Positions 1-64,000 of a stretch of DNA of 64,000 nucleotides are shown here, one piece after another; within the stretch, counting starts at the first letter, position 1; every line of letters begins with the position of its first letter. The DNA comes from Zygnema cylindricum (lineage: Eukaryota > Streptophyta > Zygnematophyceae > Zygnematales > Zygnemataceae): positions 62,001-126,000 of the forward strand of contig JBBHKE010000140.1 in assembly GCA_037447655.1 (NCBI GenBank), in the 5' to 3' direction. The translations under genes were made by a program, and so were the position numbers. Below the pieces are notes generated by a model. It worked only from the letters and a program-made list of their open reading frames with translations. It was not told the origin of the DNA and searched no databases.

Positions 1-1374
1 CCATGCATATGTGCCGTGATAAAGAACTCTTCACTAAGCTACAAAAGATTCCTACTGTAGAGATAGAGTATGGGGATGGGAGAGTGGTTTTCTTCAGATC
101 TAGTGGGATCAGTAGATCTGAAAGTCTTAGTGGAGGGTAACACCTCTATACTTACATTCTCAGATGTACTTTACATTCCTTAGCTGAGTAAAAATCTTGT
201 CTCTACGTCTGTGTTAGATGACAAAGAGTTTGATACCTTCACCAGAAAGGGAGTCTTTACAGCTAAGTATGGGAATGAAGTTTACTTCACAGCAGATAAG
301 GGTAGCCAAGGAATGTTTAGGCTTAACTTGAGTAATGAAAAGAAGAATGCTTACTATATTGGTGTTCCTAAGGTGATGATTTGGCATAAGCGTTTGGGGC
401 ATGTGCATTTTGATAGGTTAAGGGAAATGAAAAAGCTTGGGGTAGTAGATGGCATTCAGTTTGGGGATAATGAAATAATGGATGATTGTAGTGGTTGTGC
501 TCAAGGTAAGGCTCACAGACTTCCCTTTCCCAAAGCCGCCACATATAGAGGTGAGAAAGTGTTAGATTTGGTCCACACAGATATTTGGGGACCTGCAAAA
601 GTACCTTCGGTTGGAGGAAAGAGGTTTATGATGACAATAACTGATGATTGGTCTAGATACTCTAGAGTCTACTTTCTGAAAAATAAGTCTGAAGCATCCA
701 CTTACTTCAAAGAATATAAAGCTTGGAGTGAGAAGTTGCATGAAACCCCTATTAAGAGGATAAGGAGTGATAATGGGGGGGAATATACCTCTAACCAGTT
801 TGAGGAATATTTGAGAGATGAGGGAGTGCAACACCAGAAAACTGTACCATATAACCCGGAACAAAATGGGGTAGCTGAGAGGTTGAATAGAACACTAGGA
901 GATAGTGCATGCAGTATGTTGGCAGACAAGAAAATAGGAAAGAGATTTTGGGCAGAGGCAATGAACTGTGCCAACTATATTAAGAATAGAGTCCTCACCT
1001 CAGCTGTAAAGGGAGTCACACCTAATGAGAGATGGGTTGGAAGGAAACCAGATATCTCACACCTTAAAGTATTTGGTAGCCAAGTTTACAGTCTTGACAC
1101 GGATAGGAAAAACTGGAAACTAGATGCTAAGGGAAAACCTGGATACTTTGTGGGATATGATCAGGATGTTAAGGGATATAGAGTATATGACTTGGCAAAG
1201 AAAGATATCATTCTGGTCAAACACTTAGTTGTCATGGATGAAGGGAAGTCATTTGACCCCTTCAAATATACAAAGAAGATTAGGATCAGATTTGAGTCTG
1301 AAAGTGAGGAGAACTCGGTCGTTCCCGAAAAGGATATGGGTGACACCGTGATTACAGATTTAGGGGAGATCTAA
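1..1374 (+). pseudogene. copia protease end and integrase, broken
   Basis: Bases 1-100 translate as the region just after the protease active site (MHMCRDKEL, IEYGDGR). A frame change near 100 and a TAG at 181-183 follow. From 211 the frame reads integrase: a zinc finger with WHKRLGH, then CSGC, then the catalytic core with Asp in HTDIWGP, Asp in RSDNGGEY and Glu in QNGVAERLNRT (the D,D,E triad). The frame ends at an in-frame TAA at 1372-1374; the same frame continues into the reverse transcriptase part, so this is a single stop inside one polyprotein and not a natural end. Inactivated but little diverged from the copy at 44794. Confidence 0.93.
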
Positions 1375-3194
1375 GATACAGGAGACTCACCGGAAACCTC
1401 ACATACACCTATGGACTTCGAGGAGATAGAAGAAGCGGGACAAGAACCGGTTTCCATGGACAGGGGAGCCGATGAAACAGTGAGAAGAAATCCAAGACTT
1501 CCATCCATTCTTGCTTCACAGTTTGAGGGAGGAAGAAGGAGCAGCAAAAGATTACAGGAAAAACAAGTCGCTCATAAGGTAACTAAGCTATCTCACCCTG
1601 ATGAGCCTCAGTCTTACTCGGAGGCAGTGAATAGTCCAGAGAAAGAAAGATGGATTAGAGCTATAAATGATGAGATGGCTTCTATCATGGAAGCAAATAC
1701 CTGGGAATTAGCAGATTGTCCTCCAGACAGAAAACCTATTGGGTGTAAATGGGTATTTAAACTAAAACTGAACCCAGATAATACCATTGAAAGATATAAG
1801 GCTCGATTGGTAGCGAAGGGGTTCACCCAAAAGGAAGGGATTGACTATGAGGAGACCTTTGCTCCAGTTGTTCGATTCCCTTCAGTAAGGATTCTCCTCA
1901 GCCTGGCAGCAGCGGAAGACATGGAAATCCATCAGATGGACATTAAGACTGCGTTTCTTAATGGTGAGTTAGAGGAAGAAATTTTCATGAGACAACCCGA
2001 GGGGTTCGTGGAGGAAGGAGAAGAGAGCAAAGTTTGCAGGCTCATAAAGTCCTTATATGGACTAAAGCAGGCTCCCCGACAGTGGAACAAGAAACTAGAT
2101 GAGTTTCTTACCAGTCTGGGATATATCCGTATAAGCTCTGACCATTCTATCTATATGTTTGAAGATGAGAATGGTGTCATTTTTATTGCAATTTATGTGG
2201 ATGATCTGCTTGTGTTGAGTAAATCCTTGGAAAAGATCAATAAGTTAAAAACAGAACTTAGAAGCAGATTTGATATGAAGGATTTAGGGGAGGCAAAATA
2301 TATTTTGGGGATTCAGATGGAGAGAGATAGGGGGAAGAAGATTATCAGACTTACTCAGAAAGAAGCAATAGTAATATGCTTGAGAAATTCCAGATGGAAA
2401 ATGCTAACAGTTGTACCACTCCCATGGACTTGAAAAAAGTAAGTGATGGGAGTGTAGAAGGAGGAGTAATTATCTTAGATGATCAAATGAGTATTGAAGA
2501 GAGAGAGTTTATGAAGACTATCCCTTATAGACAGGTCGTAGGAAGTTTAATCTATTTTATGAATTGTACCAGGCCGGACATAGCGGCAGCAGTTGGAGTA
2601 CTCAGTAGGAGTCTGAATGATCCTAGGAAGAGGGATTGGGAGGCAGCCAAGAGAGTCATGAGATATCTGGTTGGAACCAGAGAGTTATGGTTGCATTTGG
2701 GAGGGGAGCACACTGACATCACTACTTGGAGTGATGCCAGTTATGGGGACGCACCTATGAGACGATGCACTTCTGGGTATGTGTTGTATGTTGGGGAAGG
2801 TGCATGCTGTTGGAGCAGTAAGCAACAAAAGGTGGTTGCACAGTCCACCATGGAGGCTGAGTACATGGCCTCTTGTTCTGCTGTGAAAGAGTTGATGTGG
2901 GTCAAGTCCTTGCTGCAAGAACTTGGGTATATGAAGGAGGGAGTGCATGAAGTGTTTTGTGATAATCAAGCGGCCATAGCAATTGCAGCAAATCCAAAAC
3001 ATCATTTTAAGGCTAAACATATGGACATAAGATTAAGTTTTGTAAGAGAAAAAGTTGAGAATAAAATAGTGAATCTTGTATATAGATCTGATGAGGAAAT
3101 GGTAGCGGACATGATGACCAAACCTGTACCCTCGCCGAAATTAAAATACTGCAGGGAAAAATGTGGATTAAAAGAAAAATTAAAAATAGACTAG
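1375..3194 (+). pseudogene. copia reverse transcriptase and RNase H, frameshifted
   Basis: The part from 1411 carries copia reverse transcriptase: CKWVFKLKLNPD, KARLVAKGFTQKEGIDYEETFAPVV, QMDIKTAFLNGEL, SLYGLKQAPRQW and the catalytic YVDD box (AIYVDDLL). A one-base deletion near 2370, judged against the copy at 46980, shifts the frame. The second part (2376-3194) carries RNase H with CTRPDIAAAVG, SSKQQKVVAQSTMEAEY, DNQAA and ADMMTKPV, and ends at a natural stop just before the polypurine tract. Apart from the frameshift and the upstream stop, all catalytic residues are present, so loss of function appears recent. Confidence 0.93.
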
Positions 3195-3207
3195 AAAATA
3201 AGGGGAG

Positions 3208-4210
3208 TGTTGAAATAAGTAGTTTTTGTATTTTCTAGTTTAAAATAAATTAGCGGAAACATATATAAGAAATGATGGCAGCCTGCCTCCATCTCTTCTC
3301 TCTCTCCCCCATACTTGTTGTAGTCACTGAAAGAGAGAGAGAGCGATGGAGCCATGGCTGCCTCAGCTCCATAGGAAGGACTAAAGAGTGACTTAAGTCA
3401 CTCTCAACAAAAGGTTGAGTCCGGCAGGACTCGAACCCCCGACCGGTAGAGCGCGGCGTAGCCGTTAGCTCTAACCAGTCTGTCGTAGAAGTCCGTTAGA
3501 TTATATAGGGTTTCATTCATATATAAACTGTTGTATAGTACCGAAATGATCTAACTGGAATATGAAACGAAACGAACATAGAACTTGTTAAGGTTTAGTG
3601 CGAAACGTCATTTCGCACGAAACAAATGAAACATACACTTTTAACGGTCGACATTTAATGTCGGATTTAATCCGACGGCGCACGTCGTCGCCGAGATCGC
3701 GGAATGGTCACTTTGGATTTTATGGACGTGGCATGACGTGGCGCCGCGTGGAAGGATGACATTCGGTCGCGGGGAATTCCGGAGGAAATACGGACAAGTG
3801 GAAAAATGACACGCGTCCACTCAAAAGCCTTGTCGTACACCGGCCGTACAGAAAGTACATCGGCCATAGTACCTTTCTGTACTTTACAGTATTACGATTG
3901 GTTCGTACTTTAGTAGATAGGGGTTGTGAGAGGGATTTAGGACTTAGGAAATATTTGGTAGACAGACACCTCTCTCTAAGAGAGCTTTGTATAAATTGGC
4001 ATTTTTGCCGGCTCATAACTTATCGCCTGGTTGGCCGTTTTCAGTGATTCTTTTTGCTACGGACTCAAGGGAGTCCAAGCTACACAGGGGTGCAGTCAAA
4101 TTCTCAGTTTGCCTTCTTGGGCAGAAGTGGTCGTGGCTTAAAGTGGGTTAGTTAAATACTATCTAGAGGCTTCCTGTATTCTGTAGTCCAATGGAGGACA
4201 CAGAATTGCA
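3208..4210 (+). repeat. 3' LTR of copia element 1
   Basis: It starts TGTTGAAATAAG right after the polypurine tract and ends in TTGCA, 1003 bp. The last 20 bases are ATG plus 17 bases coding MEDTELQ, the start of gag, as in the other LTRs of this family. It holds an antisense tRNA-like unit at 3409-3480. Shared LTR landmarks include the GTCACTGA and GCCATGGCTGCC motifs near the start and the GGATTTAGGACTTAGG block about 270 bp before the end. Confidence 0.9.
3409..3480 (-). ncRNA. antisense tRNA-like Pol III unit in LTR
   Basis: On the minus strand, reading down from 3480, there is an A-box-like TAGAGCTAACGG (3473-3462), a perfect B box GGTTCGAGTCC (3437-3427) and a TTTT terminator at 3412-3409. 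The B box is the best match to the tRNA consensus among the copies of this LTR family. No acceptor stem forms, so it is a promoter-like tRNA relic and not a decoding tRNA. Transcription is inferred, not shown. Confidence 0.65.
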
Positions 4211-5434
4211 GAAGATATACCCCGCCAAGACAGATTATTAATGGCGGCGGAGGCCATGGTAAAGGCAGACCGGAGAAGGGAGGTGGAGGCAAGGCTGGAG
4301 CTTGGGGAGACAGCCAGTAGCGAGGCAGGGGAGGCGGAGACCAGTGGAGGAGAAGGGTCAGAAAATTCACAAGACCCTGAATACAACCAACTTCAGGAGG
4401 AGGACCTGGAGGATGAGGAGGATCATGAGATCTCTAACGCTGAGGAGCCGGAGCGGGAATCGACACCTCCGCCAATTGAGGAGCATGCCTCTGATCTGGT
4501 GGTGATGAGGGACCCCAATAAGGAGAGCACCGCAGATGAACAGTCTTCAAAAAGCGCGGAAAAGAAAGCGGAAGCGCAGTACCCCAGCGGAGACGATGTA
4601 TTTCTCGTTCGAGGGGATGAAGGGGACACAGACGAGGAGAGTGAAAAAGGAGAGGAAATTCCCAATTACCTCTTCCCACTCCCTACTGACACCGGGCATC
4701 CGGACCTCACCTTCAGCTTCGCTAAGCGCTTTTATTCTGATCATTCGGAGTGGGCGGAAGAGTGGCGCACTGGAAAACTTGGGGACCCCATTAATATTCC
4801 CGCCGATGTGCCGTCACACCCGGCGTGGAACTTTATGAGAACGAAGGACCATAGGAATAACCATATGGGTTATGTGCAATTAAACCCTCGTGCCATGCCG
4901 TTTGTGGAAGTAATCGAAGACAACTATAGGTACAAGGTGGATGTTCCTGGGTTGCTCCGCCATTATCACCCGTGGGATGTCCGCCTTCATGGCATCATCT
5001 CTTGAGCGGAGGTCACACCCGCGGTACGCACACTCAAGCTCGCCCGAAAGTACGCTCTGCAGCGGGCCCGAGGTGTCAGGAAACATGTTTCCTTCAAATT
5101 AAAGAAGGTACCTCGGTGGGAGCCGATCGACGAAGTGGCGGAAAGTACACACCAGGTTAAGGAACTCGAGTCCCCTCAAGTTGTGGTACCCGAAGAATCT
5201 GTACCGGCGGCCGTTCCGCCCACACTCGTAGCACCAACAGCAATACCAGAGGAAGGGGAGGACCAAGTTGGGGAGCGAATCACTCGGAGACAATTGGCGG
5301 CGGCAGATGATCATATCGCGCTACTAGAGACTCAATGTGAGCAGCTCCAAAATCAAATTGACTTTCTGCGAAAGGAATTCGAGGAGTATCGTGAGGAGAC
5401 ATACGACATACTCCGTCAACAACAATTTCCTTGA
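4211..5434 (+). pseudogene. acidic coiled-coil repeat-borne ORF, copy 1
   Basis: Unknown family; I do not recognise the protein. The 5' end, including a short KRRRL basic motif seen in copies 2 and 3, is cut off by copia element 1. What remains has an acidic Glu/Ser/Pro-rich first third, a central block with YLFPLPTDTGHPDLTFSFAKRF, WAEEWRTGK, GYVQLNPRAMPFVEV and HPWDVRLHGIIS, a TGA at 5003-5005 where the other copies have Arg, then a basic stretch (LKLARKYALQRARG), a Pro/Val/Ala linker and a C-terminal coiled coil (LLETQCEQLQNQIDFLRKEF). It keeps Trp at PAWNF, which is lost in the other two copies. A retroelement gag-like role is possible but unproven. Confidence 0.6.
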
Positions 5435-5940
5435 GTGAGTTAGGTTCAGCAGGACGCTCAATCCTTAGTGGGAGGCATTGTAACAAAGTTACAGAGTTGA
5501 ATACTTAAGGGCTAAAGACTAGACTGTTATAGTTGCGGTTGAAAAGCAGCGCAGCTGCGATTCCAGACCACCGCAACATAGCAGCATAGCAATTTTGTAA
5601 AATAGCGTAGCGCAGCATAGCAACGCAGCGTGGCAATATAGAATCGCCGCAGAATGTAGATTTAACTATATAGTTCTACAAAGATATTTTGGATAAATCT
5701 CAGTTGACCGTGAAGGTCCACGTGTACACTTCTACAGTATTAGGTTGACTAGAAGCTAGTTAGTTTAAATAGTGGAGCAGACGTAGTAAAAGACAGACTC
5801 TTTGAGTAGACCTTTGCAAAGAGCTGTCAACTTGTAATCTTCCTCCCGATAAATAAAGTTTGACCTTTACCTGTGAGTGTTGTGTACTCTTGCTGTTGCT
5901 ACGGGGAGATCCTTGGAGTCTTTCCGCTATGCATTATAGT
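5435..5940 (+). other. 3' flank of acidic ORF: GCA-rich tract and polyadenylation region
   Basis: Bases 5540-5650 are a GCAGC/GCATAGCAA-rich tract also found after copies 2 and 3. A polyadenylation-like AATAAA follows (about 5851-5856), then a TGTTGTGTACTC block that recurs on the minus strand near 19510. This conserved tail shows that the acidic ORF and its 3' region move as one repeat unit. No ORF of note. Confidence 0.5.
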
Positions 5941-6039
5941 GTGTTGTGGGTTACTATCTTTGCCTTTTTATACTTGCACTGGAATCAAATCGCGACCTGC
6001 TTTTTATCAAAATAATACCCTATAGACAAATAGAAAACC

Positions 6040-6738
6040 GAGATTGCACACTTCAAACATTTTCAAAAATTTTGAACGACAAAGAGTACACTCTATTTTT
6101 TCCCTTGCTCGTCACGCGCATGTACGTGCAATATGACGAGCATGTACGGAAAAATATTTGTTGGGGTCTCGGACCTCCACTTTCATTCATGGGTCCTTTG
6201 CAAAATTTTACGTCGTCCTCGTCTCTACCCCTCTTTCTCACTTGACCGCTCCTCTTTCTCTCTTATTTACACGAGATGCAGCAATAATAATATAAAATGA
6301 AAGATATATATATATATATATATTTTTTTTTGAATATTTTTTGTTTGAGTTTGATGGTATATGGAATGATAAAAGATAAGAAAACGAAACCAAGAAGCCA
6401 TGGCGGAAAATCTACGTACTGATGACTTCACATGGTAGCATGACTTCGCTATGTCACAAAACCCTAAACATCTACAATGTCACAAAAACCTCGACGTCTA
6501 CAACAGTCGCTGTTATTGTAGACGTCACCGATTTTAGGAAGTTTCGTAGTTTCGTAGTCGTCTACATTTCGTTTCGTAGACTCTCGCACATTTTGTAGAC
6601 GTCTACAACTGTTACATATTTGAAGTAATGAAGGCGCAAGTAATGATTGAAATAGAAACACTTTGAAAAGTACACCATAAAATTTGCGCTAAAATCCAAA
6701 GTAACATTTCAAAGTTTTGGTTACATGGGCACACTCCC
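6040..6738 (+). mobile_element. Harbinger-like element family F, 5'-truncated copy
   Basis: Its right end CACACTCCC is followed by TAA (6739-6741), the target-site triplet of this family. The body (GTCACGCGCATGTACG near 6113, TCATTCATGGGTC near 6184, repeated GTAGACGTC motifs 6480-6610) matches the copies at 41877-49289 and 54180-55875. The left end is missing, so its start is approximate. A (TA)n run lies at about 6306-6323. No transposase was seen. Confidence 0.55.
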
Positions 6739-6805
6739 TAACACTAATCTGGATGTAGCCGCGATAGTCTATGTTCACATGTTTGACCCTTGAACATGTG
6801 AGAAC

Positions 6806-7818
6806 TGTAGAAATATGGTATTTTCTAGGTTTGGTGATTGTAAAAATAAAATAGGAAAGAAGTAAAGGCAACTTGCTTCTCACTCTACTCTCAAGTCCCC
6901 ATACATGTCGCAGTCACTGAAAACTGGAGAAAGAGTTAGAACCATGGCTGCCTATCTTCTCTATAGGAGACAGGAAACAGCTTTGTTATACTTACCAAAA
7001 GGGCTGCCGGAACCAGGATTTTATCTTGGTACCTAATATCCGTCAGGGTAGCCGCTAGCCGATAGCTTTGTCCTATAGTCTAAGACCTGTGTTGAGATAC
7101 ATTATGTTTGATAACAACTTAAACAAATACACGTAGGATGTTTTATTTAACGGGTAGAACAAACTGAGATACATGGAGACAGTTGTATTTTAAATACCGC
7201 TCGAAACAAATATTGTGGATATGTATTTCGACGGCGTATTTTACAAGCCGATCTAAATCGGACGACCATGGTGAACGTCGAGATCGCGAAATGAACTCGT
7301 TGGCGTTTAATGGTCGTAAACACACCGAATGACACGTGGCGGTATCACATTGGGTTGAGGAATTTCCGCGGAGTATGAAAGCGAGTCGAAACATGACAGA
7401 CGTCCACGTTATGGCCATGTCGTACAATGGCCGTACAAAAAGTACATCAGCACCTGTACTTTTTTGTATGTTACAATGATTTCATTGGTGTCGTACTTTA
7501 GTAGTAGAGGGATTAGAGAGGGGTTTAGGACTTAGGCAAATCTTAGATAGTCACCTCTCTCCCAGTGAGCTCCTGTACAAAAGGCCATTTTTGACCATTC
7601 ATAACTTACTGCCCAGAGGAGCAAATTCAGAGATTCTTTTTGTTCTCGACCCAAGGGAGTCTTGTCTTCACAGGGGTGAAGGTGGTCAGAGTTTTTGTCT
7701 GCCAGGGTGGCAGTTATTCTTGGTGTTATTCTTGCTGAAACACCAAGGGGTCAGGGTTATCCTAGGGGTTTCGTGTGAGCTGCCTACTTTGAGGACCAAT
7801 GGAGTTTTCAGAATTGCA
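6806..7818 (+). mobile_element. solo LTR of copia main family, TSD AGAAC
   Basis: The LTR runs from TGTAGAAATATGG to GAATTGCA, 1013 bp, with AGAAC on both sides (6801-6805 and 7819-7823), a clean 5-bp target duplication. No internal region is present, which is the expected product of LTR-LTR recombination. It ends with ATG plus 17 bases coding MEFSELQ, the gag start seen in the other LTRs. Confidence 0.93.
6997..7083 (-). ncRNA. antisense tRNA-like Pol III unit in solo LTR
   Basis: The minus strand shows A-box-like TAGACTATAGG (7082-7072), a decayed B box (AAGATAAAATCC, 7027-7016) and TTTT (7000-6997). Position within the LTR matches the other copies. The B box is weak here. Confidence 0.5.
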
Positions 7819-7823
7819 AGAAC

Positions 7824-8520
7824 AGGTTCTCGCGATTCTCCCTCATCTTTATGACTGGGATTCAAATCCGAGTCCGCTTTTTCTTGGCGACGCACTCAAT
7901 TTAGTGTGTCGACGCCTTTATCTGGCGCTTATTCTGTACGTCTGTACAAAATAGTGAGCAAATTTCGTACTAACAAATTCATTTTTACACTATACTATTT
8001 AAAAATTTTAAAAAGTCGAAATAAGAGCAATTAACGCTAATTAGGGTAACGTTCTATCAGCCACAAAGTGAGGTAGTTTACAGAAATCCGTGAATATCTG
8101 TACCAAACCGTACCGTTGTCATGCATGAGAGACCAGAAAGAGCGAACATGCATCACAACCAGCAAAGTCATACGGACAACCATATATACAAACGAAAAAT
8201 GAACGAGAAAGAGAAAAATGTATACACCATAAGAAAGAATAAAGGTGAAAATGACCCCAAAAGAGAAGGGGAAGAATACTCCCCTAGAGTGAAGTGGAAA
8301 GAGAGAAGGGGAAGAATACTCCCCTACACTGAGTGTACCCAATAATTATACTAAGCCACGAGGTAGCCACTAGGCTCTCGGGTCTTCCACGTATTCTCTA
8401 CAAGAGTTATCTCAAAGGAAAGCAACGAAGCAAAATAATCACTTCCAACCAAAACCAAGAAAATCGGAATTAACCAAAAATGACACTTTCTTAAGAAAAC
8501 CGAAATGCCACACACATAAA
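7824..8520. other. intergenic; partial Harbinger-like terminus at 8044
   Basis: TTA followed by GGGTAACGTTCTATCAG (8041-8060) matches the terminal repeat of the element at 39757, and the next 60 bases stay similar. No matching right end was found before the copia LTR at 8521, so this is a fragment. A direct repeat of GAGAAGGGGAAGAATACTCC occurs at about 8264 and 8303. No gene is supported. Confidence 0.5.
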
Positions 8521-8789
8521 TGTTGTCTTTTTTGAAAGCTATCTCCGCAGCGCAGCAGCACAGCAGTCTGCTATCAGACGAGGCGGAAACATATCGAATA
8601 AACGCAACAAGCGTAGCAACAGAGCTGCGCAGCAGCAGAGCAGCGCAGCAGTGGAACTGCAACACAGACAGGACAATGCAACCACGACTATATTTGATAT
8701 GATCCGTACAGACAACGCAGCGTCTGATATTCTTAATGTGATTCTGTACAGAATAGAGCAACAACGATAGATACGATTCTAGTCAACTT

Positions 8790-8905
8790 AGTGGGTAACT
8801 TAGTGGTAACTTAGTGGGTAACTCAGTGGTAACTTAGTGATAGCTCAGTGGTAGCTTAGTGATAGCTTAGTGGTAGCTTGACAGATTAGTGGTAGGTTGG
8901 TGCTT
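8790..8905 (+). repeat. TTAGTGGTAGC minisatellite in LTR B
   Basis: About ten imperfect 10-12 bp units in a row. The same array appears in reverse complement at about 11860-11930 and 16725-16785, so it belongs to the LTR and is not a local expansion. Confidence 0.8.
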
Positions 8906-9206
8906 TGACGTATCTCTCAAGTACATTGGTATTGCCAGTGCAACACAAGTATAAGACTTAGGACTCAGAACATATTATGTATCTAGACTTCAAAGTAGTA
9001 AAACTGTAGACAGTATTTGGGAAACTTCTGAGTATTATATCTTGAGTGTTGTCGGGTCAATTGTGCTGAAACTTTGGGAGTTGTCAGTGTTTATGCTACT
9101 CTATATTCTGCTAGAGTTTTGTGAGTTTTGGATGTATATATAAGGATTGGTGAGCACTTAAGAACAGCTGTTTGGTAGGATTCTTGATAGCTTCTGAGAG
9201 TGTATC

Positions 9207-10270
9207 ATGTCTACTTCTACTACTACTTCTGCTCCTCCACCTGCACTGGTGGTTGTAGAACATCAGGTTATGGGCCTGTCAACAAGAATTCCTACCTTTT
9301 CCGAGGATAAATATGTTTACTGGGCAGATATGGTGGAGACACATTTTGATAATGTCAATCTTCTAGATATATTGGATGGTTCATTGGATGAATCTGATCC
9401 GTCATGGTCTAAGAAAAATACGCAAGCTCGTTCTATTCTAAAATTTTGTATATCTGAGGACTTAGCTATGTCTCGGATAAAAATGAAAAAAGCAATTGAA
9501 ATCTGGAAATCCCTTAAGAGTGATTATGAAAACGCTAATGTCCAGAAACAACTTCTTTGGGCTGGAAAAATTTGGGACTAAAAGTACACAGGCGGTACAA
9601 TAGTTGAATATTCTCAAAAATTTCGTATCCTTGTACATGCACATGCTTGTGCAGGTGGGGTGTTTCCTCCGTTTGAACAGGCAGCATTGCTCATGACGGG
9701 TCTCCCTCGCAGTATAAAAGGAGCATCTGACATGCTCAAATAGAAAGATAAAGCTAGCTGGACTTTACACTTAGCCATCAATATTTTACTAGAGGAGGAA
9801 GCTTCATCTAATATTTTCAATGTTGAGCAAGTAAAGGCTTTTAATTCAGACCTTGGGAGGAAAGGTCAATTTAATCAGCAACGTAATCAGTTTACCCAGG
9901 TGGGACAGTTTAATCAGAATGGAAATAGACAATCAAACAATGCATGTTTTTATTGTAGTGAGAGAGGTCATGGATACAAATTCTGCCCTAAACTTAAACA
10001 AGCTAACGATACAGGTTTATACAGGCTACGATGGCAACAAAGTCAGTTTTACAAAAGCTTCACGAGGCCTACACCTCGTGGAAATGCACTGTTTTCAGCT
10101 TCTTCATCCCTCCACGACGAAAATCTGACATTTTCCGAAAAGGACGACACGGATCTATTCGCTATGGCGGCAGCAATAGAGGGCACAAAGGACCCTGGAT
10201 GGATAATGGATACAAGAGCGTCAGCCCACATGTGTTGGAACAAGGCTATCTTCAAAAATCTGAAAGCAAC
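9207..10270 (+). pseudogene. copia family B gag and start of protease
   Basis: gag starts MSTSTTTSAPPP and has the copia gag core (VYWADMVETHFDNVNLLDI, SRIKMKKAIEIWKSLKSDYE). A TAA at 9579-9581 and a TAG near 9740 break the frame. A CCHC zinc knuckle (CFYCSERGHGYKFC) binds the genomic RNA, and the protease motif follows as DTRAS where DTGAS is expected, so the active-site Gly is lost. The reading frame is cut by the assembly gap. The start codon lies inside the LTR (8521-9265). Confidence 0.88.
9267..9276 (+). other. primer-binding site matching half initiator tRNA-Met
   Basis: GTTATGGGCC directly follows LTR end CA plus one G. It is complementary to the anticodon arm of plant initiator tRNA-Met (its GGGCCCATAAC segment), the site used in Drosophila copia-type half-tRNA priming. 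It is also gag coding sequence. Confidence 0.7.
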
Positions 10271-11056
10271 NNNNNNNNNNNNNNNNNNNNNNNNNNNNNN
10301 NNNNNNNNNNNNNNNNNNNNNNNNNNNNNNNNNNNNNNNNNNNNNNNNNNNNNNNNNNNNNNNNNNNNNNNNNNNNNNNNNNNNNNNNNNNNNNNNNNNN
10401 NNNNNNNNNNNNNNNNNNNNNNNNNNNNNNNNNNNNNNNNNNNNNNNNNNNNNNNNNNNNNNNNNNNNNNNNNNNNNNNNNNNNNNNNNNNNNNNNNNNN
10501 NNNNNNNNNNNNNNNNNNNNNNNNNNNNNNNNNNNNNNNNNNNNNNNNNNNNNNNNNNNNNNNNNNNNNNNNNNNNNNNNNNNNNNNNNNNNNNNNNNNN
10601 NNNNNNNNNNNNNNNNNNNNNNNNNNNNNNNNNNNNNNNNNNNNNNNNNNNNNNNNNNNNNNNNNNNNNNNNNNNNNNNNNNNNNNNNNNNNNNNNNNNN
10701 NNNNNNNNNNNNNNNNNNNNNNNNNNNNNNNNNNNNNNNNNNNNNNNNNNNNNNNNNNNNNNNNNNNNNNNNNNNNNNNNNNNNNNNNNNNNNNNNNNNN
10801 NNNNNNNNNNNNNNNNNNNNNNNNNNNNNNNNNNNNNNNNNNNNNNNNNNNNNNNNNNNNNNNNNNNNNNNNNNNNNNNNNNNNNNNNNNNNNNNNNNNN
10901 NNNNNNNNNNNNNNNNNNNNNNNNNNNNNNNNNNNNNNNNNNNNNNNNNNNNNNNNNNNNNNNNNNNNNNNNNNNNNNNNNNNNNNNNNNNNNNNNNNNN
11001 NNNNNNNNNNNNNNNNNNNNNNNNNNNNNNNNNNNNNNNNNNNNNNNNNNNNNNNN
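10271..11056. other. assembly gap of 786 Ns
   Basis: Unknown bases between two inverted copies of copia family B. Long predicted frames across it are artefacts. The gap may reflect an assembly break at an inverted repeat. Confidence 0.99.
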
Positions 11057-12274
11057 CTTTAAAACATATAGATTCCTGAATCGATACAAATCCTATTTTT
11101 ACTTTCACAAGCATGTGCATCTACAAGGATACGAAATTTGTTAGAATATTCAGCTATTGTACCACCAGTGTACTTATAGTCCCAAATTTTTCTAGCCAAT
11201 AGAAGCTCTTCCTGGACATTGGCCTTTTCATAATCACTTTTAAGAGATTTCCAGATATCAATTGCTTTTTTCATTTTTATCCTAGACATAGCTAAGTCCT
11301 TAGATATACAAAATTTCAGAATAGAACGAGCTTGCGTATTTTTCTTAGACCATGACGGATCAGATTCATCCAGCGAACCATCCAAGATATTTAAAAGATT
11401 AACATTTTCAAAGTGTGTCTCCACCATATCCGCCTAGTAAACATACTTATCCCCGGAAAAGATAGGAATTGTTGAAGATACGCCCATAACCTGTTGTTCT
11501 ACAACCACCGGTGCAGGTGGAGGAGCAGTAGTAGTAGTAGAAGTAGACATGATACACTCTCAAAAGCTATCGAGAATCTTACCAAACAGCTTTTCTTAAG
11601 TGCTCACGAACTCTTATACAAGCATCCAAACTTCACAAAACTCTATCATAATATAGAGTAGCATAAACAATGATAACTCCCAAAGTTTCAGCAGAATTGA
11701 CCCGACAACACTCAAGAAATAATACTCAGAAGTTTCCCAAAAACTGTCTGCAGTTTTACTACTTGGAAGTCTGGATACATAATATGTTATGATTCCTAAG
11801 TCTTATACTTGTGTTGAACTGGCAACACCATTGTACTTGAGAGGTACATCAAACCACCAAGCTACCACTAATCTGTCAAGCTACCATTGAGCTATCACTA
11901 AGCTACCACTGGGCTATCACTAAGCTACCTAGAATCGAATCTATCGCAGTTGCTCTATCGTGTACAGAATCACATTAAGAATATCAAACGATGGGTTATC
12001 CGTACGGACCATATCAAATATAATCGTGGTTGCGTTGTCCTGTCTGTGTTGCAGCTTCGCTGCTGCGCTGCTCTACTGCTGCGCTGCTCTGGTGTATAGC
12101 AGTTGCTCTGCTGTATAGCAGCTGCTCTGCTGTATAGCAGCTGCTATGCTGTATAGTAGCTGCGCTGCTCTGTTGTATAGCAGCTCCGCTGCTCTGTCTG
12201 TATAGCCGCTGCGCTGCTTTGTCTGTAAAGCAGCTGTGCTGCTCTGAGACTGAAAGCTTTCCAAAAAGACAACA
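11057..12274 (-). mobile_element. copia family B, minus-strand copy
   Basis: Reading down from 12274: LTR 12274-11492 (783 bp, starts TGTTGTC), one-base spacer, primer-binding site 11490-11481, then the gag core to about 11108. The LTR and gag match the plus copy at 8521. It abuts decayed gypsy sequence at 12275. No target duplication was found. Confidence 0.85.
11108..11550 (-). pseudogene. copia family B gag fragment (minus strand)
   Basis: The start codon is at 11550 inside the LTR. The same gag core follows as in the plus copy, with VYWADM changed to VY-stop-ADM (TGG to TAG near 11436), so it is broken. The frame WKSLKSDYEKANVQEELLLARKIWDYKYTGGTIAEYSNKFRILV continues without the plus-copy stop. 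Similarity to the plus copy ends near 11108, shortly before the gap. Confidence 0.85.
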
Positions 12275-13173
12275 ATTTCCAGTTAAGGGTGATGCCGTTC
12301 AGGTTGACTAACTTTTATGCATCTGAAAAACTCCATCTTTCGGCAATATCTGGATGAGTTTGTAATCGTCTTTCTAGACGACATCTTGGTGTATAACCGA
12401 ACGCTGGATGATCATATGAAGTATCTACGGACGGTCCTACAAGTCCTTCGGAAAAACAAGTTGTACGCAAAGAGGAGTAAATATGACTTTTTGAAGGAGA
12501 AAATTGATTTTTAGGGCCATGTGGTGAGCCAGGACGGAATCGTAGTGGATCCGAACAAAACGAGGGCAGTGAAGGAATGGTCGCAACTGGCGAATATTAC
12601 GGAATTACGGAGCTTTCTGGGTTTATGCTCCTACTATCGACGTTTTGTCGAAGGTTTCGCAAAAATCGCTGCACCACTCACTAAATTACTCAAGAATAAC
12701 GTGCCCTACGAGTGGAAATCGGCGCGAGGGGCAGCGTTTAACACGCTAAAGGAGCCGTTGGTTACCGCCCCTGTGTTAGCTGTTCCCGACTCGGACTTAC
12801 CTTGGACAATAATCACAGACGCCTGCGATACGGCTATCGAGCAATCTTTATCCAATATCAAGGAAAAGGCCTACAACCCATTGCCTACAACAGTCGAAAA
12901 CTAAAGGCAGCGGAGCTTAACTAAGCTACCCATGAAAAAGAGACAATTGCGATCATGAATGCGCTATAGGTTTGGAAATGTTACGTTTAGGGGAAACGGA
13001 TCACAGTCATCAAGGATCACCATGCCCTGCAGTACCTGCAAACACAGCTGAAGTTGTCCTAGAAACAAGTGCGGTTGATGAGGTTTCTTCAGACCTTCGC
13101 GCCGGAACTTGTTATTGAGTATAAACCGAGCAAGATGAACCCGGCAGATGCACTGTCAAGAAGACTCGGAATC
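12275..13173 (+). pseudogene. gypsy reverse transcriptase and RNase H, broken
   Basis: The start reads VMPFRLTN (MPFGLTNAP in active elements) and is frameshifted. Then come FVIVFLDDILVY (catalytic DD box), a TAG at 12513-12515 in place of Leu before GHVVSQDGI, the RT thumb and connection ([27 protein letters not shown]) and RNase H pieces ([37 protein letters not shown]). Several further stops lie between 12902 and 13063. Clearly a fossil. Confidence 0.9.
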
Positions 13174-14755
13174 GATGCGCCAGCGGCGGAGCCACAATCG
13201 CAGGCATCGCAGGATGTCAACGTAGGTTTTGTGAAGACAAACACCACAGCGTCGGACGCAGCGCAAGAACCGAAACTCAGCGCAGTCACCAGTACGTTGC
13301 AAGTGGATGAGAAGTGGCTAAGTAGGATCAAGGCTGCTTACGACGAAGATGAGACAATAAATGAACTCATTAAACGGAAGTTATTAATTCGAACCCCTAA
13401 TGGTATGTGGCGGTACAGACCGAGTCAAACAACACGACTTTATGTTTCGACAAATCCGGAGTTACGTCATGTAATACTTAAGTTGAGTCACGACGAGCCA
13501 CGCAGTGGAGATTTTGGGCGAGATAAAACAACTGCCCGTGTCGCTGAGGCATATTACTGGCCGAACATGACTCGGGATATTGCAGAGTATGTCCATACGT
13601 GTGATTCCTATAATAGGATTAAATCGGAATCGGGACACGAAGGTCTGTTACAACCCCTCCAGATACCAGCTGTTCCTTGGGATGCGATCTCAAGGATTTC
13701 ATCAAGGCTCTCCCGTTGACTAAGGAGGGCTATGACTCCATCTTCGTCGTCGTGGACTATTTGACAAAAATGGCTCATTTCCTACCCACGTCAACTACAA
13801 CCACTCTGCGGGATGTAGGGGACTTTTTCTTTCGGGAGATATTTAGTCATCACGGACTTCTGAAGAAGATCCTCAGCGACCGCGATCGGAAATTTGTAAG
13901 CCACTTTTGGAGAAACCTATTTGAGCTGTGTGGCACACAGTTGGCCATGTCCACAGCTTACCACCCTCAGACTCACGGACAGCCTGAAAAGGTGAATCGG
14001 ACTTTGGAGAAGGCTTTGCGGGCGTAGGTCTCAGTCCACCAAACGGATTGGGTGAACCATTTAACAGCGATAGAGGTGGCGTACAACAGTGCGGTACACT
14101 TGTCCACAAATGCTACGCCATTCTCCCTTAATGGTCGACAGCCCACCCTACCCCAAAATCTATTGGTGGTAAACTGCCCGACACCCGCAACTCTGGAGTT
14201 TGCCCAAATGCTGCAAGGGAACCTGGAAAAGGCGGCAAAGGTGCTCCAGATTGGCAAGGATCGCCAAAAGTCGCAGGCCGACACTCACCGGAAAGACACT
14301 GTTTTCAGCGTGGGTGATAAGGCCCGCCTTAATATGGCAAACTTATCATTGTTGGTTGCCCTCTCGAAGAAATTGGCACCGAAATTCACGCGCCAATTCA
14401 TCGTTCTTTCGCGTGTGGAAGAGGTGGCATATAAGTTGGATATACCAAACGACTGGCATATCCATGATGTGTTCTATGTTTCCCTTCTCAAACCATTTCG
14501 TGACCCCGATTCGATATTTCTTGGTCGACAACGGAATACTCCTTTACCGCCCGTTAGGGGTACTTCGGATCAGTATGAGGTGGAAGAGATCCTTCAGTCG
14601 CGTCCCTCTCAAGATTCCAACTTGAACCAAAATTTGGTCCGTTGAAAGGGCTACAAAATTGAGAACGACTCTTGGGTGGACGAGGAGGATGTGCATTCAC
14701 TTGAGTTGCTGCGCAAGTTTCAGCAGAGTGTGGACACACGGCTTCACCGGAGGGG
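13174..14755 (+). pseudogene. gypsy integrase with C-terminal chromodomain, broken
   Basis: The zinc finger region (LSHDEPRSGDFGRDKT, YVHTCDSYN) has Tyr where the last Cys is expected. A frame change follows near 13690. The catalytic core has Asp in VVDYLTKM, Asp in LSDRDRKF and Glu in GQPEKVNRT. After a stop at 14025 the frame resumes with the integrase C-terminus (GDKARLN, HDVFYVSLLKPF). The end is a chromodomain: YEVEEILQSR, then LVR-stop-KGY (TGG to TGA, 14643-14645), then SWVDEEDVHSLELLRKF. Chromodomains direct integration to marked chromatin; the lost Trp is one of its aromatic residues. Confidence 0.9.
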
Positions 14756-14787
14756 CAATCGCAGCGATCGTGGTAAAGGAGAGAAAT

Positions 14788-15218
14788 GCAGCGTCGCAAC
14801 CATCGCAATAATATTGGGGACACGACAAAGAAACGCAGCGGCGATGTTACCGCACCGTAGCGCTATAGCTGCGCAGCCACCACAACGTAGCACGGTCACG
14901 ATGCCGTCTGAGGAGCGCAGCGCCACTGCTGCGCTGACAGGGAAGCGCAACGGCGCAATTTTGTTTCACCACATTGGTAACAACGAACCCTTGATTTCAC
15001 CGCACCAGCGCAGTTTTACATATATTGGACGCTGTGATACCCTCACACGTTGTGACGCTTCCCAGAGTCCAAACGTGAAACCCTCAACCCTTTATGATAA
15101 AGTCGCCATCCGCCATCGCGACCAACCTAGTATAGGCAGTTTGGAGAGTGTTTCACGCCGCACCACCAGCTTACATTCTCTTCTAGAATTGCCTGAATTG
15201 TCATACACGAAAGTATCC
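14788..15218 (+). other. GCAGC-rich region between gypsy pol and acidic ORF copy 2
   Basis: Open in one frame but low complexity. It holds many GCAGCG/GCTGCGC motifs (14795-14960), then a block (ACGTTGTGACGCTTCC, 15048-15063) that matches the 5' flank of copy 3 near 21540 on the minus strand. It is therefore probably the 5' region of the acidic-ORF repeat, or a gypsy LTR, and not coding. Confidence 0.4.
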
Positions 15219-16022
15219 ATGGCGTTTTCATCCTCCCCACCACCAAAAAGGAGGAGACTGGTACAGGTGGGACAAGGGGATTTGCCCCGTCCAGATAGAT
15301 TGTTAGTAGTAGCGGAGGCCATGGTAGAGGCAGACCAGAGAAGAGGGGTAAAAGCGCAGCCGGAACCAGAAAAAACCGCCAGTAGCGAGGCCGGGCCAGC
15401 AGAGACTAGTGGAGGGGAGGGGTCAGAGAATTCACAGGACCGCGAGTATAACCCACTACGGGAGGGAGATAAAGAGGATGATGAGGATCAGGAGCTCTCA
15501 AAGGTAGAGGAGCCAGAACAAGAACCAACACCTCCACTAATTAAAGAGCGCGCCTCGGATCTGGAGGTGATGAGGGACCCCAACAAGGAGAGTACCGCAG
15601 ACGAGTTGTCTTCTGAAAGCGCGGAAAAGAAAGCGGAAGCACAATACACCAGTGGAGATGATGTGTTTCTGGTTCGGGGAAGTCAAAGGGAGACGACCGA
15701 GGAGAGTGAAAAAGGAGAGGAAATTCCCGAATACCTCTTTCCACTCCCTATGGACAAACGACATCCGGACCTCACCTTTAACTTCGCGAAGCGCTTTTTT
15801 TGGGATCCAGCAGAGTGGCCTGAGGAATGGCGTACTAGGAAGTTTTGGGATCTCATCTATATCCCCGCCAACGTACCGTCTCACTCGGCTTGAATTTTAT
15901 GTGGACAAAGGACCTCGGGAACAACCACAAGAGTTATGTGAAGCTAAATCCCCATGCCTTGTCATTTGTCGAAGAAGTTGAAGATAACTACCGGTACAGG
16001 GTGGATGTTCCCGGGTTGCTTC
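15219..16022 (+). pseudogene. acidic coiled-coil repeat-borne ORF, copy 2, N-terminal part
   Basis: Starts MAFSSSPPPKRRRL, so it has the basic KRRRL motif (possible nuclear signal) that copy 1 lacks. The acidic Ser/Glu/Pro-rich region and the FPLPMDKRHPDLTFNFAKRFF block follow. A one-base deletion at the conserved Trp codon (near 15891) breaks the frame. The sequence then continues (GYVKLNPHALSFVEEVEDNY equivalent) up to 16022, where the TRIM is inserted. The rest lies at 18809-19369. Function unknown. Confidence 0.6.
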
Positions 16023-16127
16023 TGTTGGATTGGCACGTGAAGCCGGTCCAATACGGGGTAGAATATGGAAATATCCATACTCGACCCGCCTGTAATAAAT
16101 GGGTACGGACCCACCAGTCTCAACATC

Positions 16128-16199
16128 AAGCTGATGGCACAGTGGTAGTGCGTTCGCAGCTGAAGTGAAAGGTCCCAGGTTCGAACCCTGGCCGGCTCA
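16128..16199 (+). tRNA. tRNA-like sequence inside TRIM LTR 1 (slightly decayed)
   Basis: Same layout as at 18685-18756. The two end pairs of the acceptor stem are mismatched (A-C), but the T-arm is perfect (CCAGG and CCTGG around TTCGAAC). The A box is TGGCACAGTGG, the B box GGTTCGAACCC, and TTTT follows at 16201-16204. Probably not a decoding tRNA because position 33 is G, not T. Confidence 0.7.
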
Positions 16200-16251
16200 A
16201 TTTTCCCAAGTGTGGGACATGCCGAATCCTGGATTTCTAGGAAATCTATCA

Positions 16252-16308
16252 TAGTATCAGAGCCAGCGTGATTGCGGATGGTTTGACCGGCTTTCCCGTG
16301 AGGGGGGG
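16252..16308 (+). other. TRIM internal region: PBS and PPT
   Basis: PBS reads TAGTATCAGAGCCAG here, one mismatch from the 3'-end complement of initiator tRNA-Met; the second copy (18523) has TGGTATCGGAGCCAG. The polypurine tract of seven G ends at 16308. Only about 30 bases lie between them. Confidence 0.9.
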
Positions 16309-16356
16309 TGTTGGATTGGCACGTGAAGCCGGTCCAATACGGGGTAGAATATGGAA

Positions 16357-18436
16357 TACAACCACCGGTGCAGGTGGAGGAGCAGTAGTAGTAGTAGAAG
16401 TAGACATGATACACTCTCAAAAGCTATCGAGAATCTTACCAAACAGCTTTTCTTAATTGCTCACGAACTCTTATACAAGCATCCAAACTTCACAAAACTC
16501 TATCATAATATAGAGTAGCATAAACAGTGATAACTCCCAAAGTTTCAGCAGAATTGACCCGACAACACTCAAGAAATAATACTCAGAAGTTTCCCAAAAA
16601 CTGTCTGCAGTTTTACTACTTGGAAGTCTGGATCCATAATATGCTATGAGTCCTAAGTCTTATACTTGTGTTGAACTGGCAACACCATTGTACTTGAGAG
16701 GTACATCAAACCACCAAGCTACCACTAATCTGTCAAGCTACCATTGAGCTATCACTAAGCTACCACTGAGCTATCACTAAGCTAACTAGAATCATATCTA
16801 TCGCAATTGCTCTATCCTGTATAGAATCACATTAAGAATATTAAATGTTGCGTTGTGCGTACGGACCATATCAACCATAATCATGGTTGCCTTATCCTGT
16901 CTGTGTTGAAGCTTTGCTGCTGCGTTGCTCTGCTGCTGCGCTGCTCTGTTTTATAGCAGCTGCTCTGCTGCTGTATAGCAGCTGCGCTGCTCTTAGACTG
17001 AAAGCTTTCCAAAAAGACAACACTCCCCTAAAGCTTTAGACTCAGTATCCCGACGCAACTGCGGTGATAAACTAGCGCAGCATCGCAGCATCGCAATATA
17101 GCAATTAGCAAGTCACCTAGTCCCACTACCTCACAATGGTGGAATTATTGCAGAGTGTCAGTAAACAGTGCATCAATTCAACTATTCACTTAATCCCACT
17201 GCGTCTCTACAATACTTCAGCTTAGGAGCAGGAAGGGCTTTAGTGAGCATATCAGCAATCATTTTTGCATCTGGCATATAACATAATTTAATCACTCTAG
17301 AGAACACCTTTTCTCTTACAAAGTGTAATCGTACATCCATGTGCTTGCCTGGTTATCACACCAGATTATCTGTGGACCAACTTGCATGTATCCTAGTTCT
17401 TGTAACATGGATTTTACCCATAAGAGTTCTTTGAGGGCCGAGCTTGCTGCCATATATTCTGACTCCATTGTCGACTGTGCTGTAACCTTTTGAAGTTTGC
17501 TGCTCCAGGAGCAAGTACCGTTCCCAATTTGTAGAACGAATCCCGTGGTGGATTTCCGGCTTGGCATGTCGCCATAGCTTGCATCACTCCATGTTTGCAG
17601 CTTGACTTATCCTCCGCCTAGAGTGAGTTTGAGATCTTTAGTTCCTGCCAAATATCTTAAGACTCTCTTTGCTGCATCAAGATCAGATTTTCTCGGATTT
17701 TCTAGACTCCTGCTCAGTACCCCGACTGCTGCAGCAATGTCAGGACGGGTACAGTTCATGAAATATATTAAGCTTCCCACTATGTGTCTATAAGGTATTA
17801 TTGTCACAGGATCATTCTCCCCTGACTCTAAATACTCGCTAACAATGACACCTGGTTCTGTCTCTTCTCCCTCTAACTTCTGCCGAAACTCCATTGGAGT
17901 TAAACATCCCTTTGCCCCCCGTATTCCGTACTCATCTAACATGTTTCCAATAGCCTCTTTTTGAGTCAATTTTATAATTTTCTTATTTCTGTCCCTCTCT
18001 ACCTGGATACCCAAAATATATTTTGCCTCACCGAGGTCTTTCATCTCGAACCGTGAGTTTAGAGCAGTTTTGATATTGTTAATTTCAGCCATTGATTTGC
18101 TAATTTATAGTAAACCATCTACATATATTGCTATATACACTATCCCATTTTCACCCTTTAGAACGTAGACAGAGTGATCAGAACTTATCCTTTGAAATCC
18201 TAGACTAGTCAAGAATTCATCAAGCTTTATATTCCACTGTCTGGGGGCCTGTTTTAGGCCGTACAAAGATTTTAGCAACTTGCATACTAAGTGCTATTTT
18301 CCTGGTTCCACATACTTTTCATGCTGCTGCATGTAAATGGTCTCTTCTAGTTCTCCGTACAAAAAGGCCGTTTTTACATCATCTGATGAATTTCCATATC
18401 TTCTATAGCAGCTAGGGACAGCAAAATCCTAACTGT
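16357..18436 (-). mobile_element. copia element C, minus strand, 5'-deleted, nested in TRIM
   Basis: Reading down: reverse transcriptase and RNase H (18430-17215), polypurine tract (TTTAGGGGAG, near 17032-17023) and a 3' LTR of family B type (17022 to about 16357). The LTR ends with the gag start (ATG at 16406), as in family B. gag, integrase and the 5' LTR are missing, and the centre of the host TRIM LTR is missing at the same joint (18436/18437), so one deletion probably removed both. Confidence 0.88.
17215..18430 (-). pseudogene. copia C reverse transcriptase and RNase H, broken
   Basis: Reads LLKSLYGLKQAPRQWN, then the catalytic box as YVDG instead of YVDD followed by a stop (near 18115-18135), then SRFEMKDLGEAKYILGIQ, CTRPDIAAAVGVLSRSL and RNase H (WSSKLQKVTAQSTMESEYMAASSALKELLWVKSMLQELGY, WCDNQA). 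Several stops split it. The second catalytic Asp is lost, so it is inactive. The sequence is clearly of the same superfamily as copia element 1 but in a different family, since its LTR is type B. Confidence 0.9.
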
Positions 18437-18684
18437 TGAAAGGTCCCAGGTTCGAACCCTGGCCGGCTCAATTTTCCCAAGTGTGGGACATGCCGAATCC
18501 CGGATTTCTAGGAAATCTATCATGGTATCGGAGCCAGCGGGATTGCGGATGGTTTGACCGGCTTTCCCGTGAGGGGGGGTGTTGGATTGGCACGTGAAGC
18601 CGGTCCAATACGGGGTAGAATATGGAAATATCCATACTCAAGTCGCCTGTAATAAATGGGTACGGACCCACCAGTCTCAACATC

Positions 18685-18756
18685 GAGCTGGTGGCACAGT
18701 GGTAGTGCGTTCGCAGCTGAAGTGAAAGGTCGCAGGTTCGAACCCTGGCCGGCTCA
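18685..18756 (+). tRNA. tRNA-like cloverleaf inside TRIM LTR 3
   Basis: 72 nt that fit a canonical cloverleaf: acceptor 18685-18691 with 18749-18755 (seven pairs, one T-G), D-stem GCAC/GTGC with loop AGTGGTA, anticodon stem 18710-18714 with 18122-equivalent 18722-18726, a 7-base loop AGCTGAA, a 5-base variable loop, T-arm GCAGG/CCTGG around TTCGAAC, discriminator A. A box TGGCACAGTGG (18692-18702) and B box GGTTCGAACCC (18735-18745) are textbook, and TTTT follows at 18758-18761. By position the anticodon is CTG, but position 33 is G, so decoding is doubtful. It lies at LTR bases 106-177. Confidence 0.8.
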
Positions 18757-18808
18757 ATTTTCCCAAGTGTGGGACATGCCGAATCCCGGATTTCTAGGAA
18801 ATCTATCA

Positions 18809-19369
18809 GCTTCCCCATTATCATCCGTGGGATGTCCGCCACCATGACATCATCTCTAGGGCAGAGGTCACCCCAGAGGTACACGCACTCAAGCTGGCCC
18901 GGAAGAAAAACTGCAGCGGGCCCGAGCTACTATGAAATATGCGTCCTTCAAGCTAAGGAAGGTACCTCGGTGGGAACCAACTCAAGAAGAGGCGGAAGAG
19001 AACCAACAACTTGCAAAACCGGAAGCGCCCCAAATTCCAGCACCCGAGGAGCCTACACCGGCGGCAATTTCGCAACAACTCGAGGGACCAGAAGTTGTAC
19101 CAGAGGAAGAGGAGGACCAGGTTCGCGAGCAAATCACTCGAAGAAGATTGGCAGCGGCAGACCATCATATTCCGCTGCTAGAGACCCGGTGTGAGCAGCT
19201 CCAAAACCAACTCGACACCCTGCAACAAGAGTTCAAGGAGTACGGTGAAGAGACGTACGACATACTCCGACAATTGCAATTTCCCTATGCCAGTAAGGTT
19301 CAGCCGGACGCTAAAGCCCTAGTAGGAGGCACTGTAACAAGGTTACAGAGTTGGGTACTTAGTAGCTAG
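18809..19369 (+). pseudogene. acidic coiled-coil repeat-borne ORF, copy 2, C-terminal part
   Basis: Resumes right after the TRIM with HHPWDVRHHDIISRAEVTP-equivalent sequence, then SFKLRKVPRWEP, a Glu/Pro-rich linker (EEPTPAAISQQLEGPEVVPEEEEDQ) and the coiled coil (LLETRCEQLQNQLDTLQQEFKEYGEETYDILRQLQFP). There is a frame change near 18910. It ends at a TAG near 19367. Joined with 15219-16022 it is the same unit as copies 1 and 3. Confidence 0.6.
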
Positions 19370-19984
19370 CAACTAGGCTGCTATAGTTGCAGTGTCAAAA
19401 CAACGCAGCTGCGATTCCAGACCAGCGCAACATAGCTGCGTAACAACTTAGCGGTTGTAAAAGGGACAATAGTACACACAGCACGCCACAATGCACAACG
19501 GAAAACACCAAAGATCTTCACGTAGCAACAGTAGGAGCACACAACACTAACAGACAAGGTTGCGCTTTTATTACTTGGAAGAGAGTACAAGGTTGCGCAC
19601 GCTGCGTAGGTCTACTTGAAGTCTCCTATTCACAAGCCTACCTGACTATTTAAATTAGCTAGCTGCTAGTCAACCTTGTACGGTACAACTGTACATGTGG
19701 ACCTTCTTGGTCACTCGAGATCTATCTAAACATTCTTCTAGAACTATACCGCTCATTCTACATTCTGCGGCGTTGTTATACTGCGCTGTTATATTGCGGC
19801 GCTACTAAGTTGCTACGCCGCCAAGTTGCTATGCTGCTACGCTACGCAGGTCTGGAATCGCAGCTGCGCTGCTCTGGAATCGCAATTATAACAGCCTTGC
19901 CCTAGTCACTAAGTACCCGAATCCTACAACCCTGTTACAATGCTTCCCACTAAGGATTCAGCGTCTCGCTGAACCTTGACTGAC
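19370..19984 (-). other. 3' tails of acidic ORF copies 2 and 3, tail to tail
   Basis: Copy 2's GCA-rich tail ends near 19445, where copy 3's tail begins on the minus strand. It holds a minus-strand AATAAA-type signal near 19566-19572 and the TGTTGTG block (near 19530). No gene. Confidence 0.5.
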
Positions 19985-21377
19985 TCAGAGAAATTGCAAC
20001 TGCCGGAGTATATCGTATATTTCCTCGCGATACTCCTCGAACTCCTAGCGAAGGGCATCGAGTTGATTTTGGAGCTGCTCACATCGGGTCTCCAGCAACG
20101 CAATGTGATGATCTGCTGCCGCCAACCGCCTCCTAATGATTCGCTCCTGAACCTGGTCTCCCCCCTCTTCGCATGCAGAGTCAAGTGCTTCGGGTTGTGG
20201 CGGAATGGCCGCCGGTGCAGGCTCCTCGAGTGCCGGACCTTGGGGTTCTTCGGGTTCGATAACTGGGGGAACTTCCTCCGCCCCTTCGTTTGCTAGTTCC
20301 CACCAAGGTACTTTCCGTAACTTGAAGGACACGTGCTTCCTTACAGCTCGGGCCCGCTGCAGAGCATTCTTTCGGGCCAGCTTGAGTGCCCGTACCTCAG
20401 GGGTGACCTCTGCCCTAGAGATGATGTCATGGAGGCGGACATCCCACGGGTGATACTGAGGGAGTAACCTTGGAACATCTATCCTGTACAAGTAGTTGTC
20501 CTCCACTACTTCCACAAACGGTAGAGTATGTGGGTTTAACTGCACATAACCCTTGTGATTGTTTCCGAGTTCTTTTGTTCTCAAAAAATTCTAGGCCGGG
20601 TCTGATGGTATGCTGGCGGGAATAAAGATAGGGTCCCTAGGTTTTCCCGTACACCACTCCTCGGGCCACTCTTTGGGATCCCAATACAAGCGTTTCGCAA
20701 AGCCGAAGGTGAGATCCGGATGATGTTTCTCAATAGGAAGTGGAAAAAGGTAATCGAGAATTTCCTCTCCTTGTTCAATCTCCTCGGCCGTCTCCCTTTG
20801 ACTTCCCCGAAGGAAAAACATCTCGTCTCCACTAGGGTATTGTGTTTCCGCTTTCTTTTTCGCGCTTTCGGAGGATTGCTCGTCAGAGTTACTCTCCTTG
20901 TTGGGGTCCCTCATCACCTCCAGATCCGAGGCGCGCTCCTCAATTGGCGGAGGCGTTGGTTCTCGTTCTGGTTCCTTCGCCTCCGAGATCTCATGAGCTT
21001 CTTTATATTCCTGATCCCTTTCCCGGGTTGGGGTGTATTCGGGGTCCTGTGTGTTTTCCAACCCCTCCCCTCCACTGGTCCTTGCCGGCCCTGCCTTGCT
21101 ACTGGCGGTTTCTTCTGGTTTTGGCTGCGCTTCTACCTCTCTCCTCCGGTCTGCCTCTACCATGGCCTCCGCCGCCATTAATAATCTTTGGGGACGGGTT
21201 ACATCTTCTTGTCCCACTCGTACAAGTCTCCTCCTTTTCGGTGGTGGAGAGGACGACGACGCCAAAGACAGTACTGTAGAAGACAATTCTGGTAGTTGCC
21301 GAAGGGAAGGCAACATCTTCTTGTCCAACTCGTACAAGTCTCCTCCTTTTCGGTGGTGGAGAGGACGACGACGCCAT
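19985..21377 (-). pseudogene. acidic coiled-coil repeat-borne ORF, copy 3
   Basis: Start at 21377 (MASSSSPPPKRRRL); an internal tandem duplication of about 90-100 bp repeats this start near 21280 and shifts frame. The main part (21337-20591) has the acidic region and FPLPIEKHHPDLTFGFAKRLYW; the conserved Trp is TAG near 20592. Next comes GYVQLNPHTLPFVEVVEDNY and HPWDVRLHDIISRAEVTPEVRALKLARKNALQRARA (20584-20045). A TAG separates the coiled coil's second half, ending at 19985. The central block and the C-terminal coiled coil are the best conserved parts in all three copies. Confidence 0.6.
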
Positions 21378-21649
21378 GGACACTACATAAGAAGTTTATT
21401 TTGGTAGTTGCAGAAGGGAAGGTAAACTGACTATACGGAGGGAAGCAATTTCTAAGCTGTCGAGACTAGGTTGTTCGCGAGGGTGGATGGCTGCTCTATT
21501 AACAAGGGTCGAGGGTTTCACTTCTGGACACTGCGAAGCGTCGCAACGTGTCAAGCTCTTGTGCTTTTCAGGCACACTCCGTTAAATGAATTAGTCTACG
21601 TGTAATTATTTATACATTTAACAAACCCCATATATCCTAGCACTGGTCC

Positions 21650-21729
21650 TAGACCTAACGGACGAAGCTAACGACTACATTGACGGACGGCGGGTACCAG
21701 GATCAATTCCTGGGTCCGTCTATACTTTT
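21650..21729 (+). ncRNA. tRNA-like Pol III unit in truncated LTR of element E
   Basis: A box TAGACCTAACGG (21650-21661); T-arm with perfect 5-bp stem CCAGG/CCTGG and 7-base loop, B box GGATCAATTCC (21700-21710); TTTT at 21726-21729. Antisense to the LTR. Confidence 0.65.
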
Positions 21730-22107
21730 GGTAAACCCATCTTTTTTCTATTACCTATCTGCTAGAAAGCTTTAGGCAGCCATGGCTCTATCACCCTACC
21801 AATCTTTCAATGACTACAACAAGTGTGGGGGCTTAGAGAAGGGAGTTAGAGGTAGACCGCCTCTACCTTTTTCCTATTATAATACAGACCTAGAATATAC
21901 TCAATTATCAACACTCCCTTTATTTTCTAGTCTATTTTCCTTTTGACTCCCTCACACAAATAAACACACACTCTCTTTCCCTCTTTCACTTTTTATTTCT
22001 TTTCCTTTTCTTTTCATAAATCTTTAAGAAAATACTCTCGTATTTGAAACAGTGCATTAGATGAACCGAAATAATTGCATCACACATTTTCTTTAGCATC
22101 CCACTTT

Positions 22108-22395
22108 TCATAAATCCGAGCAAAGATTTATCCATCTTTTCTCTTTTTCATCCACACTAAATTCGATTTCCCTCTTGCAATTCAAACAGCCAGCCCCATC
22201 TCCAATCTGCAACATACAACCAGATGCTAACCCTTTTACAGGCACACCTCCATAAATACCACCACTTCCTTTAGTGATGTCAAACCCGTTACCCCCAAAA
22301 ATTGAACTTTCCTCACTCTCTCCCATGGATTTCTTTCCACTCTCACTTTTTAAATTTATACCCAATAAATATTTCTCCTCCCCTAAACCTTTCAT
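22108..22395 (-). pseudogene. RT/RNase H remnants of element E
   Basis: MKGLGEEKYLLGINL matches the MKDLGEAKYILGIQ motif of copia RT, and GCMLQIGDGAGCLNCKR matches the RNase H segment SGYVLYVGDGACCWSSKQ. The two lie about 100 bases closer together than the intact distance allows, showing a large internal deletion. Confidence 0.75.
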
Positions 22396-22446
22396 TTATT
22401 ATTCCTTTTCTCCCCTATCCTTTAAGACCCCTTCTAGTTTCACTTC

Positions 22447-23843
22447 TCACCTTTCCTTGGAATCCGTTGAAGTCTCCCTTTCCAACCAGTTTTCTGTTTC
22501 CAAATTGTCTATAAAATTATCCTCATTAATTTTATCTTTCCCAATTTCACTTATGGATCCTAGATCTGACTTTGTCATTTCTAAGTCATATACTCTACAC
22601 TCCTCAACATCCTCTAGTATCTCCTCTCTCTTTACTCCCCTTATACCTCCAAAAGCACATTGTTGCCTTCGTGGAATTTCTGTGTACTTTTCTCTCTTCT
22701 CCATTCTACCGATGTGAAGAAGCTCCAAGATTTCTTCATCCTCTTTCTCCTCTTCCCCTTCTTCCTCCTCATTCATACTCCAACTTCTACGTTGTTCGAA
22801 ACAAGGACAATCCTCCATATAGTGACCCGATTTTCTACAAAATAAGCAAACCCCTTTTTCCAAAGCTCCCCTTTCTTTTATTCTCTCTCTCTCCCTCTTT
22901 CCACCAAAGTTCGGATAAGGTTTACCTTTGTCTTTCTTCCTCTCATTATGCTTCCGCTCGTCACCGTCGTTCCTCACATCATGCTTCCGCCAATCACCAC
23001 CAGCTGTAAATGCAGTCACCCTGTCACTTCCCCTACGAAGCTCCAAAGTGCTTTCCCTCACAAGAATTATCCCCATGGTAATGCTCCAAGTCCATGAGGA
23101 GACATCCATTCTCTACATACGGTAAATGATGTCTTCGTACTCATGATATCTTCGTACTCATCAGAGAGTTTCATGATTAGTGTACTAATCTTTCTCTCCT
23201 CAGATTCTACATATCCCGCACTAGTAAGCTCAACATATAATGCAACAATATCATTGCAAAACTCTACCATGCTACCGCCTTTATAAGCATAGGCCCCTAT
23301 TTCTTGTTTTACTAACTGGTGCCTCTGTATTGTCTCACTCTTATAAATTTGAATTAGTGCTTCCGATATCTCTGAAGACTTTGTTAGACTTAAAAGAGTG
23401 ATAGCTATGGACTTAGACATATATATAAGTTTGAGATGTTTTGCTATAGTGTTTTTATATTCCCAAATTTTCCTATCATTTTCTTCAGTTTTTGGTTCAG
23501 TTTTAACCCCCACAAGTGGAACCGTAACCGAGAGCCTAGCTCCCCCCACCATAGGTGTTCCTTTATCCTTCTCCCCTATTTCCCCTTCCACGGTAATGAT
23601 TTTCCCTTCACCTTCCGTTGCATCTGAACTCCGGTTGGTTTTTTGGGCAGCCCCAGATGATTTTCCATAGTGAGCTCCTCCAAAGCCCGGTGGCGGACAT
23701 CTCACTTGTCCCGAAACTATTCCCCATAAGTGCTTCCCGAAAAGCAATCCCTCCATCGTAAACTCCCAATAAGTGAAGTCTGTTCCATCGAACATAAACA
23801 CCCTAGATGGTGGTCCGATAACCTGAAATTTTATGGGCTCCAT
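22447..23843 (-). pseudogene. copia gag of element E
   Basis: Starts MEPIKFQVIGPPSRVFMFDGTDFTYWE at 23843, inside the LTR. The gag core (MSKSIAITLLSLTKSSEISEALIQIYKSETIQRHQLVKQEIGAYAYKGGSMVEFCNDIV) is followed by a frame change near 23080-23105, then VRESTLELRRG, a zinc knuckle CLFCRKSGHYMEDC and IPRRQQCAFGG, which in full elements sits just before protease. It is longest-lived of the coding parts in this element, with a single clear frame break. Confidence 0.85.
23809..23822 (-). other. half initiator tRNA-Met primer-binding site, element E
   Basis: GTTATCGGACCACC after LTR end CA and one spacer base; two mismatches from the complement of the initiator tRNA-Met anticodon arm (GTTATGGGCCCACC). 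It overlaps gag codons. Confidence 0.6.
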
Positions 23844-25118
23844 TGCCACACAGAATTCGCAGATCAAAAGAAGCTAATATAGAAAATGTCGACTCTAATT
23901 TTATATAAACCCAAATGATTGATCCCTTGACAATCAGAACCGCATTACAGCTTCACCCTTGTGAAATAACACTTTTTGTGTGCTCAGTTCCACCACATAA
24001 TGCAAAGTTAGAATATGAGATTTGGACAAATTCACCCACTTTGACTTTCCCTTAGATATGCAGCCACCAAGGCTGGCAAAAACTCTGACCGACTACACCC
24101 TTGTGTAGCTTGGACTCTTTTGAGTCCGCAGCAAAAAAAATCACTGGAATTGGTCAACTGAATTGATAGTTATGGCTGGCCAAAGTTTGCCATTTATACA
24201 ATGTGCTCTCTGGAGAGGCAACTACCTGCCAAAAACATTCTAAGTCCTAAACCCCTCTCTAAACCCTCTAGTATTGAGGTACGGACCAATCACATTACTG
24301 TATAGTACATAAAGGTACAGGTGCCGGTGTACCTTTCGTACGGCCATCGTACGACATGGCTAAAATGTCAACACATGTCCTATCGGGATTCGCTCTTATA
24401 ATCCCCGAAATTCTTGCTTCCAAATCTTATCTCTCCACGTGGCGCGAGGTAATGCTACGTTAGAAAACGGTACCGTACAAGAAAGTATAGGTGCCAGAGT
24501 GCTTTCTGTACGAACATAGTACGATATTGCCATAATATGACATTTGTCACATTCGGATTTGTTTTGTTCCGTTCCGTAGATTCCGCAACCTGTACGATGT
24601 CGCCACGTGTCATCCGGAGAGGTGAAGACGGCAAACCGCCAAAATTATCCTTTCGCGAAGCCGGCGCTAATCACGATCGTCCGATTTATTTCAGCATTTA
24701 ATACGGACCGTCGAAACAAATGTCTGTACTATTTGTTTCGTCCGATACTTTAAAGTACAACTATTTCTATGCATGTAAACCGTAATCTAGTTAAATGGAA
24801 AACCATACTAAATCTCATTTAAATATCTATCAAACCCAATACCCCTTAGCACTAGTCCTAGACTAAACGGATAAGGCTAACGACTACTGGTTACTTAACG
24901 GACAGTGGGTACCAGGATCAATTCATGGGTCCGTCAAATACCTTTTTTGTAAGTTTACCAAATCTATACCCTTTCTTCATAGAGAGCCTAGGCAGCCATG
25001 GCTTTAGCTCCTTGTCCAGCCTTTAGTGACTACAACAAATGGGGCTTGTGAGGAGTTAGAGCAGGTCGCCTCAGCTCTTTTCTATCCTAATACAAACCTA
25101 GAAAATACTAAAATATCA
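23824..25118 (-). repeat. 5' LTR of element E
   Basis: 1295 bp, starts TGATATTTTAG at 25118 and ends TTTCA at 23824, with the gag ATG 20 bases before its end. It is longer than the 1.0-kb LTRs; a second promoter-like block (GTACCGTACAAGAAAGTA) around 24470-24500 suggests an internal duplication of the U3 region. Confidence 0.85.
24859..24948 (+). ncRNA. tRNA-like Pol III unit in 5' LTR of element E
   Basis: A box TAGACTAAACGG (24859-24870) continuing ATAAGGC as in tRNA-Arg D-arms, B box GGATCAATTCA (24915-24925, one T-arm mismatch), terminator T6 (24943-24948). Antisense to the LTR. Confidence 0.6.
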
Positions 25119-27643
25119 CCATTATTAGAGTTAAGTATGTTTATATGTGTATTAATTGTAATAAGTGTGTTCCCTTGTATGTCTTTCATACGTGTGACGT
25201 GTATTAGCATTAATGTTGTCATGTATTAGAGTAAATGTTGACACTAAAATGAACCAAAAAGTACATACTTACCGACCAAATGACCAATCACGTAACGTCA
25301 TTGGTCACCCAAAATTACACGTGTCCAAATTTTTATCCACGCAAACATTATGGGATTTTAACGATGCAAAAAAACACGCCTTTCTTACCCGGTTACTTTC
25401 CAAAAAAGTCCCGTACATTCAGTGAGCTGCCATGTTTTACCACGCCTCTGTCATGAAAGATGTCCATTGTCAGCCAGGTTCATACTCCCACGCTGAAAGC
25501 TGATGCAAATTTTAAAACTTCCCCCCTAATCGAAATATTTGACAGTCAAACATAATATTTGATTTAAAGTTTTGAATTTTCAAACTTTGGCGAATGTTTT
25601 CCCTCCTTTTTTTCACAAGAGCTTCCCTTCCCTTCCTATATATACTCGTCGTTAACTCCAAGAATGGTACTCTTTTCTCTCCCTTTGCATCTATCTTTGT
25701 TGATGCATCATTCTTTTGTTGCTTCACATTTATCTTTGACCAATAGCGGTGGTTATTGTGAGAGAATATGTGGCCCATTACCACCTTTTTTGCTGCAAAA
25801 ACCAGAGCTCCCGCTGATATTTTCCCACCTCCGGTTGAGGAGGAGATGGAGTGGAGCGCGAGAGAGGAAGAGGGAGAGGCAAGTGAAGGGATGGGATCAC
25901 AAAACGATGACAGGCCGATTTCGGCTCACCCCAAAACTCACCTCCGGACTCACCGCCACACTCACCGTCGGGCTCACCACATGTGGACCAAGTTATCATC
26001 TCGGTGGTGAGACGCAAACTCCAACACGTGTCGACAAAGGCTACACGCGCTCGTGTGATCAAATGGATGATTGTGGTCTGTAATACAAACAGAAAAAGAG
26101 TGCCTTATCCCGAGGACTTTCAACAAGTTTCTATAACACATTTCGGGGGATTATAATACAAGTAAGAAGTAAAACCTTTTATTCTTACCTTATACGACTT
26201 TTTATGGCTCATTACATTGCGTGTCTCAATATATTATTCGCTTATAAAGTGGTTTTTTGTTTACCTTTACCTTTATGTATGCGTTTGAATTTCTCTTCGT
26301 TTTTTTCCTCCCCCCCCCTCTTAACGTCTCTATGTTGGATCCTCGTGCACCGACGCCGAATGCCGACGACGTTGCTTGGGCATAATTTTGCGACAAATGG
26401 GATGTTACCAGTTTGGTGACGACGATGTGTCGTCGTCCCTTGTGTATCATACTAAATTTGTTAGCACGGTGCCACATTGGAGCGTCGACGCGTGGTTAGA
26501 GAAATCGAGCCGGTGACGACAATTCGTCGTTGCCGCAACGATGGAAGTTTTAAATTAGAAAAACCTGCATATTTGAATTTTTTGTCTTTATTTAGTATAT
26601 TAAATATGAATCTTCGTTGAGTCGACAACGCTTTGTCGTTGCCACTTTGTTGGATTTGCGGAATCATTGAACCGCGTGACTTTTTAATTTATTTTCGTCG
26701 TCACACAGTTGGATTATCCAACAACATTAGGGTCGCGACGACTTTCTTGTGTAGCGGACCTCTCAATTTGTATGTATATTTTGAATGACGTTGCCTCCAT
26801 TGGAATTTACTAAACAGAGAACCACGTGACATCATAAATACGTTTTGTCGTCACACTGTTGGAATGTTCATGATGATTTGAGTAGCGACGACTTGATGAC
26901 GTCGCGGACAATATACTCTATAAGTATACTTTGAATGCATCTATTACGTTAAAACCTTATATTCTATTTATTCGTACGACGTGTCATTTTCATGGTTTCT
27001 TTCAATAGTGTCTCACCCTTTTGTGCAACCGCCTCTTCTTTTTCGTATCTTTCATCAAGTTTCACTAATATCCATGGAGGGCAACAACCAAGCATATAGG
27101 CGACAGCGTAGTGTCTTGTCGTATCGTCGTTGCTACCCTCCACTACCTCAACGTAATCAACGACGTCGGCCAAGAATGGAAATGGAAGAGGTACGAAGGG
27201 GGGAAGAGAGGGAAAGAGATGCCACGGAAACCGTTAATGGAGTAAGGGATATCGCGGAGGAATAGGCAAGAGAGAGGGAGGAGGCCACCTTGCTACCCAT
27301 CGTTTTGGTGCCGCTAGAGAAGAGGGGACATGAAAGGGAGGTGAGTGAAATGGAGGAAAAGGGTGAATCGGTTAATGTGAGGAGGGAGGAGGCGGTAGAA
27401 GGGGGAAGGAGGCGACGGTAGAAGAGGTTGGGGGAAGTGAGGCACGGGAAAAGGTAGAACGAAATGTAGGAGAATAAAACAAAAATTAATAGCTTTTGAT
27501 GAGAGCAATTAGGAGGAAAAAGGTGAGGGGTTTAGGGAAAATAAGTTTTTGAGTGAGGAGAGGGAGGGGAAGACAACATTGGGAGAGGAACGAAAAGGAA
27601 AAGAGGCGACGGTCAAGGAGGGTGGGGGGAGTGAGGTTAGGGA
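25119..27643. other. intergenic, no gene recognised
   Basis: Several short frames, none with a recognisable domain. 25760-26060 is open in two frames without known motifs. 26390-26900 repeats GACGACG/CGTCGTCG-rich phrases. 27180-27640 is a purine-rich GAGGGAGG tract. I see no supportable gene. Confidence 0.5.
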
Positions 27644-28682
27644 TGTAGAAACTAATGGTTTTTATTAGTATTTTCTAGGTCTGAAAAGAAATATAGAAGC
27701 CGAGGCAGTCTATCTCTAACTTCTCTCTCCAACTCTCAAACTTGTCGCAGTCACTGAGAAATTGGAGAGGAAGCTAGAGCCATGGCTACCTAGGCTATCC
27801 TGAGGTTTACGGGAAATTTATATTGGTTAGGGGATTAATTACTAAAAGGTATGTGCCGGCGACAGGATTTGATCCTGGTACCTGCCGGCCGACAGAGAGT
27901 AGATAGCCGGTAGCCTTAGCCGTTAAGTCTAGAAATAGTCTTACATGGTATATAGTACGATAATGATTTAAACATTTACACGTGGGATAAATCATTTAAC
28001 TATAACTGTTAACGGGATACATAGATATGGTAGTGTAAAAGTACGAATTGCGGTACGGATAAGAAATCAATACCGCGCATTGATTTCGTAAGCGAAACAA
28101 AACCCGCGCATGTATTTATTACGGCTACGATCAAATGCGAGTTTAATCAGACGGCGGGAATTAGCGTCGAGATCGCGGAAGAAGAATTCGGCGGTTTGTG
28201 GGCATCGCCACATCGGATGACACGTGGCGATGCTACATTGGAGCGCGGCATCTTCGAGGATTAAAGGAGCGAATCCGGATATTCCACGTGTGGACATTTA
28301 GGTCATGTCGTACAATATCCGTACATAAAGTACACCGGCAGCTCTACTTTTGCGTACGGACTGTATTCTAATTGGTTCCGTACATCAGTAGATAGAGTCT
28401 GTGAGAGAGATAGGACTTAGAAAAATTAGAAGATAGGACCCTCTCTCCCAGAGAGCTTCTGTACAAAAGGTCAACTTTGACCCTCCATAACTTACTCCTC
28501 AGGGGAGCAAATTCAGAGATTCTTTTTGCTATCGACTCAGGGGAGTCTTGCCTTCACAGGGTTGCAGGTGGTCAGAGTATTTGTCTGTCAGGGTGGCAGT
28601 TAATTTTGCTTAAACACAAAGGGGTCAGGATTATCCTAGAGGCTTCTTGGAAGCTGTCCACTTTGAAGACTTATGGAGGTCA
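27644..28682 (+). repeat. copia main-family LTR, plus strand, 3' end cut
   Basis: Starts TGTAGAAACTAATGG and matches the LTR at 42432 closely; it ends ATGGAGGTCA at the gag start, about 10 bases short, and joins a minus-strand LTR. Confidence 0.85.
27844..27931 (-). ncRNA. antisense tRNA-like Pol III unit in LTR
   Basis: A box TAGACTTAACGG (27931-27920), B box GGATCAAATCC (27875-27865), TTTT (27847-27844) on the minus strand. Confidence 0.65.
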
Positions 28683-28683
28683 A

Positions 28684-29395
28684 CTCAAATGATTGACCCT
28701 TTGACAATCACAACCTCATTACAGCTTCACCTCTGTGAAATAAGACTTTTTGTGTGCTCAGTTCCACCATAGAATGCAAAGTTAGTATATGAGATTTGGA
28801 CACATTCACCCACTTTGACTTTCCCTTAGATATGCAGCCACCCAGGCAGGAAAAAACTTTGACCGATAACACTCTTGTGTAGCGTGGACTCCCTTGAGTC
28901 CGCAGCAAGAGGATTAATTGAAAATGGTTAGTTGAATTGATAGTTATGGCTAGCCAAAGTTTACCATTTATACAAGGTGCTCTCTGGAAGAGGCAGCTAC
29001 CTACCAAAAATACTCTAAGTCTTAAAACCCCCTCTCTAAACCCCCTATTACTGAGGTACGAACCAATCGCAATACTGTAAAGTACATAAAGGTAGAGGTG
29101 TCGATGTACCTTTTTCTACCCGTATCGTACGACATGGCCAAAAAGTCGACACATGATATATGCTGACTCGTTCTTATTATCCCTTGAGATGGCGCAAGCC
29201 AATGTGCTCGTGCCACGTTTCAATTGACGTGGCGGTGAACAAAAACCGCCAAAAATCTCATTCCGCAATCTCGGCATATATCACGGCCGTCCGTTCAGAA
29301 TTAGATTTCAATTGTAGCCGTCGAAAATATATGCGCGGTATTTGTTTCGCTATCATACAAATGGGCGGTATCTGTTGTTCTTTGGTCTAAAATAT
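28684..29395 (-). repeat. copia main-family LTR fragment, minus strand
   Basis: Matches 23907-24730 of element E's LTR (TTGACAATCACAACC, TTTTTGTGTGCTCAGTTCCACC). It lacks both the last ~85 bases and the LTR start with the tRNA-like unit. It is fused tail to tail with the plus LTR ending at 28682. Confidence 0.75.
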
Positions 29396-30767
29396 ACCGC
29401 AGAAGCCACCCAAACTATCAAACAAAATGTTAAACAAAGCTAGGCTAATGAACAATCATTTGAAATGCATCCTCCATTTAACATAGTTCAACTAAGGTTT
29501 GATGGAATAATCAACATAAACAAACCTTAAGACAACAACTAAGGTTTGATGGAATAATCAACATAAACAAACCTTAGGAAAAATGCAAAAACAATGCATG
29601 TCAAACATATATAAAATAACATAAATAAATAATAACAAACGAATGAATCACACATAAGCAAAAGTATAATCAAAGTATAATCAAATAATCATTATATCAT
29701 TCAAAGTGCATGACCTAATCGACAACCCTAAAATACTACATCTTTGGTCCCTACTTTTCTAACCAGCATTGATTACTCTCCTAATGAAGCTCAAATCTAT
29801 ATATACATTTGTGAGCTGTCAGCAAATCGCTACATGTCAAAAAAACCAACGTAACCTTCACTAAGTAGTATTAAACCATGAGAACCTATTAGGAAAAATA
29901 ATCCTAACTGTAAGTGTACACCTGAAAATCAACCAATCATAAGCGTACACTTGTCTGTAAGTACGACACTACATACACACAAATTAAATTGCCGAAACCC
30001 TAAATGATCACGTAAATAAAACATGTCATAATCAACACTAACTTATAATAATGCAAAAGACAAAACAATGTTACTCCAAATATTTACACCGACACCAAAT
30101 CGTATGTTTAGTAAGTCAACGTGAGTCCTCGAGTTTTGTCAAAGCATCCGGAACGTCCAAAAATATATATCGTGTGATTGACGCAATTTTGCATCCTCAC
30201 TAGTTGATAAATAGCGGCGGCCTTTGCCCGCCGTCCGTAACACTTATTTGGCACCGTTGATATCGCGCCGCGTGGTCACAAAAAACCAACCAAAAATCCA
30301 CGCGAGTCGTCAAATATCCCACGACGTCGCGAAGTGAATCCACGTCCACTTGTCAAATATATTGTACAGCCGAAATCATTTCCGTACCGAAACCACGTAC
30401 TTCACCATAAATCTCGCCGGTCAAAACTAAAGTACACCTGTCAAATAAGACGCTCCGTACCGACGGCGTCCTTTTCCAAAAATGCGCCTGTCGCATTATG
30501 TTTTGTACGTTCGGCGTACATTTTCAAATACTTCGAATATTTCAAATCATCGTCGGATCGCTTCGCGATCCGCCGTCCATTTCCTAGCGCATTCCGCGCC
30601 ACTCAATTTGTTTCTTACGTCCTTTTAATTTCACTCGCACACTTAATCACCCGATCCACAAATCTCTTCAAGCCTCCACAGTACATCAAGTAAATATTTT
30701 GCACGAAACATCACGTGTGCACCAAATTTCAAGTACGCACGAAACTAAATCTTCAAAAACAACACTA
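29396..30767. other. AT-rich intergenic with 47-bp direct repeat and an inverted-repeat family
   Basis: A unit of about 47 bp with AAGGTTTGATGGAATAATCA occurs twice in tandem (29489-29577). Bases about 30110-30750 match the reverse complement of about 50450-50900, including a palindrome around GGATCGCTTCGCGATCC (30556-30572), so they are copies of one unclassified repeat. No gene. Confidence 0.5.
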
Positions 30768-31875
30768 TGAAATTCTGTGACCTCCATTGGTCCACAAAAT
30801 GTCCAGCTTATATGAAGCCTCTAGGATAATATTTGCAGTTTTGACTTTGGCAATGAATAAGTGCCACCATGACACGCAAAAACTCTGACGAACTACACCC
30901 CTGTGTAGCTTGGACTCCCTTGAGTCCGCAGCAAAAAGAATCACTGAATTTGCTCACCTGAGCATTAAGTTATGGATGTTCAAAGACAGCATATTTGTAC
31001 AGATGGCCTCTGGGAGAGAGGACTTTTTCCAAATTTTGCCTAAGTCCTGAAAAACTCCTATTAGCTACTCTAAACCAATCAACGTGAAGTATCCCAATTA
31101 GTGTACATATAAAGTACAGCAGCCGCCGTACTTTATGTACGGAAATATTCGGCACCATTCTTGGTCTGCCACGTGGCAAAAATAGGTCAATAGCATTCTG
31201 TCCCTTTTCTCTTCCGACATCCTATAGAATGATGCCACGTGTCATTTCCTTCCATTTCGCCGATCTTCTCCCAGATAGTCGTTCCTGCATACCGACACTC
31301 ACGCGTGTCGTCCGTTCTTTTCACGGTGATCAATTTCAGCCGTTCGATCTGACAGCGCGCCGAATAAATGTTGACCGTTGAATTTCACAGGTCAAATTTC
31401 CGTGTGGACCGTTGAATTTCGACGGTCAACATTCCGTGTTGACCGTTTAAATTTTCTTCTTGCTTCGCGAGCCGTCGATCGCAACATTTAATTTCGTCCG
31501 TCGAAATCAAATGTCTGTTTCATTTATTTCGTGCGGTACTGCATTTCGTGCGGTACCACACGTTCTATGTTTCGTTTCATTCCGTAAGTCGCTAAAAGGA
31601 AAAAGTCGCCATGTATATTTTATATAGTTATCAAACATACTCTATGCAACGAATCATCAAGACGTAACGGATAAAGCGGACGCCTATTCCGTACGGCCCA
31701 TGTCAAGAGGTTTCAGGATCAAATCCTGGCTGTGTCAATAAAACTTTTGCAGGAGCTTTGTCTTCTGTATATCTTCTCAGCTGTCTAAGGTAGCCATGGT
31801 GCCTGTCAATTCTCAGTGACTACGACAAATATGAGAACTGCAAGACTAAACAAAAAGGTAGAATACAAAATATCA
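30768..31875 (-). repeat. copia main-family solo LTR, minus strand
   Basis: Starts TGATATTTTGT at 31875 and ends GAATTTCA at 30768; includes the gag start ATGGAGGTCACAGAATTTCA. No polypurine tract precedes it and no target duplication was found, so one side may be rearranged. Confidence 0.8.
31659..31748 (+). ncRNA. tRNA-like Pol III unit in LTR
   Basis: A-box-like AAGACGTAACGG (31659-31670) continuing ATAAAGCG as in tRNA-Arg, B box GGATCAAATCC in a CAGG/CCTG hairpin (31716-31726), TTTT (31745-31748). Antisense to the LTR. Confidence 0.65.
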
Positions 31876-31953
31876 CTTTTCAACATTCGTCACCTACCGT
31901 ACTCTGTACTATACAAAACTGTATCTATGCACTACATATCGATTTCCCGTTAA

Positions 31954-32320
31954 ATAAATTAGTCTACGTGTAATTATTTATATGTTTAACAAACCCCATA
32001 TATCTTAGCACTGGTCTTAGACCTAACGGACAAAGCTAACAACTACATCGACGGACGGCATGTACCAGTATCAATTCCTGGGTCCGCCAATACTTTTGGT
32101 AAACCCATCTCTTTTTGTGCTACCTGTCTGCTAGAAAGCTTTAGGCAGCCATGGCTCTATCACCCTACTGAGAAAGCTTTAGGCAGCCATGGCACTATCA
32201 CCCTACACAGCCTTCAGTGACTACAACAAATGTGGAGCCTTGGAGAAGGGAGTTAGAGGTAGACCGCCTCTACCTTTTTCCTATTATAATACAGACCTAG
32301 AAAATATTCAAATATCAACA
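31954..32320 (-). repeat. copia LTR 5' fragment abutting the pherophorin exon
   Basis: Starts TGTTGATATTTGAAT at 32320 and stops at CGTTAAAT (about 31954), the same breakpoint as the fragment at 21583. It contains a tandem duplication of about 36 bp (32135-32206). The pherophorin reading frame begins directly after it. Confidence 0.75.
32018..32097 (+). ncRNA. tRNA-like Pol III unit in LTR fragment
   Basis: A box TAGACCTAACGG (32018-32029), B box GTATCAATTCC (32068-32078), TTTT (32094-32097). Confidence 0.55.
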
Positions 32321-32324
32321 CACT

Positions 32325-33598
32325 GGTGACCATTTTTATGTCAACGGGCAACATGCTCATATCAAGTTCCGCACCTTTAATTCGGTAAGTACCAAATGTG
32401 GAAAGCATCTAAAAACAAAGCTTCTCGCCTGATTGGCACATGATGGCGTGTGACGGATCGCTTTGTACTTTCCACACGGCTAGAAGTGCATGTGCGTAGA
32501 CTAAATGATCCTCATAAGTTAAAACATGCGGTGTTCAAAAGAGAATTAATGGATGATTCATAGTTAAGTCATAACAACTTTACAAGTATAACTGGTTGAG
32601 GCTCACATAAAATGGTTTGGCATCCATTGCAGGCACCGAAGAGCTACTTCGATAATTCTCGCTTCGTGATTCCCCTCATCGCAGTACAAATTCCAAGCGG
32701 CAATAGCATCCTAAACCTCAACTTGGGCGACACAAACAAGCAAGCCTACCCTGATGAGCGTCGATGCCTTGTCTTTGCGACGTATCCCTCAACGGCACCT
32801 TGTACCTGTTCTACTTTTAAAACTCTTGCCTCACCACCTCCACCATCCCCTCCACCACCTCCACCATCCCCCCCTCCTTCACCTTCACCGCCTCCACAAT
32901 CTCCTCCTCCACCTTCTCCTTGTCCTCCCTCACCTTCTCCTCCACCTCCATCACCGCCCCCACCTCCACCATCCCCTCCTCCTCCTTCACCTTCACCCCC
33001 CCCTCCATCACCTTCGCCCCCTCTACCATCTCCTTCCCCACCTTTGCCACCTCCTCCCTCACCTTCTCCCCCACCTCCATCCCCACCTTCCCCTCCTCCT
33101 TCGCCCTCGCCACCTCCACCATCTCCTCCTCCTCCACCCCCTCCTTCACCGCCTCCTCCTCTCGCATGCAACACCTCTTGCCCATCCACTTCGTTGGAGC
33201 TTTGTGACTTCTACTTAACGAGACACGAGAGTGAAATTCTTACGATTGAGCTTGTAAATGGCGAGGGAACGTGTTTGAGTAGCGGTTTGAGGACGAATAA
33301 AACCGGCGCTGAGGTTGTCGTTGAGGTGGACGAGTCCGGTTCAGCTCTCTTCCGAGAATGTCCGGCATGTACTAACACTGTCGAAAACCAATTCTACCTA
33401 AATTGGGAAGATGTTTTCTTGAAAGCCCTGACCTTCCAAACAATACCGGGCATTGATTACTTCCGCAGCCGTTGTGTCATGTTGCCCGTTACCGTGTTCA
33501 GAATCGCCTATAAGGGTGTGGCTTTTAATGTACCGGCAGATGATACGAAGAACCTCTTTACCACTGCAAGAAAATGTGTGATGTTCAAGACGTCTTAA
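32325..33598 (+). CDS. pherophorin-like protein, 3' exons
   Basis: Extracellular-matrix or wall glycoprotein type, judged by architecture. Exon 32325-32384 (GDHFYVNGQHAHIKFRTFNS) ends at GTAAGT; the intron 32385-32632 ends TTGCAG; exon 32633-33598 runs to TAA in the same phase. A first globular domain ends RCLVFAT, then a rod of SPPPP-type repeats (about 32830-33165), then a second domain ending RKCVMFKTS. The two domains match each other: DHFYVN with NQFYLN, TFNS-YFDNSRFVIPL with TFQT-YFRSRCVMLPV, and the final Cys motif. Such paired domains around a hydroxyproline rod are typical of pherophorins. The upstream exon part is lost or moved: a stop lies in the LTR fragment just before 32321. Confidence 0.75.
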
Positions 33599-36299
33599 GT
33601 TCGAACGATTCGTTTTGTTTTCATTGATCAGTTCGTCAAATTCTTCATCTCCTTATTGCTTTTGTACAGCTTCAAGATAATGCTAGAAGTTACTTTAGCA
33701 TTGTGGTGCTTCTGAAGAGAAAATTCTTGTGATTCTCTTCGCCGAAAAGGAGCAACTACGTCTTAGTGGAGGTGATTGTAAATACTTCATTACTTGTTTT
33801 TAGTAATTTTTGTAGGAATCTTTTTGTTTCCTCTCATATATTATCAATCTAGAATCAGTTTTATTTCCTTTGTGTCTTGTTTTGGTTTCTTTTTGCATTA
33901 CTTGTATAGAAATACCAAAATGTGTTGCCACCTGATTTTTATTTTCAGGAAGTTCTCGAGTTTCTAAGCAAATTTGTCGAAATTTAATGTTCGACTTTTG
34001 TAAATAGTACTGGCCTATTTTGCTTAGGGTGTTTTGTGGTTTAATGCGTCTTATTATTATTTATATTTTTTTTACTATCCACTCAGCCTAACCTGTTGTT
34101 ATGGAAAAGCAAATAAAAGCTAACCCTATTTGACAAGTTTACAACTATTGGACTATGGAAACGTCACTAGAAGTTGTATCTATTCACGTGTTTTATTTCT
34201 GCCGCCTTTCCCCTGCTGCCTGCTGCTTCTAAACGAGTTTGCCTTTTGGTTACTAAAGGAGTAAAAAACTAAAATTTACTTGGGATGATTTGAGTGCCAC
34301 GGAAATTTCACAATGCATCTGATGTTAACTCACAAGCTAAAAGGTCGATGTTGTATGGGTAATGTGTTTGGCAAATATGAAGCTAGCACTGAAAGGGTTG
34401 TTAGATGAAATTAAATAGTTGAGATGATACAACAAGCAATATTAAACCATCAAGAAATTCAGAAACATACAAGCTGAAATGTTTCGTCAACTACAGAAAA
34501 GGTTTGTTATAATAATCATTCACCGTTGATATCCCTGAACGTACATAGAGTTCTCCAAAAGTAGATTTCAACGACATGTGTTCTATACTGTTGATTGCCC
34601 GTGTAAAATCACTACATGTAACCGAGTCTTAATATTTGCCAATAACTATCCCTAAATTTGAAAATTTCTTTATAGAACGACCATGCAGGTTGAATAGATT
34701 TGATCGAATCTGAAAGAAATTGAATACATTTTAACTCACAACATTGAAGGACATCAAATTGAATGTAACTTAATCAGACAAAATTCAGTTTAGCTTCAAG
34801 AAATTCACTTGTATATTACGAAATATGATTAAATTTCTCTCAATAAACCAAATTTTGTTAGATTTGACTTATTTTGACTGAGTTGAATTTGACTGATATT
34901 CATTGTTTTAGGATTTCAATGAATTTTATGGAGTTTTTGAAAACTCCTTAAATTGGAAAAAAGTTATGTTTCATTTACTGAATCTGCTTAAGGTCGGCTG
35001 CTTGTAATTGTACTTAAAATATACAGTATTTCACTAATTTCAATTGAACTCGACTGAACCTAACTGAATTTCTAAAGAAAGTTGCTTGCGTATTTCTTAT
35101 TTTTATTGAATCGTACATGATTAAATGCGAAAAAGTTGTTTAGTCTAACATCTTGCAGAACTGGTAGCAGAATTAAGGGGATGGAATTTTGTGAATGAAA
35201 AATGTGTGGCGTGAGGAAATGTGACAATAATCACTTAGTTGGCAGTCACAATGTAAAAAACAGTGTTATGATAAAGGGAATCTATGGAGTCAATGGGGTT
35301 TCCCCTCTTCCACTATGACATCATTTAGATGTTTGTACTTTAGAGATTTGAAACAACACGATTTTAACCATTAAAGACCCTGAAAATGTCTTTAAAATGT
35401 ATTCCAATGTTGCAATGAATATTTAATTTCCATGCCATTAGAGTTCTCAACAAAGTTAATAATAAATTCCATTTCAATAACGTGTCCGATGTTAAAGGTT
35501 CGAACATTTACTGATAAATATTGGAATTGAACACCTAATGATGAATTTAAGGTGTCATGACTTGTAGAATATTGTCATTGGTTTTCGATGGCTTACCATG
35601 AAAATCAAGAGAAACAACCGTCAATTAAAGTTATTGTTTGAATTCTATGCTGAACAAATGTTGGGAGGACATTTTTGTCAAAAATTAATTGTTTTTCAAA
35701 TATGCACACGTTAATTGTACGAGAAAACGAATGCACCAGTAAGGTCACAAAGACATACATTTAATTGTGCACATGGCATATTTGTCACTTAACTGTAAGC
35801 CATGCAGACCCTAGGTAGCCATTGATTGGTTAGGTGTTAGGTCCTTTGTAATAAATCTGCCGCCCATGAATTGTCGCTAAGAAGGAATGGAAAGCGTCAA
35901 AGAAAGGACTCTAACTTTAACCCGATCTATTGGTGGAGTGTATCGCCGAATGTGATTGGGTCACCCGTCATACGCACTGAGCATATAAACTCCTTTTAAC
36001 TTCAATTATATCCCTCTCTCATATTACAAACATCGGGTAATTACTAATTACTTCCTGCTTCAACGCCTATATTTAAGTGTATGGCAGCGTGAAAACCGCA
36101 TGCGTAAGCGAACTGACATTTCACACGAAACTAAAAGTGTGTACAAGTCCGTACAGAACCACAACCAAAGTCCGCCGCCCATGCAAAAAAGTCACGTACG
36201 GATTCGTACCAATGTACCAAAACTAACAATCGGCGTCCACCACACAGAGAGCGCGTCCTAGGGCGATCTGAAGGCACGCTCAGGGCTTCTGAGTTTTGT
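33599..36299. other. AT-rich intergenic, no gene recognised
   Basis: 3' flank of the pherophorin gene. 34680-35060 repeats AATTGAATTTGACTG-like phrases. No frame with recognisable domains. Confidence 0.5.
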
Positions 36300-36582
36300 C
36301 TATCTTATGAGACGGAGCTCAACACTAAAAAGATACATGGACTTAAAAATTTGCCACTTTGTTTGTCTTGCGGATTCTCTTTCGCATCTTTGCATCTGGT
36401 TGGTATTCATTTGCATTGGTTGCTTGAAGGTGGAAAGTTGGGCGCGGAGTAAGAGGAAGGGAGGTGGTGTTCGAGGAATGTCCACATCGGACTCCACACG
36501 TGTGTATCGCAGTAAATGCTGGTTACGCCAGTGCGCCGTTCATTGCCGTAAAATTCGGTTTCAGGTGCTTGCATGCACAACC

Positions 36583-36655
36583 GGTCGGGTAGCTCAGTTG
36601 GTAGAGCTAGTGTACGGCTAACACAAGGTCTAGGGTTTAATCCCCGGCTTTGCCA
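36583..36655 (+). tRNA. tRNA-like sequence or tRNA pseudogene
   Basis: 73 nt with canonical arm spacing: perfect A box TAGCTCAGTTGG, D-stem GCTC/GAGC, anticodon-stem core GTGT/ACAC, T-loop TTTAATC with a 3-bp stem core, then TTTT at 36657-36660. The acceptor has six pairs only if T-G pairs are allowed, with one C-T mismatch, a pattern expected from C-to-T decay. The loop ACGGCTA has C at position 33. A decoding function is unlikely; a tRNA-derived SINE head is an alternative, but no second copy is in the window. Confidence 0.55.
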
Positions 36656-39600
36656 TTTTCCAAAGTTTTCACTTTGGCGCCCATGCGATATATTGAATAT
36701 CACCGATCCTCAATATGATTGGAGGTGGATTGGCGGATGTCATGAAATTATACAAAAGAGAAAGATCAATGCATTTGAAAGAGAAATTGATTCGTAGTTT
36801 GGATGATTTCATTAAGTCATAAGAGTTACTTATATACAAAACATACAATGCTAATTACTGTGGAGTCTAAGTGCTCTACGGTGCGCTGTAACAAAGGGAT
36901 CCTAGTCTAGATTCTAATAAATGTATGTATGACAAAAAGAAAGACTGGACCGTTGCCCAAAGGGCTGGACCGACGGTCAAAGGACTTGTACGTAAGAAAA
37001 GACTAGACCGACGTATGTAATGAAAAAGTACAAAAGGTTGGACCGACATATGGAAGTACGGACAAGACCAAAAGTGAGTCGTCTAGATAAAACGGTCAAC
37101 AAGACTTGACCGACGTAAGAAAGTACGGACAAGACAAAAATGAACTGATACTAAATGTCCCTTAACAGGTGGGACAAGTCGCGGAGTTGGGGACCAGTGA
37201 GTTTCTTCCTTCAGTTTTGGCTGCCTTTGGCCTTAGTCCAACCATTTCGGAGAAAATGTCACACTCTGACTGGCTTACTAAGGAAACTAGCAAGGTCTCT
37301 CAAAGTCCCTTAATTTAATTTTCCTTAAATGATAGCGTCCATAAGATTGATATCGTTAAATCTTAGAAGCTCCTCACTTCCGCATAAGGTGTGATTGGTT
37401 GGTCGTTCTCACCATCTTTTCGGGGTGAGACTAACAGGTAGGCTTCTTTCTATTAATTCAGGAGGTGGGACATTTGGAAAATTGGATTGCCAGACTACTC
37501 TCACGCTCATGTGACGTGATAGGAAATGGGTGTGATGTAGGGGGTTGTAAAAATTTTGGCTATGTAAATCATGAAAGTGTTTGGAAATATATGAGGGATA
37601 TTATTCATTAAGTGAAGTTAAGTCTAAAATCATAAAAATAGGCGGTATTACCCACTCCAAAAATCTCAAAAGCTTAATTTTTTTTACCTTTTATGATCTA
37701 CCTACCTAATAAACCCAGAATACTACCTAGGACCTTACAATTCCCAATCTTCCGATCCCTTTTTACAACTCCCGACCTCCCTCTCTCTCACTTTCACTCT
37801 CTAAAAAACGCCTTAATATGTTTAATAGAAGGTTAAATAGTCAAATATGACATAGATGATTAGATTTTAAACTCAAAATATAAATTTTTACCCGAAAAAA
37901 CCAATCAATTCGGATCGCAATATGGCAAATTTGGAAATTAACCTGGACCTTTAGAAAAAACAAAATGTTTTGTAGTACACAATCCATATTGGTGTTAGAC
38001 ATGTCACACACGCTACAAATCGAAAGACTAAAAAGGGGTCACGGTCAACGGTTGACGACTTACGTCGTGCGAAGAAACATAGAAAACAAAGTGCGAAAGC
38101 GTGTGAAAACGCGCTTATAATCCGGTATCCCTATAAAACGTGGCTACCGGATATAGTGTTTGCACGCGTTTTCATTATACGTGTTGTTTTGTTTCCAAAT
38201 GATACAATTGGACCCATAAAGAACGGCGACGTGACATTAGTAACGGCGCAGTTTGGCATTTCACGCCCCGCCAACACGACAACGACATTGACAACGGCAA
38301 CCAGAAATGGAGCAAATTCATGTACTGTAATGTTCTGTAGGTTGTGTGTCGGTGGTCATTTGCCGATAACCAATGTGTACCTATTTTAGACCTACCGATA
38401 ATCGATATAATGTCCGATCTATCGGTGAAGGAAGTATGGGGATGAATTTCCAAAATCCAAAGGTCGCTCTCCCCAGAGGTCGCAAACGGTCAACCGAAAC
38501 CGTGACCGACCGATAACCGACCGCCCGCGCCGGATCCGGAACGGATTCGGTTGCCAAATTCTGGGGTCGTGGTTGGTTGATTCACCAAGAAAAAAAAAGT
38601 CGGTTACGGTCAGTCATGCAAAAAAACGAAAAAAAATGAAAATTTTGTACTGTCCATACAATCCAACATTATTGTACTTTGTAATCTTTGGTATCTTGGA
38701 AGAACATGACATCATGATTGCCGTCACAAATCTGAAACGGTAGTAAGAGTATTATTTTCGCAAATCGTAGGGAACACGACAAGTCATAATTATTGGTACT
38801 GTTATAGTATTGTTTTAAATAGTGTGGTTTACGATCCGTATCTGACCGCGCAAAATTGTACCGTATTAACGAAGAAAGTACAAAAAATGATTTAATACAT
38901 GTCGTTATGATGTAACTACGTTTTCACAAACCGCGTAGTGCAAACGGCATAATGACATAAAATTGTACGTTTGGCAGATTACGATAATTACGATTCGCAT
39001 TGTAATTAATGCTTACCGCTAAAAACAACGAGCTTTGTAGTTTTGTACCTTTTCGATTACGGTCGGGTATGGTTAGTCGTGAGAAATCGAGTTTCGGTTA
39101 GTTTTTATATTCGTAAACGTCGGTCGGTTAACGGTTGACAATTTTGGAGCGTGACATAACCCGGTCGGCCGTCGCTTACTCAAATTTTGAAAAAAAAAAA
39201 ACGGTCAGTTTCGGTTGTGTAAAATTTTGACTTTTGCGACCTCGGGCTCTCCCCCCCGGCGATATCTCTGTAGTCATTTCGTACTTTATAAGTTTATATC
39301 TCTATGTGAATCATTATTCCGTACTTTTTGTACTCTCCCTTCTCGCTCCTCAACCGAAATTTTTTTTGGTCGGCGATAACTTTTGTTGGTTCTGGAGCGA
39401 TACATCAAGACCCCTCACCTCTCGATAATGATATTATCAGAAATTGGATTTTTCGCTATAAAAAACTACCCGATACAGAATACTACAAAATACATATGCA
39501 ACGACTACAAGACGTAAAACCGGTCCTAACTCTAAATTTTATGTTCTATCCAAAAAAATGAAACGTACGAAAACAAGGAAAAAAATCAAAAATATACATG

Positions 39601-39756
39601 CACAATTATAATTTTAATAATATACTACCCATTTATTATAAATTTATATATTCGTTCAATTAATTAACTAAAGCATATTTTTACCGTCAGACATTTCACA
39701 CCACCGCTAGAAAGTGACAAACTAAAATGGGATAATCGTCGACCGCCGCTGACTTA
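36656..39756. other. intergenic with tandem GGACCGAC repeats and MITE relic
   Basis: 36940-37140 holds degenerate tandem units with CTGGACCGACG and AGTACGGACAAGAC. 38480-38620 and 39050-39230 are rich in CGGTCGGTTACGG-like phrases. 38815-39000 matches the interior of the TA-flanked element at 56672-56830 and is a relic of it. No gene recognised. Confidence 0.45.
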
Positions 39757-41770
39757 GGGTGACGTTCCATCAGACAAAAAGTGGGGTAGTTTACAAAAAT
39801 CCGCGACTATCCGTACCAGACCGTACCACTTATTATGTTTTAATACGAGAAACAACATTACAGAGAATCTTGCCAATACTCTCCTAAGGTCTGGGAGGTA
39901 ATATCGACCATCGGGTGTTCATTTGCGAGGCGTTCGCTTCCTTTTTCTCTGTAACTGTCAACGTGCCTCAAAGAGGTGGAATGGCAGATACAGAAAAAAA
40001 TTAATCGCGACACGCTGGACGATTAGGCTACGTGTCACGATGAACAACCAACGAAAATTGACAAAATTTTCACATGACACGCGCTTTCGAAAATACAACC
40101 GAAAATAAAAATGTAGTTTCTTAACTCTTCTTCATCACTCTATTTTCGGTACATTTTGTTTGTAACACTATTTTTGTCAAAAGACTTTCGTTATGTTCGA
40201 AAAAAGGAACCCTAGAAAATGAGTTGGCGTAGAAGACCGGCGTCTGCAAAAAGTATAACAACCTTTTGTCGTATGGTGACTTGGTACGCAGGTACATAGA
40301 ACCTAAGTGAATATTTAAGTAAAATTTGTCGGTGCTAAAAATCTTAAGGATATTTATATCGGATCGTGGCTTACGCAGTGCGAATCAAATTAGAACACGT
40401 GATTTACATACTCTTCGTGATGGAACATCGACTTAGGGTACTTTCGCATGTGTTAAAGTTACAATTATTTCGTGTCGTTTTCCTTCATAACTTAGAAAAA
40501 AACGAGAAAATCCGCAGCCATACAAAAAAAATGATATTATTTCGATACAAGTTACATTACCGTGAAACTTTATATGTACATTAGTATGTCGTCTACCGCG
40601 ATGCAATTTGTCCTTTAGCGCATTTCGACCCATTTTCGCGTCCTTCCATCACATGTTCAAACTTTACATCAAATCACCTCGCGAGGTGATTTGAAATAGA
40701 GTCCAATAAGGAAAGCGAATAAGGAGACGATGTCGCACGTGTCTGAAGTTTTTTACATTTTTTGTGCGCGGAGTACCAAAAAAAAAATCACACTGCACGT
40801 TTACAGCCTGTGCGTACTGTTTTCCGTGCGCTGATTTTCGTACAGGGGGCGCCTCTCTCAAATACACGTATCTTCACACATACGGCCTATGAAGAACATT
40901 GACCACCTGTCGGCAAATGGGAAGACAAAAAAGGAAACCGCATTTTTGTGCGACAGCGAAAGGTATTTTTGGGTTTCAACACGTCGACAATGTGGCGTAC
41001 GGATATTTTGAAGTCACAAAAATTGTACAACGTGCGGAGAAACGCCTCAAATTGAAGCCGAGTGGAAGTTTCGCTTCATTTTGTGTACCACTTCATCGGT
41101 CACAATGCTTCGTACACGTCTACGTAAGTCACTTTTTTAAGTAACAAGTTATTTTCGTTTACATCCGAATGCTCTGAAAGTTGTACGGAGAATCTTCGGT
41201 AAAAAACAAATTAACAAGACTAAGGGTACTTTCGCATGTAATCGAAACTTAGTCTTGTTTTCGGACCCCCTGTACGAAAATCAGCGCACGGAAAATAGTA
41301 CACACCGGTTGTAAACGTGGAGTGTGATTTTTAGTTTGGTACTCCGCGCACAAAAAATGTAAAAAACTTCAAACACGTGCGACATCGTTTGCCTATTTGC
41401 TTTCCTTATTGGACTTTATTTCAAATCACCTCGCGAGGTGATTTGATGTAAAGTTTGAACATGTGATGGAAAGACGCAAAAATGGGCATAAATGCGCTAA
41501 ACGACAAATTGCATCGTGATAGACGACATACTAATGTACGTATAAAGTTTCACGGTAATGCAACTTGTACGTTAATAATTTTAACTTTTTGGTACGACTG
41601 CCGATTTTCTCGTTTTTTTCTAAGTTGTGAAGAAAAACGACACGAAATAACTGTAACTTTAAGACATGCGAAAGTACCCTAAGTTTTAGTTACAAGCGAA
41701 AGTACCTTTAATCAACCCGGTCTGTAGAGTTGGCCATACGATTACAAAAACGCCTGATGGAACGTCACCC
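39757..41770. mobile_element. PIF/Harbinger-like element, TSD TTA, with long internal palindrome
   Basis: Ends GGGTGACGTTCCATCAG and CTGATGGAACGTCACCC are inverted repeats of 17 bp; TTA lies on both sides (39754-39756 and 41771-41773), as in PIF/Harbinger elements. Within it, about 40433-40860 and 41260-41688 are inverted copies of each other, each with a palindrome CACCTCGCGAGGTG. The loop between them has only a short frame (40899-41144) with no recognised transposase motif, so it is non-autonomous or foldback in structure. Confidence 0.85.
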
Positions 41771-42431
41771 TTACGCTGTACGTACAAATGAAATCCGAAA
41801 GATAACGGACGGTCACGTGGCATTAAATGGGCCTCATTTTGACATTTGATTTCACGCCATAGGTTTAATTTGCTAAGGAGGTTTCCCCATGTATTCGGTA
41901 CTTTGATAAATTATTTTGGACTGTAGTGATGATTCTCCGTACTACTTTGAAGAGTATCCCAAATTCCCAATGTGCGAAAATGAAATCGGAACTTGACATG
42001 TGACGATTTTTTACATAGGTACAACTTTGTGACGGTTCAAGACGACTACGAAATTGGTGACGCCAACAAAAATAGCAACAGTTGTAGACATATAGATTTT
42101 TATAATTTTGTGACATGGCAGATGTTTAAGGTTTTGTGACGTTGTGACGTTGTGACGCTATGCTCACTTGTGACAACGTCAACGTCACATATTCAATTAC
42201 TTTCGGCTACCCGATTTCGTTTTTTCAACTATTCTCACTCGACTTGCCATAAAAATATAACTAAAGGTATATAAAATAGTTATTTTTCAAATATCTTTCA
42301 TTTCATACCAATACTGTCTGCCTCATTCTAAAAAGTGTGAGGTAAAAGCGATAATGTGAAAGGGAAAGGGGAGAGGCGACGACGACGCAAAATTTTGCAG
42401 ATGACCCATGAATAAAAGTGGAGGTTTGAGA

Positions 42432-43474
42432 TGTAGAAACTAATGGTTTTAAGTATTTTCTAGGTCTGAAAAGAAATAAAGAAGTCGAGGCAGTCTATCT
42501 CTAACTTCTCTCTCCAACTCTCAAACTTGTCGCAGTCACTGAGAAATTGGAGAGGAAGCTAGAGTCATGGCTACCTTGGCTATCTTGAGGTTTACGGGAA
42601 TTTTATATTAGGGTTTATTTATTTAAAAGGTATGTGCCGGCGGCAGGATTTGATCCTTGTACCTACCGGCCGGCAGACAGGAATTAGCCGGTAGCCTTAG
42701 CCGTTAAGTCTAGCAGTGGTGTTACGTACTATATAGTTTGATATTTATTTAAATACGTATACGTACGATAAATCATTTAACTGTTATGGATTACGCGATA
42801 CATAGATCCAGTAGTATATAATGTACGAATTACGGTACGGACAAAAATCAATACCGCGCATTTGTTTCGTAAGTGAACCAAATACCGCGCATGTATTTAT
42901 TACGGCTACGATTAAATCCGAATTTAATCGGACGGCCGGGATTAGCGTCGAGATCGCGGAGGAAGATTTCGACGGTTTGTGGCCATCGCCACATCGGATG
43001 ACGCGTGGCGAAATTCCGTTGGATTGTGGAATCTCCGAAGATTATGGCACCGAATCCGGATTTGACATGTGTCGACATTTAGGCCATGTCGTACAATGTC
43101 CGTACCTAAAGTATACCGGCAGCTGTACTTTTGCGTACGGAACTCAATTCTGATTGGTTCCGTACATCAGTAGATAGAGTCTGTGAGAGAGATAAGACTT
43201 AGAAAAATTAGAAGATAGGACCCCCTCTCCCAAAGAGCTTCTGTACAAAAGGTCAACTTTGACCCTCCATAACTTACTGCTCAGGGGAGCAAATTCAGAG
43301 ATTCTTTTTGCTACCGACTCAGGGGAGTCTTGCCTTCACAGAGGTGCAGGTGGTCAGAGTTTTTGTTTGCCAGGGTGGCAATTATTTTTGCTGAAACACA
43401 AAGGGGTCAGGATTATCCTAGAGGCTTCTTAGAAGTTGTCTACTCTGAGGACTTATGGAGGTCTCAGAGTTTCA
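42432..43474 (+). repeat. 5' LTR
   Basis: Starts TGTAGAAACT, ends GAGTTTCA. gag ATG at 43455 is inside it, 20 bases from the end. Confidence 0.95.
42625..42712 (-). ncRNA. antisense tRNA-like Pol III unit in 5' LTR
   Basis: A box TAGACTTAACGG (42712-42701), continuing CTAAGGC, B box GGATCAAATCC (42656-42646), TTTT (42628-42625), minus strand. It begins 193 bases from the LTR start, exactly as in the 3' LTR. Confidence 0.65.
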
Positions 43475-44578
43475 GGATATGGGCCCACCCTCTAGGGTAC
43501 CAATCTTTAATGGAACTGGCTTCATATATTGGGAAAGTATGATGATAGGAGCTCTATGCGAAAAAAGGTTTTGGGGGATAGTGAGTGGACGGTTGGGGCG
43601 TCCATCAAGTCTTGGAATTCCTCCAGGGTTTGAAGGAACCAGATTCACCAGGAAAGAGGACCCACCTTCAACAGAGGAAACAAAAGAAGGAGAGGTGGTG
43701 CACAAAGGAAAGGAGAAGGAGACGACCACACCAATAGCAAGAGGTTCGACATTCATGTCACCTATTCCGAGGAATGAGGAGAATGATACTGAAACCTGGG
43801 ACTTCAACAATATGGCGGCAAAACACTTCATCCTACGCCATCTCACTCAAGGACTTGCATGTCCTCATTTGCAGGTAGAAAGGGCATCCGATCTTTGGAT
43901 GGCTCTCATAGAGATGTACCGAAGTGGTACGATTCAGCAACTAGAGTTGGCTGATCAGAAAGTTAAGGAGTATGTATACAAAGGGGGAAATATGTTGGAT
44001 TTTTGCAATGAGCTTGCTACACTCTTCATGGAGCTAAAGAGTGCGGGAAAAGATTATAGTGAAAAAGAAAAGGTTAACTGTTTACTTATGAAGTTACCTG
44101 ATGAGTTCGTGAACATAGTTTACCGTGTGCAGGACTTGCCTGACTCAAGGTGGATATGGAACTCAGTGGTAGGGATGATTCTCGTTCAAGAGAATACAAT
44201 TGAGATCCGAGAGGGAGGAAAGAGTGGCCAAGCCTTGGCAACAGCGACTGATTGGAGGAACAAGGATTCCCGAAAACCGGTCGGAAACTATGGGGGTAGG
44301 GAGCAGAAAAAAACAGGCCCATGAGTTTGAACCAAGGGCTCCCAAAGGTCTATGTCATTTTTGTAAGAAACCGGAGCACTATATGGCAGAGTGCACTAAG
44401 CTAACCGAGCTTCGGTTAAAGGAGGGGCAGACCGGTGGTACCCCGAGAGGAAAGAAAAAGGCCCTTGTCACACAGGTACTTGAGGCTGAATCCGAGGACG
44501 AGGACGATGAGCTCCTTTTGGATGAGGAGTTGGAGGCGAAAAATGAGGTCGAAATTCCACGAAGGCAGAAATGTGCTT
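43455..44578 (+). pseudogene. copia gag
   Basis: Starts MEVSEFQDMGPPSRVPIFNGTGFIYWE within the LTR. The core (DLWMALIEMYRSGTIQQLELADQKVKEYVYKGGNMLDFCNEL) precedes a frame change at an A7 run near 44309. The zinc knuckle CHFCKKPEHYMAEC (CX2CX4HX4C) and an acidic stretch (EDEDDELLLDEELE) follow, then IPRRQKCAYGGLKG leading into protease. It packages element RNA. The start codon is taken at 43455 because the same ME-start is conserved at the end of all complete LTRs of this family. Confidence 0.9.
43476..43489 (+). other. half initiator tRNA-Met primer-binding site
   Basis: GATATGGGCCCACC, one base after the LTR; 13 of 14 bases match the complement of the initiator tRNA-Met anticodon arm. It encodes the DMGP residues of gag, so PBS and gag overlap. 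Confidence 0.75.
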
Positions 44579-46007
44579 ACGGTGGATTGAAAGGTGAAGC
44601 AGGCTGGATTGTAGATTCAGGTGCCTCCATGCACATGTGTAAGGATAGACACATGTTCACTAAGATAAGAAAGATTCCCACCGTAGAGATAGAGTACGGG
44701 GATGGGAGGATAGTCACCACTACTCTTGTAGGATCGGTAGATCTAAAAGTGTTAGTAGAAGGAAAGACATCCATATAAACATTCTCCGATGTATTGTTTA
44801 TTCCGGAGCTGAACAAAAATCTTATCTCTACATCAGTATTAGATGATAAGGGTTTTTTTACTAGCACTAGGGAAGGAGTCTTTACTGCTAGTTTTGAGGA
44901 TGATGTCTATTTCATTGCTGAGAAAGGTAGCCATGGGATGTTTAGGTTGATCTTAAGTAATGAAAAGAAGAAACTTTATTATGCTGGTGTTCATGATATT
45001 ATGATGTGGCATAAGAGGCTTGGGCATGTGAATCTAGATAAGCTAAGAGAGATGAAAAAGATGGGAGTGGTGGAAGGGATTCAGTTCAGTGAGAGTGATG
45101 ATATAAGTGATTGTAGTGGATGTGCTCAAGGTAAAGCACACAGATTACCCTTTCCTAAGTCAGCCACCTATAAGGGAGAAAAAATTCTAGATCTAGTACA
45201 CACAGATATTTGGGGACCGGCTAAAGTGCCCTCACCGGGGGGGAAGGGAATTATGATGACTATAACTGATGATTGGTCTCGGTATTCCCGGGTATATTTT
45301 TTGAAAAACAAGTCCGAAGCTGAGGATTGTTTTAGACAATATAAAGCATGGAGCGAAAAACTCCATGAAACTCCAATCAAGAGAGTAAGGAGTGACAATG
45401 GTGGAGAGTATACTTCTAACCAGTTTGAGGTTTTTTCTGAGGGAAGATAACACCAAAAGACAGTTCCAGAAAATCCGGAACAGAATGGGGTAGCTGAAAG
45501 GTTAAATAGAACACTAAGTGATAGTGCTAGAAGTATGTTGTCAGATAAAAAGATAGGAAAAAGGTTTTGGGCAGAAGCAATGAACTGTGCTAATTACCTC
45601 AAGAATAGAGTTCTTACTTCAGCTATAAAAGATCAAACACCTTATGAGAGATGGACAGGCCGAAGACCAGACATATCTCACTTAAAGGTTTTCGGCAGTC
45701 AAGTGTTCAGTCTAGATACTGATCGGTCCAATTGGAAGCTAGATCCTAAAGGAAAACCGGGATACTTATAAAGATATGATGAAGATGTTAAAGGATATAG
45801 AGTTTATGATCTAAAAAGGGAAGATATAATCTTAGTAAAGCATCTAGTAGTTATGGATGAAGGAAAGTCTGTGGATCCCTTCAAATATACGAAGTCAGTA
45901 AAATCAGATTTGAGTCAGAAAATTCCGATGACTTTGAGCTTCCTAACTATCCAGGTTTTAGAGAAGATGACATTCTTGCAGGAACAAATCAGACCGAAAA
46001 GGACTCG
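44579..46007 (+). pseudogene. copia protease and integrase, broken
   Basis: Protease active site WIVDSGASMHMC. A TAA at 44776-44778 interrupts before FSDVLFIPELNKNLIS. Integrase follows: zinc finger WHKRLGHVNL and CSGCAQGK, Asp in HTDIWGP, Asp in RSDNGGEY, a frame change near 45425, then QNGVAERLNRT with the catalytic Glu. A TAA at 45769 and a frame change near 45895 break the C-terminal part. Confidence 0.92.
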
Positions 46008-47807
46008 GTTGTGGAAACTCCAGTGACAACTCTACTCGAAGCGGAAGACGTGGTGGAAATAAAATCGGAATCAAGGGATAGGGGAGAAGCCGAGTTTGTT
46101 AGAAATAATCTACGAGAACCATCTATTCCGGCCTCAGATTTTGAGGGGGGGAGGAGAAGTAGCAAAAGACTGCAAGAAAAACAGGTTAATAACAAGGTAA
46201 CTAAACTATCTCATCAAGATGAACCTCAAACTTATGGAGAGGCGATGACTTGTCCAGAAAGAAACCGGTGGAAGACAGCCATCAATGAGGAGATGGCTTC
46301 AATCATGGCAGCCGATACTTGGGAGCTGGTGGACTGTCCACCTAACCGAAAACCAATCGGTTGTAAGTGGGTTTTCAAACTAAAACTGAACCCAGATAAC
46401 ACAATCGAGCGCTACAAGGCCAGATTAGTGGCAAAGGGATTTACACAAAAGGAAGGAATTGACTACGAGGAAACCTTTGCCCCGGTGGTCAGATTTCCCT
46501 CCGTCCGCATACTTCTCAGTTTAGCAGCCGCGGAAGACATGGAAGTGCATCAGATGGACATCAAGACAGCCTTTTTGCATGGAGAATTGGAAGAGGAGAT
46601 CTTCATGCGACAACCCGAAGGTTTTGTGGAGGAAGGAGAGGAGAGTAAGGTATGACGGCTGATTAAATCTCTTTATGGTTTGAAACAGGCACCTCGACAA
46701 TGGAATAAGAAGCTTGATGAGTTTCTTACCGGTCTGGGATGTATTCGGATCAGCTCAGATCACTCAATCTATGTTTTTGAAGATGAGGAAGGTTTGATAT
46801 TTATTGCAATTTATGTTGATGATTTGCTTGTATTAAGTAAATCAATGGAAAAAATTAACAAACTAAAAATCGATCTTAAGGGGAGATTTGAAATGAAGGA
46901 TATGGGAGAAGCAAGATATATTTTGGGAATTTAAGTAGAGAGAGACCGAAAAAGGAAAATTATAAAACTGACTCAAAAGGAAGCAATAGGGAACATGCTT
47001 GAAAAATTTCAAATGGATAAAGCTAATAGTTGTACAACTCCAATAGAGTTGAAGAAGGGAAGTGAGGGGAGTGAGGAAGAAGGAGTCATAGTCTTAGACG
47101 AGGAATTATCTCCTGAAGAACAGAAGTTCATGCAGACTATTCCTTACAGGCAAGTAGTGGGAAGTCTAATCTATTTTATGAATTGTACCCGGCCGGATTT
47201 AGCTGCAGCTGTAGGAGTGTTGAGTAGAAGTCTAAATGCTCCCACTAAGAAGGATTGGGAGGCAGCTAAGAGAGTCCTTAGATATTTGGTAGGAACTAGG
47301 GATCTATGGTTGCATTTGGGTGGGGAGAATACTGACATCACTACTTGGAGTGATGCCAGTTATGGTGATGCTCCGATGAGGAGATGCACTTCTGGATATG
47401 TATTATATGTGGGTGATGGGGCTTGCTGTTGGAGTAGCAAACAGCAAAAGGTTATTGCTCAGTCCACCATGGAGGCTGAGTATATGGCCTCTTGCTCTGC
47501 TGTAAAAGAATTGATGTGGGTCAAGTCTTTGCTTGGTGAGCTTGGTCACCTTAAGAGTGGTGTGCAGAAAATATTTTGTGATAATCAGGCAGCAATCGCT
47601 ATTTCTGCCAATCCTAAACATCATTTTAAAGCCAAACACATGGACATCAGACTCAGCTTTGTTAGAGAAAAAGTAGAAAACAAAATAATCAGTTTAGAGT
47701 ACAGACCAGATAGTGAGATGGTAGCAGATATGATGACCAAACCTGTGCCTTCCCCTAAGCTAATTTTTTGCAGGGAGAAGTGTGGTCTGAAATTAAAGAT
47801 TGACTAG
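46008..47807 (+). pseudogene. copia reverse transcriptase and RNase H, broken
   Basis: RT with CKWVFKLKLNPD, ETFAPVVRFPSVR, DIKTAFLHGEL and intact YVDD. Stops at 46653 (CGA to TGA before LIKSLYG) and 46932 (CAA to TAA). RNase H from 46995 is open to its natural end (SSKQQKVIAQSTMEAEYM, DNQAAIAI, ADMMTKPVPSPK). The two RT stops are single transitions of the kind caused by C deamination. Confidence 0.93.
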
Positions 47808-47820
47808 AAAATAAGGGGAG

Positions 47821-48863
47821 TGTAGAAACTAATGGTTTTAAGTATTTTCTAGGTCTGAAAAGAAATAAAGAAGCCGAGGCAGTCTATCTCTAACTTCTCT
47901 CTCCAACTCTCAAACTTGTCGCAGTCACTGAGAAATTGGAGAGGAAGCTAGAGCCATGGCTACCTTGGTTATCCTGAAGTTTACAGGAATTTTATATTAG
48001 GGTTTATTTATTTAAAAGGTATGTGCCGGCTGCAGGATTTGATCCTTGTACCTATCGGCCGGCAGACAGGAATTAGCCGGTAGCCTTAGCCGTTAAGTCT
48101 AGCAGTAGTGTTACGTACTATATAGTTTGATATTTATTTAAATACGTATACGTACGATAAATCATTTAACTGTTATGGATTACGGGATACATAGATCCAG
48201 TAGTATATAATGTACGAATTACGGTACGGACAAAAATCAATACCGCGCATTTATTTCGTAAGTGAAACAAATACCGCGCATGTATTTATTACCGCTACGA
48301 TTAAATCCGAATTTAATCGGACGGCCGGAATTAGCGCCGAGATCGCCGGGGAAGATTTCGGCGGTTTGTGGCCATCGCCACATCGGATGACGCGTGGCGG
48401 AATTCTGTTGGATCATGGAATCTCCGGAGATTATGGCACCGAATCCGGATTTGACATGTGTTGACATTTAGGCCATGTCGTACAATGTCCGTACCTAAAG
48501 TACACCGGCAGTTGTACTTTGGCGTACGGAACTCAATTCTGATTGGTTCCGTACATCAGTAGATAGAGTCTGTGAGAGAGATAGGACTTAGAAAAATTAG
48601 AAGATAGGACCCCCTCTCCCAGAGAGCTTCTGTACAAAAGGTCAACTTTGACCCTCCATAACTTACTGCTCAGGGGAGCAAATTCAGAGATTCTTTTTGC
48701 TACCGACTCAGGGGAGTCTTGCCTTCACAAGGGTGCAAGTGGTCAAGGTTTTTGTCTGCCAGGGTGGCAGTTATTTTTGCTGAAACACAAAGGGTTCAGG
48801 ATTATCCTAGAGACTTCTTGGAAGTTGTCCACTCTGAGGACTTATGGAGGTCTCAGAGTTTCA
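47821..48863 (+). repeat. 3' LTR
   Basis: 1043 bp like the 5' LTR. It ends with the gag-start ATG at 48845 followed by the TSD. Confidence 0.95.
48014..48101 (-). ncRNA. antisense tRNA-like Pol III unit in 3' LTR
   Basis: A box (48101-48090), B box GGATCAAATCC (48045-48035), TTTT (48017-48014), minus strand. Confidence 0.65.
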
Positions 48864-49292
48864 TGAGACAGACCCCTCATGATTTTTTTCCGTACATGCT
48901 CGTCTTTCCGTTCATGCGTGTGACGGGCAAGGAGAAAAATAGTGAGCACTCCCCCTCGTCCTAAAATTTTCCAACTCGTGTGGCACGTGCGCAGGTCGTT
49001 TTTCATTCGATGTTTGTGCGATACTTGAACTAAAAAAATCCTGTATAAATGATTTTTTATGATTTTCTTTGATGGGCTGAATTCTCTTGCCCGGGGGTCG
49101 AAAAGAGGAAAAGGCCAAAATGCATTCACATGACGACAAACATGCACTACCTTTGAAGTATCAAATTGACGTTCACATTACTTTGGTAAAAATGATTTTC
49201 TCATACGGCTAATTTTTTTCTCAAAGTTCCTTGAATTTTGGGGCAAAATGACAAAAAAAGTCGATACTTTAATACATGGGGACACCACCTAA

Positions 49293-51056
49293 AACAGTTG
49301 GAGACGCATATTCTCTCAATCCGTATAGTATGTATAATAAACAGTACAATTGCGTATAGTGTACGCTAAGCACAATACGTAGCCATTCTATTCTTTTTCA
49401 GCCATTTTATTCTTTTTCACACGTTAAACTTATGTTTTACGGCCAGCTACACGATGGAACATAGTGGCAATGGCAAGGTAAACGAAGTAAATCACACACA
49501 CGAGGAATGTTAACCATAATAACGGATGGCGACGTGGCAAAAATCAAAAACGGGCAGAAACTAAAAGTATAGTTAAATACTCAGGGTAAATCCTCATGCA
49601 CTTAGCGGCCTTATTTTGTAATCTAATGAAGATTCTACTAACATGGTTTTCAAGTGTCACAATGTGTTACAACGACATTGTTACTTCACCCTGTGACAAT
49701 TGTACACGTCGACAATCAAGGTGGCGGTCGTAAACATTTACAATCTCTCTTGAACAAATTTGCGTGGTTCACACTTGAAAAATGGGAAAACGGTATGGTA
49801 TGGAAACGGTACTTTTTCTTGTCCGCCGTGAACTGGCACATGACGCTAGCCTACGTCAGCTAGCGTGTCGTGATACGAGCCACTTGTCCGTACGAAAAGT
49901 AAACGCTTTGCGGACATGATATGTACGAAGCCTTCCAAACCAAAATGTAATGCCACGCAAGCGTTTGTACAGAGCGAAAGTAACCGCGAAGGAACTTAGA
50001 ACATGCTCTTTTTTCTTTTTTTCCATCGGTGTTTTTTTTAACATTACGTGTTCTCTTATCTGATTGGTCCTCTAGTTTTTCATAAGTTTGCGGTTCACGT
50101 CCGTGCGCTTCGTTTTCGAAATTCTTCAAAAACGAAAAAGTGCATTCCGAACATGATGTCCGATGGCGGGCGGCAGTTGCCGTTTGGTATACGCAGCTGT
50201 CGAGTTTTGACGCATAAAACTGCGTCTTTTGTCCGCCCCTACGCTCCAAAACGGTCAAGCAAACTGCCCCAACCGTCACCGCCGCGTTTTTTGTCATTTT
50301 ATGAAATTTGGCGTACGGATCCCAAAATTTATGACATCCGTTTTCCCATTTTTCAAGCGTTGAAACTTTTTGAACCGTCGCAAGACACATCGTATTTTTT
50401 TAAACGTTTTAATACGTCGTATATATTGTTGATTTGAAAAGTTAGTTTCGTGCAATACGCTACATTTTTGTGCGCACGCAACATTTCGTATGTAGCGTAT
50501 TAATTGGAATTAATGTGGAGGTTCAAATGGATTCACGGATTGGGGGAGCGAACGTACGAATAAAACTAAAGTGACTAATTGAGTGGCGCGAACAAGCAGT
50601 GAGAAATGGACAGATCGCTTTGCGATCCGATACACCCTATTCGAAGTACCTCTAAGTGTACATCACACGTACGGATTTGATTGCGGCTGTACGATGTTAC
50701 TTTTGCAAGAAGACAAGAATTGACTTCGTGACGAACGGCGGCAGCCGAAATAGGCCGCAGTTATTTTTTCCTAAGTAGTGGGGACACGAAATCGCGTCAA
50801 CCACACGATATTTACTTTTGGACGTACCAGATTCTTTGAAGAGATTTGCGGAGTCTTGTTGACTTACTCACGATGACTCAGCATTCGATTCTGTGAGATT
50901 TTGTGTAAATATTTGCAACATTGATTTGTCTTTTGTGTATTAGTTATTAGTGTCGATTTACTCACTCTGACATACCTCGAAGTATTCGGGTATACTAACA
51001 CTAGTAGAGGTATATGGCAGATTACGTACGGCTGGTGTACCTCCGTACATTCAGTA
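49293..51056. other. intergenic with copy of unclassified inverted-repeat family
   Basis: About 50450-50900 is the reverse-complement partner of 30110-30750. A phrase CTTGAAAAATGGGAAAACGG at 49768 recurs inverted near 50340. No gene recognised. Confidence 0.45.
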
Positions 51057-51595
51057 CACCGTGAATCGTTATTCGCGTAAAGGTTTCTTTAGCGTGTAGG
51101 AACAATTACCGTTACTTACGCTAATTGAGAATTTGGATTTTTTCAAAAAAAACATACATACTGGATATTTACTTATACTAATTTGGATTTAAAAATAAAT
51201 AAACACCCGCCCCAAACTTGTTTACGCTAATATAGGCTCTGTTTAAAATCTGACAAATCGTACACAAATCGTACGTTCACACGGTCGAAACGCGGTTACC
51301 AGACGAATATGTGAGAAAGTGATTTTTGACAACCCGATTGCATCCCCTTTTAAGAGCGCATATTCTCATGCGTCCGTGGTTACTAAAACCCATTAATTAT
51401 ACTTTCTCACTTAAAAAGGTACATTTTTGTACAGTCTGACACTGACCGTACAACACTCTATTTAGATGATAAAAATTGGAAAAGAACCCTAAATGGCGTA
51501 AAAGAAAAAACAGAATAATTTATGCTGTTTAAGAATTTGGGGAAAAAAAAAGGTACCTTAAATAGCGTCCATTACGCCAATACCGATTCACGGTG
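51057..51595. mobile_element. TA-flanked MITE Q1
   Basis: 539 bp, ends CACCGTGAATCG and CGATTCACGGTG, TA on both sides; Tc1/mariner-type target. Interior shares the ACACAAATCGTACGTTCACACGG-like block with Q2. Confidence 0.8.
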
Positions 51596-51612
51596 TAGTG
51601 AGCTCTACAGTA

Positions 51613-52149
51613 CACCGCCAATCGTTATTAGCGTGTAAGTTTTTTTAGCGTATAAAAATAATTACCGTGGTGTGCGCTATTTTAGAATTTGAAAATTTTG
51701 GAAAAAATCATATATTCTAATTGTTTGGTTATGGTAATTTGGATCTTTGAAAAAAAAATGTCGGTCGCAAACATGCTTACACTAATATAGGTCTCCGTAC
51801 AAAATCTAACTAATCGTACACAAATCGTACATTCACACGGTCGAAACGCGGTTGTCGGACGAGTATGTGCGAGCGGGATTTTTTAAAGACCTGGTTTTTT
51901 TTCCTTTTTAGAACGCACATTCTCATGCGTCCGCGGTTACTAAAACTAATTTATTGTACTTTTTAACTTAAAAAGGTACATTTATGTACGGTATGATACT
52001 GACCGTACACCACTCAGTTTAAGAGACAGCGTACTGAAAATAACCTTAAATAGAATAAAGAAAAAAATAGAATGAACTACGCTAATGGAGAATAAAAAAA
52101 AAAAGCAGGACGGAATTAGTGTACACAACGCTAATAACGATTGGCGGTG
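51613..52149. mobile_element. TA-flanked MITE Q2
   Basis: 537 bp, ends CACCGCCAATCGTTATTAGCG and its inverted match; TA flanks. Same family and size as Q1, 17 bases away. Confidence 0.8.
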
Positions 52150-52151
52150 TA

Positions 52152-54179
52152 GTGTATAAGTGTAGAAATTAGTCATTTTTTACTTAGGAACTTTTTGGAC
52201 TGAAACTGTTTCTACTCATTTTTGGGAATTTCATCTGATAAATTCTCTCAGTTATATTGGCATAATTATCTTAAATTTTGCATGTGTGTTCCTCCTTGTA
52301 TTGACAATATTTTGGAAAATTTGCAGACCTATTGTGTTTCTGATTTGCTTGGGGATTCATTGTGAAATTGGTCAGATTTATCAAAGTTCTGGCAGGCTGT
52401 TTTTCTACAACTTTGACTGGGTGATGAGGGAATTCTGGTTGGTACATTTATATGATAATTTGTAGGAATACTTAGTGGCCTAGGAAATATCTGTTTGTGT
52501 AGTTTTAGCTTGGTTTGATAATTTTGTAGAATTCTGAGTGGAATCAAAGTAGGTTGTTTTGGGGTAGTCTGTGGTGCTTCCGAGGGTATATTGATGGTTG
52601 GAATTGCTTCAAACCAACATATATTTGCGTGAATTTGTAGACGTACAACCTTCCACCCACGGGTGAACAAGATGCTTTGGCATTTCTATCCGGTCCAATG
52701 AATGGACATAGAATTCTCGGGGACCTTGCAAAATGGAAAACATTTTTTTTTCTAAGCGCGGTGGCTAAAAAACGGCTATCTGAATATTTTTTCCCGCTCC
52801 ATACTGGTGCACTTAGAGCCACCTTGTGAGAGAAAGCCAAATGGTGAAGTTTGGAGGGGTGAATGGGGCGGAAGGTGAGAGTGGCAGTGAGTGCGAGCAC
52901 TTGTGGCGCCTTCACAATCTTTTCATCTTTTCGTGAAATGGCATTGCGGCCTTAAAACCTCTGCGAAAAAATCCATACAATGTAAAAGTAGGCAAAAAGA
53001 AACCACCGTGTATTTTTTCTCGTCATCAAAAACTTTTGAAATTTTTTGACACGTACCAATATGTTATTCTATTTGTAAAAGCAGTGTTACTTTATTTAAA
53101 ACACATCGTCGATGTGTTTTGACGTGACAGGTTTGAAATAACACAAGACACCAACTTAAAACGCATCCTCAGTTAGAAAGTGATGCAAATTTTACTTTAC
53201 ATTTGTGTGATTTCTTTGTACGTTTGGAATTTTAGCATTATGACGTTGATTTTTTGAGGAAAAAAAAAGAAAGAAACGCGTAATTACCCACATGGGGTCG
53301 TACCCTTACTAACCGCAACCATCACGCAACCATGGAGAAATTCCTTAAAATAGTTGACATGGCTCGTTCCACCAACAATTTGTACGATCTAGCACCCATA
53401 ATCTCTTGAATAGGAGGATGTCTTAGGGATTTGTTTTGTGTTCGCATCGTTTTATTCATTCCAAGCATTGCGTATTATATTTCCTTTTTGTTTTAATATT
53501 ACTTGCATCCAAAAAGAAAAACTTACGTGCCACAACAAACATGACCGACACATGTCGTCGAACTTCATGTGAATTTTATCCCAGACGTGGCGTCATAATA
53601 GATGTTGAGTCAGCAATGAAAAAACATAGATTGAAGAAAGGTATGCAACAACGCGTTGTGTTTTTAAACGGACGCCTTTGAGTTTTCTTCGACTAGGGGT
53701 ACGGATGTACAATACTCTAGCACTCGGGCTTCACCAAGATAAAAAAAAAATGAAAGTTCAAAAATTTACGTCGAGATAGGAAGCTCGTTAGAGACGCTAA
53801 AGAAAAAAAACATTTTTTTTGCTTTTTAAAAAAAAATGGACGTGAAAAAGCGTCCGTATATTACATGGCACTACAAAGATTATATACAAAGGTTAACCAC
53901 AGTTGGTGTTAACATAATTACATGTACGACAATAAATTTTGACCTTTTAACCTAAAATATAATTGATAACATCATTTTTTTTTTAGTTAATATAGGTAAT
54001 GTTCAATTAGTTGTCATTAACTTTGTTTCAGTAAGTAATTAAAGAGTGTATTTAGGAAATGTGTCACCCTCTACAAAAATTGATCGCTTTTTGTACAGAG
54101 GTATAAGAAAAGTGTTAGATTACGATATCGACATAGGAAAGTGAATGACGTTGAGACGTAGATTTGTTGCATAGTATTA
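52152..54179. other. intergenic, no gene recognised
   Basis: 53100-53120 has a palindrome CACATCGTCGATGTG like those in the Harbinger-like elements. 53436-53681 is an 81-codon frame starting with a hydrophobic stretch, without other support. Many A/T homopolymers. Confidence 0.4.
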
Positions 54180-54625
54180 GGCAGTCTGCCCATGTATTAA
54201 AGTATCGAGTTTTTTTTTGTCGTTTTCCTCGAAATTCGGTCCCCAACGAAAAAAAAAAATCTCGTACAAAAAAGTTATTTTTACCACAATATAATGCATG
54301 TCAACTAGATACTTTGATTATGCTCCATGTTTGTCGTTGTACGTACTCATTTTGGCGTTTTCCTCTTTACGACACTCGGGCACGCGAAACCAGCGCATAA
54401 AAAAACTTTATCAAAAATCATCTCGCGATGTGATTTTTGTTAAATTATCTTTATGACAACGAGTGCAAAACCATCTATACACCAGCCACAACAGTGGGAA
54501 TTTTTTACCACAAGAGAGAGTACTCGCTATTTTTTTCATTGCCCGTCACGCGCATGTACGAAAAAAAAAGTGCAGGGGTCTCGGACGCCCACTTCCATTC
54601 ATCAGCCATTTTGAGGACTTTACGC

Positions 54626-54903
54626 CATAGTTCAAAAGTAGGCGTTTTATGACAGGCCTTTGGTAGGCTCAAGTTGTGTTATGGGCTTTTCATGTGATCT
54701 TCTTATATCGCTACTTTGATTGCTACTTTGATCAGCGACCGTCCGATGACATTTAATTCTCTAACAAACGATGTGCAACTCAACCCTGTTACTTTTTTTT
54801 TTCATTTTGCGACCAATACAATATGGGTCTTAAGGTCATATTATATGTTTTGTGTACAATAGGCATATTGTATAGGCCTACTTTCACCTACTTTTGAACT
54901 ATG
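54626..54903. mobile_element. 8-bp-TSD MITE (278 bp)
   Basis: Ends CATAGTTCAAAAGTAGGCG and CACCTACTTTTGAACTATG; flanks CTTTACGC and CTTTACGA (7 of 8). Confidence 0.85.
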
Positions 54904-55034
54904 CTTTACGATATCGCCTCTCCCTCGCCCTCTCACGTTATCTATTTTATCTCACATTTTATAGAATGAAACATGACGTTACACATGTGAAACGAAAAGC
55001 TTTGAAAAAATAATTATTTCGACTACCTTTAAGC

Positions 55035-55492
55035 CTTAGTTCAAAAGTAGGTGAAAGTAAGCCCATACAATATGCTTATTATACGCAAAACATACAATAT
55101 GACCTTAAGACCCATATTGTATTAGTCGCAAAATGAAACAAAATAGTAGTAGTGTTGAGTTGCACAACGATCTATAGAGAATTAAATGTCATGTCTAAAT
55201 TTCGAAAAACATTCGGACAAAAAAATATTTTCCTGTGAGTTTTGAGGTATTTTTTATTTAAAGCGTCATATTTGGACGATCAGACAGTCGTCGATCAAAG
55301 TTGCGATCTAAGAAGATCACATGAGAAGCCTATAACACAACTTACGATAGGACTATTATTAGATTTGGAAGATCGGACGGTCGCTGATCAAAGTAGCAAT
55401 TTAAGAAGATCACATGAAAAGCCTATAACACAACTTACGATAATGGCGCCTACAAAAGGCCTACAATAGAATCGCCTACTTTTGAACTATGC
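55035..55492. mobile_element. 8-bp-TSD MITE (458 bp)
   Basis: Ends CTTAGTTCAAAAGTAGGTG and CGCCTACTTTTGAACTATG; perfect 8-bp flanks CTTTAAGC (55027-55034, 55493-55500), the hAT target size. It has an internal near-duplication with GATCACATGAGAAGCCTATA around 55315 and 55410. Confidence 0.9.
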
Positions 55493-55985
55493 TTTAAGCA
55501 TATTATTATGGCAAGTCGAATGAGAAAAGTCGAAAAAACGAATAGGGAAGCCATGGTGGAAAGGTATTGAATTAGTGACGTCGGCGTTGTCAAAAGTGAC
55601 CATGACGTCACAATGTTACAGGCCCCGAAACATGTAATAATGTCACAAAAAACTACGGAAAGACCACAACCGTCGCTGTGTTTGAAGACGTCACCATTTG
55701 TTAGAAGTTTCTAGTCGTCTTCAATCGTCACAAGTTGTACCCACGTCTACAACCGTCACCTTTCAAAGTCCCGACTTCATTTTCGCACATTGGAACGTTG
55801 TGGAAAGGAGTACGAAAAATCATCACTAAAATCCAAATTAATTATTTAAAATATTGATTACATGGGCACATACCCTTTAAGACAAAGGGAAAATTACGCG
55901 AATCTGTACTCACATGTTGAAACATCTACTGTACTGTGTGAACACGGGCTATAGCGGCTACACTATGCGGATTGTATTCGAACTA

Positions 55986-56182
55986 CACCGCCAATCGCTA
56001 TTAGAGTCAAGGATTAAATAGCGTCAAAAAACATTTAGCGTTATTGATTCTAATTTAGTACCTGAGACGTGGCAGATTATGGTCCACTTACTTAAATAGC
56101 GTTATTAATTGTATTTCAGGTTTTTTTTTTTGAAAAAAGGGCACCGAATTGGCGTTATATACTCTAATAGCGATTGACGGTG
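55986..56182. mobile_element. TA-flanked MITE Q3
   Basis: 197 bp, CACCGCCAATCGCTATTAGAG end with inverted partner, TA flanks; a shorter deletion derivative of the Q family. Confidence 0.8.
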
Positions 56183-56244
56183 TAGTGTGAGTTGTGTAAA
56201 TTAGCGTTAATGTTGGGTGGCGTTAGGACCTTGAACCCAAAGTA

Positions 56245-56443
56245 CACCTTGAATCGTTATTAGCATATAGGAATTATTAGTGTAAAGAAAAAAATAGCGT
56301 CATTCATTCGAATTTAGTGCCAGGAGACGTGGCAGATTATTGTCCACGTCCTTAAATAGTGTAGTTGATTATATTGAAGGTATCAATGTCAAAATTTTGG
56401 GGTACCGATATAGCGTACATAAGGCTAATAACGATTCACGGTG
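56245..56443. mobile_element. TA-flanked MITE Q4
   Basis: 199 bp, CACCTTGAATCGTTATTAGC end with inverted partner, TA flanks. Confidence 0.8.
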
Positions 56444-56499
56444 TAGAGTTTGTAGCACTTTATTTACAGTGATAACTTTTCTACACTAATAGCGATTCT

Positions 56500-57493
56500 C
56501 GCTGTACTACACCGCGAATCGTAATTAGAGTAAATTACTCTAATTCGGTCGCTCGAAATTTCGACTCTATCACATCAAATAGAGTAAATGATTCTAATTT
56601 TTTCATTATGCTATTTAAGGTAAGGTTGAATTAGCGTTTTTAATTCTAATATATGTTCGTTTTAAATAGTGTGGAGTACGGACGACGTCCAACCGTGCAA
56701 AATTGTACTATTATAAGTAAAAAAGTACAAATAATGATTTAATACAGGCCATTATCATGTAACTGCGTTTTAACAAACCACGTAGTGCAAACGTCATAGT
56801 GACGATAAACTGTACATTTTGTCAGATTCTGTACGAATACCTTATTTACAGTAGAGGATATTAGCTTGCCAAATTAGAGTACACCGTATAAATTAGAGTA
56901 AATTCCTTTTTGAAACAGTTCTATCACATAAATTAGAGTAAATTACTCTAATTCTTTTTTTCTCTTTTTTTACTCTAATTTTTTCATTACTCTAATTACG
57001 ATGCGCGGTGTACAGTACCCCGCGAATCGTAATCAGAGTAATGAAAAAAATAGAGTACAAAAACTAAAAGAACAAATTAGAGTAATCAACTCTAATTTAT
57101 ATGATAGAGCTTTTTCAACTATGAAGTTTACTCTAATTTATTTTAGTACTCTAATTTGGCACGCTAATATCCTCTACTGTAAATAAGGTATTCGTACAGA
57201 ATTTGGCAAAACGTACAGTTTATCGTCACTATGACGTTTGCACTACACGGTTTGTTAAAAAGCAGTTACATGATAACGGCCTGTATTAAATCATTATTTG
57301 TACTTTTTTACTTAATAAAGTACAATTTTGCACGGTCTGACATCGTCCGTACTCCACTCTATTTAAAGCGAACCTATATTAGAATTAAAAACGCTAATTA
57401 AACTTTACCTTAAATAGAATAATGAAAAAATTAGAATCGTTTACTCTATTTCATGTGATAGAGTCGAAATTTCGAGCGACCGAATTCGCGGTG
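56500..57493. mobile_element. Inverted dimer of TA-flanked element Q5
   Basis: 994-bp near-palindrome centred near 57013. Each half is itself bounded by the CACCGCGAATCG/CGCGGTG termini, with ...GCGGTG TACAG TACCCCGCG at the centre, so two elements lie head to head. TA on the outer sides. Confidence 0.85.
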
Positions 57494-57495
57494 TA

Positions 57496-58558
57496 CTGTA
57501 ATTTACTGTACTGTTTACTACACTGACAGCAGTGAACTGTCCTATCATCAATTAGTAGGTGTTGTCGACGATATGGCCAATTACCGCTCGAAGTTCGGCG
57601 TTCGTAGCACGCAACCTGCCGGCCAAGTCAAGCAAAGTCAGGGGAGCCGCACGCAATTTCGGCGTTGAGTGATCGACACGGTAAGAGGTCACATGAAGAA
57701 CCGTACGGTATCGCGACGCATACATTTTCAATACAGTGCTGACAACGTTCCCACACTTCCAAACTACACTACAGTAATACTGCACGTATCTAGCCGATAA
57801 AACGTACAGATGCCTCCAGTACTTTATTATACATCCAATTTACTGTTGGTGCAGTAATATACCTGTACGTGGTAACGGTTGCATCTTCCAGTATCAATAA
57901 AGACTATTAGGTGTTCACGGTGGAACAGTAGCGAAATATAACAGAGAATAGCGTAACGCGTGACAGGTAACTGCTATGGCAAGACTTTCGTGAGCTTGGG
58001 TGAAAGTGAGATAAGAAAGAGACAAAAAAGTAAACGGCAAAAAAAAAAAAAGAGTAAGGGGGGAAAAAGAAAAAAACACTTCTGAACTTATCTTTAGTGT
58101 CTAAAGTATTTGTAAGGGCAGCTATGGCAATCACATGTTTGGAAGCAATTTAGAATTTCGAGTTCGGAAAAAACAAAATACTTTATCCTCGAGAAGTGGC
58201 GGAAGAGAGGAAGATTGCGTATGCAACGCAGAACAAAAGGGAACAAGAAACGACAAAAAAGGAAAGAGACAAAAAGGAAGACACATAGAGAAAGTAGTAT
58301 TAAAGCACACCGAAGCGAGAAGGAGATACAGCGTTTTAGGTCTCAGAAGCTAGACGAAACCCTACGTTTCTTTTAAGATTTGAGGTGTGACTTAAGTTGA
58401 AGTGCTGGAGTGTGACTTAAGTTAGAGAAGGTGTTTACTTTGGTTGAAGGTTTGGTGTAATGTTTTCTGCAAGAAGTTGCTGGTTACCTGAAAGCTAAAA
58501 CAGTAGTACTGTACTCTACTTTACTGTACTACACTGTACTACCTTTTACTTCTGTATG
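57496..58558. other. upstream region of the NAC gene
   Basis: No coding support. Contains poly-A runs (58038-58085) and a GTACTGTACTCTACTTTACTG repeat-like tract (58500-58545) just before the TATA box. Confidence 0.4.
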
Positions 58559-58566
58559 TATAAAAG
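58559..58566 (+). promoter_or_regulatory. candidate TATA box of NAC gene
   Basis: TATAAAAG, 296 bases before the start codon. Best TATA match near the gene; a 5' UTR of roughly 260 bases would follow. Confidence 0.5.
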
Positions 58567-58861
58567 GAGGATGTATAAAGTTTTCATTGAATATCTATTA
58601 CTTCAAAACAGAGCTGATGCAATTAAACCGAGCGAAAGGTTTAGCAGCAAAAAGAGTATCGTATTGCTTTGAAGTCAAGATTGTAAATAAAAATCTTCAG
58701 TTTTGTAGGAAGAACCACTTGTTGCTTAGATTTGTAATCATGTTTCCGTACGGTGTAATGACTACCAATTGAAATTTAAGGTTCAATAAGGTGGAATCTT
58801 ACTTTGTTGAGAAGGTACAGATCCAACCAGGTTACTCGTATTTGTTATCTTCTGCTTCACT

Positions 58862-61800
58862 ATGCCTTCAGAAGTTCTCCCTAATTCTTGTCCAAAACTT
58901 CCTCCCGGTTTCCGGTTCCGTCCATCCGAAGAGGAATTAGTTGGTTATTTTCTCAAAAGTAAACTTTGCAAAATCTCAACACCTGGCGTTACTATTCCAG
59001 AGCTTGATTTGTACAAAAACGAGCCATCTGAACTCTCAGGTAAGATACAAAACATGCTCAAATTCTATCTTTTTTTCTACCATACAAGTTTTGATTAATT
59101 GTGGTTGGCAATGTTTTCCGATTTTGTTCAAGCAGTGTAGACGGTTCATGTAATCTATGGTAGCGAAAGGGTTGGAAAACTGGCCTTCATAATTTCAGGT
59201 CAGAGTTAATGGTTGTACCAATTAGCTCTAATTGACATCCCTCTTTCCCTCAGCAAAGCAGGTAAAGGTCTGATTAGCCGTAAATATATGCAAGACACGT
59301 CCTGTCTTGAATCTATTCTGTAGAACTATGGGGGATTGACATCTATAAACTGAGCGACAAAGAGAAGTGAATACTTTTCTGGTGCTCTCGTCTGTTAATA
59401 ATATGTTTAGATATGTTTTAGAGGTTGCATACACCATCTAGTGCCAGTGGAATAGTGATAGTAGTAGTGTTTTTGAAGGTTTTGAGAGCGGTTTGAGAAA
59501 CGTTCTTCAACATCTGGTTGTTGAGGTAAGGAGCAAAAGCGATGTTCTTTGTACGTTGTTGTGTTGACAAATTCCGTAATTTCAGTGACCTAGGCAGGTA
59601 AGGGACTGTAAAATCTGCTAGCAATATGCGATTATTATTACATAATCGTGTCTATGGATTTGTAGCAGCAATGTTAAGTACTCGCCTTGTCAAAGAGTCA
59701 CAAAATGGTGAAGGAAGCAGGTAAGGGCAGTATGTGATTGTTGTTTCATAGTCATGTCGATGGATTTGTAACAGTCGTGTTAAAATATTTGTTTTATGAA
59801 AGAATTACAAAATGGTAAAGGTCTGTGGTGAATTGCAGAGATGCAGACCAACTATGGTACAAAGGATCACTACTTTTTTGTCCAACAGACTGTAGTTCGG
59901 ACTACACCCAAGGGATATTGGAAATGTCAGAAGATTGATCGTTTAACAAAAGAACGCGGTGGAGAGTCTCCGATTCCTGCATTAAAATCTACTTTTGCCT
60001 ACTTTGAGGGGCAGGCGCCCAAGGGGAAAGCAACCAGTTGGGTTATGGATGAATTTCGCTATATGGAAAGTAATTTGGATAGATTGCCGGTGAGTTTCAG
60101 TGTACTGCTTTTTACTGACTTTTGTGAAAGGTGTTAAAGTCACATCATTCTATTAGGTATTCCGAAATTAATCCTCAGGTTGTTAGTCTCTCTTGTTTGG
60201 GTTAGAGGTATATCTTGACTGAGACATTGTCTAAATCTATCTACAAGGATAGTCTCGCAGAAAGGTGTATATGCCTACGGCAACTTTGTTCGTGCATGTT
60301 TGGCTGAGGCGCAAATGACCATGCTGAGAAGCAGTTGTGTCATCTTTAGCTTTTGTAGCTCTTTCTAGCCGATATCTTGGTAAACCTAATACGCAAAACG
60401 GCTGGTTAAGACCATGCTAGGACTTTGTTAGGTTCTGAGCTTCATGTTCGCCTGCAACGTGTGCCTGCATCTTATTGTTCAATCGCAATTTCCATCGTGT
60501 CTTTACTTTTTCTTACTATACAACTGCAATTTAGGTCGCTTTCACTGCCCTTCGACTTACTTTATCTTGGTGTACAACTTATGTATTTACTTTTCTTACT
60601 GTACAACTGCAATTTAGGCCGATATCTTTGTGTCTTTTGACCTCCTTTACCTTACCGTACAAATTCAGTTTAGATCTTTACTTTTTTGTTATTTTTACAA
60701 CTGCAATTTAGGCTGCTTTCATTTCGTCTTTAATTTTTTCTGTGCGACTGCAATTAAGGTTTTTTTTTTTCTCAATTTAGGTTGCTTTCACTGTGTCTTT
60801 GCCTTTTTTTGTACAACTTCAATGTATCTTTAGTTTTTCTTACTGTACAGCTGCAATTTATGTCGTTTTCGTTGTCTTTTGATTTCCTTCTTTATAGTGT
60901 ACAACTGCAGTTTAGGTCCTTGCTTTGTCTTACTGTACAATTGCAATGTTGGTCTATTTCATTGTCTTTGCTTTTTTCTTATTGTACAACCTTTTTCTCA
61001 ATTTAGGTCGCTTTCGCTGTTTCTACTTGTTCAGCTTTATTTTACTTCTTAAATTCCTCTTATTGTACAATTGCAATTTAGGTCGTTTTCATTGTCTCTT
61101 CTGACTACTGTCGCGTCTTAAGCTTATTGTGTGAGCACTTAGGCATGGCCTCTCTCGATAGCATGTCCTTAATCTGAATGTAGCTTTTTCAAGTTCAGAT
61201 TGTCTCGAGTATTTCAAACAGGAGGACTCCCTTTGTCATTTATAGGTCTTTCTTATCGTTCAGTGACAGGTTCTTCCGCGGTCGTCTTGTACAATTGAAC
61301 TGCTGCAAACAAGGAGGAAGTGAGAATGGTTTTGGAAAAACTGCAATGTATCAGATTATTGATGCCTTTGCTTTTCCCAAAACTCTCTCCTCCCCTTTTT
61401 TGGGTATCAAAAGTAAATAGACTTTGACTTTTGAAGGTTCTATCGCTTTTCTTCTAGTGCTTGTTCAATGTTTTGGCCACAGGGATAAAATCTCTGAGGT
61501 GTTCGTGATTGACGTACTAGACTTATTTATATCAATGATAACTTGAATTTTTCGATGAAGGTTGTGGTACATGTAGTTCCACTGCTGGAAAAAATATAAG
61601 CCTCTCTTCTTTTGAAGGTATCATCGTTTTGTTTTGTTTTAGAGGGGGATTTTCTCCAGCTTCGCTTGTTTTTTTAAGTTTGTTCTTATGCCGTGTTTCA
61701 AGTTATGCAAGTTCTTGATGCGGTCTCCCTAAAGATAATGGTGTCCTTACCTTCCATGAAATGACCTAGCAACAAGAATTTCGTGAGACCGAGGATATGT

Positions 61801-63486
61801 GTTTATGTACTTCTGTGTATTATCTCCACTTATCTAGGTTTACGTGAAATACACTTTTATTGTGTTTTAGTGCGAATAATTTAAGGCTGAAAAAGGTCTA
61901 GTTTATTATGTTTGTGAAATTGCTCAAAGTCCACGATGTGCGTTGGGCAGATGGGGCTCTCGCCTTGAATCTGGCTCATACGGTTCCGTTTCTGATCCCT
62001 GAACCCTACCCCTGACTTCAGACTACTGGAGAGGTCCCTCTTCAGAAAGGTATAGTGCACTGCACACACACCGAGTGTGTGGGTTTTGGTGCACACCTTT
62101 GCTGGTAAAAGTAGATAGTAGAAAAGAAACCATGAAATATCGTGTTTGGTTGTCAGTAGGCTATGGCAAACAGATGGCAAGGTGAATGCGTACCTGGGCT
62201 GTATGTGTGTCCGTATGACTTCATATTGTTAAGGTTTTTTAGGCACGCCATGGTACATGTGGAGACAGGTTTTGTTATCTCAACCCTTTAGTTTTTTGAA
62301 GAATTGACACACTTTAATGGTTTTATAATGGGAGTATGTTTATTGTTCGAAAATAACTTTGTCAAGACTAAGTACTGTTTTTCTTGTTGCTGATTGCCAC
62401 CTATCTGAAAGATAAGAGAGTTTAGGTCCTCATCCAGATGACTGATTTCTAGTGCACCAGTTTTTGTAATATAGTGGAATTTTTTTGATTGACCTTCTAA
62501 ACGAGAAACTATTCAGTCTTCATGAAGTTTGGTTAAGCCATGGTTTTTTCAAAACTTTTTTCCAAAATCTTTCTTTTAAACCTTTTTCAAATCATTTTAT
62601 TGTCTGGCTCGGTGAGAGCACTACATTCTCATATCAATACAGCAGTTTGGAGAAGATCATGTTTCTATTATGCTAACAAGAGAAGATCATCTTTATATTA
62701 CCCTAACAAACCAAAAGAAAAAAGTGGGATTAAGAAGACGAAATATAGGAGAGACCGAATGAAAAAGTGCATTTTAGCTTACCCATGACTCTTTGTCGAT
62801 GACCTGTTTTGTTGTTCGCTCATATTGCGGTTTTTTCTTTTTGTTGTTTTCCTTTTCCATTTTCTTTTTTGGTTTTTACTTTGTTTCTTTTTGCTTTTAC
62901 TGAGACGCTGTGTCTATGGTAATGTTGAGGTTTGCAGACAGACTACACTATTTGCCATCTCAGGAATTTGAAGAATAAAAGTGATCGGGACCATATGCGG
63001 TGGGTAAAAATGGGACAACGCTCTTCAACAACAGTAAAAACAAGGCCTCAAAATTCTCTCGTCTGTATAGACATTCTTGAAACGACTTCGAGCGACTCCA
63101 TGGCCTCCTCTTGTGTGACAGGTGTAACACCCAGTCTTTCAGACACTAGTGGCCATAATGGTAGTCACCATTGTGGTCATAATGGTCGAAATAACCACGG
63201 GAATCACAAAAGAGGCCATGGGAATGCTAAAAGTCATTTGGGAGAACATCGTGAAAGGCATCATGTAAAGGAGGGAAGTGGAGATACGTCGATTATGGAG
63301 GAGGTAAAGCATGGAAAGGAAGGGAAAGAATGGAAGAGTGGGAAAGAAGGAAAAAATGGAAAGAGAGGACATCGAGGGTTGTCGAAGCATTTTGAGAAGG
63401 AAGGGAGTCCAGGGAAGAGAACAAGGAACGAGGTATCGAATAAAGGCCATTCATCGTCGTCGGCTTCACTACCGAGTAGATTGTGA
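58862..63486 (+). CDS. NAC-domain transcription factor (three exons)
   Basis: Nuclear DNA-binding regulator. Exons 58862-59039, 59839-60089 and 62938-63486, all with GT/AG borders and matching phases, give 325 residues. NAC subdomains in order: LPPGFRFRPSEEELVGYFLK (13-32), IPELDLYKNEP, YFFVQQ with GYWKCQKIDR (85-94), GQAPKGKATSWVMDEFRYME (117-136) and DYTICHLRN (145-153). The usual WKATG is WKCQK and LPPGFRFHPTDEEL has Arg and Ser changes, so it is divergent but retains the fold-defining residues. The C-terminal half is low complexity, rich in His, Gly, Lys (GHNGSHHCGHNGRNNHGNHK) with no clear activation motif. A further small exon inside the 2.85-kb second intron cannot be excluded. Confidence 0.88.
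60485..61095 (+). repeat. tandem repeat in NAC intron 2
   Basis: About 10-12 degenerate units of 50-60 bp with TTACTGTACAACTGCAATTT followed by AGG and a T-rich TCGCTTTCATTGTCTTTG stretch. Each unit resembles a pyrimidine tract plus 3' splice site. Confidence 0.8.
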
Positions 63487-63578
63487 CGAGAGGGAGGGAG
63501 GGAGTTAGAGAGCCTTTATATGATGATGACGAAAAAGTGTCGTAGGCATCCATATTGTTCGTCACTACATAGATATCC

Positions 63579-63584
63579 AATAAA
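63579..63584 (+). promoter_or_regulatory. candidate polyadenylation signal of NAC gene
   Basis: AATAAA 93 bases after the stop codon. Confidence 0.5.
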
Positions 63585-63614
63585 GCATCATTGCTTTTTT
63601 TTGTTTTTGCTTGT

Positions 63615-63785
63615 AAAGGGACTGTTTGGTGTCCTGTCTTTGTCCTGTTTGGTGTCCTGTTTTTGTCCTGTTTTGTGTCTTCTTTTTGTCCTGTTTGGTG
63701 TCTTATTTTTGTCCTGTTTTTGTCCTGTGTTGGTGTCCTGCTTTTGCCCCGTTTTGCGTCCTGTTTTTTTCCTGTTTGTCGTGGT
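63615..63785 (+). repeat. TGTCCTGTTTTTG minisatellite
   Basis: Tandem imperfect 11-24 bp units of GTCCTGTTT(TT)G. The open frames across it on both strands are repeat artefacts. After it, 63786-64000 shows nothing notable. Confidence 0.85.
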
Positions 63786-64000
63786 TGCAATAATTTGGTG
63801 GTATTTGAACCAGTCTCTTTTATATTGTTTCTTTTGGGTGGGCATTCTAGTATTTAGAGCAAATAACATGAAACTTGTTTCAAACTTTTTTGACTAAATA
63901 TGGTTTTGTGTGGCTCAATGTATATACAACATATGGCCAAAATCTGCAGTCCAATGTTCATTGCATAGTTCATATTTGCTGAATTATTTGAGGACGCTGT

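Follow-up and report, generated by a model that had tools for sequence, protein, structure and literature searches.

TRIMs with small RNA genes in their LTRs

The closest described systems to the element considered here are the Helenus elements, TRIMs with tRNA-like LTRs that were named in Kojima 2024 (PMC10886601) and are reported, in the text of that paper available to us, from fungi, animals and one plant. The sole plant listed there is Selaginella moellendorffii, in which the LTR is 120 bp and the internal part 85 bp (PMC10886601). Helenus is grouped with Cassandra and Ajax as TRIMp3, and the same text holds no demonstration of its transcription by Pol III either (PMC10886601). Besides this paper, no other on tRNA-bearing TRIMs was found in the open-access literature. 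An earlier note on the Zygnema cylindricum locus described below held that no TRIM with a tRNA had been described, a statement that Helenus overturns.

Two further systems are relevant. Like the elements found here, Cassandra has a small RNA gene with a Pol III promoter in its LTR, forms tandem arrays and carries the PBS TGGTATCAGAGC, the difference being that the available text gives its RNA gene as 5S rRNA, whereas the Zygnema LTR contains a tRNA-like sequence (PMC7215508). The arrays of three LTRs and two internal parts (L3I2) in the window and of five and four (L5I4) at a second locus (L043) are like the tandemly arrayed TRIMs of Gao et al. 2016 (PMC4717578), although a tRNA is nowhere mentioned in what is available of the main text of that paper.

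A three-LTR array in Zygnema

The window, by which the whole analysed stretch of 64,000 nucleotides is meant, contains at 16023-18808 a locus that the earlier note took for a 515-bp element. The unit length holds (229+57+229 = 515 bp) and is found elsewhere in the genome, for example at L010 686-1200, but the window locus is not a plain copy of that unit, being a three-LTR array with an insert, made up as follows.

16018-16022, no strand: left target-site duplication GCTTC, from the alignment of empty paralogous sites
16023-16251, plus strand: LTR1, 229 bp, TG...CA, by sequence comparison
16128-16199, plus strand: tRNA-like sequence in LTR1, LTR bases 106-177, by ARAGORN and Rfam RF00005 (40.6 bits)
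16201-16204, plus strand: TTTT, a possible Pol III stop, 1 base past the tRNA-like part of LTR1, read from the sequence
16252-16308, plus strand: internal segment 1, 57 bp, with PBS-like start TAGTATCAGAGCCAG and PPT-like end GGGGGGG
16309-16356, plus strand: 5' piece of LTR2, LTR bases 1-48
16357-18436, no strand: 2,080-bp insert in LTR2, its left part 94.6% identical to 11500-12131 and its right part holding minus-strand Copia pol pieces
18437-18522, plus strand: 3' piece of LTR2, LTR bases 144-229, with tRNA-like bases 39-72
18523-18579, plus strand: internal segment 2, 57 bp, with PBS-like start TGGTATCGGAGCCAG and PPT-like end GGGGGGG
18580-18808, plus strand: LTR3, 229 bp, by sequence comparison
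18685-18756, plus strand: tRNA-like sequence in LTR3, by ARAGORN and Rfam RF00005 (45.9 bits)
18809-18813, no strand: right target-site duplication GCTTC

LTR1 and LTR3 are 97% identical, and LTR2 is missing 95 LTR bases (49-143) at the point where the 2,080 bp are inserted, so that it keeps the 3' half of the tRNA-like sequence, as the earlier note had said. The PBS-like TGGTATC[AG]GAGC starts straight after the LTR and a G-run precedes the next LTR. The array sits inside repeated gene-like sequence with GCTTC as a perfect 5-bp repeat on both flanks, and the window has two paralogues of the host sequence, near 4954 and near 20464, that run on without a break at the insertion point and represent empty sites.

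Elsewhere in the window there are NAC-domain exons (PF02365) at 58811-59098 and 59832-60137, and a proline-rich ORF at 32612-33598. The NAC exons indicate a streptophyte, NAC genes not being known outside that group. A Copia reverse transcriptase from the window has plant-like relatives, the first listed being 57% identical over 48% of the query. In the search for an autonomous partner, no PBS of the TGGTATC[AG]GAGC type was found next to the Copia elements of the window.

The tRNA-like sequence

The presence of a 72-nt tRNA-like sequence in both LTR1 and LTR3, first noted from the sequence alone, is borne out by two programs. ARAGORN calls it a tRNA-Gln CTG, and with a gathering score of 29 the Rfam tRNA model gives E-values of 3.9e-5 (LTR1) and 1.3e-6 (LTR3) when the 64-kb window is compared with 4,227 families. 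RF00005 is the only family to reach its gathering score in the window, with no match to 5S rRNA at that level. As the cloverleaf is found in both complete LTRs by ARAGORN and Rfam alike, the match is well beyond chance, and a chance tRNA call is ruled out by these programs together with the tRNA-free probe and genome pattern search described below.

The cloverleaf with its four arms stands as proposed, with imperfections, there being in the Rfam alignment two unpaired acceptor positions in LTR1 and one broken T-stem pair in LTR3. The cloverleaf is also not the minimum-energy fold of either complete window copy. The TTTT thought to adjoin the tRNA-like part directly is present, with one A intervening. 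The anticodon loop is AGCTGAA, without a U at position 33, and the anticodon differs among copies on the same body (CTG, CTC, CTT, CTA), and for these two reasons decoding is unlikely. Self-priming was considered by comparing the tRNA-like 3' end with the PBS by eye, where 9 of 15 bases fit, non-contiguously. A tRNA-derived SINE is ruled out by the LTRs, PBS, PPT and fixed 5-bp duplications.

Copies across the genome

The genome (352,776,454 bases in 2,689 contigs) was searched with the LTR, which gave 951 first-look candidates, and with a tRNA-free probe consisting of the U5 end, the internal part and the U3 start, which gave 1,168; 40 candidates were scored in each case, and as both queries favour close copies, old and decayed copies are under-sampled. 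The family of the window element, here called A, has many genomic copies on the 40 LTR candidates scored. At all 40 scored places of the tRNA-free probe a tRNA-like part lies no more than 160 bases away, and at 39 there are two or more, the known copies having been entered by hand in the count for the window's own place. The tRNA-like part in the adjoining LTR is a trait of the family. The earlier note had allowed for a chance insertion in one copy, and such a single-copy accident is ruled out by the genomic copies and this probe.

Exact 5-bp flanking duplications occur at 25 of the 38 fetched family-A sites, all 25 being among the 32 at which both outer LTR ends are complete; of the others in that group one (L028) has 4 of 5 flank bases in agreement and six (L013, L025, L038, L040, L045, L046) have no flank match, whilst the remaining six of the 38 sites are truncated at one end. 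Units of the form LTR229-INT57-LTR229, 515 bp long and without coding genes, are present at many of the 38 sites, and tandem arrays reach five LTRs (L043). Among 42 pairs of adjacent complete LTRs, 9 are identical, 31 have 1-7 differences in 229 positions and two have more (11 in L066, 16 in L031), and the near-identity of most pairs indicates that family A has been recently active. The 61 loci and the window together hold 112 family-A tRNA-like sequences, 109 near full length and 66 identical. Exact sequence patterns gave 0 matches in viral contigs and other genome contigs, a search in which records of this genome itself were possibly excluded.

Relatives of the element

Several tRNA-bearing TRIM types of one design coexist in this genome, namely A, A' (closely related to A), B and C. 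The pattern GGTTCRA, 57-87 bases, TGGTATCAGAGC has 52 matches in the genome and its reversed control 0, and sorting by eye placed 33 of these in A or A', 10 in B and 9 in C. Ten loci (L084-L093) were chosen out of the 52, favouring non-A types, and contain 19 Rfam tRNA matches above the gathering score, at 30.5 to 56.3 bits. The LTR is 229 bp in A, 221 bp in B and about 245 bp in C, with internal parts of 57-66 bp, and the U3 and internal parts of B and C are distinct from those of A. The anticodon stem is CTGAC/GTCAG in A' and TTCGC/GTGAA in A. The tRNA-like body of C is unlike that of A, A' and B, and it occupies the same place before the PBS. Six of the ten picked loci were checked for flanking duplications, which are exact over 5 bp in L092 (A'), L087 (C) and L084 (B, with the low-complexity GGGGG), agree at 4 of 5 bases in L090 and are absent from L085 and L091.

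By architecture these are elements of the Helenus kind. As far as the available text of PMC10886601 describes them, Helenus elements are likewise short LTR elements without genes, with a total length under about 1,000-1,300 bp, a tRNA-like part with A and B boxes in each LTR, a PBS and a PPT; plant and fungal members share the 5-bp target-site duplication and there are several families per genome. A working tRNA is mostly judged unlikely there too, on isotype disagreement, where here it is the loop and anticodon that tell. The LTRs and internal parts of Zygnema differ in length from those given for Selaginella, and stem covariation, mixed-family arrays and a hybrid tRNA-like sequence, all treated below, were not met with in that text.

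Transcription signals and a possible mechanism

A TTTT lies within 7 nt after the tRNA-like part in 104 of 107 A copies, 6 of 6 A' and 6 of 7 C, and in 0 of 11 B copies, two of which (both L086) have it slightly farther on, so that the idea of a TTTT kept across copies is good for A, A' and most of C and fails for B. On the other side of the tRNA-like part a TATA-like box precedes the start by 32 nt in 10 of 11 B copies, the eleventh being the second half of an internal duplication, and by 34 nt in 3 of 7 C copies. TATA[AT]A is absent from the 45 nt upstream in the 6 listed A' copies and in 4 of 7 C copies, and family A has only TAATAAA there, as judged by eye. From its position, the TATA-like box of B and part of C would suit transcription by Pol II or Pol III alike, starting from the tRNA-like part.

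The explanation that seems to us probable is that of a Helenus-kind, non-autonomous, trans-mobilised miniature LTR element with a Pol III start and an R that has a tRNA-like fold. The A and B boxes would recruit Pol III to the tRNA-like part, and the RNA would begin at the 5' end of that part or close to it. A fraction of transcripts would pass the first TTTT, run through the PBS and PPT and stop either inside the tRNA-like part of the 3' LTR or beyond it, in which case the terminal repeat R for the first strand transfer would be the tRNA-like fold, or begin with it. Read-through has to be assumed, because in A, A' and most C copies the TTTT of the 5' LTR should halt Pol III before the PBS. 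Reverse transcriptase and integrase would be supplied in trans by an autonomous element, probably Copia, and priming would be by a cellular tRNA, probably that of initiator Met, whose 3' end in plants would pair with a PBS of the TGGTATC[AG]GAGC type; no initiator Met tRNA matching the PBS is among 27 fetched tRNA places of the genome. Selection for promoter and fold would then keep the tRNA-like part whilst the remaining LTR diverges.

The alternative that survives best, although we think it unlikely, is a TRIM with a Pol II RNA from U3, in which the tRNA-like part is kept as a 5' RNA structure, for packaging, help in priming or stability, and is not a promoter. The TATA-like boxes at -32 and -34 in most B and some C copies would suit such an element, as would the lack of a TTTT directly after the tRNA-like part in B and the covarying stems and conservation beyond the boxes that are described in the next section. 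Against this, A' and the majority of C are without TATA[AT]A and A has only TAATAAA, whilst all of them keep the A and B boxes, and the closest analogue to have been tested, Cassandra, is transcribed by Pol III according to what the available text of PMC10886601 cites.

Conservation and covariation

The view that the tRNA-like part is better kept than the remaining LTR depends on the comparison made. A and B were each represented by a single sequence, the window's LTR3 for A and an LTR of L085 for B, and their identity is 94% in the tRNA-like part, 59% in the far U3, 66% in the preceding 36 nt, 59% in U5 and 68% in the internal part; 68 of 72 aligned positions are identical in the tRNA-like part and 105 of 173 in the rest of the LTR (Fisher p 1.3e-8). 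Every LTR part is 81-88% identical between A and A', and the tRNA-like part does no better than the rest. Identity of the tRNA-like part of A, A' and B to that of C is 64-68%, above the shuffled maxima of 57-60% and at the level of any two tRNAs. Within A the view fails: across 42 LTR pairs the tRNA-like part has 0.0198 differences per site (0.0149 without L031) and the other parts 0.0105-0.0132, and across 50 loci the mean minor state is 0.0106 in the tRNA-like part and 0.0073-0.0156 elsewhere. Read to the letter, this is the decay at the pace of other LTR sequence that the earlier note had named as counting against its reading. Such similar drift is expected after insertion, and the variation within A, being of that kind, is no test of the active lineage. 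Exchange, instead of purifying selection, may explain why A and B are so alike in the tRNA-like part.

Covariation was assessed on 16 of the 53 distinct A, A' and B tRNA-like sequences, comprising 5 of 40 A rows (those seen at least 2 times), 4 of 4 A' rows and 7 of 9 B rows (without two overlapping copies from the L084 duplication). In this set 95.5% of stem cells pair, and covariation scores 0.202. Shuffles, which ignore the relatedness of the copies, score 0.137, with 0 of 500 as high as the real set, and slid versions score at most 0.072. Pairs 11-24, 27-43 and 29-41 have changed on both sides. Three doubly changed pairs are reached by 149 of 500 shuffles, so the number alone is not unusual, and two of the three split A' from the rest and may go back to a single event or to the substitution of a different tRNA. 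From these alignments it appears that A, A' and B retain the tRNA shape as such and not the promoter boxes alone.

These comparisons bear on the idea that the tRNA-like part is a passenger, picked up by an ancestral LTR from an old tRNA or SINE head and copied without function. The drift within A, no slower in the tRNA-like part than in the remaining LTR, is what a passenger would show, and a SINE insertion is the origin that Kojima proposes in the available text (PMC10886601). The idea is nonetheless improbable in view of the contrast between the 94% A-B identity of the tRNA-like part and the 59-66% of the remaining LTR, the compensatory stem changes, and the finding that the position before the PBS is held by one tRNA-like body in A, A' and B and by another in C. 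That a retrotransposon is spreading functional tRNA-Gln genes, as the ARAGORN label would have it, is hardly credible given the loop without U33 and the four anticodons on one body, the best identity of any tRNA-like sequence to 20 fetched host tRNAs being 0.71 (0.70 for the A type) and the fetched host Gln (TTG) genes lying outside the four nearest of the A type.

Recombined copies and the nature of R

Five of the 61 loci are of mixed family, three of them among the ten picked loci. L089 and L090 both read C-LTR, B-internal, B-LTR, and L093 reads B-internal, B-LTR, A'-internal, A'-LTR, C-internal, C-LTR; in L035 an A LTR is preceded by a B-type internal piece. A rule that the internal part matches the downstream LTR held at 4 hetero-junctions (L089, L090 and L093 twice) and was abandoned as L035 breaks it. 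A search allowing 3 mismatches at most for an LTR-B that leads into internal A gave 21 matches, of which by eye 1 is mixed (the L093 site) and 20 are A or A'.

The fifth locus, L031, has TGTTA on both flanks, and its LTRs differ at 16 reference positions, all in bases 107-144. In its 5' LTR a C-like tRNA-like sequence supplies the 5' half and A the T arm, giving a C/A hybrid that ARAGORN still scores as a tRNA. If the RNA starts at the 5' end of the tRNA-like part, this could be what a template switch in R leaves, because the left boundary of the hybrid falls at that 5' end. A normal round of copying should put the hybrid in both LTRs, which means that the template-switch account needs a further step between molecules, and gene conversion may be the cause instead. 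As a single case L031 cannot prove template switching. Frequent strand transfer within R predicts hybrids in which the U3 of B is joined to the U5 of A, and the 0 matches to these in the genome, in a search without a positive control, count against mixing based on R. A literature search on strand transfer and chimeric LTRs found no papers.

Within the Pol III explanation a more specific reading is that R is a structured pseudo-tRNA serving both as promoter and as homology for strand transfer, with the cloverleaf under selection and swappable between families by template switching of the kind L031 may represent. This is a tentative reading and we consider it rather doubtful.

Implications

Four tRNA-bearing TRIM types co-exist in a single streptophyte genome, when the 2024 Helenus paper, in the text available, lists a single plant (PMC10886601). 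What is new against that text is the finding of several families in this genome and that the tRNA shape, and not only the boxes, is apparently kept. The covariation, the conservation between A and B and the hybrid copy all bear on the question of whether a promoter is all that the tRNA-like part provides or whether it is a working RNA fold as well. If the reading of R as a pseudo-tRNA is true it goes beyond the published promoter reading, as the cloverleaf itself would be under selection. Counts of tRNA genes in genomes of this sort may be inflated by copies of TRIMs.

Sequence context of the element

The three-LTR TRIM array lies inside a gene-like repeat, just past the open frame of one copy, with the repeat present three times in the window and these copies having no match in Pfam. 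The window also holds Copia elements and NAC exons, the latter recognised by Pfam (NAM, PF02365) and taken to indicate that the host is probably a streptophyte.

Features of the window
211-3194, Copia element with integrase and RVT_2 domains
4241-5005, gene-like repeat
14676-15893, gene-like repeat
20045-21337, gene-like repeat
43455-47807, Copia element with a gag domain
58811-59098, NAC exon
59832-60137, NAC exon

The two Copia elements share ~75% identity, and no primer binding site like TGGTATCAGAGC was found adjoining either of them, allowing up to 2 mismatches. The open frame at 32612-33598 carries a long SPPP-rich stretch and by eye appears pherophorin-like; it has no Pfam match, and the search for relatives gave nothing informative.

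Rearranged and hybrid copies at other loci

Elsewhere in the genome the LTRs occur in several altered arrangements. At L083 (G000:C144:50400-53200) an LTR array adjoins an inverted copy, the LTRs recur every 243 bases, and only ~17 bases, rather than an internal part of 57 bp, run from U5 to the next U3. At L084 (459-593) and L068 (1706-1818) one LTR contains a tandem duplication, full or partial, inside its tRNA-like part, and the C-type copy at L088 has no U3, its 5' end falling at ~169, among the opening bases of the tRNA-like part. A further form is found at L031 (G000:C66:35250-37180), an element flanked by the target-site duplication TGTTA with LTRs at 714-944 and 1002-1230, these being identical except that the 5' LTR carries a C/A hybrid tRNA-like sequence.
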